64,000 bases of DNA, from the NCBI RefSeq assembly GCF_026319305.1, contig NZ_JAPDMV010000014.1, positions 1-64,000 on the forward strand, written 5' to 3'. A model generated the notes under the pieces. The model had not been told where the DNA came from. It was given only the letters and a program-made list of their open reading frames with translations, and did no database searches. Made by a program: the position numbers and the translations under genes. This DNA comes from Methylophaga sp. OBS4. Its GTDB lineage: Bacteria > Pseudomonadota > Gammaproteobacteria > Nitrosococcales > Methylophagaceae. Of the stretch, positions 1 to 64,000 are shown one piece after another. Position 1 is the first letter of the stretch. Every line of letters starts with the position of its first letter.

Positions 1-1949
1 CTGGAGTAGGCAGTCTGACTATCAATGCAAATGGTACTTATACCTTCACGCCTGAAGCGGATTACAACGGTGATGTGCCAGTTGCGACCTATACGGTGAC
101 AGACGGTACAGATACCAATGATTCGACACTGACTATCACGATTAACCCGGTGAATGATTCGCCTCAGGTAACGACTGACAGCGTAATTATTTCCGAAGAG
201 GGCTTGCTTGGAGCTATTCCTGATGCAGAGGGTGAAGAAGATGCAACTAATGATGCATCAGCTAATGGTCAGGTAACTGCGACAGATGCAGATGGTGATG
301 GTGATACGCTGACGTATACCCTTGACACGCCTCCTGCTGGTTTAACTTCTGGTGGAGTAGGACTCACGTGGGACGGTGTTGGTACTAACACGCTCACTGG
401 TTCTGTGGGTGCAACTACTATCATCGTTATCACAATCGGTTCTGATGGCGCCTGGACTGCGACACTTGAGGGACCACTCGATCATGATGATGCATCAATT
501 GAAGATGACCTGACATTTACTGTTGGTGTAAAAGTGTCTGATAGTACTGTTGATGTGAATGATACCCTTTCAATCACTGTTGAGGATGACTCGCCCATCA
601 TTAGCCATGTTGAGAGTACGGTGGTTGATAACACTGCATCCACATTCAACGGTGTTTGGAACTACTTGGCTGGTGCTGATGGGTTAGCTGACAGTGGAAT
701 CAATCCATCATTAATATCTAATCCAGATCTTATTGATCATTGGTCAACGACTGATATCTCTGGAGGTGTTGAGCTGACCGCTTATCTGGATGCTGGTGAG
801 ACTGAAGTATTCTTCATTCTGACGATGAAGGAAGATGGTACTTATACCTTTGAGCTGGTAACCCCAAATCCTTCAACAACTATCACAGAAACCGTAAGTT
901 TATCAGGTTCTGTGGGTGGTAATAGCGCTGAATTGTATGCTGAGCAAATTGCTGATGCAAAAGGTAACCCTGATCCTGTAACTGATATTAAATTTACATC
1001 ACATTTAGGTTGGACTAGTGGAGCAAACCTTGGCACACCAGATACAGTGAATACCAATAATAATGGTATTGGTGCTGGTAGCGGTGCGGGAGGTTTGCGA
1101 GTAACCGGTACTGAGTCCTTAACGCTTGAGTTCTTGGTTGGTGATGCTGATACTGATGGAGATACACATCCAACAACAGCTCAAGGTGTCGATGAAGTCA
1201 AACTGACCTTTGATGTCACGAAAGGTGATGGTACTACCGATCTTCATATTATTACTTATGATGAATTTGGGAGCGTGCTTGATGAGTACGATACAGCGGT
1301 TGCTAATGGCGGCATTATTACTGTCACAAATACGGGTGAACCTATCTACGCGGTTACAGTTGTGAATAGTGATACCGATGGTGGGCAATTCTTCATCTCG
1401 GGCTCAGAAACGACTATTACTGAAACAACATTGCCAGATGATCTTCAGCTGGATTTCAATGTGGAAACAGTAGATGGTGACGGAGATACTGCGACCTATG
1501 ACTTTACAATAGCGATTGATACTGATGGTAGTTTAACAGGAACATCTGGTGATGATGCTATCTTGGGTACTGATGGTGACGATATTATCATCGGTGGACT
1601 CGGTGATGATATCCTGACCGGTGGTTTAGGTGCCGATGCATTCACATGGAATGATGGTGATACAGGTACAGACGAAGTCACAGATTTTAATACCAGTGAA
1701 GGGGATGTCTTGAACCTGGCAGATTTGTTAGATCCAACAGGGGCTCTTGATATCGGAGGCACACATAGTCTGGATAATTACCTAAAAGCCAGTTTTGATG
1801 ATGATAGCAACACCACAACCATTGAGGTCTACACCAATGGCGATGCTAATGCAGCTGGTAGCATCGATCAGACTATCGTTGTTAATGGAGATGTGAGTGA
1901 TCTCACTACCTTGTTGAATGACGGTAATCTGAATGTGGATCAAAGCTAA
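1..1949 (+). CDS. Large type I-secreted RTX adhesin, C-terminal part (partial)
   Basis: The reading frame is open to the left edge (codons in frame from base 3), so this is only the last ~650 residues of a much larger protein. It shows acidic, Thr/Asp/Gly-rich Ig/cadherin-like repeat modules with a phrase like [13 protein letters not shown], then near the C-terminus RTX nonapeptides of the [15 protein letters not shown] type and a typical type I secretion tail. By family knowledge such proteins are LapA/BapA-like biofilm adhesins exported by a TolC-type channel; the RTX turns bind calcium outside the cell. The transporter genes are not in the window. It ends at a strong terminator, so it is transcriptionally separate from flgB. 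The GTG at 75 is internal, not a start. Confidence 0.85.
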
Positions 1950-1988
1950 AAGATAACAATAATAATAAGTTATCAAAGTAGTAAACCT

Positions 1989-2015
1989 AGGCCGGCTTTT
2001 TAGCCGGCCTTTTTT
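1989..2015 (+). terminator. Rho-independent terminator of the adhesin gene
   Basis: A perfect 9-bp stem (AGGCCGGCT paired with AGCCGGCCT) with a 4-base loop is followed by a run of T. It lies 40 bases after the adhesin stop codon. Confidence 0.9.
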
Positions 2016-2040
2016 ATGCGGTCTGACACAGAACCCGGCT

Positions 2041-2110
2041 GTAACCGGGCAAGCTATCTGTAGCCGTGGTAACCGGAGCGGAAAATTAAGGTGGCAAAGC
2101 TTGCCGCCGC
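2041..2110. other. Inverted-repeat region upstream of the flgB promoter, function unknown
   Basis: An exact 8-bp inverted repeat, GGCAAGCT at 2048-2055 and AGCTTGCC at 2098-2105, encloses a GC-rich stretch, and a CCCGG/CCGGG stem lies just before it. It sits between the adhesin terminator and the flgB sigma-54 promoter, so it is upstream of the predicted flgB transcript. It could be an activator-binding region or a short independent RNA. I cannot match it to a riboswitch class. Confidence 0.3.
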
Positions 2111-2170
2111 CATAGCTATTTTGTTGCCGCTTATTGCTCTGAAGCCTTTACAAACAGGGCTTTTCATTTC

Positions 2171-2186
2171 TGGCATGCTTGCTGCT
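2171..2186 (+). promoter_or_regulatory. Sigma-54 promoter for flgBCDE
   Basis: TGGCAT-N5-CTGCT with GG and GC exactly 10 bases apart, as in RpoN -24/-12 elements. It lies 37 bases before the flgB ATG. Activation by FleQ (encoded at 27.6 kb) is an inference from Pseudomonas. Confidence 0.75.
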
Positions 2187-2222
2187 TATGCTAAACCAAG
2201 ACACATGATTTTGGGATAGCAC

Positions 2223-2630
2223 ATGCCGATTACATTTGATTCCGCTTTGGGTATACATGCCGACGCTCTGCGACTTCGCTCGCAGCGGGCAGAACTGCTG
2301 GCGACCAATCTGGCCAATGCGGATACGCCTGAGTTCAAAGCCCGTGACATTGATTTCAAAACGGCTTTGAGTATGGCGAGCGCCGGTCAGACATCAGGCC
2401 ATATTCAAACAACTCATCAGAATCACATCTCAACCAATGCCGGTGGCAGTGACATGATGCTCACGCAAGCACAATACCGCGTCGCTGTTCAGGACTCTCT
2501 GGATGGCAATACCGTTGATGAACAGATTGAACAGGCACAGTTCATGCAAAACGCTGTCCAGTATCAGGCGAGTTTGGAGTTTCTTGGCGCACGGTTTCAG
2601 GGCCTGAGCAAGGCAATTAAAGGGGAGTGA
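2223..2630 (+). CDS. flgB: Flagellar basal-body proximal rod protein FlgB
   Basis: FlgB is an axial rod subunit of the flagellar basal body, exported by the flagellar type III system. The 135-residue product has the usual family length and carries the rod-protein signature near residues 20-45 (LLATNLANADTPEFKARDI). It is the first gene of flgBCDE, followed after 6 bases by flgC, and is preceded by a sigma-54 promoter. The ATG start fits the amphipathic N-terminus of axial proteins. Confidence 0.97.
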   Translation: MPITFDSALGIHADALRLRSQRAELLATNLANADTPEFKARDIDFKTALSMASAGQTSGHIQTTHQNHISTNAGGSDMMLTQAQYRVAVQDSLDGNTVDEQIEQAQFMQNAVQYQASLEFLGARFQGLSKAIKGE

Positions 2631-2636
2631 TGAGCG

Positions 2637-3050
2637 ATGTCTCTGTTTAATATTTTTGATATTGCCGGTAGCGGTATGAGCGCGCAGTCACTGCGGCTTA
2701 ATACTACGGCCAGTAACCTGGCAAATGCTGACAGTGTCAGCAGCAGTGTGGATCAGACTTACCGTGCCAGGCAGACAGTGTTTGCTGCGGTACTGGATGA
2801 TGCTCAGCAAGGTTATAAAGCGGGTTCGGTTCAGGTTCAAGGCGTAGTCGAAAGCCAGGCGCCGGTCAGACAGGAATATAACCCGTCACATCCATCGGCA
2901 AACGAAGACGGCTATGTGTTTCATTCCAACGTCGATCCGATTGCCGAGATGGCTAATATGATGTCGGCATCCCGCTCGTATCAGAACAATGTCGAGATCG
3001 CCAATACATCCAAACAACTCCTGCTGCGTACTTTGCAGCTGGGTAGATAA
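2637..3050 (+). CDS. flgC: Flagellar basal-body rod protein FlgC
   Basis: Proximal rod component stacked with FlgB, FlgF and FlgG. The product has 137 residues with the N-terminal axial motif (LRLNTTASNLANADS) and the conserved C-terminal coiled region (MMSASRSYQNNVEIANTSKQ), which both end up in the D0 domain. A GGAG ribosome site precedes the ATG. It is tightly linked to flgB upstream and flgD downstream, as in most gammaproteobacteria. Confidence 0.97.
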   Translation: MSLFNIFDIAGSGMSAQSLRLNTTASNLANADSVSSSVDQTYRARQTVFAAVLDDAQQGYKAGSVQVQGVVESQAPVRQEYNPSHPSANEDGYVFHSNVDPIAEMANMMSASRSYQNNVEIANTSKQLLLRTLQLGR

Positions 3051-3073
3051 CAAGAGCATAGGAGTATCTGAAG

Positions 3074-3754
3074 ATGGCAATTAACGGAATTGGCGATAAT
3101 CCTTATGCCTTTCTCAACAGTAATTCTTCGACGAGCTCGACTGAAACTGAGCAGGATTCCGGTCAATTAGCGATGGAAGATTTCATGTCGTTAATGACCA
3201 CGCAGCTGATGAATCAGGATCCGCTCAAGCCGATGGAGAGTGGCGACTTTCTGGGCCAGATAGCTTCGTTCGGTACCGTCAGTGGTATTTCAGACTTGCA
3301 GCAGTCATTCGATAGCTTTGCTAAATCCATGCAGTCTGATCAGGCCTTGCAGGGTTCTTCACTGGTCGGTCGTTCGGTCTTGGTGCCGTCTTCGATTGGT
3401 GTGATGGGGGAAGACGGATTAAGAGGCCAGATCAATGTGGCAGAAAGCGTCACTGATCTGGAAGTGAAAGTTTACAACGAAGCGGGGGCATTGGTCAGGA
3501 CGCTGGAGATGGGTTCCGCATCCGGCTATACCAATTTCACCTGGGATGGTTTCAGTGAAAACGGCGAAGCCATGCCGGCAGGGGTTTATCAGTTTCAGGC
3601 CACCGGCACCGTGGGCGGGGTTAATACCGCTTTTTCCACGGCGACGGTAGCAAAAGTGGACAGTGTTTTGGTCGGTAGCGGCAGTCAGGGTCTGACGGTG
3701 AATTTAGCGGGCATTGGCTCAGTGCCATTCAGCGAAGTACAAGAGATTATTTAG
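3074..3754 (+). CDS. flgD: Flagellar hook assembly scaffold FlgD
   Basis: FlgD caps the growing hook so that FlgE polymerises, and is then discarded. The 226-residue product shows the N-terminal export region with the conserved block MEDFMSLMTTQLMNQDPLKP (about residues 36-55), followed by the FlgD Ig/Tudor-like region with FTWDG and AGVYQF. An AGGAG site lies 9 bases before the ATG. It sits in the order flgC-flgD-flgE. Confidence 0.96.
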   Translation: MAINGIGDNPYAFLNSNSSTSSTETEQDSGQLAMEDFMSLMTTQLMNQDPLKPMESGDFLGQIASFGTVSGISDLQQSFDSFAKSMQSDQALQGSSLVGRSVLVPSSIGVMGEDGLRGQINVAESVTDLEVKVYNEAGALVRTLEMGSASGYTNFTWDGFSENGEAMPAGVYQFQATGTVGGVNTAFSTATVAKVDSVLVGSGSQGLTVNLAGIGSVPFSEVQEII

Positions 3755-3766
3755 GGAGATCGGGTT

Positions 3767-5038
3767 ATGTCATTTAATACAGCTTTAACCGGTTTGAATG
3801 CCGCCACTGCGGATTTGAACGTCAAGTCAAACAACATCGCCAACGTCAATACAACCGGTTTTAAAGGTTCACGTGCCGAGTTTGCCGATGTCTACGCGGT
3901 GTCGGCTTTTGGTAGCAGCAATACCGCTATCGGCAGCGGTGTAGTGTTGAACAATGTGGCCCAGCAGTTTGAACAGGGCAACCTCGAGTTCACTGATAAT
4001 TCTTTGGATCTGGCGATCAGCGGACAGGGCTTTTTTGCGCTGGCACCGAGTCAGAGCAGTGGCGAAGTTATCTACACGCGTGCCGGTGCGTTTGGTATTG
4101 ATTCTGATGGCTTTGTGGTCAACAGTTCCGGTCAGTTTTTGAGAACATTCCCGGTCAACTCTGACGGTACGGTCTCATCTACCAGCATGTCCAGCACGAC
4201 GCCTTTACAACTGCCCAGTGCAGCCGGTGTGCCGCAGGCAACGGCAAACGTGGATCTGGCCGCTAACCTGCCTTCAACAGCAGCTGATATTGCGGCGGCT
4301 ACAGCGATTGATCCGACTGATCCGACCACCTATACCAATTCTACTTCGGTCACGGTTTATGATTCTCTGGGTAACGAGCACATTGTCACTCTTTATTATC
4401 AGAAAACCGATGCCGCCAGTAACCAGTGGAATGTTGATGCTTATATTAATGAGCCGGATGGCCTGGGCGCTTCGCAAACCCAATTAGGCACAACCAAAGT
4501 GTTGGATTTTGACCCACTGACAGGCGGCTCTTTGTCTACCACGCCAAGTGATCAGACATATTCCATTACCTCACTTGATAGTGGTGCGGCAACTCCACAG
4601 GCTATCGTAATTGATTATGCCGGTACCACCCAGAATTCAGGAGGCTTTACCGTCACGTCACTGACCCAGGATGGTTTTACAACCGGCCGTCTGAGTGGTC
4701 TTGATATCAGTAGCGATGGTTTGGTGAAAGCAACCTATACCAATGGTCAATCAACACCACTGGGTAAAATCGCGCTGGCAAATTTCCCTAACCCGCAAGG
4801 GTTGAAGCAAATTGGTAATACTGCGTGGCGGGAAACCATTGATTCAGGTGAGGTACTGGCCGGTGAAGCTGGCACAGGCAGTTTTGGCCTGATTCAATCC
4901 GGGGCGCTGGAAGCTTCCAATATTGATTTGACCAAAGAACTGGTGGGATTGATTACCGCCCAGCGTAACTTCCAGGCCAACTCGAAAGCGATTGAAACCA
5001 ACAACGCTATTACCCAGACCATTATCAACCTTCGTTAA
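3767..5038 (+). CDS. flgE: Flagellar hook protein FlgE
   Basis: The structural subunit of the hook. The 423-residue product begins with MSFNTALTGLNAATADLNV and the axial signature [18 protein letters not shown], and ends with the matching C-terminal helix (ELVGLITAQRNFQANSKAIE). The middle is Thr/Ser-rich as in other hook proteins. A GGGAG ribosome site precedes the ATG. A stem-loop after the gene separates it from flgF. Confidence 0.97.
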   Translation: MSFNTALTGLNAATADLNVKSNNIANVNTTGFKGSRAEFADVYAVSAFGSSNTAIGSGVVLNNVAQQFEQGNLEFTDNSLDLAISGQGFFALAPSQSSGEVIYTRAGAFGIDSDGFVVNSSGQFLRTFPVNSDGTVSSTSMSSTTPLQLPSAAGVPQATANVDLAANLPSTAADIAAATAIDPTDPTTYTNSTSVTVYDSLGNEHIVTLYYQKTDAASNQWNVDAYINEPDGLGASQTQLGTTKVLDFDPLTGGSLSTTPSDQTYSITSLDSGAATPQAIVIDYAGTTQNSGGFTVTSLTQDGFTTGRLSGLDISSDGLVKATYTNGQSTPLGKIALANFPNPQGLKQIGNTAWRETIDSGEVLAGEAGTGSFGLIQSGALEASNIDLTKELVGLITAQRNFQANSKAIETNNAITQTIINLR

Positions 5039-5054
5039 TCACCTTCTGACCTTG

Positions 5055-5078
5055 GCCCTGCCATTAAGGCAGGGCTTT
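5055..5078 (+). terminator. Stem-loop between flgE and flgF (attenuator-like)
   Basis: An 8-bp perfect stem (GCCCTGCC/GGCAGGGC) with a 5-base loop and only three T after it. The weak T tract suggests partial termination or 3'-end protection of the flgBCDE mRNA rather than a full stop, because no promoter is obvious before flgF. Confidence 0.55.
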
Positions 5079-5092
5079 AGGGGGACAAACTT

Positions 5093-5836
5093 ATGGATCG
5101 CAGTCTTTATATCGCCATGAATGCCGCTCAGCAGACCATGCTGGCACAGGCAACGAATACCAATAATCTGGCCAATGTAAATACCACCGGATTTCGCGCT
5201 GATCTGGAGCAGTTCCGCAGTATGCCGGTGTTTGGTGAAGGTCTGCCCACCCGGGTCTATTCAATGACGGAAAGACCGATGACCGATTACCAACAAGGGT
5301 CGGTACAGTCAACGGGGCGGGAACTGGATATTTCAGTGCAAGGCGAGGGATTTATTGCCGTTCAGGGTAAGGATGGCCGTGAAGGTTATAGCCGCGCCGG
5401 TGATCTGCATATGACAGAAACCGGTCAGCTGGTGACCGGCACCGGCCTTGCTGTGTTAGGTGAAGGCGGCCCTATTGCGATTCCACCTGCTGAGAAAGTG
5501 GAAATCGGCTCCGACGGTACCATCTCCATTCGTCCGGTGGGGGCGGCATCCAATGCTTTGGCCGTTCTGGACCGAATCAAACTGGTCAAGCCGGAATTGC
5601 AGGATGTATTTAAAGATACAGATGGCTTGATCCGTATGCTTGATGGCAGTGAGGCGCCGCTGGATGCGACGGTTCAGGTCTCTTCCGGCACGCTGGAAAG
5701 CAGCAATGTCAACGCTGTCGGCGCGTTGGTGAAAATGATTGAGTTACAAAGACAGTATGAAATGCAGGTAAAAATGATGAAAACGACGCAGGAAAACAGC
5801 GCTGCATCGGCACGATTAATGCAAATGAGTAATTAG
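5093..5836 (+). CDS. flgF: Flagellar basal-body rod protein FlgF
   Basis: Proximal rod subunit adjoining the distal rod. The 247-residue product has the axial motif [18 protein letters not shown] near the N-terminus, the FlgE/F/G central block with [12 protein letters not shown], and the C-terminal helix ([20 protein letters not shown]). An AGGGGG ribosome site precedes the ATG. It is followed by flgG after 31 bases. Confidence 0.97.
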
Positions 5837-5867
5837 GTTTAATGGCGTCACTTCAGGAGAATCAATA

Positions 5868-6653
5868 ATGAATCAGGCTTTATGGATTGCCAAAACCGGA
5901 CTCGATGCGCAACAGACGCGGATGTCGGTGATTTCAAACAATCTGGCTAACGTGAATACCACCGGCTTCAAACAGGATCGGGCGGTGTTTGAAGACTTGC
6001 TGTATCAGACGATTCGTCAGCCGGGGGCCGAGTCTTCGGCCAGTACGCAGCTACCCTCGGGTTTGATGCTCGGTACCGGTGTGCGCACCGTCGCAACAGA
6101 AAAGATGCACAGCCAGGGTAATATCGTTCAAAGCGGCAACGCGCTGGATATCGCGATTCAGGGCCGGGGTTTTTTCCAGATCCTGATGCCGGATGGCTCT
6201 CTTTCCTACACCCGTGACGGTACTTTCCAGCTTGATTCTACCGGTCAGGTGGTGATGTCGAACGGTTATCCGCTGGAACCGGCTATTACGATTCCGGATG
6301 ATGCGCAAAGCATCACTGTGGGTTCAGATGGCACTGTCAGTGTGTTACAGCCGGGCGATAACGCACCGACAATTGTCGGCAATATTGATTTGGCTGACTT
6401 TGTGAACCCGACCGGTTTACAGGCGGTTGGTGAAAACCTGTTTAAAGAAACCGGCGCCAGCGGCACGGTCATCACCGACACGCCTGGACTGACCGGTCTG
6501 GGTACGCTTGTAGGCGGTGCTTTGGAAACCTCTAATGTCAATGTCGTCACTGAACTGATAAACATGATTGAAACCCAGCGTGCCTATGAAATGAATTCCA
6601 AGGCGATTTCCACCGCCGATCAGATGCTGCAATACGCTAGTCAGAATCTGTAA
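5868..6653 (+). CDS. flgG: Flagellar distal rod protein FlgG
   Basis: The distal rod (driveshaft) subunit passing through the L and P rings. The 261-residue product is of canonical length, starts [19 protein letters not shown], carries [20 protein letters not shown] and the conserved C-terminal block [27 protein letters not shown] ribosome site precedes the ATG. It is the last gene before a repeat-bearing intergenic gap. Confidence 0.98.
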
Positions 6654-6685
6654 GTCTGATGTTTAAGGCCTGTTAACTCTAATCT

Positions 6686-6710
6686 GGCTCCCATACCCTG
6701 CGTGGGAGCC
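6686..6710 (+). terminator. Stem-loop after flgG
   Basis: A perfect 8-bp stem (GGCTCCCA/TGGGAGCC) with a 9-base loop, 33 bases after the flgG stop. There is no T run, so it may be an mRNA-stabilising hairpin or a weak terminator. Confidence 0.5.
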
Positions 6711-6942
6711 AAACCTAATAGGGTGTGTTACCTCGAGCGCAAATCATTATGTCATTTCGAGCGTAGCCGAGAAATCCAGGAGATGCCTCCGCTGCTGTTA
6801 TGTCCAGAGAAGGACGGGGTTTCCCTTCCCAATAGAGTAAGGAGCCCATGCTTTCTCCCTGGAATTCATGGGGATCCCTCAGGGGCTGATGTCATTGCCA
6901 CTGGATTATTAGGGAGGACCGTGGGAACCAGCGAAGTTATGT
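6711..6942. repeat. Degenerate dispersed repeat in the flgG-flgH gap
   Basis: This stretch without a gene contains a hairpin-forming segment at about 6751-6778 (ATTTCGAGC...GAGAAAT), whose false translation reads CHFERSREI. That peptide is familiar as the spurious product of a repeat common in many bacterial genomes. The remainder is GC-mixed with no plausible gene; the 82-codon frame from 6702 has no ribosome site and no protein-like pattern. It separates flgG from the flgH promoter. Confidence 0.6.
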
Positions 6943-6958
6943 TGGCATAAAGCCTGCA
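6943..6958 (+). promoter_or_regulatory. Sigma-54 promoter for flgHIJKL
   Basis: TGGCAT-N5-CTGCA with the GG and GC 10 bases apart, 34 bases before the flgH ATG. This makes flgHIJKL a separate transcription unit from flgBCDEFG. Confidence 0.8.
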
Positions 6959-6992
6959 TCAAGAATCGTTAGAATGAATCCGGAGAAAAATC

Positions 6993-7700
6993 ATGATAAC
7001 TATGCGGCATAGTTTGATTATTCTGGCGCTGCTTATATTGGCCGGTTGTAACAACAATAACGTTAAGCGTGACCCCGCTTATGCGGCTGTGCGTCCGCTA
7101 GCCGTGGAGCCGCAGCAGAGACAGGACGGCGCGATTTTTGACGTCCGTAATAATATTGCCTTGTTTGAAGATTACCGTGCCCGCCGGGTTGGCGATATTT
7201 TGACGGTGCGTCTGGAAGAACAAACCGATGCCGAAAAAGAATCTGAAACTACGGTGAGCAAGAGTAATAGCAACAGCATCAATAATCCGGTTCTGTTCGG
7301 TACCACGCCGCAGTTTGATCTACCGAGCCAGTTACCGCTGGCTAGCACCAAAGACAATAATCTAGCATTCAGTCTGGGGTCAGAAAGTGACTTCGAGGGT
7401 GAGGGCGAGAGCGAACAGAATAATAAACTGAGCGGCAATATCAGTGTATCGGTGGTCGAGGTGTTGCCCAACGGCAATATGATTATTCGTGGTGAAAAAG
7501 TCATCACTATCAATCAGGGAAACGAATATATCCGCCTGGCCGGCATGGTAAGTCCTCGTGATATTGCGGCCGATAATTCGATTTCCTCGGTACGCATTGC
7601 TGATGCACAAATTTCCTATGTTGGTGACGGGGCTCCTAATGATGCCAATGTGATGGGCTGGTTGAGCCGGTTTTTTGTCAGTGCCTTGATGCCTTTTTAA
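6993..7700 (+). CDS. flgH: Flagellar L-ring lipoprotein FlgH
   Basis: FlgH forms the outer-membrane L ring around the rod. The 235-residue product has a lipoprotein signal peptide with lipobox LAGC, the lipidated cysteine being residue 19. It also has FlgH motifs such as RVGDILTVRLEE, NGNMIIRGEK and the C-terminal GWLSRFF. A GGAGA ribosome site lies six bases before the first ATG; a second ATG at 7002 is possible but gives a shorter signal. First gene of flgHIJKL. Confidence 0.96.
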   Translation: MITMRHSLIILALLILAGCNNNNVKRDPAYAAVRPLAVEPQQRQDGAIFDVRNNIALFEDYRARRVGDILTVRLEEQTDAEKESETTVSKSNSNSINNPVLFGTTPQFDLPSQLPLASTKDNNLAFSLGSESDFEGEGESEQNNKLSGNISVSVVEVLPNGNMIIRGEKVITINQGNEYIRLAGMVSPRDIAADNSISSVRIADAQISYVGDGAPNDANVMGWLSRFFVSALMPF

Positions 7701-7712
7701 GAGATTTGACAG

Positions 7713-8804
7713 ATGAAAATAAGAATACTGCTGCTAGCTTTGCTGTTGATGACCACGGGCCTGGCTCAGGCTGAGCGCATCAAGGATTTGGCATCTATTG
7801 CCGGGGTGCGTAGTAACCAACTGGTGGGGTATGGTCTGGTGGTGGGGCTTAACGGCACCGGCGATAAAACCAAGTTCACCGGTCAGACCCTGCGTAACAT
7901 GCTGGTAGAGATGGGCATTAATATTCCTCCCGGCACCGATCCCAAAAGCAAGAACGTGGCGGCCGTATCCGTGCATGCGGAACTGCCGGCTTTTATTAAA
8001 CCCGGACAGACTATTGATGTGACCGTGTCTTCTCTGGGAGATGCCAAAAGCCTGCGTGGCGGCAGTTTGCTGATGACACCGCTGAAAGGGGCTGATGGTC
8101 AAGTTTATGCCATGGCGCAAGGTAATATGGTGGTGGGTGGTTTTGGTGCTGATGCCGGTGATGGTTCCCGGGTCACCGTGAATATTCCCAGTGCCGGGCG
8201 CGTGCCCAATGGCGCTACTGTCGAACGTACTGTCCAAAACGCTTTTAATGTGGGCGATAGTATTATTCTGAATTTGCATAATCCCGACTTTACGACGGCC
8301 AGCCGCCTGAGCGATGCCATTAATCACACGCTGGGTAAGGGCACGGCACGGTCAATGGATGGTTCATCGATTAAGGTTAACGCACCGCGGGATCCCAGTC
8401 AGCGCGTGCCGTTTTTATCTTTGATTGAAAATCTGGAACTCAATCCGGGTGAAGCGCCGGCCAGGGTGGTGGTTAATTCGCGCAGTGGCACGGTGGTCAT
8501 CGGACAGCATGTGCGGGTCAGTCCTGCTGCGGTCACCCATGGCAATCTGTCAGTGACCATCTCAGCCAATCCGGAAGTGAGCCAACCTAACCCCTTGTCA
8601 CAGGGGCAGACGGTGATCACGCCGAACTTTGATATTGAGATTACGGAAGAAAACAGCCGTATGTTTGTGTTTAACCCCGGTGTGTCTCTGGATGAGATTG
8701 TCCGAGCGGTGAATCAGGTCGGCGCCGCGCCGGGTGATCTGGTGGCGATTCTGGAAGCATTGAAACAGGCCGGTGCTTTGCGCGCTGATCTGGTGGTGAT
8801 CTGA
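7713..8804 (+). CDS. flgI: Flagellar P-ring protein FlgI
   Basis: Periplasmic P-ring subunit anchored in the peptidoglycan layer. The 363-residue product has a cleavable signal peptide ending LAQA (about residue 20) and the highly conserved FlgI opening [20 protein letters not shown]. It is of normal length and ends with the usual [15 protein letters not shown]. It is 12 bases after flgH and two bases before flgJ. Confidence 0.98.
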
Positions 8805-8806
8805 AC

Positions 8807-9781
8807 ATGGCCTACGATTCTCCGGTGGCGCAATCGGCGATTGATTTTCATGGCCTGAATGCATTGCGATACTCCGCCAATCAGGATAGCGAGAATCAGC
8901 AAACCCTGCGCCAGGTTGCCGGTCAGTTTGAGTCGTTGTTTGTCACCATGATGTTGAAATCCATGCGTCAGGCCAGCCTGGGCGAAGGCATTTTTGATTC
9001 ATCCCAGAGCAAGATGTATCAGGATATGACGGATCAGCAGCTGGCATCGGATTTATCCGCAGGCGGCGGCTTGGGCTTGCAGGATGTGATTTTGCGTCAA
9101 CTCGGGGGCCAGCAGGCCGCCACCGGCAATAAAGTGACAGCCGGTCAGACATACAGCATTGATACCGTAATCATTCGTCCGGCTTTGGGGGCACGGGTTA
9201 ACGCCCGCATTATTGAACAAATCCGTGAATCAATGGGGTCAGAGTCATTGATTTTGCAAAACCCAAAAATCAATGACTCTGACCCCATTGATTTTGGATC
9301 GCCACAGGACTTTGTTGAAAAATTATGGCCATACGCAAAAGCAGCTGCCGATAAAATCGGGGTGGCACCGGAAGTGATCCTGTCTCAGGCGGCATTGGAA
9401 ACCGGTTGGGGTAAACATATTCTGCAGACAACCGGCGGCGATAGCAGTTTCAACCTGTTCAATATCAAGGCGGATGCCAGTTGGAACGGTGAGTACACAA
9501 CGATCAATGCGCTGGAATACCGCCATGGCAAAGCCATCAACGAAGCCGCGGATTTTCGCGCTTATGATTCGTATCAGCAAAGTTTTGACGATTATGTTCA
9601 GTTTCTGCAAACCCAGCCGAGATATCGGGAAGCACTGCAGCATGTGGATGATGCTGAGGCGTTTGTTGAGCATTTGCACAAAGCCGGCTATGCCACTGAT
9701 CCACAGTATGCAGACAAGATTAAACGCATTATGAACAGCGCAACGCTGGCACAGATTTCGCTGGATCTGGGAACCGCCTGA
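8807..9781 (+). CDS. flgJ: Flagellar rod scaffold / peptidoglycan hydrolase FlgJ
   Basis: FlgJ caps the rod (N-terminal domain) and opens the peptidoglycan (C-terminal glucosaminidase). In the 324-residue product the rod-binding part spans about residues 25-100 (GQFESLFVTMMLKSMRQASL). The hydrolase part spans about 165-315, with the glucosaminidase motif QAALETGWG and its catalytic glutamate. The linker at about residues 141-162 is translated straight through a 66-bp perfect palindromic repeat (9228-9293), adding about 22 residues that look alien to the family (ESLILQNPKINDSDP). The frame stays open through the repeat, so the protein is probably functional. Confidence 0.95.
   Translation: MAYDSPVAQSAIDFHGLNALRYSANQDSENQQTLRQVAGQFESLFVTMMLKSMRQASLGEGIFDSSQSKMYQDMTDQQLASDLSAGGGLGLQDVILRQLGGQQAATGNKVTAGQTYSIDTVIIRPALGARVNARIIEQIRESMGSESLILQNPKINDSDPIDFGSPQDFVEKLWPYAKAAADKIGVAPEVILSQAALETGWGKHILQTTGGDSSFNLFNIKADASWNGEYTTINALEYRHGKAINEAADFRAYDSYQQSFDDYVQFLQTQPRYREALQHVDDAEAFVEHLHKAGYATDPQYADKIKRIMNSATLAQISLDLGTA
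9228..9293. repeat. REP/BIME-like palindromic element inside flgJ
   Basis: Two exact 28-base arms (9228-9255 and 9266-9293) form a perfect inverted repeat around a 10-base loop. Each arm is itself a small hairpin (AATCAATG ... CATTGATT around GGGTCAGAGT). The GGGGTCAGAGT core resembles repeats associated with REP-associated tyrosine transposases; that link is from memory and not tested here. The insertion is 66 bases, a multiple of three, and lies in the FlgJ interdomain linker. Confidence 0.85.
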
Positions 9782-9815
9782 TGGTTGACGTCAAGCGTGA
9801 TATGAGGATTCGAAA

Positions 9816-11213
9816 ATGAGCAGCATTCTGAATATTGGCACTTCGGCACTGTCGACCGCACAAACGGCGTTGTCGACGACCAGTAACAATATCAGCAACG
9901 TGAATACGGAAGGCTATAACCGGCAGCGGACGGAACAAGTTACCCATCCTTCCCATTATCAGGGATCGTTTTACCTGGGGGCCGGTGTTACCGTCGGCAG
10001 TGTCGAGCGGCTTTATGACAGTTTTCTTGCCAGTCAGGTCAGAAGTTATACCTCGCAGGAAGCGCAGCAGGATGCTTTCTTGTCACTGTCCAAACAGGTC
10101 GATGATTTGCTTGGATCGTCAGAGTTGAGCATCAGTGACGGGCTGGATAATTTTTTTGGCGCCATTCAGGAAGTGGCTAATGCCCCGACTTCGCTTGCTG
10201 CCCGTCAGGTGGTGTTGACCGAAGGCGAGCTGCTGGCTAACCGTTTTAATACGCTGGATCAGCAACTGACACAACTGGATAAACGTATCGACAGTGATCT
10301 GGGGGTTGCCGTTAATGATATTAACAATCTGACCCGGGGTATCGCTGAACTTAACCAGGCTATTCTGGCTGCCAAAGGCAGTAATGGTGTTGAACCCAAT
10401 GATTTGCTCGACAAACGTGACAACCTGATCAATCAGCTTTCTGAATATGTTTCGGTCACCACGCTGGCGCAGGAAAACGGCACCGTCAATATTTTTGTCG
10501 GTAACGGTCAGGGACTGGTGATTGGCACCTCGCAAGTTAACCTGTCGACCATTGCTGATAATTCAACCAACCCGCCCAGACTGGGTATCGGTTATGGGCC
10601 TTCACAAACCAATGTCACCAACCAACTGGCTGGTGGCAGTATCGGCGGTGCGATTCAATTCCGCGCCGATATTATTGATGGTACCCGAGCCGACCTGGAT
10701 TTTTTGGCTGAATCAGTCGTTACCGCTTTTAACACTATGCATACCAATGGTTTTGATTTGGACGGCAATGCCGGCGGCAATTTCTTCAATCCGGCGGCAA
10801 TAACTGCAGGCAATATCAATGTCGTGATTACCGATCCGCGTGCTATTGCTGCTTCGTCCGGCACTAATATTGGCCCCGGCAACAATGAAAACGCACTGGC
10901 ACTGGCGGATTTGCAGACTGACAAGACTGCCGTTGTGATCAATCCGGGGCCGCCGGCGGTGACCCGGTCATTCGCTGAACAATATGGTGTGATAGTCTCT
11001 GAGGTGGCCACACGTACCCGGCAGGCACAGGTCAGTCAGGAAACGCAGCAGGCTTTACTGCAACAAACCCGACAGCGGTTTGATAGTATTTCCGGCGTCA
11101 ATCTGGATGAAGAAGCGGCGAATTTGATCAAATATCAACAGGCATATCAGGCAGCATCACAAATTGTCGTGGTGTCCAACACCATTTTTGAATCGCTGCT
11201 CAGCGCTATTTAA
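9816..11213 (+). CDS. flgK: Flagellar hook-filament junction protein FlgK (HAP1)
   Basis: First hook-associated protein, joining hook to filament. The 465-residue product starts MSSILNIGTSALSTAQTALS with the axial motif NNISNVNTEGYNRQR. It ends with the conserved block SGVNLDEEAANLIKYQQAYQ and a C-terminal helix. It is shorter than the ~550-residue enteric protein, which means a smaller variable middle domain. It follows flgJ by 34 bases in the flgHIJKL operon. Confidence 0.97.
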   Translation: MSSILNIGTSALSTAQTALSTTSNNISNVNTEGYNRQRTEQVTHPSHYQGSFYLGAGVTVGSVERLYDSFLASQVRSYTSQEAQQDAFLSLSKQVDDLLGSSELSISDGLDNFFGAIQEVANAPTSLAARQVVLTEGELLANRFNTLDQQLTQLDKRIDSDLGVAVNDINNLTRGIAELNQAILAAKGSNGVEPNDLLDKRDNLINQLSEYVSVTTLAQENGTVNIFVGNGQGLVIGTSQVNLSTIADNSTNPPRLGIGYGPSQTNVTNQLAGGSIGGAIQFRADIIDGTRADLDFLAESVVTAFNTMHTNGFDLDGNAGGNFFNPAAITAGNINVVITDPRAIAASSGTNIGPGNNENALALADLQTDKTAVVINPGPPAVTRSFAEQYGVIVSEVATRTRQAQVSQETQQALLQQTRQRFDSISGVNLDEEAANLIKYQQAYQAASQIVVVSNTIFESLLSAI

Positions 11214-11225
11214 CGGGAGATTATG

Positions 11226-12128
11226 ATGCGAATCTCGACTAATCAGATACAGCAGCAGAGTGTTAATGCCATGCTGCGGCAACAGTCGGAGCTGGTTAAA
11301 ACACAATTACAGATTTCCACCGGTGAGCGTTTGCAATCTCCCTCCGATGATCCGGTGGCGGCCGTCCGGATCCTGGGGCTGGAACGTGATCTTAATTTGA
11401 CAGAACAGTATATGAGCAATGCCGATGTCGCTGACAATAAACTGAGCGTGACGGACGGGGTTTTGACCGGTGCGGTTAATATTCTGCAACGTATCAGGGA
11501 ACTGGCCGTGCAAGGGCTCAATGATACCAATGCCGACGCGCGCGCCGGTATCGCAGCAGAAATCAATCAGCTTAACGAAGCGCTGGTCAGCCTGGCCAAC
11601 ACTACCGATGCCAATGGTGAATTTCTGTTTTCCGGTTATCAGTCCAACACCCAGGCTTTTGACCCGGTGAGTTTTGCTTATAACGGTGACAGCGGACAAC
11701 GTAATGTCCGTGTCGGCAGTGGCTATCTGGTTGAAGTCAGTGAACCTGGCGACCAGGTGTTTGTCACCACCAATCTGGATGGCAGCACCCAGGCTATCTT
11801 CCAGACTATTCAGGATTTCACCACCGCCTTGAACAATAATACGATTGGTACTGCGCCTGACAATGGCGATTTTCTGACCAATATGGATACGGCTTTGGAT
11901 AGTGTATTCTCAGCCAGAACCAAAGTCGGTACCCGCATGAATGCTATTGATCAGCAACGGGCTATCAATGAGGCCAGTACCGCCAGTCTGGAGACGAACC
12001 TGTCGCAGCTCAAAGACCTGGATTACGCTGAAGCGGTATCACGCCTGAGTCAGCAGTCGACCGGTCTGCAGGCGGCGCAACAGGCTTATGTTAGAGTGCA
12101 GGGCTTGTCGTTGTTTAATTTTCTTTAA
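11226..12128 (+). CDS. flgL: Flagellar hook-filament junction protein FlgL (HAP3)
   Basis: Second junction protein, a flagellin-like subunit between FlgK and the filament. The 300-residue product starts MRISTNQIQQQSVNAMLRQQ and carries STGERLQSPSDDPVAAVRI, both typical of FlgL, and the C-terminal DLDYAEAVSRLSQQSTGLQA. I prefer the second of two adjacent ATG codons because it lies five bases after GGGAGA; the first is at 11223. A sigma-28-like promoter for the next gene overlaps its stop codon. Confidence 0.96.
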   Translation: MRISTNQIQQQSVNAMLRQQSELVKTQLQISTGERLQSPSDDPVAAVRILGLERDLNLTEQYMSNADVADNKLSVTDGVLTGAVNILQRIRELAVQGLNDTNADARAGIAAEINQLNEALVSLANTTDANGEFLFSGYQSNTQAFDPVSFAYNGDSGQRNVRVGSGYLVEVSEPGDQVFVTTNLDGSTQAIFQTIQDFTTALNNNTIGTAPDNGDFLTNMDTALDSVFSARTKVGTRMNAIDQQRAINEASTASLETNLSQLKDLDYAEAVSRLSQQSTGLQAAQQAYVRVQGLSLFNFL

Positions 12129-12152
12129 ACTAAATGTATATCTGGCCGAATC
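12126..12152 (+). promoter_or_regulatory. Sigma-28 (FliA)-like promoter for the glycosyltransferase/radical-SAM gene
   Basis: TAAA, exactly 15 bases, then GCCGAATC, compared with the sigma-28 consensus TAAA-N15-GCCGATAA. The -35 element overlaps the flgL stop codon, and the start codon follows 39 bases after the -10. Confidence 0.55.
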
Positions 12153-12190
12153 AAAGTTTATGACTTCTGCTGGAGGCAGTATAGGCCAAG

Positions 12191-14545
12191 ATGATGTTCA
12201 GTATTATTATTCCAACATTTAACAGTGCTAATGATATTGTCGAGACGATAGAAAGCATAGCGGCTCAACGTTCAGGAAGTGTTGAACTGGAAATTATCGT
12301 TGTTGATGATTGCTCAAACGACAATACTGTTAATTTAGTGCGAGGCCTTCAGATCAAGTATTCCTTTCTGAACGTTTTATGTTCTGATAAAAATAGCGGC
12401 CCCGGAATTGCCAGAAACAAGGGCATACAGGAATCTTCCGGAGACTGGATTTTATTCATAGACAGCGATGACAGACCGGCTCCCAACATGCTGACTGTAT
12501 TGAGTGCTGAAATATCTGCTGTTGGCAGGGCTTGTGATTTACTATGCTTTGATTGGGCCTATTCTGCCAATTCTGCTGCACCTGTTTATGGCTTCATGGG
12601 CCGAGATGATTTGGCGTTGTTGATTTCTAATGATAAAGAAGCGATTATTCAGGCCTATTTATGCAGTCAGGTTGACAGTTCTGTTATTTATTCGGCTTTC
12701 AGAAAATCGCTGATTACCGAAAATGAAATCAGTTTCAGGCCCGGTTTGCATGAAGATGTTGATTTTATGTTTCGTTGTCTGCTTAATGCCAGGCAGGTCA
12801 ACAGTTTGGATAACTGTCTGTATTTCAAGAATAATCGTCCTGAGTCTATCGTCAATACCATCAGCCCCAGACATATTGAAGGATATTTTGGCGCCTTGGC
12901 AGCTATACATCATGAGCTGGCGGCGCACGATAAGTTAGATCGGTACAAAGATGATTTCCTGACCTGCATCATCAACATCGCGGCATCCAGGCTGCTCAGA
13001 CTGTTACGAATGGAAACGGATAACAGCGCTTGGCATATGGCGCTCTTTTTCATGTATCGGAATATCAAGCAGTTGATGGATCAGGCGGAACTTGATTACT
13101 TGCCTGATAACAAGGGGGAGCGTTTTCGAACCAAGTATCAGCAGATATTTGATTTCTTTATGCAAGCCATGCTCAACGTTAACACTCAGGATACGGTGCC
13201 GGTCAGTACCATCAAATCGTTTCTGGAAGAAATTAAAAACAAGAGCTGGAGCTGCTATGACCTGCATCATTCCGTGTTTTTGGCACCAGATGAAGTCCGG
13301 ACCTGCTGCAAAAGGTTTTTCCACGATGGTGAGCTGAAAGGCGATGTCGTGTTGTTGGAGGGTGATAACAGCAATCACTTTACTGAGTTTGACTATGAAG
13401 ACATTATTGCTGCTAAATCCGAACTGTATAAAGAAATAAACCGCGATAATGCGCCAGCCTGCAAGGGCTGTCCTTTTCTGAGCTTTGCAGATTGGGGGCA
13501 GCCGCTGGCGAAAGGGATCGGCTATCTGTCGTTCGAGTACCATTCAGTGTGCAATATGAAATGCAGTTATTGCAGCGCAACCTACTATGGCGGCCAGAAA
13601 GTCACTTATGACATTGAAGGTTTGACTGACTCTATTGTCTCGGCGGGTGCGCTGGATAATAACGAATATATTGTGTGGGGTGGGGGAGAGCCGTTACTGG
13701 ATAAACGTTTTAGCCCGATGCTGCAAAAGATCGCCGAGCATGTCCCTGGTGTGAAACAACGGGTGATTACCAATGCCACACGTTACTCGGACAGTCTGGC
13801 CGAGTTGATGGCAAGCAATCAGGCCTATATTGTCACCAGTATCGATGCAGGTACCGAAGACACGTTTAACGTGGTACGTAAATACAACCGTATGTCAAAG
13901 GTAATGGCCAACCTCAAACGTTATGCAGAGGTAGCCCAGCACAACGTCATTATCAAATATATTTTTCTTCCGGAGAACAAACACATTACTGAGCTTAAGG
14001 CATTTGTGTCGTTAATCCAGGAATACCGGCTGCAGAATTGTAACTTTCAGATAAGTTTTGACTTCAAGGAAGAAATCCTGCCTTTTGATGATTTGAAGAA
14101 TATGGTGTTGCTGTATGGTTTATTGCTAGAGCTTGGCGTAAGACTGGTGTTTTTTGACGATTTAATCATGCAGCGACTGGCGCCATTGGATTCGGTCGAG
14201 CATGAATTGCTCAGAAAAACGTTGGCTGAACATGGGCTCGGAAATACATTGGCCCAGGACATCATTCCAGGCAGGGTGACGGTTTGGGGAACCGGGGCTC
14301 AAACCAGGCTTTTGGTGGATAAAAGCCGATTTTTTGTTGGGAAGGAAATAGCATGTTTTATCGATCCCCGTCCACAGAGGATCGGACAGTCTTTCATGGG
14401 TAAACCTATTGTTTCGCCGTCGGTATTGGCTGAAAATGATCTGCCGGTTGTGATCGCTGCCGTGCAAAGTGCGCCACAGATCTATTCCCAATACATGGAT
14501 CTCGGCTTGCCGGAATCCAGACTTGTAAAAGCGTTGGTTATCTGA
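12191..14545 (+). CDS. Glycosyltransferase family 2 / radical SAM fusion protein
   Basis: A 784-residue protein that joins two enzyme types. Residues 1-230 are a GT-A family 2 glycosyltransferase (SIIIPTFNSANDIVETIESI, VVDDCSNDNTV, and the metal-binding region DSDDRP). Residues about 230-350 are helical. Residues about 420-680 are a radical SAM domain with C454-x3-C458-x2-C461 (CNMKCSYC), a GGGEPLL block, and an upstream C424-x2-C427 pair that could ligate an auxiliary cluster. A C-terminal segment (VWGTGAQTRLLVD) resembles nucleotide-binding domains of sugar-modifying enzymes. It lies between flgL and the flagellin glycan genes, so modification of flagellin or its glycan is likely; the substrate is unknown. 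Confidence 0.85.
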   Translation: MMFSIIIPTFNSANDIVETIESIAAQRSGSVELEIIVVDDCSNDNTVNLVRGLQIKYSFLNVLCSDKNSGPGIARNKGIQESSGDWILFIDSDDRPAPNMLTVLSAEISAVGRACDLLCFDWAYSANSAAPVYGFMGRDDLALLISNDKEAIIQAYLCSQVDSSVIYSAFRKSLITENEISFRPGLHEDVDFMFRCLLNARQVNSLDNCLYFKNNRPESIVNTISPRHIEGYFGALAAIHHELAAHDKLDRYKDDFLTCIINIAASRLLRLLRMETDNSAWHMALFFMYRNIKQLMDQAELDYLPDNKGERFRTKYQQIFDFFMQAMLNVNTQDTVPVSTIKSFLEEIKNKSWSCYDLHHSVFLAPDEVRTCCKRFFHDGELKGDVVLLEGDNSNHFTEFDYEDIIAAKSELYKEINRDNAPACKGCPFLSFADWGQPLAKGIGYLSFEYHSVCNMKCSYCSATYYGGQKVTYDIEGLTDSIVSAGALDNNEYIVWGGGEPLLDKRFSPMLQKIAEHVPGVKQRVITNATRYSDSLAELMASNQAYIVTSIDAGTEDTFNVVRKYNRMSKVMANLKRYAEVAQHNVIIKYIFLPENKHITELKAFVSLIQEYRLQNCNFQISFDFKEEILPFDDLKNMVLLYGLLLELGVRLVFFDDLIMQRLAPLDSVEHELLRKTLAEHGLGNTLAQDIIPGRVTVWGTGAQTRLLVDKSRFFVGKEIACFIDPRPQRIGQSFMGKPIVSPSVLAENDLPVVIAAVQSAPQIYSQYMDLGLPESRLVKALVI

Positions 14546-14571
14546 TTTTTGTCAGACAAATAGGTCGCTTA

Positions 14572-15723
14572 TTAGGTGATGGCCACCCAATTTTTTGTTT
14601 CGGAAGAAGTGTGGACGGCATGTAGCAGTTTCAAACCTTCAAATGCATCCTCAATACCAAATACATATTGATTATCGTGTTTTTGGAATTGCCGGAATTG
14701 AGTCAGCGCTTCAGCTATATCCGAGTAATGATTGGCAAAAGCCTCGATAAAGCCAGCAGGGTGGCCAGCCTTGAAACGATTGTAGCGGGCGCTTTGCGCC
14801 AGTTCAACATCGGCATGAGCGCGGTCCAGTAACAGGCGTTGGCCGGTGTTGTCATGTAGCAGCAGGTTTTCAGGGTCAGCCTGAAACCACTCGGCAGCCC
14901 CTTCAGAACCATAAACTCGTATGCGCAACCCATTACGATGACCGAGAGCAGCCTTGCTGTACCAGATATTACAAATGATGTCATCGCTGTAACGAGCAAT
15001 GCATATTGTGTTGTCAATAACTTGGCGGAAACTGCCAAAACTACTTTCCGTGGCGACAACTTCTATCGGAGCTTCTTCGGTAAGAAAGCTGATTAGATGG
15101 TGAACGTGTACACCCAGGTCTAGGGATAGCGTCGGCAACTCTTTATCCTCTAGCCGCCATGCCTGAGGTATGACCGGTTGCCGGTTTTTATCAAGACGCG
15201 CAAATCCTTCCTGTGGCATTTCAACATGTAGCTGTTCTATTTTCCCTATACGTCCTTGTGATATCAGAGATTTCAGTTCCCTTAGCATGGGATAGCCAGT
15301 GTAGTTATAGGTAACAGATAAAAATCCATTCGTTCGATGGAGTACGGCCTTGATTGCTTCCGCATCGGTAACCGAGTTGGTCAGCGCTTTTTCACAAATC
15401 ACCGGGACGTTGGCTTGTAAACAGGCAATCACATCTGTTGTATGGTTAGGAGTGGGAGTGAGAACCGCAATGGCATCCAGTGCAGACTCGTTGGCAAGCA
15501 GTGTTGATAGTGACGGATAACAATTGCTTTCCGGCAAGCCATATTCATGAGCAGAAGTCAGGTTAATATCCTTATCCATGCTAAAACAACCGGCCACCAA
15601 TTTGAAACGATTATCCATTTCAGCGGCGATTTTATGAACTCGACCAACCGCGGAGTTAGTGCCTCCGCCAATAAAAGCTAAACGTAGTGGAGAAGAAGAT
15701 TTTAAGTTTTGATGGGATGACAA
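14572..15723 (-). CDS. Gfo/Idh/MocA family sugar oxidoreductase
   Basis: An NAD(P)-dependent dehydrogenase-like protein, probably acting on a nucleotide-activated or inositol-like sugar. It has an N-terminal Rossmann motif (LAFIGGGTNSAVGRVH), the family block with ICEKALTNS near residue 120 of the longer reading, and a C-terminal beta-sheet domain with HVHHLISFL. I choose the TTG at 15723 as start because GGAG lies seven bases before it and it begins one base after the preceding stop codon, implying translational coupling. An ATG at 15753 would add ten residues and overlap the upstream gene but has no ribosome site. Last gene of the leftward operon. Confidence 0.8.
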   Translation of the reverse strand: MSSHQNLKSSSPLRLAFIGGGTNSAVGRVHKIAAEMDNRFKLVAGCFSMDKDINLTSAHEYGLPESNCYPSLSTLLANESALDAIAVLTPTPNHTTDVIACLQANVPVICEKALTNSVTDAEAIKAVLHRTNGFLSVTYNYTGYPMLRELKSLISQGRIGKIEQLHVEMPQEGFARLDKNRQPVIPQAWRLEDKELPTLSLDLGVHVHHLISFLTEEAPIEVVATESSFGSFRQVIDNTICIARYSDDIICNIWYSKAALGHRNGLRIRVYGSEGAAEWFQADPENLLLHDNTGQRLLLDRAHADVELAQSARYNRFKAGHPAGFIEAFANHYSDIAEALTQFRQFQKHDNQYVFGIEDAFEGLKLLHAVHTSSETKNWVAIT

Positions 15724-15724
15724 C

Positions 15725-16900
15725 TTAATACTCCATGGATTCAATTTTGACATGGTTTGCCAGCGAGGGTGTGTGTTCCGACATATCCAAACTGCTGGCA
15801 AACTCTGTGAATAAAATTCCCACTTTATCGTACGGAGCCACAGCTAAAATTTCACCACTGTTTTTAAGGGGAATAAAGGCAAGGGTTCGACCAGGAGTAT
15901 GATCCTGCAGTCCGGTGAATATGGCCTCTCTACTGGTTGAAACTGTATGTCGGCCGATGTGTCGGCAGGCTTTTTTTACTACCTGAGCGGGTAGCGCTTC
16001 ACCGAGATAGCTGCGAACCAGCATATCGGTATAGTTCACCTCTTCTGAGAGTTCAGCCATTTTGCCATACAAGTCTCCAGGACAGCGCCGCATACATTCG
16101 ATAATCCAGAATTTATGTTTATTTTTAATGAACTGTGTATGCAGTAATCCGTCAGACAGGTTGAGTGATGTAGCTAATGAACGGATGCTCTTACTGACCT
16201 CATTCTTGACTGACTCTGGGATTGAAGAAGGAATGTTGGAGCAGTTAACCTGATAAGGATGAATGGTACAGAACTCATCTGCAAAAGTTTCATACACAAA
16301 CTGACCTGATTTGATAAAAGCTGAGTGACTGTGCAAACTGCCATCAACAAACTGTTCTACCAACGCTTGGTTCGACCGCGAGTTATTCATTGCATTATTA
16401 AGTGCCGGTTCCAACTGCTGTTCGGATATTACTTTTGTAACGCCCCGGCCACTGAAGCTGTCAGTGGGTTTTACTAATAGGGGATAAGATAATTTCGGAT
16501 CCAGTGAGTGGTTTGCCGAAGTCAGAATCTGACTGTATGGGGCTGGCAAGCCGGAGCGATGGGTAAATTCACGAAAAGCGTGTTTGGTATGAAGTATCAG
16601 CGCTGTTTGGTAATCATCATAACCACAAAAAGTTCTCTGCTCAGCGACCCAGCAGCAGGATAAATAAGCGTAGTCATTACAACTTGGTACAAGATAGTCA
16701 AAATCTTGTTGATCAACGAGTTCCAGCAGAGCATGTTTATTCGAATAATCGATGATAAAACTATCATCAGCAAGCGCATGGCAGGGGTCATGCGGGTACG
16801 CTCCACAGACACTGATATGGAGACCGCGGCAGCGTAAGTGTTGCAGAATAGGTACGGCGCTGAAGCTGCTGCCAACTAATAATACTTTTCCCTCAAACAT
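15725..16900 (-). CDS. ATP-grasp family ligase
   Basis: A 391-residue protein with a pre-ATP-grasp N-terminal part (KVLLVGSSFSAVPILQHL) and an ATP-grasp core. The core includes the phosphate-binding loop YPLLVKPTDSFSGRGVTKV (about residues 140-160) and a metal-binding segment near WIIECMRRCPGDLYG (about 270). ATP-grasp enzymes join a carboxylate to an amine or thiol by way of an acyl phosphate. In this sugar operon it may attach an amino acid or other acid to an amino sugar, but this is inference. It lies between the ketoisomerase gene (3-base gap) and the oxidoreductase gene (coupled). Confidence 0.8.
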   Translation of the reverse strand: MFEGKVLLVGSSFSAVPILQHLRCRGLHISVCGAYPHDPCHALADDSFIIDYSNKHALLELVDQQDFDYLVPSCNDYAYLSCCWVAEQRTFCGYDDYQTALILHTKHAFREFTHRSGLPAPYSQILTSANHSLDPKLSYPLLVKPTDSFSGRGVTKVISEQQLEPALNNAMNNSRSNQALVEQFVDGSLHSHSAFIKSGQFVYETFADEFCTIHPYQVNCSNIPSSIPESVKNEVSKSIRSLATSLNLSDGLLHTQFIKNKHKFWIIECMRRCPGDLYGKMAELSEEVNYTDMLVRSYLGEALPAQVVKKACRHIGRHTVSTSREAIFTGLQDHTPGRTLAFIPLKNSGEILAVAPYDKVGILFTEFASSLDMSEHTPSLANHVKIESMEY

Positions 16901-16903
16901 TAA

Positions 16904-17347
16904 TCAGGCATTCCTTTGTTTTGCCATGGAGAGAAATTGCTCATAATCACGAACATAATCATTTGGATCATATAGCTGATCAGTGAGTATCAGCAGGACA
17001 CAGTCAGCTGAGAAGTCATGCATTTCTCTCCATAACAACCCTGATAGGAATAATCCCTGCTCTGGTGAATCCAGCCAGTGCTCTTGTTTCTCTGAACCAT
17101 CATCAGTGATGAAACGACAAGCTCCTTTCAGGCAGATTACCAGTTGTTGGAGATGTTGATGGGCGTGGAAACCGCGAGCTATGTCTGTTCGAGTATCGTA
17201 TATGTAATAAACCCGCTTGATATTAAATGGTACATTTTTACTAGTCTCTAATGCGATCAGAGAGCCTCTGTCATCACCCATCGGGTCTAGTTGTAACAAA
17301 CTAACCGAACCCATTGGGTCTGGTTGTAACAAATTAACCGAACACAT
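16904..17347 (-). CDS. FdtA/QdtA-type dTDP-sugar 3,4-ketoisomerase (cupin)
   Basis: A 147-residue WxcM/FdtA-like cupin. The family isomerises dTDP-4-keto-6-deoxyglucose to the 3-keto sugar used to make Fuc3N or Qui3N. Motifs: GSLIALE, VYYIYDT, RGFHAHQHLQQL (the catalytic and substrate-binding histidine region) and GLFLSGLLWREMHDF. The N-terminus contains two copies of an 11-residue unit (SVNLLQPDPMG, SVSLLQLDPMG), encoded by a 33-bp tandem repeat. The ATG start is supported by AGGTGG seven bases upstream. First gene of the leftward operon, with its own sigma-54 promoter. Confidence 0.85.
   Translation of the reverse strand: MCSVNLLQPDPMGSVSLLQLDPMGDDRGSLIALETSKNVPFNIKRVYYIYDTRTDIARGFHAHQHLQQLVICLKGACRFITDDGSEKQEHWLDSPEQGLFLSGLLWREMHDFSADCVLLILTDQLYDPNDYVRDYEQFLSMAKQRNA
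17277..17342. repeat. 33-bp tandem duplication in the ketoisomerase N-terminus
   Basis: Copies at 17277-17309 and 17310-17342 differ at only three positions. The duplication keeps the reading frame and doubles an 11-residue segment just before the cupin fold. Confidence 0.95.
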
Positions 17348-17390
17348 TTAGCGCCACCTGTTGCTGTTTAACTGGACTATAGCACACAGC

Positions 17391-17406
17391 AGCAAAATCC
17401 ACGCCA
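17391..17406 (-). promoter_or_regulatory. Sigma-54 promoter for the leftward glycan operon
   Basis: Read on the minus strand: TGGCGT-N5-TTGCT, with GG and GC 10 bases apart. It is 44 bases before the ketoisomerase ATG. Confidence 0.7.
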
Positions 17407-17493
17407 GTCCGGTAATAACTAGTGTTTTCTGATAGTAACGTGGTTAGTGGAAGATTATGAATAGGCGCTTCGTGCATACAAACGCATATTCTG

Positions 17494-17509
17494 TGGCATA
17501 ACATTTGCG
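17494..17509 (+). promoter_or_regulatory. Sigma-54 promoter for the rightward glycan operon
   Basis: TGGCAT-N5-TTGCG, a near-consensus RpoN site, 59 bases before the aminotransferase ATG. An alternative sigma-70 reading uses TTGCGT (17505-17510) and TAATCT (17528-17533) with a 17-base spacer; the two overlap. Confidence 0.7.
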
Positions 17510-17567
17510 TGCGATTGTAAGGATAGATAATCTTGGTTGAAATCAGGCATCACAAATATTTTTGATT

Positions 17568-18710
17568 ATGAAACAGCAAATACAATTACCTTTTACAGAT
17601 ATTTCCGCATGCCATCAGCCTTTCAAGCAGGAGCTTGAAGAGGCTGTTCAGCAGGTTGTTCGGAAAGGTTGGTATGTTCTGGGAGAACAACTTTCTGCTT
17701 TTGAAACAGAGTTTGCTGAGTATTGTGGGGCTGCACATTGTATCGGTGTGGGAAGTGGTTTTGATGCGCTGACTTTAATTCTCCGAGCGCTTGAGATTGG
17801 TTCCGGTGATGAGGTCATCGTGCCGGCAAATACGTTTATTGCAACCTGGTTGTCGGTGCACGCCTGTGGCGCCAATATAGTCCCTGTGGAACCGGAAGCG
17901 AATACGGCTAATATTGACCCGAACAGGATTGAGGCGGCAATTACCCCCAAGACTAGGGCAATAATTGCCGTTCATTTATATGGGCGGGTGGCGCATATGG
18001 GTGCTATCAATGATTTGGCCCGACAGTACGGGTTGTATGTTGTCGAAGATGCAGCGCAGGCACATGGTGCGACCTATGATGGACGTCGGGCCGGAACGTT
18101 CTCCAGTGCCGCGGCATTTAGCTTTTATCCAGGCAAAAATCTGGGAGCATTGGGAGACGGTGGCGCTGTAGTGACTCAGAATAAAGAGATTGCGGAAGCC
18201 GTTCGAAAATTACGTAACTATGGTAGTGAGCATAAATACCATCATGAGCTGTTGGGTGTTAACTCCAGACTTGACGAAATTCAGGCGGCAGCGTTGAGAG
18301 TCAAATTACGTTATCTGGATGAAGGGAATCAGCAACGCAGTTTGCTGGCACAGCATTACCTGGAACAACTTACTCACTCCAATATTGTGCTACCTGCTGC
18401 GGATGATCTATCTCAGTCTGCCTGGCATTTGTTTGTTATCCGGACACAACAGCGAGATGAAATACAGGCGGTACTGAAACGACAAGGAATAGAAGCCCTG
18501 ATTCATTACCCTGTTCCACCACATAAATCGAGAGCCTTTAACGGACTTGGTTTGCAGGGAACCTTCCCTGTGACAGAACAACTGGCCGCAGAAAGTCTCA
18601 GCTTACCGATGTTTCCCTATGCTATGAAACATTACTCTGAAGCCATAGAAGTCATGCTTGATTTGCTCAATACTTTTGCATATTTACCCGCAGTTCATTT
18701 AGACCAATAA
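17568..18710 (+). CDS. DegT/DnrJ/EryC1 sugar aminotransferase (FdtB/QdtB-like)
   Basis: A PLP-dependent aminotransferase that converts a keto sugar nucleotide to an amino sugar. The 380-residue product shows the family landmarks: LPFTDI at the start, [38 protein letters not shown], the PLP-lysine segment [14 protein letters not shown], and the C-terminal IHYPVPPH. These, with the FdtA-like isomerase encoded divergently 220 bases away, suggest a 3-amino-3,6-dideoxyhexose. The ATG at 17568 is preferred to the TTG two codons upstream, though neither has a strong ribosome site. It is followed after nine bases by the large glycosyltransferase gene. Confidence 0.9.
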
Positions 18711-18719
18711 GGATACATC

Positions 18720-21700
18720 ATGACAGAAGCCAGACAGGTGCCCAGAGTCAGTGTCGTCATCGCCAGCTACAATTATCAGCAATACATTGGTGAAGCTATA
18801 GATTCAGTACTGGCTCAGACCTATCAGGACTGGCAACTGGTTATTGTTGATGATGCGTCGACAGATGATTCTCCGAACATTATCAAGCAATATCAACGAC
18901 AGCATCCGTGCAAAATCAAATTTATCAGCCTCAGTGAAAATAGAGGCATCGGTTATGTTGCTAATCTGTGTTACGACAATTGCGAAGGTCAATTGATTGC
19001 CCACTTGGGAGCTGATGATCGTATGGTACCTGATCGTCTTGCACAGCAGGTGGCTTACTTTGACAGTCACCCTGAGGCTGGGGTGGTTTGTAGTGATGTG
19101 TTTGTTATTGATGGTGAAGGCCGGCGGGTTGAAACTAAAACGGTGTTTTCAACCCCGATTACCGATCTCAGAATGCAGTTATTGCAGGGAAACATTATCA
19201 ATTCCCCCTCTGCAACGTTCAGAAAGAATGTCTTCACAGAGGCAGGTAAGCTGAATCCAGTTTTGCAATATGTGCAAGACTTTGAACACTGGTTGAGGGT
19301 TTTGGAAAAGTTTGAAATCGTCCGGCTGGATGAAAAGCTCACTGAATACCGGATTCATGGCAAAAACTTGAGTGTTCAGAAACCGGGACAACACGCGTAT
19401 GCCGGATCATATGAAACGGTGATCAGTGTGTTGAGGGCGATTGATCGCCGTAATCGTATACTTCACTCGGATGTTCAAATTGATCAGGATGCGCTTATTC
19501 AGAAAAAACTTCAGTTGGCTCAGGCGGCGATCGATGTTGAGATGAAATATCTCCAGCAATTCAAGTTCGCCAGTGCACTTGTTTACTTTATTGTGCTGGA
19601 GATATTTGAGCTTAATCCTGACTGTGATGAGGCGACGAAACTGTTACAAGAAGTTTATCGCGCCTTGGGCGATACGGCGCGCGCTGAAGGCAAGAAACCC
19701 TATACGGTTAATGAGTTTAACCAGAATCGACATCAGTCACGCGGCAATATACCAACAACGCCGCTGGATCTGGCTATTGAGACTGCAACAGGGCTTAACC
19801 AGCCGTTGCCGGATGTGGTGGCAAAAATAATCAGCAATACGGCCAACGGTAAAATTAATGCTACCGCCAAAGAGCAGTTGTTGCTGCAAATGGCTGAATA
19901 TCTGATTAAAGCAGGACTAAAGGATGTGGATTATCATGCCGGTAAAGGCTTGGGCCGCAAGCGTCGCAGCGAGCTTAATCGCGCTCAGCTGCTGCTGAAT
20001 GAACAATATGATGCCGGCGAAGAAAGCATGGCTATTTCACAAATCAAGCAGCAGCTCGTTCGCTTGCTTGAACACGATGACTATCAAATCTGGATGCGAA
20101 AGCATGAACTGCGTGAGGTGGATGCCGAAATTCTGGCTGAGCGCATGATGTTGCACTGGCCGCTGCAGCCGGTGATGCATTGTTTTATGTTCGTATTGCC
20201 GGGTGAGGAAAGCCTGCTGGCCGACACGATTGATTCATTGGCCGGTCAGCTGCTTAAGAGCTGGCAACTGACCGTGGTGGCGGCGACACCTGCCCCCGAT
20301 CCCATTTTTGAACAAGCCGATTTTCTTCACTGGCGGACTTTAGATAGCAGTGACGATGCCAACCAGGTGTTGAATGAAGAAATCAGTCGTTACCCTTCAC
20401 ACTGGGTGAGCTTTATTGAGCCGGGTATGCAGTTCAGGGTGCATTCTCTGGCTAAGATCGCGGATTACATTAATTTGTATCCCGGCTGCAGCTTTATTTA
20501 CAGCGATGATGATCAGATTGATCAATTCCATCAACGCAGTCATCCACGATTCAAGCCGGACTTTAATCTTGATTTACTGCGTTCATCTCCCTATATCGGT
20601 AATGGCTGGATGCCGGCGGGTCATTTGATTCAGCTTGGCGGGATACAGAAGCTGGCGGGCGCTGAAAATTATGATTTGGCATTGCGCTGGTATGACAGCT
20701 TTGGAGAGACTGCTTTCTGTCATATTCCAGACGTGCTGATACACAAAAGCAGCCAGGTAGACAGACCGTTTGATGCGATAGCGGGCGAACAGGCCTTGCA
20801 ACAGCATTTTGAGCGCAACGCGGTTGCGGTCAAAATTGAAGCGGGTTATGTCGATAACAGTTACCGGGTGGAATATTTGCATCAGCAACAGCCTAAAGTC
20901 ACGATTATCATTCCGACCAAGGACAAACTGGAGTTTTTTCAGCCCTGTATTGAAACGCTGCTGGAGAAAACCCGCTATCCCGACTATGAGGTGTTGGTCG
21001 TAGATAATCAGAGCACCGATCCGGATACGCTGGCTTATTACCGGCAACTCAGTGCCGAACATGGGGATCGGGTTCGGGTTTTATTCTATGACAAACCCTT
21101 TAACTTTGCGGCCATCAACAACTGGGCGGCAGAGCAGGCGACAGGCGAATTTCTGCTATTGCTGAATAATGATACCGAAATTATTCAAGGCGATTGGCTG
21201 AGCCGGATGATGGTGCATGGTCAGCGTGAGGACGTCGGTATTGTCGGTGCCAGATTATTGTATCCGGGCTCCGGTCGCGTGCAGCATATCGGTGTAATTC
21301 TGGGCATCCGGCAAATTGCCGATCATCACTATTGCAATATGCTGGCACTCAATGATAGCAGTCATATGGAGCGGGCAAGACTGGATCAGAATTTCTCTGC
21401 GGTGACGGCGGCCGTTATGCTGGTCAAGCGCGAGGTTTATCTGCAAGTGGGCGGCATGGATGTGGATCACCTCGCGGTACTGTTTAATGATGTGGATTTC
21501 TGCCTGCGGGTGGGGGAGCGGGGTTACCGTATAGTCTGGACACCTTACGCGATGGTGGTCCATCACGGCAGTACCAGTGTCGGTGAAAAACAGGAAAGCA
21601 GTTTTTATTACGATTGGCAGGGCTACGGCAGAAAAGCGGAACGCACCCGAGCAGAACAACGTTATATGCTGCAACAATGGTTACCGGTTCTGGCGAATGA

Positions 21701-22841
21701 TCCTGCCTATAACCGCAACCTGACGTTACGCAGCCATCATTTCGGTTTGGATCTGAACGGCATGCAAAACTGGGATCTGCATCACCATCTGCGTTTACGT
21801 TGTTTCGGGGTGCCGATTCGGGGAGGCTCGGGTGCGTATCGGATGACCCAGCCTTTTAATGCGCTGGCAAAAGCCGGCCGGGCCTTATGTGAAGTGGGTG
21901 ACCGTCATCTTACTATTACCGAATTGGTGAGACTGCAGCCTGACACAGTGGTATTTCAGAATGCTATCAGTAACAGTGATTTGGAATATCTGCAGATGTA
22001 CCGTGAGTTCAGCCCGGATACCCATATCGTTTTTCTGCTGGATGATTTGTTGCACGATTTGCCGGAGAGGAGTTCGCAGTACAAGAAACTCAAAGCCGCG
22101 TATCGTGATGCCAGAAGCCGATTGCGCAGAGCGCTGAGCTATTGTGACCGGTTGATTGTGTCCACCCAGCCTCTGGCCGAGCTGTGTGAGGATATGATCG
22201 ACGATATCAGTTTGATTCCCAACCGTTTGCAGAAGGCAGTCTGGCTGGGGCTGGAAAGCCAGCGCAATCAAGGCGCAAAACCTCGCGTAGGTTGGGCCGG
22301 TGCACAACAACATCAGGGCGATCTCGATATCATCACCGATGTGGTGAAGGAAACGGCGTCAGAGATCGACTGGATATTTTTCGGAATGTGTCCGGAGGAA
22401 ATCAAACCTTTCATCAAGGAAGAACATGATTTTGTTGATATCGACGACTACCCGCAAAAACTGGCTTCGCTGAACCTTGATTTGGCACTGGCACCGCTGG
22501 AAATGCATGACTTCAACAAAGCCAAGAGTAATCTGCGCCTGCTGGAATATGGCATATTGGGCTGGCCTGTCATTTGTTCAGATATCTTCCCTTACCAGAT
22601 CAATAATGCACCGGTGATACGGGTAAACAACGACAAGGCGGCGTGGTTGGCGGCAATACGGCAAGCACTTGCCGATCCGCTTGCTCTGCAGCAGTCAGGT
22701 AACCGTCTCAAACAGTGGGTCATCCAGCATTATTTACTGGAAGACCATCTGGATGAATGGCTGCAATCGCTTACTGCAATAGGCCTTGACAGCGATTTTA
22801 CACAACTGGAATCGGTATCCGGAGGTGTTGCTGGTCATTAA
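18720..22841 (+). CDS. Multi-domain glycosyltransferase (1373 residues)
   Basis: A giant glycosyltransferase with at least three catalytic-type modules. A GT2 domain spans about residues 8-230 (VSVVIASYNYQQYIGEAIDS, HLGADDRMVPDRL). A second GT2-like domain spans about 485-700 (IYSDDDQID). A third GT2 domain spans about 725-960 (VTIIIPTKDKLEFFQPCIET, LLLNNDTEII, and FNDVDFCLRVGERG). The C-terminal part, about 1025-1373, looks like a GT-B (family 1/4) fold with VGWAGAQQHQGDLDII. It directly precedes the flagellin genes and shares an operon with the sugar aminotransferase. Its role is probably stepwise transfer of the modifying sugars to flagellin; acceptor and sugar order cannot be read from sequence. 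Confidence 0.9.
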   Translation: MTEARQVPRVSVVIASYNYQQYIGEAIDSVLAQTYQDWQLVIVDDASTDDSPNIIKQYQRQHPCKIKFISLSENRGIGYVANLCYDNCEGQLIAHLGADDRMVPDRLAQQVAYFDSHPEAGVVCSDVFVIDGEGRRVETKTVFSTPITDLRMQLLQGNIINSPSATFRKNVFTEAGKLNPVLQYVQDFEHWLRVLEKFEIVRLDEKLTEYRIHGKNLSVQKPGQHAYAGSYETVISVLRAIDRRNRILHSDVQIDQDALIQKKLQLAQAAIDVEMKYLQQFKFASALVYFIVLEIFELNPDCDEATKLLQEVYRALGDTARAEGKKPYTVNEFNQNRHQSRGNIPTTPLDLAIETATGLNQPLPDVVAKIISNTANGKINATAKEQLLLQMAEYLIKAGLKDVDYHAGKGLGRKRRSELNRAQLLLNEQYDAGEESMAISQIKQQLVRLLEHDDYQIWMRKHELREVDAEILAERMMLHWPLQPVMHCFMFVLPGEESLLADTIDSLAGQLLKSWQLTVVAATPAPDPIFEQADFLHWRTLDSSDDANQVLNEEISRYPSHWVSFIEPGMQFRVHSLAKIADYINLYPGCSFIYSDDDQIDQFHQRSHPRFKPDFNLDLLRSSPYIGNGWMPAGHLIQLGGIQKLAGAENYDLALRWYDSFGETAFCHIPDVLIHKSSQVDRPFDAIAGEQALQQHFERNAVAVKIEAGYVDNSYRVEYLHQQQPKVTIIIPTKDKLEFFQPCIETLLEKTRYPDYEVLVVDNQSTDPDTLAYYRQLSAEHGDRVRVLFYDKPFNFAAINNWAAEQATGEFLLLLNNDTEIIQGDWLSRMMVHGQREDVGIVGARLLYPGSGRVQHIGVILGIRQIADHHYCNMLALNDSSHMERARLDQNFSAVTAAVMLVKREVYLQVGGMDVDHLAVLFNDVDFCLRVGERGYRIVWTPYAMVVHHGSTSVGEKQESSFYYDWQGYGRKAERTRAEQRYMLQQWLPVLANDPAYNRNLTLRSHHFGLDLNGMQNWDLHHHLRLRCFGVPIRGGSGAYRMTQPFNALAKAGRALCEVGDRHLTITELVRLQPDTVVFQNAISNSDLEYLQMYREFSPDTHIVFLLDDLLHDLPERSSQYKKLKAAYRDARSRLRRALSYCDRLIVSTQPLAELCEDMIDDISLIPNRLQKAVWLGLESQRNQGAKPRVGWAGAQQHQGDLDIITDVVKETASEIDWIFFGMCPEEIKPFIKEEHDFVDIDDYPQKLASLNLDLALAPLEMHDFNKAKSNLRLLEYGILGWPVICSDIFPYQINNAPVIRVNNDKAAWLAAIRQALADPLALQQSGNRLKQWVIQHYLLEDHLDEWLQSLTAIGLDSDFTQLESVSGGVAGH

Positions 22842-22857
22842 TGGCATATATTGTGCT
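22842..22857 (+). promoter_or_regulatory. Sigma-54 promoter for the first flagellin gene
   Basis: TGGCAT-N5-GTGCT with the correct 10-base GG-GC distance, 69 bases before the ATG. It overlaps the stop codon region of the glycosyltransferase gene. Confidence 0.55.
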
Positions 22858-22926
22858 TTGCTCTCTCTGTGTTCGAGTAGTTTTTGATAAATCAACAGCA
22901 TAGAGAACAACTAAGAGGGTAAAGTT

Positions 22927-23763
22927 ATGGCATTAATTATCAATACGAATATTGCGTCTCTCAATGCACAACGCAATTTGAATACATCGCAAAACGATCT
23001 GAATACATCGTTGCAGCGATTATCATCCGGCCTGCGAATCAATAGTGCCAAGGATGACGCAGCCGGCTTGTTCGTAGCAGGCCAGATGACTCGTGATATT
23101 CGGGGTTCCAATCAGGCCATTCGTAACGCGGCCGATGGTATTTCTCTGGGGCAAACAGCAGAAGGCGCGCTGGGTGAAATCACTAATAATCTGCAACGTA
23201 TTCGCGAAATAGCGGTACAGGCTTCGAATGATACCGTCGGTAACGCTGCTGGCTTGCAGCTGGAAGTTGATCAATTGACCCAGGAAATTTCTCGTATTGT
23301 TGCGACCACTAACTTCAACGGCACGGACTTGTTGAGCGGTGGCGGTAGCATCAACTTCCATGTAGGGGCTTCCGGTGACGTCAGTAACCAGATTACGGTT
23401 ACGCTGGATGATGTCACCAGTATTAATGCCTTTGCTGCTGATTTGACAGCAACGGGTACTATTGATGTCTCCACTACCGCTGCGGCTTCTGCGGCTTTGG
23501 CGAGCTTGAGTACCGATATTGATGCTGTTAATGCGGCCAGAGCAACTTATGGCGCGGTTCAGAACCGGTTCGAGGCGGTGATTTCCAATCTGCAGAACTA
23601 TGCAGAAAACCTGACCGCAGCCCGAAGCCGAATCGAAGATGCAGATTTCGCGGCGGAGACTGCCAAGCTGACGCGTGCCCAGATTCTGCAGCAGGCGGGC
23701 ACAAGCATTCTGGCGCAGGCCAACACCTTGCCTCAGAATGCGTTGTCGCTTCTACAAGGCTAA
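22927..23763 (+). CDS. Flagellin A
   Basis: Filament subunit of 278 residues, short for a flagellin, so it is essentially the conserved D0/D1 core with almost no outer domain. The N-terminus is [20 protein letters not shown] with the [18 protein letters not shown] signature; the C-terminus has [20 protein letters not shown] and [18 protein letters not shown]. The central variable region (about 140-190) is Ala/Thr/Ser-rich and is the likely site of O-glycosylation. It is a close paralogue of the next gene and lies directly after the glycan genes. A GAGGGT site precedes the ATG. Confidence 0.97.
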   Translation: MALIINTNIASLNAQRNLNTSQNDLNTSLQRLSSGLRINSAKDDAAGLFVAGQMTRDIRGSNQAIRNAADGISLGQTAEGALGEITNNLQRIREIAVQASNDTVGNAAGLQLEVDQLTQEISRIVATTNFNGTDLLSGGGSINFHVGASGDVSNQITVTLDDVTSINAFAADLTATGTIDVSTTAAASAALASLSTDIDAVNAARATYGAVQNRFEAVISNLQNYAENLTAARSRIEDADFAAETAKLTRAQILQQAGTSILAQANTLPQNALSLLQG

Positions 23764-23771
23764 ATAAACAA

Positions 23772-23799
23772 GCTGCAGAGCGATGACTGATTCTGCAGC
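23772..23799 (+). terminator. Stem-loop after the first flagellin gene
   Basis: An 8-bp perfect stem (GCTGCAGA/TCTGCAGC) with a 12-base loop, nine bases after the stop codon. There is no strong T run, so it may mainly protect the abundant mRNA. Confidence 0.55.
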
Positions 23800-23830
23800 C
23801 ATGACCCAAAAAACATCTTTGAAATTTTTT

Positions 23831-23857
23831 TAAAGAATATTTTTCTCCTGCCGTTAA
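23831..23857 (+). promoter_or_regulatory. Sigma-28 (FliA) promoter for the second flagellin gene
   Basis: TAAA, 15 bases, then GCCGTTAA, a seven-of-eight match to GCCGATAA at the exact sigma-28 spacing. The long leader of about 80 bases before the ATG could be regulatory. Confidence 0.75.
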
Positions 23858-23945
23858 TGTTTGCGGAGGCGGTAAATACATAATCAATGTATATCTGCCA
23901 AAGTCAACAAACAGTACTGATAGTACTGGCGGTTAGGAGAAAGTC

Positions 23946-24779
23946 ATGGCTTTAGTTATCAATAGCAATATTGCTTCTTTGAATGCCCAAAGCAATTTGA
24001 ATAAATCCCAGAGTAGTCTGAGCACTTCTTTACAACGTTTGTCATCCGGTCTGCGCATTAACAGCGCCAAAGACGACGCAGCAGGCCTGTTTTTTGCCGG
24101 CCAGCTGACCCGTGATATCCGCGGTTCCAATCAGGCGGTTCGTAATGCCGGTGACGGTATTTCACTGGGCCAGACTGCTGAAGGTGCGCTGGGTCAGGTT
24201 GCTAACAACCTGCAACGTATTCGTGAAATCGCCGTACAGGCATCTAATGATACTGTCGGTGATGCATCCGGTCTGCAACTTGAAGTCGATCAGTTGACCC
24301 AGGAGATTTCCCGTATTGTTGCGACAACCAACTTTAACGGTACCGATCTGTTGAGTGGTGGTGGTACGGTGAACTTCCATGTAGGTGCTTCCGGCGCAGC
24401 TAACAATCAGATCCAGGTTACGCTGGATGATATCACCAGCATCAATGCCTTTGCTGCTGATCTGACAGCAACGGGTACCATCGACGTCACGACTACGGCT
24501 GCCGCTTCTGCTGCGCTGGCGAGTCTGAGTAGTGATCTTGATGATGTCAGCTCAGCACGCGCCACTTACGGTGCGGTTCAAAACCGTTTTGAAGCGGTTA
24601 TCTCTAACCTGCAAAACTCTGTCGAAAACCTGACAGCCGCTCGTAGCCGTATTGAAGATGCGGACTTTGCAGCAGAAACTGCAAATCTGACCCGTGCACA
24701 GATCTTGCAACAGGCTGGTGTGAGCATTCTGGCTCAAGCCAACACCCTGCCTCAAGCAGCCTTGTCATTATTGGGATAA
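23946..24779 (+). CDS. Flagellin B
   Basis: A 277-residue flagellin, mostly identical to the preceding one, with [20 protein letters not shown] at the start and [20 protein letters not shown] near the end. Differences are concentrated around residues 145-200 and at positions such as AGQLTRD versus AGQMTRD. The promoter type differs from its paralogue (sigma-28 rather than sigma-54), so the two may be made at different stages. A TAGGAG site precedes the ATG. A long hairpin follows the gene. Confidence 0.97.
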
Positions 24780-24786
24780 GTTTGAA

Positions 24787-24829
24787 GAACCGATATCCCG
24801 GAGGCCGCGTCTCCGGGAATATCCGGTTC
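24787..24829 (+). terminator. Long hairpin after the second flagellin gene
   Basis: Arms GAACCGATATCCCGGAG and CTCCGGGAATATCCGGTTC pair almost completely around a 7-base loop. No T run follows, so read-through into flaG is likely, with the hairpin stabilising flagellin mRNA. Confidence 0.65.
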
Positions 24830-24852
24830 ACTGAATAAGGGAGCAGGTGACG

Positions 24853-25242
24853 ATGGCTAATAACGAATTATTAGTGCAATCAAACCTACCGATGTTGCAG
24901 CAAAAGCAACCCGAAACCAGGCAGCAGGCCGTCACTGATGTGACCCCTGCTTTTGTCGTTTCAGAAAAGCCAGAAACCGCTTCCTCTACGTCAAAAAAAC
25001 TGGAGCAGCAACAGGATCGAATTGAAGCGTTACAGGACAGGGTCGCTGAACTTAACGATCATATGCAAAATTTCAACCGCAGCCTGCAGTTTACCGTTGA
25101 TGAAAGCAGCGGTGATACGGTCATCAAGGTGATCGACTCGGAAACGGATGAACTGGTCAGGCAGATTCCGTCACAGACACTGCTTGACATACGCAATGCG
25201 GTCGAGAAGTATCGCGGAATTTTACTGGAAATCAAGGTCTGA
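24853..25242 (+). CDS. flaG: FlaG family flagellar protein
   Basis: FlaG proteins influence filament length in polar flagella; the mechanism is not well understood. The 129-residue product has a disordered N-terminal half, a short coiled coil (about 55-75) and the conserved FlaG C-terminus with LQFTVDESSGDTVIKVID and RQIPSQTLLDI. The ATG at 24853 is chosen over the GTG two codons upstream because AGGTG lies five bases before it. It sits between flagellin and fliD as in Pseudomonas and Vibrio. Confidence 0.92.
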   Translation: MANNELLVQSNLPMLQQKQPETRQQAVTDVTPAFVVSEKPETASSTSKKLEQQQDRIEALQDRVAELNDHMQNFNRSLQFTVDESSGDTVIKVIDSETDELVRQIPSQTLLDIRNAVEKYRGILLEIKV

Positions 25243-25243
25243 T

Positions 25244-25259
25244 TGGCCCGGGATTTGCA
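25244..25259 (+). promoter_or_regulatory. Sigma-54 promoter for fliDST
   Basis: TGGCCC-N5-TTGCA with a perfect -12 box and 10-base GG-GC spacing, just after the flaG stop codon and 40 bases before the fliD ATG. Confidence 0.75.
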
Positions 25260-25298
25260 GCAAAGTTTTAACGTGTACAGAAGTTTGGAGACAGCATC

Positions 25299-26669
25299 AT
25301 GGCAACAATAACCGCAGCTGGTATCGGCTCTGGACTCGATGTAGAAAGCATCGTCAGCCAGTTGGTTGCGTTGGAGCGCCGTCCGCTGGACAGACTCAAT
25401 ACCAAAACGTCCCAGGTCAACGCTCAAATCAGTGCCTATGGTTCGCTGAAAAGTAAAATATCAGATTTCCAATCGGCCATGGCCGCCTTGGGCAGCGCAT
25501 CCAGCTTCAAGTTATTTCAAGGGTTGTCGAGCGATGAAAGTATCTTTACTGCCAGCGTTGACAGTAATGCTACTGCGGGCAGTTATGCCGTCAATGTACT
25601 GGCTTTGGCAGAAAAGGACAAAATTGCCGCTGGTCCGTTTGCCGATAGTAACGCCGTCGTCGGTACTGGCACTTTGACCCTGTCCGTAGGCAGTGACAGT
25701 TTTGATATTGTCGTTGATGGTACCAACAACACGGTGACCGGGCTGCGTGATGCGATTAATAGTGCCAGCGATAATACCGGTGTCACTGCCACACTGGTGA
25801 ATAGCGATGATGGCACGCGACTGGTGTTGTCTTCCAATGACACCGGTACTGCCAATGCATTGACAGTCACTATTGCCGGTGATGGCGATGGCAACGATAC
25901 CGACAATGCAGGATTATCAGCGCTTGCCTATGATGTTGCCGGCGGCGTCACCAATGCGACGGCGATTTCTACTGCCAAAGATGCCGTTGTTGAAATTGAT
26001 GGTTTTACCGTCACCAGCAGTAGTAATACGATTTCAGGCGCGCTGGAGGGTATCAGTTTCACCGCTAAAAGTCTGGGATCGGCTACATTGGAAGTTAACC
26101 GGGATGATGAAGCTATTCTGGAAGCAGTCAATGGCTTTGCCGAGGCATTTAATGCTTTGCGTACGGAAATCAACAAACAACGAAGCGGTCAGCTGGAAGC
26201 TGACAGCACGTTGCTCAGTATTGAACGTTCCATATTTGATGTGCTCAATGCCGGTACGGCTATCAGTGGTTCTTCGTTCAATTATTTGATCGAGGCCGGT
26301 GTCTCTATCAATGAAGAAGGGGTGATGGAAGTGGACAGCGATGCGGTCACCACTGCCTTGAATGATGACTTTTCATCTTTTGTGAACCTATTCGCTGCTG
26401 AAGGTGAAGGTTATGCCGCCAGACTTGAGACACTGGCCGATGGCTGGTTGGCAACAGATGGACTTATTGATGCCAGAGAAGACGGCCTGAAGACACAGCT
26501 GGATAGAATTGAAGATGACAAGTTCAGGATGGAAGCCAGGCTGGAGCTTGTTGAAACCCGGATCCGCGCTCAGTTTACGGCGTTGGATACTTTGGTGAGT
26601 CAGCTCAGCAGCACCGGTAATTTCCTGACACAGCAACTGGCATCGCTGCCAGCAGCTAACAAATCATAA
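25299..26669 (+). CDS. fliD: Flagellar filament cap protein FliD (HAP2)
   Basis: Filament capping protein that folds exported flagellin at the tip. The 456-residue product starts with the FliD signature MATITAAGIGSGLDVESIVS and QLVALERRPLD. It has an Asp/Thr-rich D2-D3 middle and ends with a coiled coil (QFTALDTLVSQLSSTGNFLT). A TTGGAG site precedes the ATG. It is followed by its usual partners fliS and a fliT-like gene. Confidence 0.97.
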   Translation: MATITAAGIGSGLDVESIVSQLVALERRPLDRLNTKTSQVNAQISAYGSLKSKISDFQSAMAALGSASSFKLFQGLSSDESIFTASVDSNATAGSYAVNVLALAEKDKIAAGPFADSNAVVGTGTLTLSVGSDSFDIVVDGTNNTVTGLRDAINSASDNTGVTATLVNSDDGTRLVLSSNDTGTANALTVTIAGDGDGNDTDNAGLSALAYDVAGGVTNATAISTAKDAVVEIDGFTVTSSSNTISGALEGISFTAKSLGSATLEVNRDDEAILEAVNGFAEAFNALRTEINKQRSGQLEADSTLLSIERSIFDVLNAGTAISGSSFNYLIEAGVSINEEGVMEVDSDAVTTALNDDFSSFVNLFAAEGEGYAARLETLADGWLATDGLIDAREDGLKTQLDRIEDDKFRMEARLELVETRIRAQFTALDTLVSQLSSTGNFLTQQLASLPAANKS

Positions 26670-26686
26670 GAAAGGAATAAGTTGAA

Positions 26687-27088
26687 ATGACGCAAACTAT
26701 GGTCAATAAAAAAGCATTGGAAGGTTATGGTCGCGGCGCGGTCGAATCCGAAGTCAATTACGCTTCTCCTTACCGTATCATCCAGATGTTGATGGAAGGC
26801 GCATTGTCCAGGATCGCCACTGCCAAAGGCTGCATTACCCGTAATGACATTGCCGAAAAAAGTCGTCAGATCACCTGGGGGATGAATATTATTCAGGGAC
26901 TCAGAACCAGCCTTGATGCCGAAAAAGGCGGTGATATCGCCGCTAATCTGGATGCCCTCTACGAATATATGGGACGTCGTCTGCTGGAAGCAAATATGAA
27001 TAATGATGCCGCCATTCTGGATGAGGTGACTACCCTGTTGCTGGAAATTAAGTCCGGCTGGGACAACATTCCCGCCGACTACCATTGA
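26687..27088 (+). CDS. fliS: Flagellin export chaperone FliS
   Basis: Cytoplasmic chaperone that binds the C-terminus of flagellin before export. The 133-residue product is of canonical length and carries YASPYRIIQMLMEGALSRI and GMNIIQGLRTSLDAEKGGDI, both conserved in FliS. A GGAAT site lies before the ATG. It is four bases upstream of the fliT-like gene, so the two are probably co-translated. Confidence 0.95.
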   Translation: MTQTMVNKKALEGYGRGAVESEVNYASPYRIIQMLMEGALSRIATAKGCITRNDIAEKSRQITWGMNIIQGLRTSLDAEKGGDIAANLDALYEYMGRRLLEANMNNDAAILDEVTTLLLEIKSGWDNIPADYH

Positions 27089-27092
27089 TCGC

Positions 27093-27404
27093 ATGGCTGC
27101 GATGCCCAAACTTGCCAGTCTCAAGCAGGCCCTGTACCTGACTAATATCATGTATCAGCAGGCACAGGCAGAAAACTGGTCTGTCTTGCCTGATTTACAA
27201 CAACAACGCAGTGTTTTACTGGATGCGGTTTTCCCTGTCGATGAAGTCGATAATATCGATGCTATCCGTCCGCTGCTGGAGCAGATGATCGCCATGAATC
27301 AGCAACTTGAGACTTGTTGTAAAAATGCACGTCAGGCTTTACATGTTGAACTCAGTGGACTGAATAAAAACAAAAAAGCCGTGGCAGCTTACCATTCCAG
27401 CTAA
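27093..27404 (+). CDS. FliT-like flagellar chaperone
   Basis: A 103-residue, mostly helical protein directly after fliS. The position, length and amphipathic helices (LKQALYLTNIMYQQAQAENW, LLEQMIAMNQQLETCCKNAR) fit the FliT family, which chaperones FliD. Sequence conservation in that family is low, so the call rests partly on context. Confidence 0.7.
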   Translation: MAAMPKLASLKQALYLTNIMYQQAQAENWSVLPDLQQQRSVLLDAVFPVDEVDNIDAIRPLLEQMIAMNQQLETCCKNARQALHVELSGLNKNKKAVAAYHSS

Positions 27405-27463
27405 ACCTCCGAAATATGTTTTGCCAATGAAACCGAGCAGCGACGATCCGTTCCGTCATTTTT

Positions 27464-27493
27464 TTGACAATTCGCACTTAAAAATGCTTAACT
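27464..27493 (+). promoter_or_regulatory. Possible sigma-70 promoter for fleQ
   Basis: A perfect TTGACA at 27464 is followed after 18 bases by TTAACT (27488-27493). A sigma-70 promoter would fit fleQ as top regulator. The -10 is a weak match, and the leader would be about 110 bases long. Confidence 0.35.
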
Positions 27494-27611
27494 CCTCAAG
27501 GTCTGTTGACGTTACAGCCTCGTCTCTGCTGAACCTGAAAAAACGCTGACAGATCTTGGAAAAATAATAAATCGATATCGTCGATTATCAAGGAAAGTCG
27601 TTGGAGAACGT

Positions 27612-29102
27612 ATGAATGCAAACAATGTGTTGGTCGTGGAGGGGGACACCAACCGACGCGAAATGCTATCGACCCTTATCGAATTCATAAACTGCCAGCC
27701 CATTATTATTGAAGACCCACAAATCTGGTCAAACCAGATTGATGATTTGAATAAAGTCGTCATGGCTATTATTGGTGATTGCGGCGGTCACCATATGACC
27801 AGGCAGCTGCTTAGAGAGCTGGTTAATCATGAAGCCCGCGTACCGGTGTTTACGCTGGAGTTGCCGGACTCCGAGGTGCTGGATTTTCCTGGTACCATTG
27901 GTTCTTTGCGTTTTCCTATCAAATATCCGCAATTGAATAATGCCCTGCAGCAGGCGACGATATATCGTGGTCCGGTGGCTAGTAGTGACCTGTCCAGTGG
28001 CAATCTGTTTCGTTCGCTGGTGGGTAACAGCCGTTCAATCAAGATAGTACAGCGCATGATCGATCAGGTGGCTGACTCTGATGCCAATGTACTGATCCTG
28101 GGTGAATCCGGCACCGGAAAAGAAGTGGTTGCCCGTAATCTGCATCACTTTTCTGCCCGACGTGATAAACCTTTTGTACCGGTCAACTGCGGTGCGATCC
28201 CCGGCGAATTACTCGAGAGCGAGCTGTTCGGACACGAGAAAGGGGCCTTTACCGGTGCCATCACCGCACGGAAAGGCCGTTTTGAAATGGCAGAGGGCGG
28301 CACCTTGTTTCTGGATGAAATCGGGGATATGCCTTTGCCGATGCAGGTTAAACTACTGCGTGTATTGCAGGAGCGTACTTTTGAGCGCGTCGGCAGCAAC
28401 AAAACCCAGATCGCCAACGTGCGGGTGATTGCCGCCACGCACCGGAACCTGGAAGATCATATTAATGCCGGGCGTTTTCGTGAAGACTTGTTCTACCGGC
28501 TCAATGTTTTTCCGATAGAGATGCCTGCGCTGCGTGAAAGGCCGGAAGATATCCCGCTGCTTATCAACGAACTCGTTAAACGTATTGAACATGAAAGTCG
28601 TGGCACCGTCAGACTGACTGCTGCGGCCATTACTTCTTTATGCCGTTATCCCTGGCCCGGTAATGTACGTGAACTGGCTAATGTGGTGGAAAGACTGGTG
28701 ATTCTCTATCCTTACGGCATGGTTGATTACGACGACCTGCCGGAAAAATATCAGTTGCAGGGAGAAGATCTGCCCGAGCAGATCACTGCAATGATCAGCG
28801 CGGCCCCACAACCGGTTCTTCATCGTAACCTGCCGCTGCCGCCGGACGCTGTCGATCAGAAGCCGGTCCCGGACGGTAGTGCAAAGCAGCCATCAACCCC
28901 GATTGACGCAGTAGTGGAGGCGTTACCGGAAGAAGGACTGGATTTACGAGAGCATTTGGCTAATCTGGAATACCTGTTGATTAAACAGGCCCTTGAGGAA
29001 TCTGTTGGTGTTGTCGCTCATGCAGCTCAAAAATTGAAGATGCGTCGTACCACGCTGGTGGAAAAAATGCGTAAATATGGCATTCAGCGTGAGGGGGATT
29101 AG
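27612..29102 (+). CDS. fleQ: Flagellar master regulator FleQ (sigma-54 activator)
   Basis: Enhancer-binding AAA+ protein that activates sigma-54 flagellar promoters and in Pseudomonas also controls adhesins in response to c-di-GMP. The 496-residue product has an atypical receiver-like N-terminus (1-115) lacking the usual phosphorylated aspartate. The c-di-GMP motif LFRSLVG is at 132-138, Walker A GESGTGKE near 164-171 with following RN, and GAFTGA at 211-216 for sigma-54 contact. Walker B LFLDEIGD is near 232-239, and a Fis-type helix-turn-helix lies at the C-terminus ([20 protein letters not shown]). Unlike in Pseudomonas, it is separated from fleSR by a repeat-flanked nuclease gene. Confidence 0.95.
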
Positions 29103-29112
29103 GGGCGGTACT

Positions 29113-29380
29113 TCGTCTCCTCGCCAAGCTCAGAGCTCAGCACTAGCAGAAGAAAAATACCCGTTCGCCCTAAGCTCTTCGTCTTTGCTCAGGCCAGGCT
29201 TGTCGAGGGTTATTGTGAAAAGGGGGACATGCTTCGACAAGCTCAGCACGAACGGAGAGACGGCCCGTTCTCCCAGAGCCTGTCGAAGGGTGGTGTGGAA
29301 AGGTGCTCATGCTTCGACAAGCTCAGCAGAACGGAGAGAAGGCCACGTTCGCCCTGAGCCCACAGTCGAAGGGCTAGAAA
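29113..29380. repeat. Cluster of hairpin repeats upstream of the GIY-YIG gene
   Basis: At least two clear copies (29231-29290 and 29311-29373) and a more degenerate one (about 29113-29200). Each has an arm like CTTCGACAAGCTCAGCACGA and a complementary arm like CCCTGAGCCTGTCGAAGGG around GAACGGAGAGA, so each can fold as a long hairpin. This type of repeat is widespread in bacterial intergenic regions. The stretch holds no convincing gene; the frame from 29077 is only its translation. Confidence 0.85.
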
Positions 29381-29417
29381 CCGATAAGCTTAATCAACAT
29401 AAGCCAAGGAAGCGGCA

Positions 29418-29711
29418 ATGGGATTTTGGGTATATATTCTGCAGTGCGCTGACGGAAGCTATTACACGGGGCATACAGATAATCTGGAAAAACACGTTTA
29501 TGAGCATTCGGAAGGAATAATTTCTTCTTGTTACACGTATAAACGGCGGCCGATAACGTTAGTATTTTCTCAGGAAGTTATTAGCCGTGATGAAGCATTG
29601 CAGTTTGAACAGCAAATCAAAGGTTGGAGTAGGAAAAAGAAAGAAGCATTGATGCGCGGGGATTGGGCTGAGATTAGCCGTTTAGCCAGATCTCCAAAAA
29701 GTAGTGTGTAA
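29418..29711 (+). CDS. GIY-YIG domain nuclease (YhbQ/UPF0213-like)
   Basis: A 97-residue single-domain GIY-YIG protein. It has GFWVYILQCADGSYYTGHT, giving the two short strands with YIL and YTG in place of canonical GIY and YIG. A basic region KRRPITLVF and the FEQQIKGWSRKKKEAL motif, with the catalytic glutamate, follow. Such small proteins are putative DNA endonucleases of unknown role. AAGGAAG precedes the ATG. It is flanked on both sides by hairpin repeats and lies between fleQ and fleS, so it looks like a passenger or part of a repeat-associated mobile unit rather than a flagellar gene. Confidence 0.88.
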   Translation: MGFWVYILQCADGSYYTGHTDNLEKHVYEHSEGIISSCYTYKRRPITLVFSQEVISRDEALQFEQQIKGWSRKKKEALMRGDWAEISRLARSPKSSV

Positions 29712-29730
29712 AAGCGTTCATGCTTTGTCT

Positions 29731-29789
29731 CTTCGTCAAGTTCAGCACGAACGGAGAGAGGACCCGTTCGCCCTGAGTTGTCGAACTAT
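29731..29789. repeat. Hairpin repeat downstream of the GIY-YIG gene
   Basis: Another copy of the same family: an arm with CAGCACGAACGGAGAG and a complementary arm CCCGTTCGCCCTGAG. It begins about 20 bases after the nuclease stop codon, so the gene is enclosed by related repeats. Confidence 0.8.
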
Positions 29790-29878
29790 TCGCTACCCAT
29801 GATTTTCATAGTGTCATGGTTTTGACAAACAGGATTTGTGGGTAATTTAAGTGATTGAAATAATTAGGTAAAAAAGAC

Positions 29879-29894
29879 AGGCATATTAATTGCA
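29879..29894 (+). promoter_or_regulatory. Sigma-54 promoter for fleSR
   Basis: AGGCAT-N5-TTGCA, an almost perfect RpoN site (only the first base deviates in the core), 44 bases before the fleS ATG. FleQ-dependent control of fleSR is known in Pseudomonas and fits. Confidence 0.8.
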
Positions 29895-29937
29895 AAGCAT
29901 GCGTTGAGCAGCAACATCGTATGTGGGAGCAGTTTTT

Positions 29938-31122
29938 ATGAACTTGAAGTTATCCGCCAGACCCGACGCTATCAACCATAGCGCCAATGCCAGAATAGCC
30001 TTACGCCAGGCAGAACAGTACTGGCAACCGGCTTCACAACCCCGGCAGCCGGAACCTCTCAGTAAACCTTCATCGCCAACAGATAAAGCTGAACGCTTGG
30101 CTAACCGTCACAGCCGCCTGTTGGCGGTATTACCGGCCGGTGTAGTTGTTCTGGATGGCGAAGGGTTTGTGCAGGAAGTGAATGCCGCGGCAATTGCTTT
30201 ACTGGGTGAGCCGCTGGCAGGCGAACGCTGGATCGATATTATCGAGCGGGCTTTTCGGCCCCAACCCGGTGATGGCCATGATGTATCGCTTAAAGATGGC
30301 CGGCTGGTCCATATTTCTACCAGCCCGCTGGATTCAGAGCCGGGGCAGATTGTGTTATTGCATGATGTGACCGAAACCCGGTCATTACAGAACAAAGTTT
30401 CCCATCTGCAGCGTTTGTCGACTATGGGGGAAGTCGCCGCCAGACTGGCCCATCAGATCCGAACACCTTTGGCTTCAGCCTTGTTGTATTTGGCGCCTCT
30501 GTTAAGAGAAGACAGTGAACCGTCAGTTAAACAGCGCTTTGCCCAGCGTTTGAGAGACCGCCTGATCCATATGGAACAGCTGGTTAAAGATCTGCTGGCG
30601 TTTTCCCGTGGTGATATGGCGGCCTCAACCTCGCCGGTTGCCATCAACAGCCTGCTACGCGAGATCGAACAACAGTTCATGTCACAACCCCATGCGGATA
30701 ATTATCATCTGCAAATTCACAACGCGGTTAACGATGGTCATGTCTATGGCAGCCAGACTGCGTTGGCCAGTGCCATCAATAACCTGCTTAACAATGCCAG
30801 ACAGGCGTGTGGTGAGCAGGGAAACATCACCATCTTTGCTGAATATGTTGAAGATGAAGAACAGCGCACCTGGATTGAAATCAGTGTTGAAGATGACGGC
30901 ATGGGTATCTCGCCTGCCGACAGAGATAAAATCATGGCTCCTTTTTACACCACCCGATCATCCGGAACCGGTCTGGGGCTGGCGGTGGTTCAATCCATTG
31001 CCAAGGCGCATAAAGGTTATATGTGGCTGGACAGCGATGAAGGTGAAGGCAGCACATTCAGTTTGCGTTTGCCGGTGTATCAAGCTCAATCTCCTTTCCA
31101 CCGTACAACCGTTTCAAGATAG
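29938..31122 (+). CDS. fleS: Flagellar sensor histidine kinase FleS
   Basis: Cytoplasmic histidine kinase paired with FleR. The 394-residue product has a PAS domain (about 57-145), a HisKA dimerisation helix with phosphorylated H172 in ARLAHQIRTPLAS, and a HATPase domain (NNLLNNARQA, DDGMGISPADRD, TGLGLAVVQSIAKAH). No membrane segment is visible, as for FleS elsewhere. The ATG at 29938 is chosen because GGGAG lies eight bases upstream; the GTG at 29923 would include that site in the coding region. It is followed by fleR after 11 bases. Confidence 0.95.
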   Translation: MNLKLSARPDAINHSANARIALRQAEQYWQPASQPRQPEPLSKPSSPTDKAERLANRHSRLLAVLPAGVVVLDGEGFVQEVNAAAIALLGEPLAGERWIDIIERAFRPQPGDGHDVSLKDGRLVHISTSPLDSEPGQIVLLHDVTETRSLQNKVSHLQRLSTMGEVAARLAHQIRTPLASALLYLAPLLREDSEPSVKQRFAQRLRDRLIHMEQLVKDLLAFSRGDMAASTSPVAINSLLREIEQQFMSQPHADNYHLQIHNAVNDGHVYGSQTALASAINNLLNNARQACGEQGNITIFAEYVEDEEQRTWIEISVEDDGMGISPADRDKIMAPFYTTRSSGTGLGLAVVQSIAKAHKGYMWLDSDEGEGSTFSLRLPVYQAQSPFHRTTVSR

Positions 31123-31133
31123 GAATCCAACCC

Positions 31134-32501
31134 ATGAATCAATCAACCATTTTGGTGGTCGAGGATGATGCTCATCTTCGCGGTGCATTGTGTGACACTT
31201 TGGAACTGGCCGGTTACCGGGTCAGCGCCATGGAACACGGCCAGTCGGCACTGGATAAAATTGCCAGCGAACCCGTGGGGCTGCTGCTCAGCGATTTGCA
31301 GATGCAGCCGATGGATGGTTATACGCTGCTGAAAAAAGCCAAAGCGATGATGCCGGATCTGCCGGTAGTGATGATGACGGCTTATGGCACGGTGCAAAGC
31401 GCGGTTGAAGCCATGCATGAAGGCGCGTCGGATTATCTGATAAAGCCGTTTGAAGCTGATGAGCTGTTGCAAAGAGTGCAGCGTTACGTTTCCAGTCTGA
31501 CACTCAATGAAGAGGATATGGTTGCCGAGGCTAAATCATCACGTGATCTGCAAACTTTGGCACGTCGGGTGGCGGATACCGATGCCACTGTATTGATTAA
31601 TGGCGAGAGTGGTACCGGTAAAGAAGTACTGGCGCGTTTTCTTCATGCCCATTCATCCCGTGCCGAACATCCCTTTGTGGCGATTAACTGCGCGGCGATT
31701 CCGGAAAATATGCTGGAAGCCACTTTGTTCGGTTACGAAAAAGGGGCGTTTACCGGTGCCAGTCAGGCTTATGCCGGTAAATTTGAGCAGGCCAATCACG
31801 GTACCCTTCTGCTGGATGAAATTTCAGAAATGGATCTGGCGTTGCAGGCCAAACTGCTGCGCGTATTGCAGGAGCGTGAAGTCGAACGTATCGGCGGTCG
31901 CAAAGTATTGTCACTGAATGTCAGGGTATTGGCGACCACTAACCGTACCTTGCGTGACGAGGTCATCGCCGGCCGTTTTCGTGAAGACTTGTTTTATCGT
32001 CTTAATGTTTTCCCGTTGCAATTGTCACCGCTGCGTGAACGTCGCGATGATATCCTGCCGCTGTCTCAAAGATTGATGGTAAGACATTGCCGTCAGGCAC
32101 AACGTGTTGTTCCGCAGATGGATGAGGCGGCCAAAGTTCGTTTGTTGGCGCATCACTGGCCGGGTAATGTCCGTGAGCTGGACAATGTTTTGCAGCGAGC
32201 CTTAATCCTGCAGCCCGGACAGACCTTGCGCGCTGACGATATTGCGTTTGAAGCCATGTCCGGCCAGCAAGAGTCCATCGAAATACCTTCAGTTGTGACC
32301 GAAAGCCTGCAGCAGAAAGCACAGGATCTGCGCAGCCAGGAACAGCGTCATATTATCGACGTACTGGATAAAAATAATGGCAGCCGCAGGCTCAGTGCCA
32401 GAGAGTTGGGCATCAGTGAACGTACGCTGCGCTACAAAATTGCCCGTTTTCGTGAGCAGGGCATTGATATTCCGGAAAAGGTTGGCAAGAAGTCTGCATA
32501 A
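31134..32501 (+). CDS. fleR: Flagellar two-component response regulator FleR
   Basis: NtrC-type sigma-54 activator for mid-class flagellar genes. The 455-residue product has a receiver domain with phosphorylation site D54 in LLLSDLQMQP and conserved lysine in LIKPFEA. The AAA+ domain has [15 protein letters not shown] and LLLDEISEM. The C-terminal Fis-type helix-turn-helix is at LSARELGISERTLRYKI. It is the cognate partner of FleS. The sigma-54 promoter of fliE overlaps its last codons. Confidence 0.95.
   Translation: MNQSTILVVEDDAHLRGALCDTLELAGYRVSAMEHGQSALDKIASEPVGLLLSDLQMQPMDGYTLLKKAKAMMPDLPVVMMTAYGTVQSAVEAMHEGASDYLIKPFEADELLQRVQRYVSSLTLNEEDMVAEAKSSRDLQTLARRVADTDATVLINGESGTGKEVLARFLHAHSSRAEHPFVAINCAAIPENMLEATLFGYEKGAFTGASQAYAGKFEQANHGTLLLDEISEMDLALQAKLLRVLQEREVERIGGRKVLSLNVRVLATTNRTLRDEVIAGRFREDLFYRLNVFPLQLSPLRERRDDILPLSQRLMVRHCRQAQRVVPQMDEAAKVRLLAHHWPGNVRELDNVLQRALILQPGQTLRADDIAFEAMSGQQESIEIPSVVTESLQQKAQDLRSQEQRHIIDVLDKNNGSRRLSARELGISERTLRYKIARFREQGIDIPEKVGKKSA
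32483..32498 (+). promoter_or_regulatory. Sigma-54 promoter for fliEFGHIJ
   Basis: TGGCAA-N5-CTGCA with correct spacing, inside the end of fleR and 44 bases before the fliE ATG. Confidence 0.7.
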
Positions 32502-32541
32502 GCAAACAAAGCTTATAAATCAGAATTGATGGGAGACATTT

Positions 32542-32877
32542 ATGATTAACGCGATTGATCCGAACCAACTACTTACTCAAATGCGTGCGTTACAGGCACA
32601 GGCCTCAGCGAATATTCAACCGATTCCGGCCCAGGACAATCAGGGCGCCGGTCGTGTTGATTTTGCCAATGTCATGCAGTCAGCGGTGAATCAGGTTAAC
32701 CAGACCCAGCAAACGGCGGGGGATCTGAAAACGGCTTTTGAAATGGGAGATCCCAATGTCAATCTGGTTGATGTGATGATTGCATCGCAAAAAGCCAGTG
32801 TGGCTTTTGAAGCGACGCTACAGGTGAGAAATAAGATGGTCGAGGCGTATCAGGAAGTGATGCGGATGTCGATTTAA
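32542..32877 (+). CDS. fliE: Flagellar hook-basal body protein FliE
   Basis: FliE links the MS ring to the rod. The 111-residue product has the conserved C-terminal region (VNLVDVMIASQKASVAFEAT and QVRNKMVEAYQEVMRMSI) and is of normal length. A GGGAGA site precedes the ATG. It heads the fliEFGHIJ operon. Confidence 0.96.
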   Translation: MINAIDPNQLLTQMRALQAQASANIQPIPAQDNQGAGRVDFANVMQSAVNQVNQTQQTAGDLKTAFEMGDPNVNLVDVMIASQKASVAFEATLQVRNKMVEAYQEVMRMSI

Positions 32878-32910
32878 TGAGCCTCCATTTTGGTCAAGTA
32901 GAGTAAAAAT

Positions 32911-34596
32911 ATGGAAAACGTACCGGCTACAGCCAGTAATCAAGCCAATATGAATTTGGTTGGAGCAAATACGCCCTTGTCGGTGATGCAGCGTAATGTT
33001 TCGCGCCAGCCCATTTTGAAACAGATGGCTTTTCTGCTGGCGATTGCCGCCAGTATTGCTGTGGGTGGTTATGTTTTGATGTGGTCTCAGACCCCTTCGT
33101 ATCAAGTGTTGTTCGCCAATATGGCGCCGAAGGAATCATCTGAAGTCGCTGATATGCTGCAACAGATGAATATTGATTACAAACTGGATCCTGCAAGCGG
33201 TGCCCTGATGGTGCCGGCCGGCAAAGTGCAGGGACTACGTCTAAAACTGGCCGCAGAAGGCCTGCCCAGAAGTGCCTCGCAGGGCATGGAAATGCTCAAC
33301 GGTGATCAAGGGTTTGGTACTAGTCAGTTTATTGAGCGAGCCCGTTATCAACGCGCGATGGAAGAGGAATTATCCCGTTCGATTGCCGAACTGAGCAATG
33401 TTCGCAGTGCCCGCGTGCATCTTGCTATACCCAAACAATCTGTATTTGTTCGTGATCGAAAAAACCCTACGGCATCGGTTGTGATCAATCTGTTTGCCGG
33501 GCGCAAACTGGAGCGGGGTCAGGTGGCGGCGATCACCCATATGGTGGCTTCGAGTGTGCCCGATATGGCCAATTCAGATGTTACCGTGGTTGATCAGCGC
33601 GGCAATCTGCTGACTAAACCTGAGCGTGACAGTGGTATTGCGATGAGTGATAGTCAGCTGGAATACACGCAGAAACTGGAACAACTCTACATCAACCGTA
33701 TCGAGGATATACTGACACCTATTGTCGGTATGAACGGTGTGCGGGCGCAGGTTGTGGCGGAAGTGGACTTTACCATGACGGAACAGACGCATGAAAGTTA
33801 CAACCCGGACATGACCGCTTTGCGCAGTGAACAGGTACAGGAAGAAAAACGGGTAGGTAGCGGTGGCCCCATGGGCATACCTGGCGCCCTCAGCAATCAG
33901 CCACCCGGCGGTGGTGTTGCACCGGAGCAGGCAACTGCTGAAGAAGGTGAAGCAGGCAGTTCGGTGATACCGGGTTCGACCACCAAGCGAGCTACCCGTA
34001 ATTTCGAAATGGATCGCACCATCAGTCATACCCGTGTTGCGCCTGGTCATGTCAGAAAGCTCAGTGTCGCTGTGCTGATTGATGAACGTCGCAGTGTCGG
34101 TGCTGACGGCAACGTGGAGTCCAGTCCCCTGACTGAGGCTGAAATGACCCGTATCAACGCTCTGGTCACTGATGCCATTGGTTTCAACAAAGCGCGCGGT
34201 GACAGTCTCAATATTGTTAATGCCGCCTTTATTGCACCGGAAGCGCTGGAGCCGCTGCCTGAAGAGCCTATCTGGCAACAGGCCTGGGTCTGGAATGTGG
34301 CCAAACAAGCAATGGGGGCACTGGTGGTATTGTTCCTGATTTTCGGCGTGATCCGTCCCGCATTCCGCGATCTGAACAAGACCCCGGCCTCAGCCGCTAA
34401 CCAGCAAGGTGCCGCGCTGGCGATAACGCCGGAACAGGCTGTTGTAAGCAGTGGCGTAAGCGGTGAAGACATTGCTAAACTAACCAAAGGTTCGGAGCAA
34501 ATGGAGGAGCAAGTCGCCAATGTTCGCAGCCTGGTGCAACAAGACCCTGCACTGGTGGCACAAGTGGTCAAGAACTGGACAGCGAGTGATGCGTAA
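32911..34596 (+). CDS. fliF: Flagellar MS-ring protein FliF
   Basis: Inner-membrane ring on which the basal body is assembled. The 561-residue product has an N-terminal membrane segment (about 37-58), the periplasmic ring-building motifs with FARYQRAMEEELSRSI-like sequence and VRSARVHLAIPKQSVF. A second membrane segment lies near 470-490 (MGALVVLFLIFGVIRPAF), followed by the cytoplasmic FliG-binding tail. The stop codon overlaps the fliG start by one base. Confidence 0.97.
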   Translation: MENVPATASNQANMNLVGANTPLSVMQRNVSRQPILKQMAFLLAIAASIAVGGYVLMWSQTPSYQVLFANMAPKESSEVADMLQQMNIDYKLDPASGALMVPAGKVQGLRLKLAAEGLPRSASQGMEMLNGDQGFGTSQFIERARYQRAMEEELSRSIAELSNVRSARVHLAIPKQSVFVRDRKNPTASVVINLFAGRKLERGQVAAITHMVASSVPDMANSDVTVVDQRGNLLTKPERDSGIAMSDSQLEYTQKLEQLYINRIEDILTPIVGMNGVRAQVVAEVDFTMTEQTHESYNPDMTALRSEQVQEEKRVGSGGPMGIPGALSNQPPGGGVAPEQATAEEGEAGSSVIPGSTTKRATRNFEMDRTISHTRVAPGHVRKLSVAVLIDERRSVGADGNVESSPLTEAEMTRINALVTDAIGFNKARGDSLNIVNAAFIAPEALEPLPEEPIWQQAWVWNVAKQAMGALVVLFLIFGVIRPAFRDLNKTPASAANQQGAALAITPEQAVVSSGVSGEDIAKLTKGSEQMEEQVANVRSLVQQDPALVAQVVKNWTASDA

Positions 34597-35606
34597 TGGC
34601 AGAAGAAGTCAGAAAACTCAGCGGTACTGAAAAAGCAGCCGTTTTTCTTCGCTCCATCGGTGAAGCCGATGCTGCCGAAGTGCTCAAGCATATGGGGCCA
34701 AAAGAAGTGCAAAAGATTGGTCATGTCATGGCGACCTTGCACAATGTAACCCGCGAAGAAGTGCAGACGGTACTCGGCAGTTTTGTATCGACCGTTGAGC
34801 AGGAAACCGGCCTGGGCATCGGCTCTCACGATTATGTCCGTAAAATGCTGATCGGCGCATTGGGGGAGGATCGCGCCGGCAGCCTGTTGGACAGAATTTT
34901 GTCAGGCAGCAATACCAGCGGGCTCGATCAACTGAAATGGCTGGATGCCCGCGGGATCTACGAGGTTATCCGGCTGGAACATCCGCAAATTATAGCCATC
35001 GTATGCTCATTTCTGGATGCGGATCAGGCGGCTGAAGTACTGGCCTTATTTCCGGATCGGGATCAAGCCAATATTGTGCTGCGTATCGCTACGCTGGATG
35101 GGGTACAGCCTTCAGCTTTGACCGAGCTTAACGAGATTCTCGAGAAGCAGTTCAGCGGTAGTTCCGGCGCGCAGACCACCACGGTGGGCGGATTGAAAAC
35201 GGCAGCCGATATTCTTAACTTTGTTGATACCACGATTGAAGCGTCGATCATGGAACGCATCAAGGAAAGTGAGCCGGATCTGGGGCAAAACATTGAAGAT
35301 CTGATGTTTGTATTCGACAACCTGATCGATATCGATGATCGTAGTGTGCAGACGCTGATGCGGGAAATTCAGTCCGACCAGCTGCAATTGGCATTGAAAG
35401 GTGCTGACGAAACCCTGAAAGAGAAATTCCTCAACAATATGTCACAACGTGCTGCTGAAATGATGCGTGATGATCTGGAAGCAATGGGACCGGTGCGTGT
35501 CAGTGATGTGGAGTCCGCACAAAAAGCCATTCTTGCCACAGCCCGCAATTTATCTGAGAAAGGTGAAATCATGCTAGGCGGCGGGAGCGGCGATGACTTT
35601 ATCTGA
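34596..35606 (+). CDS. fliG: Flagellar motor switch protein FliG
   Basis: Rotor protein that transmits torque and sets rotation direction. The 336-residue product shows the three FliG domains, with LSGTEKAAVFLRSIGEADAA (N), the middle EHPQIIAIVCSFLD, and the C-terminal charged ridge region MFVFDNLIDIDDRSVQTLMR. It overlaps fliF by one base and fliH by 14 bases, so the three are translationally linked. Confidence 0.98.
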   Translation: MAEEVRKLSGTEKAAVFLRSIGEADAAEVLKHMGPKEVQKIGHVMATLHNVTREEVQTVLGSFVSTVEQETGLGIGSHDYVRKMLIGALGEDRAGSLLDRILSGSNTSGLDQLKWLDARGIYEVIRLEHPQIIAIVCSFLDADQAAEVLALFPDRDQANIVLRIATLDGVQPSALTELNEILEKQFSGSSGAQTTTVGGLKTAADILNFVDTTIEASIMERIKESEPDLGQNIEDLMFVFDNLIDIDDRSVQTLMREIQSDQLQLALKGADETLKEKFLNNMSQRAAEMMRDDLEAMGPVRVSDVESAQKAILATARNLSEKGEIMLGGGSGDDFI

Positions 35607-36285
35607 TGATGCGCTGGTAACCCAGCAGGCTGATGTATTGTCAGCGGAAGAGTTGGCCGATGCCTACGAGCGTTGGGAAGCGCCACAAATGGTATCGGTC
35701 ACCGATGTTGATGGCGAAACGGGCATGCTCACGATTGAAGCCATTGAAGCGCTGCAACAGCAAGCACAGGAAGAAGGTTATAAAGCCGGATTTGAAGAAG
35801 GCCGCAAGGCGGGGTTTAAGGCCGGACAGGATGCAGGTGCAAAAGATATCCAGCAGCAGTTGACGCATCTGCGGCAAATCCTTAACACCTTGCAGCAGCC
35901 GCTGGCAGAACTGGATCAGGATATCGAACGAGACTTGGTTAACCTGAGTATCACCATGGCCAGACAATTGATCCGGCGCGAGCTTAAACAGGAGCCGGAA
36001 CATGTGATTGGTGCCATGCGCGCCGCCTTGCAGGTTTTGCCGATTACCGACCGTAAACTGAAAATCTTTGTGCATCCGCAAGATTTGCCGATTATTCAAA
36101 AAGGCCTGTCGATGGAACAGGATGATAATAACTGGCAATGGATAGAGGATCCGCTGCTGACCCGTGGCGGTGTGCGTCTTGAAACCGCAGACACCCTGGT
36201 GGACGCTACCGTTGAAGCGCGTTTAAACAGTCTGATCAGCAAGCTGCTCGGTGAAGAGCGCAGTGACGGTGGCTATGACGATTGA
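35593..36285 (+). CDS. fliH: Flagellar export ATPase regulator FliH
   Basis: Peripheral stalk protein that binds and restrains the export ATPase FliI. The 230-residue product contains a run of GxxxG-like helical repeats ([20 protein letters not shown], about 57-76) that is a hallmark of FliH, then the C-terminal globular domain with VHPQDLPI. It overlaps both fliG and fliI. Confidence 0.94.
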
Positions 36286-37705
36286 CAGCAATCGTCAGTC
36301 TGTCTGGCGAAACAGAATAAAAGAATATCAGCAGCGGCTTGACCATGATTCCGGGCCATTGGTACCGGTGGAAGGCCGGTTAACCCGCATGGTTGGCATG
36401 ACCCTGGAGGCCGTGGGGTTTCAGGCTCCCGTTGGCAGTCGTTGTGAAGTGCTGGGTGCGGGGCAGCGCCCGATTGAAGCCGAAGTGGTAGGCTTTTCCG
36501 GCGAAACTTTATATCTGATGCCTACCGGTGATATGCGCGGTTTGGTTCCCAATGCCCGGGTACGGCCGATTCGAAGTGATTCCCAGGTGCCGGTCGGTGA
36601 AGGTTTGCTGGGACGTGTTGTTGATGGTGCCGGTAAACCGTTGGATGGCAAAGGGCCGCTGAGAGTCAGGGATAAAATGCCTTTACATGGTGAGCCGGTC
36701 AATCCGCTGGCACGCTCGCCTATCCGCGAACATCTGGATGTCGGGGTGCAGAGTATCAACGCTTTGCTCAGTGTCGGCCGTGGCCAGCGTATGGGCTTGT
36801 TTGCTGGTAGTGGTGTTGGTAAAAGCGTTTTACTGGGCATGATGACCCGTTTTACCGAAGCCGATGTGATCGTTGTCGGCCTGATTGGTGAACGCGGACG
36901 TGAGGTCAAAGAGTTTATCGAGGACATTCTTGGTGAGGCTGGGCTGCAACGGGCAGTCGTGGTGGCATCACCGGCAGATCATTCACCGCTGATGCGCCTG
37001 CATGGTGCCATGCTGGCGACCAGTATCGCAGAATATTTCCGTGATCAGGGCAAGCAGGTGTTACTGCTGATGGATTCCCTGACACGTTTTGCTCAGGCGC
37101 AACGGGAAATTGCATTGGCCATTGGCGAACCACCGGCGACCAAAGGTTACCCGCCATCAGTGTTCTCTTTGCTGCCGCAATTGGTTGAGCGGGCGGGCAA
37201 CGGCCCGGATGACGGTGGCGCGATCACGGCTATCTATACCGTATTGACGGAAGGCGATGACCAGCAGGATCCGGTAGCCGATGCGGCCAGAGCAATCCTG
37301 GACGGGCATATCGTGTTATCGAGACAGCTGGCTGAAGCAGGTCATTATCCTGCTGTTGATGTTGAAGCTTCGATCAGCCGGGTCATGCCGCATATTATTG
37401 ATGCAGAACAACTGCAGCATGCACAACAATTCAAACAGCTATATGCCGCCTACCGGCATAATCAGGATTTAATCAGTGTCGGCGCCTATAGCCGCGGCAG
37501 CGATCCACTGATTGATGAAGCGATAGCGATATTCCCTGCCTTGCAACAATTACTCAGACAAGGCATGGATCAGGCGGTAAACTGGCAGCAAAGCATTGAT
37601 AGCTTAAAACAGACTATTGAACTGCGACAGCAGTTACAAAACCAGAACAACCAGAGCCTGGCCCAGGCCCCTGCCGCGATGAATGGCACGGCCAGAAGGT
37701 TTTAA
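36275..37705 (+). CDS. fliI: Flagellum-specific ATPase FliI
   Basis: F1-beta-like ATPase of the flagellar export apparatus. The 476-residue product has Walker [12 protein letters not shown] (about residues 176-186), [10 protein letters not shown], and Walker [18 protein letters not shown]. The [13 protein letters not shown]-like block (here [13 protein letters not shown]) identifies FliI within the family. The ATG at 36275 is preferred to the GTG at 36251 because it has GGTGG just upstream and matches the usual N-terminus. The operon is interrupted after this gene by a 261-bp repeat element. Confidence 0.97.
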
Positions 37706-37732
37706 TATTTTTTAAACGTTTGACGGAAGCCT

Positions 37733-37993
37733 AATGCTCTTTCAATTTGATATTGTGGTATTCAGTTGGCCTGTCAACGTTCAGGGCAAGGCGCAGCTCG
37801 CAGCGAATGGCCGCCCCTTTGTAAGAGCTGCAACACCGCCATGGACGTTGACAGGCCGACCCTTCGGGCGCCCCTGTGGTGTCCTGCCGTGGTGTTGCGG
37901 TGCTTGACAAAATGGTCCTTGCCTGCGCATCGCGCCTTGCGGCAAAACACCACAGGGACGCTGAACCCGACAATATCAAACTGAAAGAGCATT
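37733..37993. mobile_element. Miniature inverted-repeat element between fliI and fliJ
   Basis: The ends are 33-base imperfect terminal inverted repeats (29 of 33 match; core CTCTTTCA-TTTGATATTGT). Inside are two more inverted pairs: GGCCTGTCAACGT with ACGTTGACAGGCC, and CCCTGTGGTGT with ACACCACAGGG. So the whole 261 bases can fold into a branched structure. No transposase or gene is present. The right end stops four bases before the fliJ start codon. No clear target duplication is visible. Confidence 0.75.
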
Positions 37994-37997
37994 CACT

Positions 37998-38447
37998 ATG
38001 AGTCGAACACGAAAATTGACCCCTGTTGTGGATATGGTGCGCAAAGCAACTGAATCTGAGCTGGCGAGGCTCGGTGAAACGAATGCGCTGTTGCAGCGTG
38101 ATCAGTACCAACTGGATGATTTGATTCGCTACCGGGAGGAATATCTGCTGCGCTTCCGTCAGGATGATCCGATGGTCATGTCGGCAAAAAAAGCGTTGGA
38201 GCTACGGGCGTTTCTGGCGCAACTGGATCAGGCTATTCATGCCCAGCAATTACAGGTCAATCAAAGCCGCGGCCAGGTTAACAATCAACAGAAAATATGG
38301 TTGCAAGCCCGCAATAAAGAACAAGCCTTGGATTCTTTAATGTCACGCTACCGGGCACAAGACGTAAAACTTGAACAACGCCGGGAACAGCGGGAAAACG
38401 ATGAACACACCAACTCAATATGGTTGCGTAAACATATACCGAAATAA
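37998..38447 (+). CDS. fliJ: Flagellar export chaperone-escort protein FliJ
   Basis: A 149-residue, almost entirely coiled-coil protein, matching the length and character of FliJ, the central stalk of the FliI ATPase ring. Recognisable stretches are RKLTPVVDMVRKATESEL at the start and the helical, Arg/Gln-rich body. Its position after fliI supports the call. Its ribosome-binding region lies within the end of the repeat element (GAAAGAG), so expression may depend on that element. Confidence 0.85.
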   Translation: MSRTRKLTPVVDMVRKATESELARLGETNALLQRDQYQLDDLIRYREEYLLRFRQDDPMVMSAKKALELRAFLAQLDQAIHAQQLQVNQSRGQVNNQQKIWLQARNKEQALDSLMSRYRAQDVKLEQRREQRENDEHTNSIWLRKHIPK

Positions 38448-38501
38448 CCTGGACTGCGCGTATCAGAGCCCATGTAAACAGTGAGGGTTCTTTCGGTATA
38501 A

Positions 38502-38537
38502 AGGGCTTCTCTAAAAATTAGAATTTAGAGAAGCCCT
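38502..38537. terminator. Hairpin after fliJ
   Basis: AGGGCTTCTCTAAA pairs with its complement ending AGAAGCCCT around a short AT-rich loop. On the plus strand no T run follows; on the minus strand TTTATA follows. It may end the fliEFGHIJ transcript or be bidirectional. Confidence 0.5.
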
Positions 38538-38553
38538 GAAAACTGATTAGTGG

Positions 38554-39522
38554 CTAGGTGTTTAGTCCCATCCAGTGATGGAGAGGATTAATGTTGAAGA
38601 GTTTTGGCTGCTTATCCCACCAAAACAAGATAGCTTCATAGGGCGTTTTTCTTTTGAGAGCGGAAAGTTTTTTCGCACAGTTATAAGCCATCAGAAAGCT
38701 CTCCAGATGTCTTTTTAGCTGTTCAACGTTTTCATAATAGTAGCGCTTGGTGGTGGCGTCTTTGAGGGTACGGTTCATACGCTCAACTTGTCCGTTGGTC
38801 TGTGGTCGGTAGGGCTGTGTTATTTTGTGGCGAATACCGTGTTTCTGGCAGGCCAGGTCAAAACGGTGACGCTTTGCGGGACCTTTGCCACGTTTGACGA
38901 TGTTCTTTATATAGGTGAATTGTGGACCGTTATCGGTCAGGATAGTGTGAATTTTGAAGGGGCAGGCTTTGATGAGGTTGTCGAGGAAAGCGAGTGCATC
39001 AAGGGTGGTCATACTCTCGAAGACTTCAGCAAAGGCATATTTGGATACGCGACAGATACCGACAAAGAGATAAAGTTTTTGGCTACCGACATGAATGTTC
39101 GAGATGTCCACATGCACAAAACCGATGGGATAGTCCTTGAATTGTTTCTTCGGTGCGGCATCCTGCTCTTCCTTGGGCAGACGTGACAAGCCGTGTCTTT
39201 GCAGACAGCGATGCAAGTTGGAGCGACTCAGTTGTGGAATTTGCTCTTTAAGGACATCGTAACAATCGTCCAGGGGAAGTCGTGTTTGACGTCGAAATTC
39301 GCAAATAATAGCTTCATCCGTTGCGCTCAACACTGAGCGCGACATTTTTGCGCCCATCTTTCGGTCTAAGGCCCCTTCGTCTTTGCGCGCACGCCATTTC
39401 GCCACTGTCTTCGGGTTTATGCCGTAACGCCGGGCTAACACCATCAAGCTCTCTTCACTATTTTGTATTGCTCGACGGGTTGCCTGTGTCGTTTTGGCGC
39501 AAGGGTGTAATACCTGTCCCAT
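38554..39522 (-). CDS. IS481-family transposase
   Basis: DDE transposase of 322 residues. The N-terminus has a helix-turn-helix (LARRYGINPKTVAKWRARKD, about 29-48). The catalytic core shows FVHVDISN (first Asp), ILTDNGPQF (second Asp) and TNGQVERMNRTLK (Glu), the family's rve-type arrangement. No frameshift is visible. Its TAG stop codon is not inside the element: it is completed by the flanking CTAG target bases, so the C-terminus depends on the insertion site. Confidence 0.95.
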   Translation of the reverse strand: MGQVLHPCAKTTQATRRAIQNSEESLMVLARRYGINPKTVAKWRARKDEGALDRKMGAKMSRSVLSATDEAIICEFRRQTRLPLDDCYDVLKEQIPQLSRSNLHRCLQRHGLSRLPKEEQDAAPKKQFKDYPIGFVHVDISNIHVGSQKLYLFVGICRVSKYAFAEVFESMTTLDALAFLDNLIKACPFKIHTILTDNGPQFTYIKNIVKRGKGPAKRHRFDLACQKHGIRHKITQPYRPQTNGQVERMNRTLKDATTKRYYYENVEQLKRHLESFLMAYNCAKKLSALKRKTPYEAILFWWDKQPKLFNINPLHHWMGLNT

Positions 39523-39601
39523 AATTGACTCCTTTCCAAGTAACGGTATTGTATGTGTGAATACAAAAATAAACCTTCACTGGATGGGACTAAACAACTA
39601 G
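38554..39601. mobile_element. IS481-family insertion sequence with CTAG target duplication
   Basis: The element proper spans 38558-39597 (1040 bp). Terminal inverted repeats share TGTTTAGTCCCATCCAGTGA, and the 4-bp sequence CTAG occurs on both sides (38554-38557 and 39598-39601), consistent with a target duplication. It has a single intact transposase gene on the minus strand, so it could still be active. Confidence 0.9.
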
Positions 39602-39685
39602 GGCTGTTTCTCTTTCGTATTTATCACTGCTTCAGACTTTCATGGTTTGTATTTGGTCACAAATCAACTTTCTTCACAAATTTAG

Positions 39686-39712
39686 TAAGTTTTCCCTCCG
39701 AACAGCCGATAT
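39686..39712 (+). promoter_or_regulatory. Sigma-28 (FliA) promoter for the chemotaxis block
   Basis: TAAG, 15 bases, then GCCGATAT, a seven-of-eight match to GCCGATAA at exact spacing. It is upstream of the STAS/cheY/cheA genes and 89 bases downstream of the insertion sequence, which therefore left it intact. Confidence 0.75.
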
Positions 39713-39781
39713 ATACAGTCAGCGACGACGCAGTTGTTTAGCTTGCTCTGCTGATAACAAGCCCGATTGAGGACCGTCGCG

Positions 39782-39970
39782 ATGATAACAGGCAAAAGCG
39801 CAGCAAAAATGTCTTCTGGTCGACAAATTGCAATTACCGCAGCGACGAAAATTTATTCTCAAATGGCAACCACTCTTTCCCCTTCAAATAAAGTAATGAT
39901 AAACATTGGCTGGCAGGATGGCGGCTCCAGCCTGATTGATAGCGATACAGATTTTTTTATCCGTTACTAG
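39782..39970 (+). CDS. Small protein of unknown function at the head of the chemotaxis operon
   Basis: A possible 62-residue protein between the sigma-28 promoter and the STAS gene, starting at ATG 39782 with GAGG about nine bases upstream. It has a basic N-terminus (KSAAKMSSGRQIAITAATK) and an acidic end. It matches nothing I recognise, and there is no membrane segment. The only support is position, spacing and an open frame, so it may be untranslated leader. Confidence 0.35.
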   Translation: MITGKSAAKMSSGRQIAITAATKIYSQMATTLSPSNKVMINIGWQDGGSSLIDSDTDFFIRY

Positions 39971-39983
39971 GCTGGCAGTAAAC

Positions 39984-40268
39984 ATGATGGCTGACAATAT
40001 TATCGAAATTGACTGTGGCGAATCTCTCACCATTGCTCAAGTGGCTGGGATGTATTCCAGATTGCTGACTTCACTGGCCGAGGAGCAAGCGGTCAGCATT
40101 GATATCAGCCGCATAGAGCGTATTGATACGGCTGCTGTGCAAATGCTTTACAGTTTTCAGCGTGATGCCAGAACACAAGGAGTAGTGATTATTTGGTCTG
40201 ATCCGAGTAAGGTTTTTTGTGACACAGTCGATATATTAGGAATGAATGCTTTCTATATCGCTGCATAG
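39984..40268 (+). CDS. STAS-domain protein of the chemotaxis operon
   Basis: A 94-residue single STAS domain (anti-sigma-factor-antagonist fold): LTIAQVAGMYSRLLTSLAEE, then SIDISRIERIDTAAVQMLYS, where the usual phosphorylated Ser position before AAVQ is Thr (IDTAAVQ). Similar small STAS proteins head polar che operons in several gammaproteobacteria; their role is unclear. I use the ATG at 39984; a longer frame begins at 39936 but overlaps the preceding small ORF. Confidence 0.8.
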   Translation: MMADNIIEIDCGESLTIAQVAGMYSRLLTSLAEEQAVSIDISRIERIDTAAVQMLYSFQRDARTQGVVIIWSDPSKVFCDTVDILGMNAFYIAA

Positions 40269-40336
40269 TGGAAAGATTGTATGAAGCGGAATAATGCATA
40301 AAGCGGTTAAGGTTTGGATAAGGAGCGTTTATAACC

Positions 40337-40699
40337 ATGGCTAATATTCTTGCAGTGGATGATTCAGCATCAATGCGGCAGATGGTCGCTTTTACGCTGA
40401 AGGGCGCTGGTCACATGGTAACGGACGCGCAGGACGGCAAACATGCGCTGGATATTGCCAAAAACCAGTCGTTTGATCTGGTGTTAACCGATGTCAATAT
40501 GCCGGTGATGGATGGTTTGAGTTTGACTCGCGAACTGAGGCAACTGCCTGCCTATCGTTTTACGCCGATTCTGGTGCTGACCACCGAAGCCGGGCCGGAT
40601 AAAAAACAGGAAGGCCGGGCCGCCGGTGCAACCGGCTGGCTGGTAAAACCCTTTAATCCGGAACAGTTGCTGGTGACAGTCAAGAAAGTACTGGGCTGA
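40337..40699 (+). CDS. cheY: Chemotaxis response regulator CheY
   Basis: Single-domain receiver of 120 residues that carries the signal from CheA to the motor switch. The acidic pocket is D8/D9, the phosphorylated residue D52 in LVLTDVNMP, the switch threonine in LVLTTEAG (T82/T83), and K104 in LVKPFNP. It precedes cheA, consistent with a true CheY. Dephosphorylation by CheZ cannot be placed because no cheZ is in the window. Confidence 0.93.
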   Translation: MANILAVDDSASMRQMVAFTLKGAGHMVTDAQDGKHALDIAKNQSFDLVLTDVNMPVMDGLSLTRELRQLPAYRFTPILVLTTEAGPDKKQEGRAAGATGWLVKPFNPEQLLVTVKKVLG

Positions 40700-40750
40700 C
40701 AATATGTCTATAGCCGCGATACCTGGAAATGCACTCTGCGGAATAATCTC

Positions 40751-42820
40751 ATGAGCATCAATGTCTCGCAGTTTCATCAAATCTTCTTCGAAGAGAGCTT
40801 TGAAGGACTGGACGCCATGGAAATGGGGCTGCTCAGCATGGGTGAAGGCCGCCCGGACATCGAAACAATCGATACCCTTTTCAGAGCTGCGCATTCAATT
40901 AAGGGCGGGGCGGGTACATTTGGTTTCAGGCAGATTTCTGCTTTTACCCACAGTCTGGAACCCTTGCTGGATGAAATGCGTAATGGGCAACGCGATGTCA
41001 GTACGGAAGCTGTGAACGTAATACTGGAAGCCGTTGATGTGTTGCGTGAAATGCTGACGGCCGTTCAGCAGTCAGCCGCTACGGATGAGGCTCGTATTGC
41101 TGAAGTCTCGATCCGGCTCAAGCAATTACTTAGTGTAGCGGACAGCGATCCTCAGATTAACGAACAAAGCGTTGCCGATAGTGATAGGGAACCTTCCGGC
41201 TGGCTGATTCAGTTCAACCCTCACCCGCATTTACTGCAAAGCGGGAATGACCCGGTGCGTATGCTGTGCGAGTTGGCGGAACTGGGTGACATAAAAGCGA
41301 CACTGGATGACAGTCAGCTACCGGCGTTCACTGATCTGGAACCGGAAGACAGCTATTTAAACTGGCAAATTGAACTGACCGGCGCTGTAACTTTAGCGGC
41401 GATAAACGAGATTTTTGAGTGGGTGGAAGGTGACTGTGAACTGAGTATTACGCCGTTACCGCCTGTTCATGACTCAGCCAGTGAAATACGCTCAACTAAG
41501 CCGGATGCGGAACTGGAAAACATAAGCGCTGGCAAGACGCCGGCTGCTGTGGCCGCAGCTATTCAACCGCCTGACAAAACACCGGAAACCAAAAAAGTCG
41601 CCAGCAGCGACCCGGCCATGTCTTCGATTCGGGTAGGCACCGATAAAGTGGATACATTGATCAATCTGGTCGGCGAACTAGTGATTACCCAGTCCATGCT
41701 CAGTCAGATGGGGGAGAATTTTGATCCGCAAAAACTGCCGCAATTGATTGATGGACTGGAGCAACTGGAACGTAATACCCGTGAGTTGCAGGAAGGCATT
41801 ATGCGTATTCGCATGTTGCCTCTCAGTTTTGCTTTTAACCGTTTTCCCCGGCTGGTGCATGATCTGAGCGCCAAAATGGGCAAGCAGGTGGAACTGAAGC
41901 TGACAGGGGAACAAACCGAGCTGGATAAAACCGTGATGGAAAAAATCGGTGATCCGCTGGTGCATCTGGTTCGTAACTCGCTGGACCACGGACTTGAAAC
42001 GTCGGAGCAGCGTATTGCTGCCGGTAAACCAGAGACGGGTTTGTTGCATCTTAATGCCTACCATCAAGGCGGCAATATCGTGATTGAGATCAGCGATGAT
42101 GGTACCGGTCTTAACGAAGACAAGATTCTGCAAAAAGCTATTGAACGAGACCTGATTTCACCCTCAGAAATACTGACAGCCGATAAAATTCATGAGCTGA
42201 TATTTCTGCCCGGCTTCTCCACTGCCGATGTTGTCAGTGATGTGTCCGGCCGTGGTGTTGGCATGGATGTGGTACGCAAGAATATCAACAGTCTGGGGGG
42301 CAGCGTCGAAGTTCATTCAGAACGCGGTGTGGGGTCCACTTTCACTATTCGTTTGCCGTTGACGCTGGCAATTATGGATGGTCAGATCATTCAGGTGGCG
42401 GATCAGAAATATATTATTCCGCTGATTTCGATTATTGAGTCGGTGGAAATAAAACAGGATACGGTCAAAAACGTGACCGGCAAGGGTGAGTTATATCCAT
42501 TGCGTGATGAGTATGTGCCGCTGATACGGCTCGGTGATGTATTTAATTTGAAAAACACAACCGAGCGCCTAGAAGACGATTTGCTGGTGGTGGTCGAATG
42601 CGAGGATCACAAAGTCGGCCTGTTTGTAGATGAACTGCTGGCGCAGCAACAGGTGGTTATCAAGAGTCTGGAAACTAACTTTCGCAAGGTCATGGGCGTG
42701 GCCGGTGCCACCATTCTGGGGGATGGCTCGGTGGCTTTGATTATTGATATTGCCGGTCTGATGGCCTTGTATCGTGATCCGTCACTGGCGCAACAACGCC
42801 AGTCAGTACAAGCAGCCTGA
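40751..42820 (+). CDS. cheA: Chemotaxis histidine kinase CheA
   Basis: Receptor-coupled kinase of 689 residues. P1 has the phosphorylated H48 in RAAHSIKGGAGTFGF. There is a long, partly disordered middle (about 100-290). The dimerisation domain has DKVDTLINLVGELVITQSML. The ATPase domain has HLVRNSLDHGLETSEQR, DDGTGLN and SGRGVGMDVVRKNI. A CheW-like P5 domain follows to the end (ILPLISIIESVEI-like). It is followed by cheW after nine bases. Confidence 0.97.
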   Translation: MSINVSQFHQIFFEESFEGLDAMEMGLLSMGEGRPDIETIDTLFRAAHSIKGGAGTFGFRQISAFTHSLEPLLDEMRNGQRDVSTEAVNVILEAVDVLREMLTAVQQSAATDEARIAEVSIRLKQLLSVADSDPQINEQSVADSDREPSGWLIQFNPHPHLLQSGNDPVRMLCELAELGDIKATLDDSQLPAFTDLEPEDSYLNWQIELTGAVTLAAINEIFEWVEGDCELSITPLPPVHDSASEIRSTKPDAELENISAGKTPAAVAAAIQPPDKTPETKKVASSDPAMSSIRVGTDKVDTLINLVGELVITQSMLSQMGENFDPQKLPQLIDGLEQLERNTRELQEGIMRIRMLPLSFAFNRFPRLVHDLSAKMGKQVELKLTGEQTELDKTVMEKIGDPLVHLVRNSLDHGLETSEQRIAAGKPETGLLHLNAYHQGGNIVIEISDDGTGLNEDKILQKAIERDLISPSEILTADKIHELIFLPGFSTADVVSDVSGRGVGMDVVRKNINSLGGSVEVHSERGVGSTFTIRLPLTLAIMDGQIIQVADQKYIIPLISIIESVEIKQDTVKNVTGKGELYPLRDEYVPLIRLGDVFNLKNTTERLEDDLLVVVECEDHKVGLFVDELLAQQQVVIKSLETNFRKVMGVAGATILGDGSVALIIDIAGLMALYRDPSLAQQRQSVQAA

Positions 42821-42829
42821 GGAGTGATG

Positions 42830-43327
42830 ATGACGGAGCTTAATCAGATTGGCGAGATGCTGGATGTGATGGGCAATGTTGCAGACGGCACGCTGCAGTA
42901 TCTGACTTTTGAGCTTAATAATGAGCATTATGGCGTTGAAATTCTGCGGGTGCAGGAAATCAAAGGCTGGGATCCGGTCACGCCTATTCCTAATACTCCG
43001 CCGCATTTGTGTGGTGTCTTGAATCTGCGCGGTGCCATCGTGCCAATTGTCGATTTACGGCTGTTTTTTGATATGCCTTTTTGTGCCTACAGCAATACCA
43101 CCGTTGTTGTGGTATTGAAAGTTCATGATCTCAGTCAGCGTACGGTCGGTATCGTGGTGGACGCGGTATCGGATGCTCGCAATATCCGCCCGGAAGAGAT
43201 TAAAAATACGCCGGATTTTGGCCAAGTGGCGAGTACTGAATTTATCACCGGCATAGTCAGTATCGATAACAATATGACGATGCTGCTGGACATTGACATA
43301 TTACTCAGTCGTGAACAGATAGGCTGA
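42830..43327 (+). CDS. cheW: Chemotaxis coupling protein CheW
   Basis: Adaptor between receptors and CheA. The 165-residue product shows YLTFELNNEHYGVEILRVQE and HLCGVLNLRGAIVPIVDLRL, both hallmark CheW segments, then VGIVVDAVSDARNIRPEEI. The third of three consecutive candidate starts (GTG, ATG, ATG) is chosen because it lies five bases after GGAG. Linked to cheA and the ParA-like gene. Confidence 0.96.
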   Translation: MTELNQIGEMLDVMGNVADGTLQYLTFELNNEHYGVEILRVQEIKGWDPVTPIPNTPPHLCGVLNLRGAIVPIVDLRLFFDMPFCAYSNTTVVVVLKVHDLSQRTVGIVVDAVSDARNIRPEEIKNTPDFGQVASTEFITGIVSIDNNMTMLLDIDILLSREQIG

Positions 43328-43343
43328 AGGTGCTTATAGAATT

Positions 43344-44111
43344 ATGAAAACCCGGGTAATCGCAATCATGAACCAGAAGGGAGGTGTCGGCAAAACCACC
43401 ACCACCGTTAACCTGGGGCATGCGTTGGCGCAGGCGGGTAATAAGGTCGCGTTACTTGATATGGATCCACAAGGTCAGGTGGCTACCAGTCTCGGCTTTA
43501 ATAACAGTGTGGCAGGTATGGATCAGGTGTTACTTGACGGCGCCGCCATCGACGACATCAAATTCAAGGCGCGGGACAATCTTGATTTGCTGGTTGCAGG
43601 CACGCGTCTGGGCGAATTTGAGCATCTCAGCCAGGGAGGGATGAAACGGGGCAACAGGCTTCGCCAGGCGCTGGAACAATCGTCACTCAGTCGGTATGAC
43701 TTTGTGTTGATTGATTGTCCGCCTTCATCCGGGCTGCTAGGGGTTAATGCGATGTTTGCGGCCAATGAATTACTAATTCCGGTTTCCGGAGACTATTTAT
43801 CGCTGCAAGGTTTATCACGGATGATGCAAATTCTTAAACGGGCTGAACAACTGGCGGGACATCGCATCCGTTTGTGGCTGGTTTCAACCCGGATGCAGAT
43901 GCGGCGGAAGCTGACGGAAGAAGTGCGTAAAAGAATTCTGAAATACTTCCCCGGACGGGTGTTTCACACGCCGGTACGTGAAAACGTTGCGCTGGCGGAG
44001 TGTCCGAGTTTTGGCAAAACTATTTTTGATTATAAAAAAAGCAGTGCCGGTGCTGAAGATTATCAGTCTTTGGCTTCTGATCTGATGAGCGGGAGAACAG
44101 CCGATGGCTGA
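43344..44111 (+). CDS. ParA/Soj-family ATPase of the chemotaxis operon
   Basis: A 255-residue Walker-type ATPase with the deviant Walker A motif [16 protein letters not shown] (about residues 10-25), [15 protein letters not shown] and [16 protein letters not shown]. Chromosome and plasmid ParA proteins share these, but the location between cheW and a receptor gene suggests a ParC-like role in placing chemotaxis arrays at the cell pole, as in Vibrio. No parB is present. The following receptor gene overlaps by eight bases. Confidence 0.88.
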
Positions 44112-46488
44112 GAAAAAAACAGCAATGGGAGACGATCCTCTGGCATGGCTGGCGGAGGATAATGAAATCGCTGTCGAAGCCGGACTTGAGAAGGCCACGG
44201 CACCGCGGATCCGATCCAGACGTGCCGTCAGGCTCAAAGGTGTGGCAAAAAAGTCCGATACGGAACTGGTGGAGGAGAGCTTCGCTGAGCTGGCCACTCA
44301 GGGAGAGCAGATTGTCGTTGATTTTTATCAGTACTTGTTTAGCCACTACCCTGAACTCAAGCCATTGTTCGAGGGTGTATCAATGGCCGGACAGCATAAG
44401 AAATTGCTTGCTTCACTGGTATTGCTGGTACAGAACCTGCGTAACCCCCAGATCCTTAACGATTACCTGCAAAGTCTGGGTGCCCGGCACCAGAATTATG
44501 GCGTGGAAGCCGAAGATTTCGACAAAGTGATGACAAGTTTGCTGGCGGTACTGAGCATGTGTGCCGGTGATGACTGGACAGACGAAGTCAATACAGCCTG
44601 GACTAACACACTGAACACGGTCACACAAATAATGTTGGACGCATATGAAGCTACGGAGGCAAATGATATGGCGGTGACGTCAGTCAGCAAAGAAGAAGAT
44701 ACTATGTCCAGCATACTGGCATCGGCACTGGATGGTGCCGCTACCGCAGTCATGATGATTGACCGTGACTTCAATATTACCTATGCCAACCAGTCAATAA
44801 TCGATATGTTGACTGAGCATGAGACGGTATTGCGCAGCATTTTTCCGGGTTTTACGGTAAGCGATCTGGTTGGAACGAATATTGATATGTTCCATAAAAA
44901 TCCAACACATCAGCGGCAACTACTCAGTGATCCGAATAACCTGCCTTACCTGGCTGACATTGTGGTTGGGCCGCTGGCTTTCCGCCTTAATGTTACCGCT
45001 ATGTACAATGACGCCGGTGTTTATGCTGGCAATATGCTTGAGTGGCACAACGTGACTGCCGAGAAGCTCAGAAGTGCCGATATTCAAGGTCAGATTGATG
45101 CTATTAACAAAGCCATGGGAGTTATCAGTTTCGAGATGGATGGCACCATTATCGATGTGAACGATAACTTTCTGAATGTTGTGGGTTATTCACGAGATGA
45201 AGTGATAGGAAAACATCACCGCATGTTTGCTGAACCAGATCTGAGCCGAAGCCCGGAATACACTGAGTTATGGGCCAAATTAAATCGGGGTGAATTTGAT
45301 ACGGGCGAGTACAAACGCGTAGGTCGTGGCGGTAAGGAAGTCTGGCTGCAGGCCAGCTATAACCCGATTCTGGATTTGAATGGCAGACCCTACAAAGTGG
45401 TTAAATACGCAGCAGATATCACCGAGCAAAAACACCTGCAAATGACGGTTCATGATGTGTTGGCGTCGACTTCTGTGGTGATGAATGCCATGTCCGAAGG
45501 CGATTTGACCAAGCTTTTGGAGGGTGAATACGAAGGTGAATTCGCCCTGTTACAGGAAGCGATTAATGACACCGTGACCAAAATCTCGGCAATTGTGCAG
45601 GACATTACCGAAACGGCAGTCAGTATATCTTCCGGCGCTGCAGAGATTTCTCAGGGTAATGTTGACTTGAGTCAGCGCACGGAAGAACAGGCTTCTTCTC
45701 TGGAAGAAACTGCCTCCAGCATGGAGGAGTTGACCGGCACGGTGAGACAGAACTCGGACAATGCCCGTCAAGCCAATCAACTGGCAGCCGATGCACGGGA
45801 AAAAGCTGAAAAAGGCGGTTACGTGATTCAAAATGCGATTGAAGCGATGACGGCGATCAGCACATCCAGCAAAAAAGTAGCGGATATTATCGGTGTGATT
45901 GACGAGATTGCCTTCCAGACCAATATGCTGGCTTTGAATGCGGCGGTTGAAGCCGCACGTGCCGGTGAGCAAGGCCGCGGTTTTGCGGTGGTGGCTTCAG
46001 AAGTGAGAAATCTGGCACAGCGTTCAGCAGCCGCGGCCAAGGAAATCAAAGAACTTATTAATGACAGTGGTGAAAAAGTCAGAGAAGGCTCCGCCCTGGT
46101 GGATGAGTCCGGACGCACGCTGGAAGAGATTGTCGAAGGGGCCAAAAAAGTCGGCGATATCATCTCTGAAATTGCGGCGGCCAGCGTAGAGCAGACTTCT
46201 GGTATCGAGCAGGTTAACAAAGCAGTGAGTCATATGGATGAGATGACACAGCAAAATGCGGCGCTGGCCGAACAAGCCGCCGCAGCGAGCGAATCACTGG
46301 ACGAGCAAGGTAAAAACCTGCAAAGGATGATGGCGTTTTTTGATACCGGTAAGGAAACTGCCTTGCCCTTGCTGCAGGACCGGCGATCTCAGGTCAGAGT
46401 GGAGCGCCCGCTTGCACGGTCCCCAAAAGCCGTCACCCCTTCAAACCGCCGGGCGCAGCAGGACGACGATGAGTGGGATGAGTTCTAG
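44104..46488 (+). CDS. Soluble globin-PAS-PAS chemoreceptor
   Basis: A 794-residue methyl-accepting protein with no membrane segment. Residues about 55-185 form a bacterial-haemoglobin-like globin ([20 protein letters not shown]), with proximal histidine H129 in LGARHQNYG. Two PAS domains follow (about 200-325 with [16 protein letters not shown], and 330-445 with [11 protein letters not shown]). The C-terminal signalling domain has [20 protein letters not shown] and methylation regions with [20 protein letters not shown]. The last five residues, EWDEF, resemble the NWETF-type CheR-docking pentapeptide, and cheR is the next gene. It probably senses oxygen, redox or NO; the ligand is inferred. 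Confidence 0.9.
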
Positions 46489-46546
46489 GAACTCAATAAA
46501 TGGCAGGTGCTGACCTGTCGATATCCGTTCTCAGGGAGAGCTTGAA

Positions 46547-47392
46547 GTGACCGGAGCATTGGGGCGTGAGTTTGAGTTTTCTGAAAGACATTTCAATCGC
46601 CTGCGAGCGTTTGTAACGGCCCAGACGGGTATTGTGTTGTCGGATGCTAAGAAAGATATGGTCTATGGCAGGCTGTCGAAACGCATTCGCAAGCAGTTCG
46701 CCGGCAGTTTTGATGCTTTTTGTGATGCGATTGATGCCGGCAACAATGAGGAGCATGAGTTTCTGATCAATGCCATCACCACCAACCTCACTGCCTTTTT
46801 TCGTGAAAAACACCATTTTGACTATCTCAAGCATAAGGTCATTCCTGATTTACTGCGCCATAATCAGGCCAGTAAAAAAATTCGCATTTGGTCTGCAGGT
46901 TGTTCTACCGGCGAAGAACCCTACAGCATAGCGATCTGCCTCAGAGAAGCTGTGCCTGATCTTGAGGACTGGGACATCAAAATACTGGCGACGGATCTTG
47001 ATGCTAATGTCGTTGCTCACGGTAAACAAGGTATTTATGCTGCCGAACGTATCAGCGCCTTGCCGGAAGCGATGAGCAAAAAATGGTTCCGGCATGGCAC
47101 GGGACAGAATAAAGGTCTGGTCAAGGTCAGGCAGAGCCTGAAACAACTGGTGACTTTCAAACAGCTTAATCTGTTGCATTCCTGGCCGATGAAAGGTTGT
47201 TTCGACATCATATTCTGCCGCAATGTGGTGATTTATTTTGATAAGCAAACACAGGCCCGATTATTCAGGCGCTATGCGGACATACTCGTTCCTAATGGTT
47301 ATTTGTTTATCGGCCATTCCGAATCCCTGTACAAAGTCACGGACCGTTTTATATCGCTCGGACACACGATATACAGGCAATTGCCCATATGA
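46547..47392 (+). CDS. cheR: Chemoreceptor methyltransferase CheR
   Basis: S-adenosylmethionine-dependent enzyme that methylates receptor glutamates. The 281-residue product has the CheR core ITTNLTAFFREKHHFDYL, the SAM-binding motif IRIWSAGCSTGEEPYSIAI and FDIIFCRNVVIYFDKQTQ. It starts with GTG after a GGGAG site. The stop codon overlaps the cheD start (ATGA), indicating coupling. Confidence 0.97.
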   Translation: MTGALGREFEFSERHFNRLRAFVTAQTGIVLSDAKKDMVYGRLSKRIRKQFAGSFDAFCDAIDAGNNEEHEFLINAITTNLTAFFREKHHFDYLKHKVIPDLLRHNQASKKIRIWSAGCSTGEEPYSIAICLREAVPDLEDWDIKILATDLDANVVAHGKQGIYAAERISALPEAMSKKWFRHGTGQNKGLVKVRQSLKQLVTFKQLNLLHSWPMKGCFDIIFCRNVVIYFDKQTQARLFRRYADILVPNGYLFIGHSESLYKVTDRFISLGHTIYRQLPI

Positions 47393-48015
47393 TGGCGCAA
47401 CGCCCTGTGCAGCCAGCCTGCCTGAAAGGCTTTGAGCATATCAATCGCTATTGGGACCGGCTAAGTGGTCGTTGGGCCGCAAAGCTCATGCCCGGTGAAT
47501 TTTATGTCACCAGTGATCCGAAGGAAATTATCGCCACGACATTGGGCTCTTGTGTGTCAGCCTGTATTCGTGATCGGACATCCGGCATAGGTGGTATGAA
47601 CCATTTTATGCTGCCACTCAGCAATAACAGTTCATCACAATGGTTGAGCGTGGAAACCCGCTATGGCAGCCATGCCATGGAACATTTGATCAATGAAATT
47701 ATCAAGTTGGGCGCGCGCAGGGAAAACCTGGAAGTGAAACTGACCGGTGGCGGCAAAGTTGTCAAAAATATGTCCGACGTCGGCCAGCGGAATATTGACT
47801 TTGTACTGGAATACGTTCGTCTTGAGAGCCTTGATGTTGTTGCCCTGGATCTGGGTGATGTCCACCCGAGAAAGGTTATTTACCACCCGCAGACCGGTCA
47901 AATGCGAGTCAAACGTTTGCGATCCATGCATAACGATACCCTCATTGTACGTGAAGCGAATTATGTCAATGCGCTTACAACACAACCTCAAACGGGTGAG
48001 GTTGAGCTGTTTTGA
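47389..48015 (+). CDS. cheD: Chemoreceptor glutamine deamidase CheD
   Basis: Converts receptor glutamines to glutamates. The 208-residue product has the catalytic cysteine in TTLGSCVSACIRD, the histidine in GGMNHFMLP, and AMEHLINEIIKLGARRENLE. The protein ends in GEVELF, nearly the same tail as the receptor-like protein three genes later (GDIELF). Overlaps cheR by four bases. Confidence 0.96.
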   Translation: MMAQRPVQPACLKGFEHINRYWDRLSGRWAAKLMPGEFYVTSDPKEIIATTLGSCVSACIRDRTSGIGGMNHFMLPLSNNSSSQWLSVETRYGSHAMEHLINEIIKLGARRENLEVKLTGGGKVVKNMSDVGQRNIDFVLEYVRLESLDVVALDLGDVHPRKVIYHPQTGQMRVKRLRSMHNDTLIVREANYVNALTTQPQTGEVELF

Positions 48016-48030
48016 ACAGGGGATAGCGGC

Positions 48031-49101
48031 ATGAAAAAGATTTCGGTTATTGTGGTTGATGATTCGGCGCTGATACGGCAGTTGCTGAGCGATATACTCA
48101 ATGCCGATGCTGAAATTGAAGTGGTCGCGATAGCGGCCGATCCCTATCAGGCCCGTGAAAAAATAAAAATCTTTAATCCTGATGTATTGACGCTGGATGT
48201 GGAAATGCCCCGGATGGATGGTGTCACCTTCTTGCGCAATCTGATGCGGCTCAGACCGATGCCGGTGGTGATGGTATCGGCGCTGACTGAACACGGTGCC
48301 CAGGTTACTTTGGAAGCCCTGGAACTGGGGGCGTTTGATTTTGTAGCAAAACCCAAACTGGATTTGTCCCATACTTTTGCAGATTACGCCGAAGAAATCA
48401 TCGCCAAAGTAAAAGCCGCCGCCGTAGTCAATGTAAGCGCATTGGAACGTAGGCCCGGTCCCGGAGCAGCAGAGAAATTGAGTGTAGAGACTGTATTGGC
48501 GCCACAAGCTGGAAAAGCGACCAGGCTTAAAATGACAGAAAAGGTGATTGCCATGGGCGCCTCAACCGGTGGTAGTGAAGCCATTAAACAAGTTTTGTGC
48601 GCGCTGCCTGCGGATGCGCCCGCTATTGTCATTACCCAACATATCCCTGTTGCTTTCAGTGCTGCATTTGCCAAACGCGTTGACGGGCTTGCGTCCATAC
48701 AAGTCAGGCAGGCTGAGGAGGGTGAACAGATTTTACCCGGTCATGCTTATATTGCCCCGGGCGACCGGCATTTGCTGGTTGAGCGAAGCGGCGCTTGTTA
48801 TTACTGCCGGCTCAATGACGGGCCGCCAGTATCGCGTCACAAACCTTCGGTGGATGTGTTGTTTCGTTCAGTGGCTCAACATGTCGGCCCCAATGCGGTC
48901 GGTATCATGCTTACCGGAATGGGAAGTGATGGTGCGCGGGGTATGCTGGAAATGCGACAGGCAGGTGCCTTTAACCTGGCTCAGGATGAAAAAACCAGCG
49001 TGGTATGGGGCATGCCGGGGGCGGCAATAAAAGCCGGTGCTACGGAAAAAGTTTTACCTTTGCAGGGAATAGCTGCGGAAATCATGGCGCTGAGCCGATA
49101 A
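48031..49101 (+). CDS. cheB: Chemotaxis methylesterase CheB
   Basis: Response regulator-methylesterase of 356 residues that removes receptor methyl groups. The receiver domain has D10/D11 and phosphorylated D56 (LTLDVEMP). The esterase domain has the catalytic S178 in [11 protein letters not shown]204 in ITQHIP and D300 in [12 protein letters not shown]. It completes the cheR-cheD-cheB set, 15 bases after cheD. Confidence 0.97.
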
Positions 49102-49171
49102 CTGGAACGGACGGGAACAAGCTTTAACTACACTGTCATGTGCTGATGGATTATGGCTGGGAAGACAATTT

Positions 49172-50335
49172 ATGAATAAAAATGGAATATTTGCATGGGT
49201 TATTGCTGCTTTGGCTATGCTCGCCGCTTTGCTGATATCGGGATGGCCCAGTGCTTTGTTGGTTATGCTACCGGTGGTTATCTGGCATTTTCTTTTGCCG
49301 CTTGAGAACAAACCCGCTGATGTGCTGATTGCACAAGAGATTGATGCCGACGTGGCTGAAAAAGTGCAGGCACTGAGCAAGGAGACTGTCGGTAATCTTC
49401 AGTCGCAATTGAACAGTATCCGTGATGAAAATCAGCAGATCATGAATTTGATCCAGGGGGCTACAGCTCAACTCACTGATAGTTTTCAGGGGTTGAATGA
49501 ACAAACTGAAATTGAAAACAAAATGCTGTGCAGCCTTATTGACCATGATGCAGGCGGGCAGAGCTTTTCCGATTTTATTGCGGAAACAGAATCCTTGCTC
49601 AACTTACTGATGGATACGCGGCTCAAAACTACTGACGACAGTGCCGCAGTTATGCAGAAACTGGAAAAGATGGATAAGAATGCCGATGGTGTGATTTCTT
49701 TGTTGGATGAGGTCAAGGAAATTGCCTTGCAGACCAATTCACTGGCATTAAATGCGGCGACTGAGGCGGGGCGTGCCGGTGAAGTCGGGGGTGGTTTTGC
49801 GGTAGTGGCTGATGAGGTCCGTAAACTGTCACAAAAATCTGATGCTTTCAGTGATGAAATCAGCCAGATAACCATGAATGTGAAAACGACACTCGAAGAT
49901 GTGTCTCATGTCGTTAATGATGTGGTAACGGCCGATTCCGACCTGGTATTAAACAGCAAAACCAAAGTGGCGGCCATGACGGCGACCATGACTTATTTGA
50001 ATCAGAAAACCGAAGGTGTGATCAGCGGCACCGCTGCCGTCAGTCAGCAGATATCGGTCTTGGTGAATCAGGCCGTGACCTCATTGCAATTTGAGGATAT
50101 GTGTACGCAGCTCAGTCAGCAGATTCTGAAACGTCTCGAAGCGGTTGAAGATCTGACTCAGCTTATGTATCAGCTGCAGCAGGCACAAATAGAGCCTGAT
50201 AATCTGGCACATTGTCGGACGCTGTTGAATACGGTGAATACTTCTGTCACCTCGCTTTGCCCCAAAATTCAATCGGTGCAGCACAAATCAGTCATGCAGC
50301 AGAATCTTGATAGCGGCGATATCGAGTTGTTCTGA
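49172..50335 (+). CDS. Membrane methyl-accepting chemotaxis-like protein with ELF tail
   Basis: A 387-residue protein with two hydrophobic segments in the first 45 residues ([20 protein letters not shown] and a second one after GWP) and essentially no periplasmic part. A coiled coil follows, then a receptor-type hairpin tip ([35 protein letters not shown]). No HAMP domain is seen, and the tip departs from the receptor consensus ([13 protein letters not shown]). The C-terminal region includes [15 protein letters not shown], and the last residues are GDIELF. It may sense membrane or internal state. Start ATG after a weak ribosome site. Confidence 0.8.
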
Positions 50336-50356
50336 ACTGTATATGAAAATCTCTTT

Positions 50357-50372
50357 TGGCATACCGATTGCA
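50357..50372 (+). promoter_or_regulatory. Sigma-54 promoter for fliK
   Basis: TGGCAT-N5-TTGCA, one of the best RpoN matches in the window, 53 bases before the fliK ATG. It shows that fliK is transcribed on its own within the chemotaxis block. Confidence 0.85.
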
Positions 50373-50424
50373 GATTCTCCTGTGAAATATAACGGGTCAT
50401 TGATGATCTTAAGCAGGAGGCACT

Positions 50425-51942
50425 ATGCCACAACCAGTCACTATTCAGATCGACAGCCCTATGCCCGGCGCGGGCAGAAAACACCCTGCCCCTGCGGATA
50501 ATGCGGCTGTAGAGACTTTTTCAACTCAGTTTGATAAACAATTGCAGTCTGCTGGCAATAAACCCGCTGAACAGTCTCAATCAGCCAAAGCTGAAAAAAC
50601 GGGGCTACAGCCTGAAGCGGCAATGGTCGAAGAGACGGAAAAAACTGCAGCCGATGACGGCAAGAATTTGCCGCTGGCAGAGCAGCAAATCCAGTTCAGC
50701 CCAGAAGACGGTGTTGATACGGAAACGCATTCTGACAATGCCGCTGAGAATTCAGATGCTGAACAAGCTGCACAGTCAACTACGTTGGATAGTGACGACA
50801 ACAAGACAGGGGTGGCAACCGGAGCTGAATTTGACCAGCCAAAAGGAAGCGCGCCTTCACTTACCGAGAAACCTGTCCGCGCTGAAGTCGAAGTCAGTCA
50901 GCAGGCCGTGGATCATGCCCGTGCCGCACCGGTGGCCATGACCGCCAGGATGCAACCCCGCATAGGAACAGAGGTCGCAGATAAAGCGCAGTCAGTACAG
51001 GCAAAGGATAGCCCGGCCCCGACAGTCGCTCAGCTTATTGAGGCTGATAAAGCCATCAGCGAAGAAAAACAGGCCGCTGTTTCCACCTCCCGTCCTGACG
51101 TAGTCGGTGAACTGGTGTCCGCCAAGACAGAGAAAAATGCTGTAGAAGCCGTGCTGCCGTTAAAAGCCGATAGCACAGAAACAAAAGTAGCGCAGAGCGT
51201 GAAAGCCGTTGAAAACAGTGATAATAAACCGCTGGCGCTCAGGGCCGATATTCTGGAAGCAATAAACCGGCAAAACAAGGGCGCTAAAGAGGTGCCGCTC
51301 AATTTACGAAACCTGATTGCCGCCAGAATCAATGAGCAGCAGCAACAAGAATCAGCCGCAGGCCGTCAACTAACACAAATGCTGGATAAACCACCGGAAC
51401 GTACAGCTCCGGTTTTGACTTCGGCTTTCAGTTTGCCGACCACGGCCATGTCGCCTAACGCCACAAGCTCGGCTGCAGTTACGGCTGCCGCACCGCAGTC
51501 ACCCAGCCTGCATATTCAGCCGAGTTTGCAGGATGCCGCCTGGTCCAAAGTAATGAGTAGTCGTGTGGTCTGGATGGCCAAAGAAGGTGTGCAACAAGCC
51601 GAATTGCGACTCACACCTGCCAATCTGGGCCCGGTTGAGGTCAGGTTGCATGTACAAAACGACCAGGCCAGTGTAACGTTTCTCGCCCAGCATGCAGCAA
51701 CACGCGACGCTTTAGAGCAGGCCCTGCCCAGATTGCGTGACAGTTTTGCTGAAAGTGGACTTGAATTGGCGAATGCGGAAGTAGGTGAGCAGCAACATCA
51801 TCAACAAGGTGATGAATCTGAACAAACACAATCTTCACATATTTTTGCTCAAGCCAGCGGTCAGGATGACGATATAGATAGGGAGATCGAAGAAGATCCT
51901 GATTCAGACCAGGTTTCGGTAGGCCTGAGTTTATATGCCTGA
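50425..51942 (+). CDS. fliK: Flagellar hook-length control protein FliK
   Basis: Secreted molecular ruler that sets hook length and switches export specificity. The 505-residue product has a long Gln/Ala/Glu-rich, disordered ruler region and the conserved C-terminal domain (about 370-455) with QQAELRLTPANLGPVEVRLH and LPRLRDSFAESGLEL. A GCAGGAGG site precedes the ATG. It lies away from its usual place beside fliJ, between two chemoreceptor genes. Confidence 0.93.
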   Translation: MPQPVTIQIDSPMPGAGRKHPAPADNAAVETFSTQFDKQLQSAGNKPAEQSQSAKAEKTGLQPEAAMVEETEKTAADDGKNLPLAEQQIQFSPEDGVDTETHSDNAAENSDAEQAAQSTTLDSDDNKTGVATGAEFDQPKGSAPSLTEKPVRAEVEVSQQAVDHARAAPVAMTARMQPRIGTEVADKAQSVQAKDSPAPTVAQLIEADKAISEEKQAAVSTSRPDVVGELVSAKTEKNAVEAVLPLKADSTETKVAQSVKAVENSDNKPLALRADILEAINRQNKGAKEVPLNLRNLIAARINEQQQQESAAGRQLTQMLDKPPERTAPVLTSAFSLPTTAMSPNATSSAAVTAAAPQSPSLHIQPSLQDAAWSKVMSSRVVWMAKEGVQQAELRLTPANLGPVEVRLHVQNDQASVTFLAQHAATRDALEQALPRLRDSFAESGLELANAEVGEQQHHQQGDESEQTQSSHIFAQASGQDDDIDREIEEDPDSDQVSVGLSLYA

Positions 51943-51982
51943 ATCTGAACTATAACTACAAGCGTTATCCGGGAGAGCGGAC

Positions 51983-53176
51983 GTGTTTAAATTAGAAAAC
52001 TTCTCACTAAGAAAAAGAATGTATCTTGTGGCGGGCCTGGGTATTTTCGGGTTGGTGGCACTGGCATTACTGGAGTGGTACATGATGCGAGCCAGCATAC
52101 CGCCGCAACAGCAGTTATACACTGTGCTGGGTTTTGTTGTCCTGGGTAGTGTGCTGATCATGTATATGGCCCATGTGATCGGTCGTTTTGGTGACAGAAG
52201 AGCCACCACGCTGGTGGAAGCGATTCAGAATATTAAAAAAGGTGATTTGTCACAAAAAGTGGTCATCCCGGGTAAGAGCGATTTCAGCTGGATGGCGTTT
52301 GAGCTGGACAGCGCCCGTAAAAATGTCGCCAATCTGGTTCATACCCTGGTAGGAGGCGTTTCTCAGCTCAACACTGCAACACAAAACATGGAAGGCATTA
52401 GCCGGGAAACGGTAGATGGTGTATTGAGGCAACAGTCAGAAACTACCCAGGTAGCGACAGCCATGAACGAAATGGCCGCTTCGGTGCAGGAAGTGGCCAG
52501 AACGGCATCCAATGCCGCTGAAGCTGCGCGTAATGCTGATAATGAAGCCAAGGCCGGCAAACAGGTTGTATTGGAAACGATGGAAGCGATTGATTCGCTG
52601 GCCAGTGAAGTGGAAAAAGCCGCTGAAACGTTAAGTAGTCTGGAAGCGGATATCGGTAACATCGGTGCAATAGTTGATGTTATCCGCGGTATCACCGAAC
52701 AGACCAATCTATTGGCACTGAATGCGGCCATCGAAGCGGCCCGCGCCGGTGAGCACGGTCGTGGTTTTGCGGTGGTCGCAGATGAAGTACGAACGCTGGC
52801 GGCCCGCACCCAGTCCTCCACACACGAAATCGAAGAAATGGTGGAAAGACTGCAACAGGGCGCACAAGTGGCTGTGAAGGTCATGAACGAAAGTCGTGAA
52901 CGTGCCCGCGACAGTGTGGATAAAGCGTCCAGCGCCGGTGCGGCTCTGGATACTATCACTGCCATGATTTCCACCATGGATGAAATGAGTGCTCAGATTT
53001 CCAGTGCGGCCAACGAGCAGTCCTCGGTCGCGGAAGATATCAACCGCGGTATCGTCAATATCAGTCAGGTTGCCGAGCACACCGCGGAAGGTGCCCGCGA
53101 ATCTTCTGTCGCGGTGGAGACGCTGAGCAGCCTGTCATCACAATTGCAGGAAGCATCCGGCAAATTCAAAGTCTGA
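51983..53176 (+). CDS. Methyl-accepting chemotaxis protein without a ligand-binding domain
   Basis: A 397-residue receptor with two close membrane segments (about 13-32 and 45-62) separated by only about a dozen residues, so there is almost no periplasmic domain. A HAMP-like segment follows ([18 protein letters not shown]), then a complete signalling domain with tip [20 protein letters not shown] and [15 protein letters not shown]. The GTG start is supported by GGGAG. Such receptors are thought to sense internal or membrane signals. Confidence 0.9.
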
Positions 53177-53198
53177 TACGGTGATTATCGACACAATC

Positions 53199-53227
53199 AA
53201 AAAGCTTGCTGCATGCAGGCTTTTTTT
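53199..53227 (+). terminator. Terminator after the chemoreceptor gene
   Basis: AAAAGC-TTGC pairs with GCAG-GCTTTT (one G-T pair) and is followed by T7. It ends the flagellar and chemotaxis block. Confidence 0.85.
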
Positions 53228-53414
53228 GTTGATGAAAATAACCATAGATTGCACAATACAAAAAAGGTTTTTATTTAATTCAGGGATGGCTGTTAACGGG
53301 CGCGATGCGCAGACAAGCATTTCCCTGAAACAGGGCGCAGTGGTTTTAGCATCCGGAACTTGAAACAGAACATTCAAACTAACTCTACTAAGTGAACGTT
53401 AGCGAGAGAACTTG
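53228..53414. other. AT-rich intergenic region before the protease gene
   Basis: It contains an 8-bp inverted repeat TTCAGGGA/TCCCTGAA enclosing a GC-rich segment (about 53279-53329). No clear promoter and no plausible gene are seen. It may be a leader or protein-binding site. Confidence 0.3.
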
Positions 53415-53975
53415 ATGATTCGAAAACTGTTTAGCATATTTGGCATCGTGGCCTGGCTGGCAGGGTTTAGTCATGTAGCATTGGCTGAACAAGCCTATGG
53501 CTGGATAGAAAAGATCAAGGTGCAGCCATGGGGTGTTGAAGCCAAAGCGAAGCTGGATACCGGCGCCCTGACCTCATCCATGCATGCTGAAGATATTGAG
53601 CGCTTTGAACGCGATGGGGAAGACTGGGTCAGGTTTACCGTGGATCTTGGAGATAACGAAGTCGGTGAGCGCGTCAAGCAGCGTATAGAGCGCCCGCTGT
53701 TACGTGATTTCAGTGTCCGGGGGGCCGGCGGGCGCGACAAGCGTTCGGTTGTGCTGATGCAAGTGTGTATCGGTAACACGGTTTTTGAGGAGCAGTTCAG
53801 TTTGCGCAATCGCGACAATATGCTGTATCCGATTTTACTTGGACGTCGTACCATTCAGCATCTGGGGCCGGTGGATGTTACGCGTACCCATCTGATCAAG
53901 TCAGAATGTGGCAGTGACTCACCGATACTGAGCTACAACGAGCTGGAAAGCGGCGAGGGTATCGGCTTCAATTAG
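53415..53975 (+). CDS. Retropepsin-like aspartic protease family protein (DUF/ATP-dependent zinc protease type)
   Basis: A 186-residue protein with an N-terminal signal peptide (hydrophobic stretch, cleavage near ALA-EQA). A domain with KLDTGALTSSMHA follows, including the DTG motif of retropepsin-like proteases, then LLGRRTIQHLGPVDV. The family is often named ATP-dependent zinc protease and frequently sits with RimK-like ligases, but no such gene is adjacent here. Periplasmic location follows from the signal peptide. The ATG at 53415 is used rather than the TTG one codon upstream. Confidence 0.82.
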   Translation: MIRKLFSIFGIVAWLAGFSHVALAEQAYGWIEKIKVQPWGVEAKAKLDTGALTSSMHAEDIERFERDGEDWVRFTVDLGDNEVGERVKQRIERPLLRDFSVRGAGGRDKRSVVLMQVCIGNTVFEEQFSLRNRDNMLYPILLGRRTIQHLGPVDVTRTHLIKSECGSDSPILSYNELESGEGIGFN

Positions 53976-54000
53976 CAAAGCGTAACCAGTCAGAGATATA

Positions 54001-54027
54001 AAGGCCATCATGATGATGGCCTTTTTT
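54001..54027. terminator. Bidirectional-type terminator between the protease gene and pyrF
   Basis: AAGGCCATCAT pairs with ATGATGGCCTT with nearly no loop, followed by T6. It separates two convergent genes. Confidence 0.9.
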
Positions 54028-54035
54028 ATTGAGGC

Positions 54036-54734
54036 TTAACCGTTACTCAGACTGCTTTCAATCTCCAGCAGGGCCTGCATCGGATCGGCAGCAGCGGTAA
54101 TCGGACGACCGATGACCAGAAAATGACTGCCGGCATCGAGGGCTTGTTTCGGTGTCATGGTGCGGTGCTGGTCACCGCGATCACTGCCGGCCGGACGAAT
54201 GCCGGGTGTAATTAACTGGAAGTCTGCGCCCAATGCCAGACGCAAAGGCGTAGCTTCCTGTGCCGAGCAGACTACGCCATCAAGTCCGCTGTTTTTGGCA
54301 AGTTGTGCCAGCCTGACTACGGTATCGGTCATACTGCCGGAAAGACCAATCTGATCAAATGTTGCCTGGTCCATGCTGGTCAGCAGGGTGACACCAATCA
54401 GGATGGGGGAGTCTTCGCTGTCACCGACTGCCTGGCGTGCAGCCTGCATCATGGCAGCACCGCCGAGGGTATGCACATTAAGCATCCATACGCCCAGATC
54501 GGCCGCCGCCGCACAGGCGCGACCGACGGTGTGGGGAATATCGTGATATTTCAGATCCAGAAATACATCAAATCCGCGACCAATCAGGGCTTTGACCACA
54601 TCAGGGCCGGAGCGGGTAAACAACTCCTTGCCCACCTTAACGCGGGCACGATCGGGGTCGATTTGATCGGCCAGTTTCAGTGCCGCCTCGGCATCGGCAT
54701 AATCAAGGGCGACGATGATTTTCGGATCGGACAT
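54036..54734 (-). CDS. pyrF: Orotidine 5'-phosphate decarboxylase
   Basis: Last step of UMP synthesis. The 232-residue product has the catalytic array D60-x-K62-x2-D65 in [14 protein letters not shown], the opening [12 protein letters not shown], and the phosphate-binding end [17 protein letters not shown]. Length is normal for the bacterial enzyme. It is convergent with the protease gene and divergent from tgt. Confidence 0.98.
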
Positions 54735-54856
54735 TCATGACTCCAGATTGGGTTAACAGGCGTGATCTTAGCGTAACGTCGGGGATAATGCGTCGTTTTC
54801 GCTGTTGTATCGCATAAAATGGTATCCTGTGCCACGTTTTTTGTGGAATGACATAA

Positions 54857-55957
<1,101 letters not shown>

Positions 55958-56042
55958 ACCTGATTACTGTCCATTGCTATCAAGAAAACGGATGGCTGTG
56001 GCATAATCGGTTTCTTTTTTCTCTTTGATTTGAGGATTTATG

Positions 56043-56375
56043 ATGGATTTTTTCATTTCTCCTGCTTTTGCTGAAGCAGGTACTCAGGCAGCATCATCTC
56101 CCGGTTTGCTGGATTTTGCTTTTCCAATCATCTTGCTGGTGTTGTTCTATGTCATGTTGATCAGACCTCAGCAAAAACGCGCCAAAGAACACCGTGCCAT
56201 GCAGGCTGCTTTGGCCAAAGGTGATGAAGTGGTCACTGACGGTGGTTTGATGGGCAAAATCCTTGAAATTACCGATAACGCCATCACGGTGCAGATTGCA
56301 GAAAATGTGGAAGTGAAGGTACGGCGTGAGTCAGTGAATGCGATTTTGCCTAAGGGTACGCTGAAAAAACTGTAA
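56043..56375 (+). CDS. yajC: Preprotein translocase accessory subunit YajC
   Basis: A 110-residue single-span membrane protein associated with SecDF. It has a short N-terminus, a membrane helix (FAFPIILLVLFYVMLI, about 24-43), and the conserved RPQQKRAKEH and KGDEVVTDGGLMGKI. The second of two adjacent ATG codons is preferred, six bases after AGGA; the first is at 56040. It heads yajC-secD-secF. Confidence 0.96.
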   Translation: MDFFISPAFAEAGTQAASSPGLLDFAFPIILLVLFYVMLIRPQQKRAKEHRAMQAALAKGDEVVTDGGLMGKILEITDNAITVQIAENVEVKVRRESVNAILPKGTLKKL

Positions 56376-56427
56376 TTGCGTCTCCTACCGTCGTGAGATG
56401 GCTTGAATTAGACCTCAGGAACTAGAA

Positions 56428-58281
56428 ATGAACCGATATCCGTTATGGAAGAACCTACTGGTGCTGGCTGTTTTATTAATGGCCGGTGTGTATGCAATGC
56501 CGAACCTGTTCGGTGATGATCCGGCGGTTCAAGTATCGGCAGGTCGCGCTGCAACGATTGACCTGGCGCTGGTGAATGAGGCTGAAACGGCACTTAAAGA
56601 AGCGGGTATTGAGTATAAAGGCGTGGAGCTGGAAGACGGTCGCTTATTGATTCGACTGACTTCTGCTGACAGTCAGTTGAAAGCAAAAGAAGTCTTGAGC
56701 CAGACCTTGCCGGCTGATTACATTATCGCCCTCAACCTGGCAGCAACAACACCTGACTGGTTGGCGGCGTTGGGTGCTGAGCCGATGAATCTCGGTCTTG
56801 ATTTACGGGGCGGGGTGCACTTTTTGATGGAAGTGGATATGGACGCTGCCGTCAAACAGGCATTGGAAGGTTATGCCAGTGATGTTCGGCTCACTTTGCG
56901 TGACGAGAAAATTCGCTACAAACAAATCAAGATTGATAAACAAAAGCTGATCGTTGTGTTCCGTAACGCAGAATCCCGTGATCAGGCCGAAACGCTTATC
57001 AGTCGCGATTATGATGCCCTTCAGGTTGCGGTACTGGACGACGAAACTGTTTCTGCTTTGCAAATGCAGCTAACGGAAGTCACGTTACGTGAGACCAAAA
57101 CGTTAGCTTTGCAGCAGAATATTACCACCCTGCGTAATCGTATTAATGAATTGGGTGTGGCCGAGCCAACCGTTCAGCAACAGGGTGATAGCCGCATTGT
57201 GGTGCAGTTGCCGGGCGTGCAGGATACCGCGCAGGCCAAGAAAATTCTGGGTGCGACCGCCACCTTGGAATTCAGACTGGTCGATTTTGAACATGACGTT
57301 CAGGACGCGCTGAATGGCCGGGTGCCCGCCAACTCAGAATTATTCTATCACCGTGATGGCAGGCCTTATCTGCTTAATAAACGGGTGATGCTGACCGGTG
57401 AACATGTCATTAACGCCGCCTCTACATTGGATCCGCAATCCGGTTCACCGGCCGTATCGGTCACGCTGGACGGTAAAGGGGCACGTGCTTTCAGTAATGT
57501 CACCCGTGACAATATCGGCAATCCGATGGCGGTGGTATTTATCGAGTCCAAAACCGAAACCAAGGAAGTCGACGGCGAACTGGTTAAAGTACGCCGTCAG
57601 GTACCGGAGATCATTAATGTCGCGACTATTCGCGATCAGTTAAGCAAGAAATTCCAGATCACCGGACTGGACAGCACCACCGAAGCACGCGACCTGGCAT
57701 TACTGTTACGTGCCGGTGCTTTGGCCGCACCCATTGAGATTGTGGAAGAACGGACCGTTGGCCCCAGCCTGGGGCAGGATAATATTGATCAGGGGTTTGC
57801 CTCGGTCATGATCGGGTTCGCTTTTGTTTTGGTATTCATGCTGGTCTGGTACCGCGTGTTTGGTTTTGTTGCCAATCTGGCACTGGCCAGTAATCTGGTA
57901 TTTATTGTTGCTTTGTTGTCGATGCTGCAGGCGACACTGACCTTGCCGGGTATCGCCGGTATTGTGTTGACCGTGGGTATGGCGGTTGATGCTAATGTGC
58001 TGATATTCGAACGTATCCGCGAAGAGCTGCGTATCGGTAACAGTCCGCAGTCAAGCATTAATGCCGGTTACGGCAAAGCTTTCTCCACTATTGCCGATGC
58101 CAATATCACAACGTTGATCGCGGCTATCGTGTTATTCGGTTTTGGTACCGGTTCCATCAAGGGCTTTGCTGTGACGCTGTCTTTGGGCATTATCACCTCA
58201 ATGTTTACAGCCATCATGGGCACACGCGCCGTGATTAATCTGATTTACGGTCGCCAGCACAAACCCAAGCTGTCAATTTAG
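56428..58281 (+). CDS. secD: Protein translocase subunit SecD
   Basis: Inner-membrane protein that uses proton motive force to help preprotein translocation. The 617-residue product has one N-terminal membrane helix, the large P1 head with LGLDLRGGVHFLMEVD, and five C-terminal membrane helices including TLPGIAGIVLTVGMAVDANV and IFERIREELR. Length agrees with the E. coli type. Confidence 0.98.
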   Translation: MNRYPLWKNLLVLAVLLMAGVYAMPNLFGDDPAVQVSAGRAATIDLALVNEAETALKEAGIEYKGVELEDGRLLIRLTSADSQLKAKEVLSQTLPADYIIALNLAATTPDWLAALGAEPMNLGLDLRGGVHFLMEVDMDAAVKQALEGYASDVRLTLRDEKIRYKQIKIDKQKLIVVFRNAESRDQAETLISRDYDALQVAVLDDETVSALQMQLTEVTLRETKTLALQQNITTLRNRINELGVAEPTVQQQGDSRIVVQLPGVQDTAQAKKILGATATLEFRLVDFEHDVQDALNGRVPANSELFYHRDGRPYLLNKRVMLTGEHVINAASTLDPQSGSPAVSVTLDGKGARAFSNVTRDNIGNPMAVVFIESKTETKEVDGELVKVRRQVPEIINVATIRDQLSKKFQITGLDSTTEARDLALLLRAGALAAPIEIVEERTVGPSLGQDNIDQGFASVMIGFAFVLVFMLVWYRVFGFVANLALASNLVFIVALLSMLQATLTLPGIAGIVLTVGMAVDANVLIFERIREELRIGNSPQSSINAGYGKAFSTIADANITTLIAAIVLFGFGTGSIKGFAVTLSLGIITSMFTAIMGTRAVINLIYGRQHKPKLSI

Positions 58282-58292
58282 GATAAGCAGAC

Positions 58293-59243
58293 ATGCAACT
58301 TTTAAGTAAAGAAACCCACTTCCAATTCATGTCCAAACGCCGTCTGGCGGCGTTTTTCTCTGTCATGTTGATTATGGTGTCGCTGTCATCGCTGTTTATG
58401 CAGGGATTGAATTTCGGTATCGATTTCACCGGCGGCACCATGATTGAACTGGGCTATCAGGATGAAGTTGATCTGAACCAGCTGCGCAGTGCGCTTGCAC
58501 AGGGCGGTTATGCCGATGCGCTAGTGCAGAATTTTGGCTCGATTCATGATGTGCTGATTCGGCTGCCGGTGATTGAAACGCAGAATATGGCAGAGCTCAG
58601 CAACGAAGTCGTGTCGTTCTTGCAATCACAGACTGAGTCCAAGATTGATGTGCGCCGTGTAGAGTTTGTTGGCCCCCAGGTCGGCGAGGAGCTCACTGAG
58701 CAAGGTGGTCTTGCCATGCTTTATGCGCTGATTGGTATTCTGATTTATGTCTCACTGCGGTTTGAATATCGTTTTGCTATTGGTTCTGTCGTAGCGCTGA
58801 TACATGACGTTATTATCACTCTGGGCTTCTTCTCGCTCACACGAATTGAATTTGACCTGACGGTGCTGGCGGCGATTCTGGCGATAATCGGTTACTCGCT
58901 TAACGATACCATTGTAGTATTTGACCGTATTCGAGAAACGTTTCTGCGTATGCGCAAAGGCTCTTCAGAAGAGATTATCAACAAAGCCCTTAATGACACA
59001 TTAAGCCGTACCATGATGACATCGTTTACCACCATGCTAGTAGTCTTCGCTTTGTTCATGTTCGGTGGAGAGGTTATTCATGCGTTTTCCATCGCCTTAC
59101 TGCTGGGGATTATTGTGGGTACTTACTCCTCTATTTATATTGCCAGTAATACCATATTGACTATGGGTGTCAGTAAGGAAGATTTATTACCGCCGCAAAA
59201 AGAAGACGGTGAAGAAGTGAACCCTGACGGTAGTCAGGTATAA
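58293..59243 (+). CDS. secF: Protein translocase subunit SecF
   Basis: Partner of SecD. The 316-residue product has an N-terminal membrane helix, FGIDFTGGTMIELGY, and the C-terminal six-helix RND-like region with IIGYSLNDTIVVFDRIRE and SRTMMTSFTTM. It starts 11 bases after secD and is followed by a strong terminator. Confidence 0.98.
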   Translation: MQLLSKETHFQFMSKRRLAAFFSVMLIMVSLSSLFMQGLNFGIDFTGGTMIELGYQDEVDLNQLRSALAQGGYADALVQNFGSIHDVLIRLPVIETQNMAELSNEVVSFLQSQTESKIDVRRVEFVGPQVGEELTEQGGLAMLYALIGILIYVSLRFEYRFAIGSVVALIHDVIITLGFFSLTRIEFDLTVLAAILAIIGYSLNDTIVVFDRIRETFLRMRKGSSEEIINKALNDTLSRTMMTSFTTMLVVFALFMFGGEVIHAFSIALLLGIIVGTYSSIYIASNTILTMGVSKEDLLPPQKEDGEEVNPDGSQV

Positions 59244-59273
59244 AAAAAGCCCGGCTGAGCCGGGCTTTTTTTT
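59242..59273 (+). terminator. Terminator of yajC-secDF
   Basis: AAAGCCCGGC-TGA-GCCGGGCTTT followed by T8. It overlaps the stop codon of the small gene on the other strand and may act in both directions. Confidence 0.92.
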
Positions 59274-59520
59274 AGTGGAATGATTGATCACAAAACCTTA
59301 ATTCTTTACTGATGGTGTTGGTTTGCGGTGATCGTGTTCGGCGCTTTGAGTCCAGTGAGATTACTTTGGCGCGCTGGTCTCGTGCCTTGGCTTCCTGCGT
59401 TGTTTCGACACTGAGAATACGCAGCCCTTCATAATCGCTTTGAAAACTCATAAAGGTGGCGAATTCTTCCAATCCTTCCATAATATGTCGCAGTTCTAAT
59501 TCTTGTGCTTTGTTTTTCAT
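59272..59520 (-). CDS. Small hypothetical protein
   Basis: An 82-residue protein of unknown function. It has a helical acidic N-terminus (KAQELELRHIMEGLEEFATF), no signal or membrane segment, and a basic C-terminus. CAGGTAG lies about nine bases before the ATG. It is convergent with secF and shares its terminator. I recognise no family. Confidence 0.5.
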   Translation of the reverse strand: MKNKAQELELRHIMEGLEEFATFMSFQSDYEGLRILSVETTQEAKARDQRAKVISLDSKRRTRSPQTNTISKELRFCDQSFH

Positions 59521-59807
59521 AGTCGAACTACCTGAAATCTTACTTTTACTATCGACCCGATATTGAAATTCTTGAGCTATATTTCACAGAATACAGAATA
59601 AAAACTGGTTCATTACAACCACTTATGGATGCCTGGCAGCAAACAGGAAAAACTCCCGAAGCATAAGAGACTGATTTACTGGCTTTATTGCAAGCAGCGT
59701 GAACTCTGCGGGTGAAGGATGCGCTACAAAATTGAGGAATTTTCTGATTTGTCAGTGTGGTAAAAGCTGTAAGGTACAACCATGATGAGAAGCAGATGGA
59801 GAGATTA
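59521..59807. other. Intergenic region with no recognised gene
   Basis: 287 bases between the small minus-strand gene and the periplasmic binding-protein gene. It is AT-rich with no strong hairpin or clear promoter. Open frames here run antisense into the next gene and lack support. Confidence 0.5.
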
Positions 59808-60605
59808 ATGACAAAAATGAAAAAACTGGGATTATTCATCTTATTTATCTGGCCGCAGCTTTTGTGGGCTAACGTGATTGAGGTCACCCTGCATTATGTG
59901 GGACCGACTGAAGGTCAGGTCTGGGCCGGTGTACAGCAAGGTTTGACTGAAGCTAACCTGCAAGGCGAATTTCTCGGCCAGACCTACACTGTCAAACCGG
60001 TTTCAGTTGAGGACCTGGAGCAACTGGATTCGGTAACGGCCATTTTGCTGGCGACCGATGCGGAGCAGGTGTTGGAAGTGGCTAATCAGCCGCAATTTGC
60101 CAATGTGCCGGTGTTTAACCTGACTTCTGCGGCTAATGAACTGCGTCAGGCCTGTTTGCCTAATTTATTGAATATACCCGTGAGCGAGCAAATGAAACAG
60201 GATGCCCTTAAGCAGTGGCAGGAGAAGAATCCTGATACCCTCGTGGTAGCGCAGGCCTGGCATGAAGATTTCGTTAAGTTTGCTGCCGCGCAGCTCAATA
60301 TCCGCTTCACGCGCAATCATCAAACCAAGATGGATGATAATGCCTGGGCAGGCTGGGCCGCAGTGAAAATGTTATCTGATACGGTGGCCAGAACCCAAAA
60401 TCCGCAAGCGGCTGTCATGCTGGATTTTTTGAAAAATAAACTGGCTTTTGACGGGCAAAAGGGAGATGAGGCCACTTTTCGTGATACCGGTCAGCTGCGC
60501 CAGATTGTTTTGTTAGTCGACCAGGATAATAATATCGTCGCCGAAGCGCCGTTGAGAGGTGTGAAGGGCGGTCTCGATAGCCTGGGTCTGACTACCTGTA
60601 AATAA
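59808..60605 (+). CDS. Periplasmic ABC-type substrate-binding protein, PQQ-alcohol-oxidation associated
   Basis: A 265-residue exported protein: signal peptide (LGLFILFIWPQLLWA), then a type I binding-protein-like fold with VTLHYVGPTEGQVWAGVQQG, and a conserved end (AWHEDFVKFAAAQLNIRF, AWAGWAAVKMLSDTVAR). The pairing with the beta-propeller gene 27 bases downstream matches a set associated with PQQ-dependent alcohol dehydrogenase systems. It is short for a binding protein. The ATG at 59808 is chosen because GGAG lies six bases upstream; the longer frame from 59757 lacks a signal peptide start. Ligand unknown. Confidence 0.75.
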   Translation: MTKMKKLGLFILFIWPQLLWANVIEVTLHYVGPTEGQVWAGVQQGLTEANLQGEFLGQTYTVKPVSVEDLEQLDSVTAILLATDAEQVLEVANQPQFANVPVFNLTSAANELRQACLPNLLNIPVSEQMKQDALKQWQEKNPDTLVVAQAWHEDFVKFAAAQLNIRFTRNHQTKMDDNAWAGWAAVKMLSDTVARTQNPQAAVMLDFLKNKLAFDGQKGDEATFRDTGQLRQIVLLVDQDNNIVAEAPLRGVKGGLDSLGLTTCK

Positions 60606-60632
60606 AAATAACGGAGTTTAAGGATAGAGATT

Positions 60633-61586
60633 ATGAGATTAAAACATTTATTACTGACTTTCCTGATTGTAGCCAGTACATCAGTACTGGCCGATGCGAC
60701 GAACCGTGTGTTTGTCTCCAATGAAAAAGACGACACGGTGAGCGTGATTAATATTCAAACCGGTAAGGTGGAAAACACGATTAACGTGGGTAAACGCCCC
60801 CGCGGTATCGGCCTGTCTCCTGATCAGAAACTGCTATACGTCGCAATCAGTGATGAAGATGCTATTGCTGTCGTCGATGTGCAAACGCTGGAAGTGATTA
60901 AAAAACTGGAAGCCGGTGATGATCCGGAAACCTTTGATGTTCATCCTGACGGCAATATTTATCTGTCTAATGAAGACGATGCTAAAGCTACGGTTATCGA
61001 CACCAAAACCGGTGAGATCATTGAGGAAATCAAGGTTGGCCTGGAACCGGAAGGCGTGGCGGTATCACCTGATGGCAGTCTGGCCCTGGTGACCAGTGAG
61101 TCGACCAATATGGTGCATGTTATTGATACGGCTAAACATCAAGTTATTGCTAATATTCTGGTAGCGGCCCGTCCACGCGGACTGGCGTTCAGCAGTGATG
61201 GTTCTTTGGCTTATGCCAGCAGTGAGGTAGGTAACGAAGTCACTATTATCGATACCAAAACCCATTCTATTATCAAAGAAGCAGCTATTGATGTGCCGAA
61301 CTCCAAACCGATGGCTATCGCGGTCAGTCCGGATGACAAAACCATTTATATCACCACCGGCCGTGGTAATTCAGTAGCAGTAATGGACGCGAAAACACTG
61401 GAGCTGAAAGCTAATGTACCGGTAGGCAAGCGTGTCTGGGGGCTGGATATCAGCCGTGATGGTTCAACGATATATACGGCTGATGGTGTCAGTGGCACAG
61501 TTTCCGTAGTGGATACTGCGACCAACAAAACCATCAAAACCATTGAGGTCGGCAGTTTCCCATGGGGTGTGGTTATCGACGACTGA
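60633..61586 (+). CDS. YVTN-type beta-propeller protein, PQQ-dependent catabolism associated
   Basis: A 317-residue periplasmic protein with a signal peptide (about 1-20) and seven repeats of about 40 residues, each with VSVIN/VAVVD-type strands followed by GKRPRGIGLSPD, LEPEGVAVSPDG and similar turns. The family (YVTN beta-propeller) occurs beside PQQ-dependent dehydrogenases in methylotrophs and others; the role is unproven. It is co-transcribed with the binding-protein gene and followed by a terminator. Confidence 0.85.
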   Translation: MRLKHLLLTFLIVASTSVLADATNRVFVSNEKDDTVSVINIQTGKVENTINVGKRPRGIGLSPDQKLLYVAISDEDAIAVVDVQTLEVIKKLEAGDDPETFDVHPDGNIYLSNEDDAKATVIDTKTGEIIEEIKVGLEPEGVAVSPDGSLALVTSESTNMVHVIDTAKHQVIANILVAARPRGLAFSSDGSLAYASSEVGNEVTIIDTKTHSIIKEAAIDVPNSKPMAIAVSPDDKTIYITTGRGNSVAVMDAKTLELKANVPVGKRVWGLDISRDGSTIYTADGVSGTVSVVDTATNKTIKTIEVGSFPWGVVIDD

Positions 61587-61612
61587 TTGATATCCAATAT
61601 CCGATTACTATA

Positions 61613-61644
61613 AACCCGGCAGTGGTGACACGGCCGGGTTTTTT
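61613..61644 (+). terminator. Terminator after the beta-propeller gene
   Basis: AACCCGGC pairs with GCCGGGTT around a 12-base loop and is followed by a T run. Confidence 0.88.
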
Positions 61645-61709
61645 ATTGCAGGATAGAAAATGTTGATTAAATACTTTGTTCAGCCGTTTTGACACGTTAT
61701 TATGCCTGC

Positions 61710-62222
61710 ATGATATTACTGCAGCGTTTCTTCCAGATATGCCTGTTTCGTGCGGGCCCTGCCGATGTTCCGGCCTCCCACTGGTTTTTCAAACTGGTTT
61801 TATTGATTTACTTCACTATTGGTGTGTTGGTCAGTCATATTGATTATGACTGGCAGATCAGCCTGATTGCCAGTTTTACCGATACGCTGTTGTTGGTAGC
61901 TGCCTGCTGGTTATTGTTATCGATTCGTGGCTTGATGGGCCGGTACACCCAGACCGTAACTGCAATGGCCGGTGCCGGTAGTGTGATTGCAGTTATCGGT
62001 ATGCCGGTATTATGGCTGTTCCGCCAGGTTGAACCACAAGGTCAAATCACCAGTCTGGTTTTACTGCTGGTAATGGTGGTGGTGTTCTGGAGTTTATTGG
62101 TCACCGCCCATATTTTTCGTAAGGCGCTGGATGTCAGTGCCGGCATAGCAGCAGCGATTACTGTTGCTTACACCATAGTCTCATTGATCGTTGTCGGCCT
62201 TAGCATGTCGGGAGTTGCGTAA
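61710..62222 (+). CDS. Integral membrane protein of unknown function upstream of mpl
   Basis: A 170-residue protein with five predicted hydrophobic segments (for example LVLLIYFTIGVLVS, LLLVAACWLLLSI, VIAVIGMPVLWLF, LLLVMVVVFWSLLV, AAITVAYTIVSLIVV). It resembles small uncharacterised membrane proteins with a Yip1-like arrangement. Its stop codon directly abuts the mpl start, so they are probably one operon. ATG at 61710 is chosen; a TTG at 61689 is a weaker alternative. Confidence 0.65.
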   Translation: MILLQRFFQICLFRAGPADVPASHWFFKLVLLIYFTIGVLVSHIDYDWQISLIASFTDTLLLVAACWLLLSIRGLMGRYTQTVTAMAGAGSVIAVIGMPVLWLFRQVEPQGQITSLVLLLVMVVVFWSLLVTAHIFRKALDVSAGIAAAITVAYTIVSLIVVGLSMSGVA

Positions 62223-63575
62223 ATGCATATTCATATTCTGGGCATCTGCGGCACTTTTATGGGGGGGCTGGCTTTGCTGGCCCGTCAGCTTGGCATGACT
62301 GTAAGCGGCTCCGATGCTAACGTCTATCCGCCGATGAGTGCGCAATTGGCCGCAGCGGGTATTGATGTCTCGGAGGGGTATCTACCCGAGCATATGCAAC
62401 CACGGCCTGATCTGGTGGTAATGGGCAATGCCATGACGCGTGGCAATCCGGCGGTGGAATATGTACTCAATCAGGGACTGCCCTATATTTCCGGACCGCA
62501 ATGGCTGGCGCAACAAGTATTGCAGGGAAGATGGGTGCTGGCCGTGGCAGGCACACACGGTAAAACTACCACCAGCAGTTTACTGGCCTGGATCTTGGAG
62601 CATGCCGGCATGGCACCCGGTTTTCTGATTGGTGGGGTACCCGATAATTTCGGAGAAACAGCAAGACTGGGCGATACCCCATTTTTTGTGATTGAGGCCG
62701 ATGAATACGATACGGCTTTTTTTGATAAACGTTCCAAGTTTGTGCACTATTTGCCGCGCACATTGGTTATCAATAATCTTGAATTTGACCATGCGGATAT
62801 CTTTGACGATCTGGCGGCCATTCAAAAACAGTTTCATCATCTGGTCAGAACCGTGCCCGGTGAAGGGTTGATTATCGCGCCGGAAGAGAAGGTGATTGAG
62901 CAAGTACTGGCCATGGGTTGCTGGACACCACGCCAAACGTTAGGCAGTGGGGACAGTGACTGGCGGGCCGAACTGCTTACAGCCGACGGCAGTGAATTTA
63001 AGGTCATGCACCAGCAGCAACAAGCCACGGTGAACTGGTCGATGCTCGGCCAGCATAATGTGAACAATGCCCTGGCAGCCATAGCAGCGGCGCATCATGT
63101 CGGTGTAACGCTGGAACATGCCTGTGAAGCTTTGTCGGCTTTTGCGGGTGTAAAAAGGCGGCTGGAGCTCAGAGGTGAAGTGAATAATATCCGTGTCTAC
63201 GATGACTTTGCCCATCATCCGACAGCTATTGCCACCACGATTGCCGGTTTGCGGGCCCGCATTGGCAATCAAAAACTGGTTGCCGTGCTTGAGCCACGTT
63301 CCAATACGATGAAAATGGGCGTGCATCAGGATGCTTTGGCGCAATCACTGTTTCAGGCGGATCGTGTGTTGTTGTTTCAGGATGACGGTTTGCAATGGTC
63401 ATTAAAACAAGTGACAGAGGAATTGGGCGAACGGGCAACCGTGTTTGATTCCATTGAAGGCATTGTTAATACCTTGCGAAATGAAGCCAGGCAAGGTGAT
63501 CAGATTCTGGTCATGAGTAACGGCGGCTTTGGTGGCATACATCAGCGTATTCTTGATGCCCTGGGGCAGCAATGA
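62223..63575 (+). CDS. mpl: UDP-N-acetylmuramate:L-alanyl-gamma-D-glutamyl-meso-DAP ligase
   Basis: Murein-recycling ligase that reattaches the recovered tripeptide to UDP-MurNAc. The 450-residue product is a Mur-ligase family member with MHIHILGICGTFMGGLALLA at the start, the ATP loop VAGTHGKTTTSSLLAW (about 108-123), EADEYDTAFFDKRSKF, and DDFAHHPTAIATTI near residue 330. The ubiX start overlaps the stop codon (ATGA). Confidence 0.96.
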   Translation: MHIHILGICGTFMGGLALLARQLGMTVSGSDANVYPPMSAQLAAAGIDVSEGYLPEHMQPRPDLVVMGNAMTRGNPAVEYVLNQGLPYISGPQWLAQQVLQGRWVLAVAGTHGKTTTSSLLAWILEHAGMAPGFLIGGVPDNFGETARLGDTPFFVIEADEYDTAFFDKRSKFVHYLPRTLVINNLEFDHADIFDDLAAIQKQFHHLVRTVPGEGLIIAPEEKVIEQVLAMGCWTPRQTLGSGDSDWRAELLTADGSEFKVMHQQQQATVNWSMLGQHNVNNALAAIAAAHHVGVTLEHACEALSAFAGVKRRLELRGEVNNIRVYDDFAHHPTAIATTIAGLRARIGNQKLVAVLEPRSNTMKMGVHQDALAQSLFQADRVLLFQDDGLQWSLKQVTEELGERATVFDSIEGIVNTLRNEARQGDQILVMSNGGFGGIHQRILDALGQQ

Positions 63576-64000
63576 CCGATAATAAACAAATCGCACTGGC
63601 GATAACCGGCGCATCCGGCGCGCCTTATGCACAACGGCTGCTTGAAGTCTTGCTTGGCAATGGCATGACGGTGCATTTAATGGTGTCGGCAGCCGGTAGA
63701 ATCGTGCTGGCCGATGAACTGAACTGGAAGTTGCCGGCGAGGGTGGGGGATATCCAGACTATGCTGGTCGATCAGTACCGGTGTGAGCCTGAACAGCTGC
63801 AGGTGTACGGTGAACAACAGTGGTCATCCCCGCTGGCCAGCGGTTCTCATTGTGTGCCGACGATGATTGTCTGCCCCTGTACTATGGGCAGCTTATCTGC
63901 GATTGCCTGTGGCAGCAGCGATAATCTTATCAATCGCGCTGCGGATGTGATGCTCAAGGAAAACCGCAGATTAATCCTGGTACCCAGAGAAGCCCCGTTT
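63572..64000 (+). CDS. ubiX: Flavin prenyltransferase UbiX (partial, runs off the window)
   Basis: Makes prenylated FMN, the cofactor of the UbiD decarboxylase in ubiquinone synthesis. The 143 codons in the window read MTDNKQIALAITGASGAPYA, with the FMN-binding ITGASGA, VCPCTMGSLSAIACGSSDNL and LILVPRE. The rest lies beyond the right edge. Overlaps mpl by four bases, an mpl-ubiX pair also known in Pseudomonas. Confidence 0.95.
   Translation, partial: MTDNKQIALAITGASGAPYAQRLLEVLLGNGMTVHLMVSAAGRIVLADELNWKLPARVGDIQTMLVDQYRCEPEQLQVYGEQQWSSPLASGSHCVPTMIVCPCTMGSLSAIACGSSDNLINRAADVMLKENRRLILVPREAPF

Follow-up and report, generated by a model that had tools for sequence, protein, structure and literature searches.

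A perfect palindrome resembling a pair of TIRYT-type ends stands in place of the FlgJ linker in a Methylophaga genome

The flgJ gene of Methylophaga sp. OBS4 lies in the 64,000-nucleotide stretch of DNA that we analyzed (contig NZ_JAPDMV010000014.1, positions 1 to 64,000; the window) and carries, between its two domains, a perfect palindrome of 66 nt (9228 to 9293). We consider it likely that a miniature, gene-less pair of terminal inverted repeats (TIRs) of the TIRYT type (TIR-associated tyrosine transposase) entered flgJ at this point and now constitutes the linker of the protein.

The gene itself (8807 to 9781, plus strand) is intact by the ORF list and profile matches and encodes a two-domain protein of 324 amino acids. 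Pfam places the rod-binding domain at residues 51 to 98 (8957 to 9100, plus strand) and the glucosaminidase domain at residues 175 to 312 (9329 to 9742, plus strand), and the product scores 312.9 bits against the NCBIfam model TIGR02541 (flagell_FlgJ; cut-off, 193). The first TIR copy, AATCAATGGGGTCAGAGTCATTGATTTT, occupies 9228 to 9255 on the plus strand, and an identical copy lies inverted at 9266 to 9293 on the minus strand; the arms are complementary at 28 of 28 bases (100%) and are separated by a gene-free spacer of 10 nt (9256 to 9265, plus strand). Each arm also folds alone, with AATCAATG and CATTGATT pairing around GGGTCAGAGT. The preliminary description had reported a perfect palindrome with 28-nt arms and a 10-nt loop, each arm itself a hairpin, situated in frame between both FlgJ domains, free of stop codons and a multiple of three in length, and all of this was confirmed.

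The palindrome encodes the residues SMGSESLILQNPKINDSDPID (codons 142 to 162; 9230 to 9292, plus strand), and its ends overlap the codons of the flanking residues E141 and F163, both of which are conserved. Of its six possible frames, the 66-mer has a single open one on each strand, and flgJ reads the one on its own strand. This is unremarkable by itself, because a given frame is open in 23.5% of shuffled 66-mers of the same bases. In an AlphaFold2 model of the protein (26 rows), which with a mean pLDDT of 63.8 is a rough model only, residues 143 to 157 are predicted to be disordered (pLDDT below 50) between helices at residues 128 to 142 and 166 to 184.

Two other features of the window were noted. 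Between flgG and flgH, an ORF at 6702 to 6950 has a translation containing CHFERSREIQ; its DNA (GTCATTTCGAGCG...) recalls what we take to be a dispersed repeat of many bacteria, and no inverted or direct repeat was found within 6640 to 7010. After flgL, an ORF of 784 amino acids (12191 to 14545) appears by eye to join a glycosyltransferase-2 part to a radical-SAM-like part (CNMKCSYCSATYYGG).

FlgJ was detected in 62 of 95 genomes, and 29 of those loci were aligned, none of which carries GGGGTCAGA, the motif of the arms, in flgJ. The near relatives, from Methylophaga, are 68 to 72% identical to the window protein and have 21 to 23 other residues at the place of codons 142 to 162; a codon-level comparison found no alignable remnant of these residues in the window gene. 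Taken as the stretch that separates the rod-binding part from the F.SP motif, the linker is 65 residues long in the window and 61 to 67 in 41 of 47 parsed relatives (the rest having 27, 70, 72, 72, 82, and 82), these 47 coming from 64 flgJ loci, of which 17 were unparsable, with some genomes duplicated between two collections. Since the linker of relatives has the same length and other residues, the element is shown to have replaced the FlgJ linker rather than added to it, which amounts to an exchange in effect. The preliminary description held that the palindrome had inserted about 22 residues that an alignment of relatives might reveal as absent. The palindrome is indeed absent from them, and it does supply 21 in-frame codons, but the relatives have a linker of equal length, and the protein has not been lengthened.

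Similar pairs exist elsewhere. Gene-less inverted pairs of the form GGGGTCAGAN{20,50}TCTGACCCC occur in 50 of 369 genomes of the Gammaproteobacteria (39 of 271 genera; reversed control, 0), with 1 to 27 exact pairs per positive genome and inner sequences that are genome specific. In the family to which the window belongs, 4 of 57 genomes have them. From about 205 pairs counted in the two surveys, 145 distinct ones were examined for long through-frames, and in 139 of these one or more of the six frames is open (mean, 2.28). A conserved protein continues on both sides in three: flgJ, recD in genome G136, and tmcA in genome G035, the last from the window's own family. The RecD element, whose reading frame corresponds to that used in flgJ, is translated as KSMGSESIDACLTSIDSDPID, with Pfam and Escherichia coli RecD matches on either side, and the distance from GDIC to FGDH is 22 residues in G136 versus 32 in the 78%-identical protein of G263 (net change, -10). 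In TmcA, LPQL and YLT are separated by 28 residues in G035 versus 12 in the 80%-identical protein of G038 (+16).

Among 29 aligned TmcA relatives, one more element was found at the same site, in G032 (locus L259), where it is mutated (GGGGTCGGA), adds 22 residues, is bordered at either end by a small remnant of host residues, and lies in a frame with one in-frame stop. The TmcA tree joins G035 to the element-free G038 (support, 0.999) and then to two further element-free sequences (1.000); L259 joins only outside these, at a node with a support of just 0.284. This grouping makes a double gain more probable than a single gain followed by several losses, and TmcA probably acquired the element twice, independently.

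Two further loci are probable in-frame cases: L226, an 871-amino-acid surface-like ORF, and L293, where the pair is N-terminal to an RNase_H_2 domain. Other candidates were dropped. The frames at L203, L207, L227, L229, L230, L243, L245, and L250 (3377 to 4339) and those at L295, L303, L331, L333, L334, L339, and L341 matched no Pfam family, and L337 (Y1_Tnp) and L340 (DUF938) have a domain on one side only; the dropped stop-to-stop frames come mostly from genomes with GC contents of 0.61 to 0.69. The Pfam frame scan covered the loci other than L191 (pair near the ORF end), L195, L244, L246, and the second L250 frame.

How might such an element have come to stand in place of a linker? By analogy with the IS200/IS605 group, we propose that the element was moved in trans by a Y1 transposase working on single-stranded DNA and that the original linker of the host disappeared either during that event or shortly afterwards; because the arms are still identical, there would have been little time for this loss. 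That the palindrome is young is suggested by the identity of its arms together with the tendency of long perfect palindromes towards instability in bacteria (Di Nocera et al. 2013, PMC3733652). The 21 new residues would act as a disordered spacer, and FlgJ would stay functional if the length and flexibility of the joint matter and its sequence does not. The element would then have been retained because it is nearly harmless, not for any action of its hairpin.

The strongest competitor concerns the order of these steps. A plain insertion may have been followed by an independent in-frame deletion, the two being joined by selection on linker length, and we give this only slightly less than an even chance. 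The insertion of IS200-type elements is precise, as this sequence of events would have it; the net gains of 16 and 22 residues in TmcA show that length can increase, and the element of L259 still has some host residues next to it at either end. Against it, the flgJ arms are identical at 28 of 28 positions though the old linker is wholly gone, and in flgJ, recD, and tmcA of G035 the element directly adjoins the conserved residues on both sides. In all four comparable cases, host linker residues are gone, with net length changes of 0, -10, +16, and +22. We lean slightly toward near-simultaneous loss of the linker in flgJ, with insertion and later trimming nearly as likely. A bolder proposal, which we put forward only tentatively and regard as rather doubtful, is that TIRYT-type elements are natural linker swappers, which in a single step substitute a readable hairpin pair for the entire variable inter-domain linker of a conserved protein (in FlgJ, RecD, and, twice, TmcA); host DNA would be traded for the element by exchange of single strands or by the repair of gaps at replication forks. 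Under either order of steps, survivorship explains the placement, in that only linkers tolerate the element.

The sequence of the arms points to a mobile origin. Y1 units bounded by TIRs that fit GGGGWSAS were given the name TIRtrons, and their transposase genes the name TIRYTs, by Di Nocera et al. 2013 (PMC3733652). This consensus is present in both flgJ arms as GGGGTCAG, within the GGGGTCAGA motifs at 9235 to 9243 (copy 1, plus strand) and 9278 to 9286 (copy 2, minus strand). By its sequence, each arm thus fits a hairpin-forming TIR of IS200-like Y1 units of the TIRYT/TIRtron kind. The mobile origin envisaged in the preliminary description is thereby borne out, in that the arms match, by sequence and by hairpin form, Y1-linked ends of other gammaproteobacteria and, in part, those of the same genome, and relatives are without the palindrome; its label of REP/BIME is not. 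Reading of the 28-nt arm revealed no GTAG, GTGG, or CGTC tetranucleotide at the hairpin foot, and because a GTAG-type foot is missing, the arm is not a REP by the foot definition. If the element were a canonical REP/BIME mobilized by a RAYT, this would account for paired inverted hairpins such as those of REPINs, and the Y1 protein of the same genome reaches 71.9 bits with the NCBIfam model REP_Tyr_transpos. That score is below the curated cut-off of 80, as are those of all three Y1 proteins compared (66.5 to 71.9 bits), and GGGGWSAS matches TIRYT ends. With the foot also absent, we rejected this origin as improbable. The genome holds one exact inverted pair, which falls short of the high copy number of REP/BIME elements.

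Pfam (E values up to 1) assigned Y1_Tnp and one weak, unrelated match to four Y1 proteins of 242 to 245 amino acids and detected no C-terminal HTH (Bac_DnaA_C, HTH_23, or HTH_28) in any of them. A C-terminal HTH is described for subclass 2.1, to which Quentin et al. 2018 (PMC6006769) assign 20 of the 26 described TIRYTs.

Within the Methylophaga genome (2.55 Mb, 83.55% complete), there are three copies of the 11-mer GGGGTCAGAGT, namely those of the two flgJ arms and one in contig 52. The 9-mer GGGGTCAGA occurs 26 times, many of these matches being due to chance since the reversed control gives 14; about eight look TIR-like by eye. Y1_Tnp was found at one place, flanked or neighbored by three of the TIR-like copies. 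The Y1 ORF there (243 amino acids; locus L034) has GAATCAAAGGGGTCAGACACGATTGATT on its left and, inverted, TTAATCAATGGGGTCAGACACGATCG on its right, with inverted GGGGTCAGACACGA ends. These ends have AATCAA(T/A)GGGGTCAGA in common with the flgJ arm, and one of the two also has its ATTGATT; the middle differs, the hairpin interior being CACGATTGATT at the Y1 ends versus GTCATTGATT in the arm. In this 83.55%-complete genome, no Y1 gene has ends identical to the flgJ arm, and flgJ is the sole site of the arm's exact 26-nt core. The preliminary description had looked to further arm copies and an IS200-like transposase in the genome and had named the absence of the arm elsewhere in it as a ground for refutation. 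The transposase is present, as one Y1 gene with TIRs related, not identical, to the arm; of arm copies, related TIRs are found, but the exact core is confined to flgJ, so that the stated ground for refutation holds if taken literally. Two side observations may be added: beside the Y1 gene, two small ORFs (L034, 2317 to 2840) resemble by eye a toxin-antitoxin pair, and L003 (935 to 1030) contains a 48-bp tandem duplication, both copies of which have AATCGTGTCTGACCCTTTTG, also a TIR-like end.

Across the class, AATCAATGGGGTCAGAN{0,8}TTGATT was found at 22 sites in 15 of 369 genomes (15 of 271 genera; reversed control, 0). Some copies end units of about 0.8 kb, as in G172, where copies at 19046 (plus) and 19835 (minus) enclose a Y1 ORF. 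The 26-nt core occurs in two genomes, and its exact copy in G098, from another family of the class, is half of an imperfect inverted pair. Paired outward GGGGWSAS ends with at least nine identical bases flank 13 of 32 distinct Y1 ORFs versus 7 of 828 random windows, these controls being drawn from loci without Y1, many of which had been picked for TIRs; the paired end is missing at 19 of the 32 ORFs, and the flanks of 8 of the 32 are clipped at a locus edge. In G420, the Y1 gene at L316 ends in GGGGTCAGAGTACT, and several pairs elsewhere in that genome have the same ends. The type thus shows the general MITE pattern of short, gene-less elements whose inverted ends match an autonomous relative; no autonomous unit identical to the flgJ copy was found. 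No target-site duplication was seen at flgJ, where the empty site is unreadable because the host linker is lost. IS200-type elements produce no target-site duplication.

The Y1 units of L121, L131, L139, and L140 terminate in outward tandem arrays of AATCAATGGGGTCAGACTC-like units, as though new copies had repeatedly landed at one AATCAA site; such arrays could disclose the target and in what order the copies inserted. Phage and plasmid records contained nothing matching 9222 to 9299; in IMG/VR, three stretches on two contigs (L176, L177, and L178) have a relaxed TIR, and viruses may carry the TIR.

Might the palindrome instead be immobile, having arisen locally from linker DNA by template switching, that is, by hairpin-templated copying? 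Such copying would yield perfectly identical arms and could make a pair out of one TIR. The 26-nt core in another family of the class, the occurrence of the motif beside Y1 genes, and the linkers of relatives, which carry no trace of the palindrome, led us to reject template switching alone as very improbable.

Very improbable, too, in our estimation, is that the hairpin owes its retention to a role as a signal in RNA or DNA, be it the inter-domain translational pause suggested in the preliminary description, an RNase III site, or a control element of the flg operon; we found no evidence of a regulatory role. The RNA fold of 9225 to 9296 is very stable (-47.1 kcal/mol versus -12.7 ± 3.0 for shuffles; z, -11.6; 0 of 200 shuffles as good), and long RNA hairpins are in general substrates of RNase III. 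None of the 29 flgJ loci of relatives carries GGGGTCAGA, however, and since 3 of 145 pairs have a conserved protein on both sides, nothing indicates a conserved role within genes. Rfam matches at 9100 to 9400 were limited to ten microRNA models, all far under their gathering scores; matches of this kind are to be expected from any long perfect hairpin.

The preferred reading, a TIRYT-type pair that has become a linker, has several published counterparts. In the excerpts of PMC3733652 on which we draw, TIRtrons likewise have an IS200-like Y1 gene between inverted repeats with GGGGWSAS, and the TIRs, sometimes self-complementary, are also met with by themselves, singly, in pairs, or in groups; the intragenic copies described there are GTAG/CGTC REPs, not TIRs, whereas here a TIR pair lies within genes, in frame, and replaces linker residues. 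Intragenic REP dimers of O. terrae, Thauera, Xanthomonas, and others code for 20 to 30 residues and are argued to sit in flexible linkers or loops (PMC3733652). They resemble our cases as inverted dimers in genes, linkers, and repair genes, but they belong to the GTAG/CGTC foot family and were published as insertions; the flgJ arm has no such foot, and in flgJ the length is kept. Because in-frame palindromic repeats in recBCD, uvrA, and dnaE are already in print (PMC3733652), the essential-type gene, which the preliminary description had stressed, is not the novelty. REPINs, gene-less inverted REP pairs whose movement in trans is ascribed to a Y1 enzyme (Bertels and Rainey 2011, PMC3116915), share the gene-less inverted hairpin pair and differ, as described there, in hairpin and foot. 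RPEs, compared by description, are also palindromic mobile DNA in frame within protein genes, in a lineage different from that of the window's element.

In-frame palindromic repeats within genes, linkers included, have thus been published for REPs and RPEs (PMC3733652, PMC6006769). Supplementary lists of intragenic elements aside, we found no report in the open-licence literature of TIRYT-type TIRs within genes or of linker replacement; the term TIRYT occurs there only in the two papers just cited, and titles and abstracts returned nothing on such repeats for the literal motif. The new part is the replacement of a linker by a TIRYT-type pair, a type less studied than those, at three genes (flgJ, recD, and tmcA).

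Palindromic repeats are usually regarded as extragenic. Here a mobile hairpin pair appears to serve as the joint of a conserved protein of a cell machine, FlgJ. The DNA-repair helicase RecD and, twice at one place, the tRNA-modifying enzyme TmcA present the same picture. The case reveals sites in proteins that tolerate the exchange of their whole sequence. Pairs of GGGGTCAGA provide a simple signature for finding more such cases, and the question of whether these elements insert or replace becomes testable.

Follow-up and report, generated by a model that had tools for sequence, protein, structure and literature searches.

What a radical SAM enzyme joined to a glycosyltransferase may be doing among flagellar genes is the question raised by this locus, in which one uninterrupted open reading frame of the window (the whole stretch of 64,000 nucleotides analysed) encodes a protein of 784 residues. 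The open-frame check, the translation and the Pfam matches bear out the sequence-only reading of a single protein with both a GT2 and a radical SAM part. The gene and its parts are:

12191..14545, forward strand: GT2-radical SAM fusion, whole gene, 784 aa (open frame, Pfam matches, six fused homologues)
12191..13240, forward strand: GT-A fold GT2 catalytic domain and helical region, TarS/TarP/RmlT-like, residues 1-350 (PF00535, fold match)
13241..13495, forward strand: cysteine block C355-x16-C372-C373 ... C424-x2-C427, residues 351-435 (five invariant cysteines)
13517..14065, forward strand: radical SAM core, residues 443-625, with C454/C458/C461 (13550-13573) and GGGEP 497-501 (PF04055)
14258..14542, forward strand: Rossmann-like (CoA-binding/PglD-N-like) domain, residues 690-784 (motif, weak profile match)

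An assembly artefact was rejected as the source of the fusion, since the fusion recurs in six other genomes. The window's assembly holds no second copy of the gene; apart from the gene itself, it gave matches only to a remote radical SAM protein and to the GT2 domain found at 18747. The fusion is real, conserved and rare, and is located where it had been placed at first reading.

With its GT-A fold, DXD motif and catalytic acidic residues (D91xD93, E188-D189), the N-terminal module is a GT2 of the TarS/TarP-like type. Glycos_transf_2 (PF00535) matches residues 4-113 (E 6e-30, exceeding the curated Pfam cut-off), and D39D40, D91xD93 and H187-E188-D189 are unchanged in the alignment of all seven fused members. 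In a fold search, the model of residues 1-350 matches residues 1-344 of TarS (5tze_C; Z 22.5, rmsd 4.9, 314 residues aligned), while TarP and RmlT are also among its structural matches. The structure predictions were built from two to three sequence rows and have a mean pLDDT of 53-55 (55 for the low-confidence model compared with TarS), the GT2 half alone, mostly at 65-89, being usable. Because the alignment with TarS extends over these 314 residues, the helical region, which had been described as a spacer, most likely belongs in this model to the glycosyltransferase module and is then no mere spacer. These wall teichoic acid enzymes resemble the fusion in both the GT-A domain and the helical region (Z about 22, about 310 residues), whereas their identity to its GT2 module is only about 20%, and TarS and RmlT carry C-terminal domains of their own other than radical SAM. 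As TarS, TarP and RmlT decorate polymers, the resemblance was counted in favour of a glycan-transfer role for the module.

The second half of the protein matches Radical_SAM (PF04055) at residues 452-598 (E 1.5e-14; 54.9 bits versus a Pfam cut-off of 29.5), with the CX3CX2C motif exactly at C454, C458 and C461, as had been proposed. These three cysteines are unchanged in 8/8 members aligned, as are GGGEP 497-501, a GGE-type SAM-binding motif, and many flanking residues, and a loss of the SAM-binding motifs, which would have spoken against a radical SAM enzyme, is thus not seen across the eight homologues. Ahead of the core, C355, C372, C373, C424 and C427 are likewise kept in 8/8 members. The CxxC pair noticed earlier (C424xxC427) is present as part of this five-cysteine invariant set, which is likely to be an auxiliary Fe-S site. 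The members are only 35-47% identical across the radical SAM half, yet all eight cysteines and GGGEP are invariant. In one pair of homologues from close species, 47 of 2,322 bases differ (dN 0.0074, dS 0.071), and the dN/dS of 0.10 shows purifying selection. Against this degree of conservation of the three cluster cysteines, the five further cysteines and GGGEP, and against the purifying selection, it is very improbable that the protein acts as a glycosyltransferase only, with a radical SAM half that has no catalytic activity or serves as a structural part. The active site is illegible in the model of this half owing to its mean pLDDT of 53.

Downstream of the core, the eight-member alignment shows no invariant cysteine, whereas a SPASM domain has seven, and a C-terminal domain of this type is therefore absent. 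The cysteine layout resembles that of N_Twi_rSAM (NF033640), radical SAM proteins with an N-terminal twitch domain, in that one member, L075, has C-x17-CC ... C-x2-C ahead of its CX3CX2C, as compared to C-x16-CC in the block described here; the core matches this family with E 5e-13. However, the score of the fusion, 48.9 bits, is below the curated cut-off of 170, and hhalign comparisons of the cysteine block with the N-terminus of N_Twi_rSAM and with four SPASM domains gave scores inside the range of shuffled controls. As these scores are no better than the controls, and hence lend no support to homology, a twitch origin of the block is not claimed.

At the C-terminus, W699-G700-x-G702 is invariant in the seven fused members and CoA_binding gives a weak Pfam score in one homologue (E 0.008). 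The same domain closes a 647-aa protein encoded in a Maf-like cluster (L056 10381-10653, genome G783; E 5.9e-11), a cluster which also contains CDP-sugar-type genes. The C-terminus had been called nucleotide-binding-like, and the Rossmann-like matches agree with this, albeit weakly, through the CoA_binding score and the lone match in L056.

Searches spanning about 1,200 distinct genomes yielded six further fused homologues, 36-41% identical to the window protein over the full length, and one split relative, giving eight members altogether. The split relative (L004, a gammaproteobacterial MAG) was the sole true relative found by a pattern scan of the contigs of named genomes; a dozen of the other 20 matches were inspected and proved to be plain GT2 or MoaA/SPASM-, QueE- and MiaB-type proteins, with a single domain matched. 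When the radical SAM halves of the window and L004 proteins were combined into a profile, it retrieved G776 (475 bits), G911 and G1060; a second profile, built from fused proteins, retrieved G1130, G1139 and G1125. The two genes in L004 are adjacent and overlap by stop and start: the GT2 ends at 11017, where the radical SAM protein of 442 aa also starts. The two activities thus go together even when unfused, which suggests that they share a pathway but do not have to be on the same polypeptide. The gene is rare and patchily distributed: counting the genomes in which it was found, it occurs in one of 192 relatives, one of 369 genomes in the class, two of 398 in a phylum sample, three of 297 in one family, four of 108 in one genus, one of 39 and one of 22 in two other genera, and one of 63 in the window's order, and it was found in none of the 23 other genomes of the window's genus. 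Neither relatives in viral contigs or phages nor full-length relatives on plasmids were found, the plasmid matches to the radical SAM half being unrelated radical SAM proteins. Several of the assemblies bearing a homologue are complete or nearly so, suggesting that cultured strains may exist.

The position of the window gene between flgK-flgL and two flagellin genes confirms that it follows flgL, as had been noted. It is followed by these genes:

14572..15753, reverse strand: Gfo/Idh/MocA oxidoreductase (PF01408/PF22725)
15725..16900, reverse strand: ATP-grasp ligase, overlapping the oxidoreductase gene (PF13535)
16904..17347, reverse strand: FdtA/WxcM-like dTDP-sugar 3,4-ketoisomerase (PF05523, E 1.4e-47)
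17562..18710, forward strand: sugar aminotransferase of the DegT family, an FdtB-like partner for FdtA (PF01041, E 6e-114)
18720..22841, forward strand: double-GT2 protein of 1373 aa, immediately 5' of the flagellins (PF00535 twice, position)
22927-23763 and 23946-24779, forward strand: two flagellin genes, presumed final target (translations)

The FdtA and DegT pair points, by the established pathway, to a dTDP-3-amino-3,6-dideoxyhexose, and the 1373-aa protein is a candidate flagellin glycosyltransferase; no Maf-like gene was seen in the window locus. From 12191 to 18710 the G+C content is 43-47%, versus 50-51% in the flanking flagellar genes, a contrast as for an acquired glycosylation island. 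Two further open reading frames of the window were noted in passing: the translation of 29077-29520 resembles a dispersed intergenic repeat (DKLSTNGE-like stretches) and not a gene, and 38554-39522, inside the fli series, is transposase-like with a helix-turn-helix (IS481-like by eye). NeuB/PseI (PF03102) has no match in the window's assembly, which is 83.6% complete. In the six homologous loci, PseI-type and Maf-like genes (the latter named by eye) surround the fused gene, which lies 6-12 kb from the flagellins. All seven fused genes are found beside flagellins within sugar-nucleotide clusters, containing pseudaminic acid genes in six cases and FdtA/DegT in the window, and glycosyltransferase and sugar-nucleotide genes adjoin flagellins, as in flagellin glycosylation islands, in the window as well as in these six loci. 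Adjoining the split pair in L004 are PseF- and PseG-like genes together with genes for an SDR and an AMP-ligase; AMP-ligases belonging to a single cluster are present in 6/8 loci. The L004 contig has no flagellin, but flagellins are found on other contigs of the same genome and hence in 8/8 genomes. Homologues mostly outside flagellar or glycan loci, which would have counted against a role in this process, were consequently not encountered, even the split pair residing next to pseudaminic-acid-type genes.

A separate question is how the gene is expressed. It had been credited with a sigma-28-like promoter of its own, for which the candidate is:

12126..12149, forward strand: sigma-28-like core TAAA-N15-GCCGA, weak (exact match to the 9-base core)

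This promoter is doubtful. Its TAAA at 12126 is the flgL stop codon, and no match to the full 16-base consensus with at most three mismatches precedes the fusion gene; such matches occur elsewhere in the window, for example at 23831 upstream of the second flagellin. Exact cores also lie at 47023 and 51225, and 26 cores with at most one mismatch are present in the window against 13.5 expected. A private promoter is also not conserved in the homologous clusters, because the fused gene there directly follows other glycan genes, overlapping the Gfo gene in G911 and starting 32 bp after an AMP-ligase gene in G1125. Transcripts that continue from flgK-flgL into the gene are no less likely a source of its expression than a sigma-28 promoter of its own.

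The activity, substrate and type of reaction we infer from these data as follows. The protein may be a bifunctional enzyme: while the flagellin glycan is assembled, its GT2 part would transfer a sugar, which the radical SAM part would edit. To this reading we assign about an even chance. The acceptor of the TarS/TarP-like module would be a glycan that is still growing or is already bound to flagellin, and the sugar is probably an amino-deoxy sugar for which the adjacent sugar-nucleotide genes provide the donor. Hydrogen abstraction by the radical SAM module, together with its putative auxiliary Fe-S site, would take place on this sugar or on a residue next to it; the change made could be an oxidation, an epimerisation, a dehydration or the formation of a C-C/C-S link. 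The C-terminal domain may bind a nucleotide or nucleotide sugar and help to hold the substrate. Consistent with such sugar editing are the invariance of the GT2 catalytic residues and of the eight cysteines in the radical SAM core and the auxiliary block, the 7/7 location in flagellin loci, the recurrence of the C-terminal domain in a Maf-like locus and the dN/dS of 0.10. The nearest radical SAM relatives also include the sugar/nucleotide enzymes MoaA, BlsE (cytosylglucuronate decarboxylase) and AprD4: profile matches of the core are SkfB (E 2.9e-7), MoaA, CteB and BlsE, and fold matches, obtained by Foldseek with a poor model (mean pLDDT 53), are anSME, CteB, BlsE and AprD4. Like the fusion, MoaA, BlsE and AprD4 have a radical SAM core, some with auxiliary clusters, but where present their auxiliary cysteines lie C-terminal of the core, whereas the block of the fusion is N-terminal. 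BtrN and DesII are further sugar-acting radical SAM enzymes, and to our knowledge no member acting on sugars or nucleotides is fused to a GT2. The accompanying sugar genes vary from locus to locus and so point to no one particular sugar, which counts against sugar editing; with variable sugar genes around it, the conserved fusion may act on something that these glycans share.

Also against sugar editing, the top radical SAM matches are equally often peptide-modifying enzymes. The radical SAM part might then modify flagellin itself, at a side chain or the backbone near the glycosylation site, with the GT2 glycosylating the same site in a coupled two-step process. The SPASM/twitch-type peptide enzymes SkfB, anSME and CteB at the top of the core's matches, the flagellins in 8/8 genomes and the oxygen-sensitive Fe-S chemistry known to act on flagellin through FliB (PMC8598068) are in line with this, but no peptide-recognition (RRE-like) domain was noticed in the protein, the remainder of which is a glycosyltransferase and a nucleotide-binding-like domain, and the pair in L004 lies among pseudaminic acid genes on a contig without flagellin; we therefore consider it unlikely. 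FliB, a flagellin lysine methyltransferase which needs a [4Fe-4S] cluster and has the motif CX4CX3CC (PMC8598068), is the nearest precedent for Fe-S-dependent flagellin modification. It is unrelated to the fusion. It has neither a recognised radical SAM domain nor a glycosyltransferase domain and methylates lysine, and its motif is absent from the fusion protein, where the spacings are C-x16-CC and CX3CX2C.

The radical SAM part could instead build the donor, by editing a nucleotide sugar in the cytoplasm, the fused GT2 using the product and the Gfo/Idh/MocA protein possibly finishing it. DesII, BtrN and AprD4 perform editing of this kind by deamination, dehydrogenation or dehydration, and AprD4/AprD3 is an example of the pairing of a radical SAM enzyme with a reductase. 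An orthologue of the oxidoreductase (44-50% identity) is present in 7/7 fused-gene loci and adjoins the fused gene in four, which, together with the Rossmann-like C-terminal domain and the structural matches to AprD4 and BlsE, favours this route. However, the Gfo gene is also carried by DNA that lacks a radical SAM gene nearby, and in G776 and G1060 it sits within the pse cluster about 10 kb from the fused gene, so that donor editing likewise appears rather improbable. The ATP-grasp gene is found in only three of the fused loci (window, G776 and G911). On a Rhizobium plasmid (L084), overlapping ATP-grasp and Gfo genes (45-50% identical, Gfo 50%) lie next to DegT, with no radical SAM gene and no annotated flagellar gene within 9 kb of the trio. 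This indicates that ATP-grasp/Gfo/DegT is a portable module in its own right, and weakens a pairing of radical SAM with the Gfo reductase.

Returning to editing of the transferred sugar, known flagellin glycosylation systems provide parallels for the cluster and not for the fusion. In Shewanella oneidensis, flagellin carries a 274 Da nonulosonic acid extended by units of 236-264 Da, and the sfmABCDE operon encodes PseI-like, acyl-ACP-reductase-like, methyltransferase and ATP-grasp proteins (PMC3765264). This pse/maf-type island is similarly a flagellin-linked cluster with PseI-like and ATP-grasp genes; however, no radical SAM enzyme or GT2-radical SAM fusion is reported in it (PMC3765264), and the window's assembly lacks the NeuB/PseI that sfm has. 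The viosamine island of Pseudomonas syringae likewise modifies flagellin by dTDP-amino-sugar genes and glycosyltransferases, although its amino-sugar genes differ and its abstract names no radical SAM enzyme (PMC3927599). The term 'radical SAM' has zero occurrences in island surveys of Enterobacteriaceae (PMC4875605), Geobacillus (PMC5109656), Aeromonas (PMC7874193) and Clostridium (PMC13317340). FliB aside, searches of open-access papers yielded nothing relevant on radical SAM enzymes in a flagellin-glycosylation locus or fused to a glycosyltransferase, in keeping with the initial remark that such chemistry is not established there.

The catalogued enzymes of flagellin glycans are, as far as we know, transferases, sugar-nucleotide enzymes, methyltransferases and ligases, and these glycans influence filament assembly, motility and recognition. 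It is possible, though we advance this only tentatively, that the fusion represents a new bifunctional class in which the glycosyltransferase attaches a sugar and the fused radical SAM part remodels this sugar once it is on the flagellin-linked glycan. The resulting structure, such as a residue that is C-C or C-S linked, epimerised or deoxygenated, would lie beyond the ordinary sugar-nucleotide pathways. That several flagellin clusters encode a radical SAM enzyme tethered to a glycosyltransferase points to radical chemistry when flagellar glycans are assembled, and the single gene with its named cysteines offers a handle for testing it.
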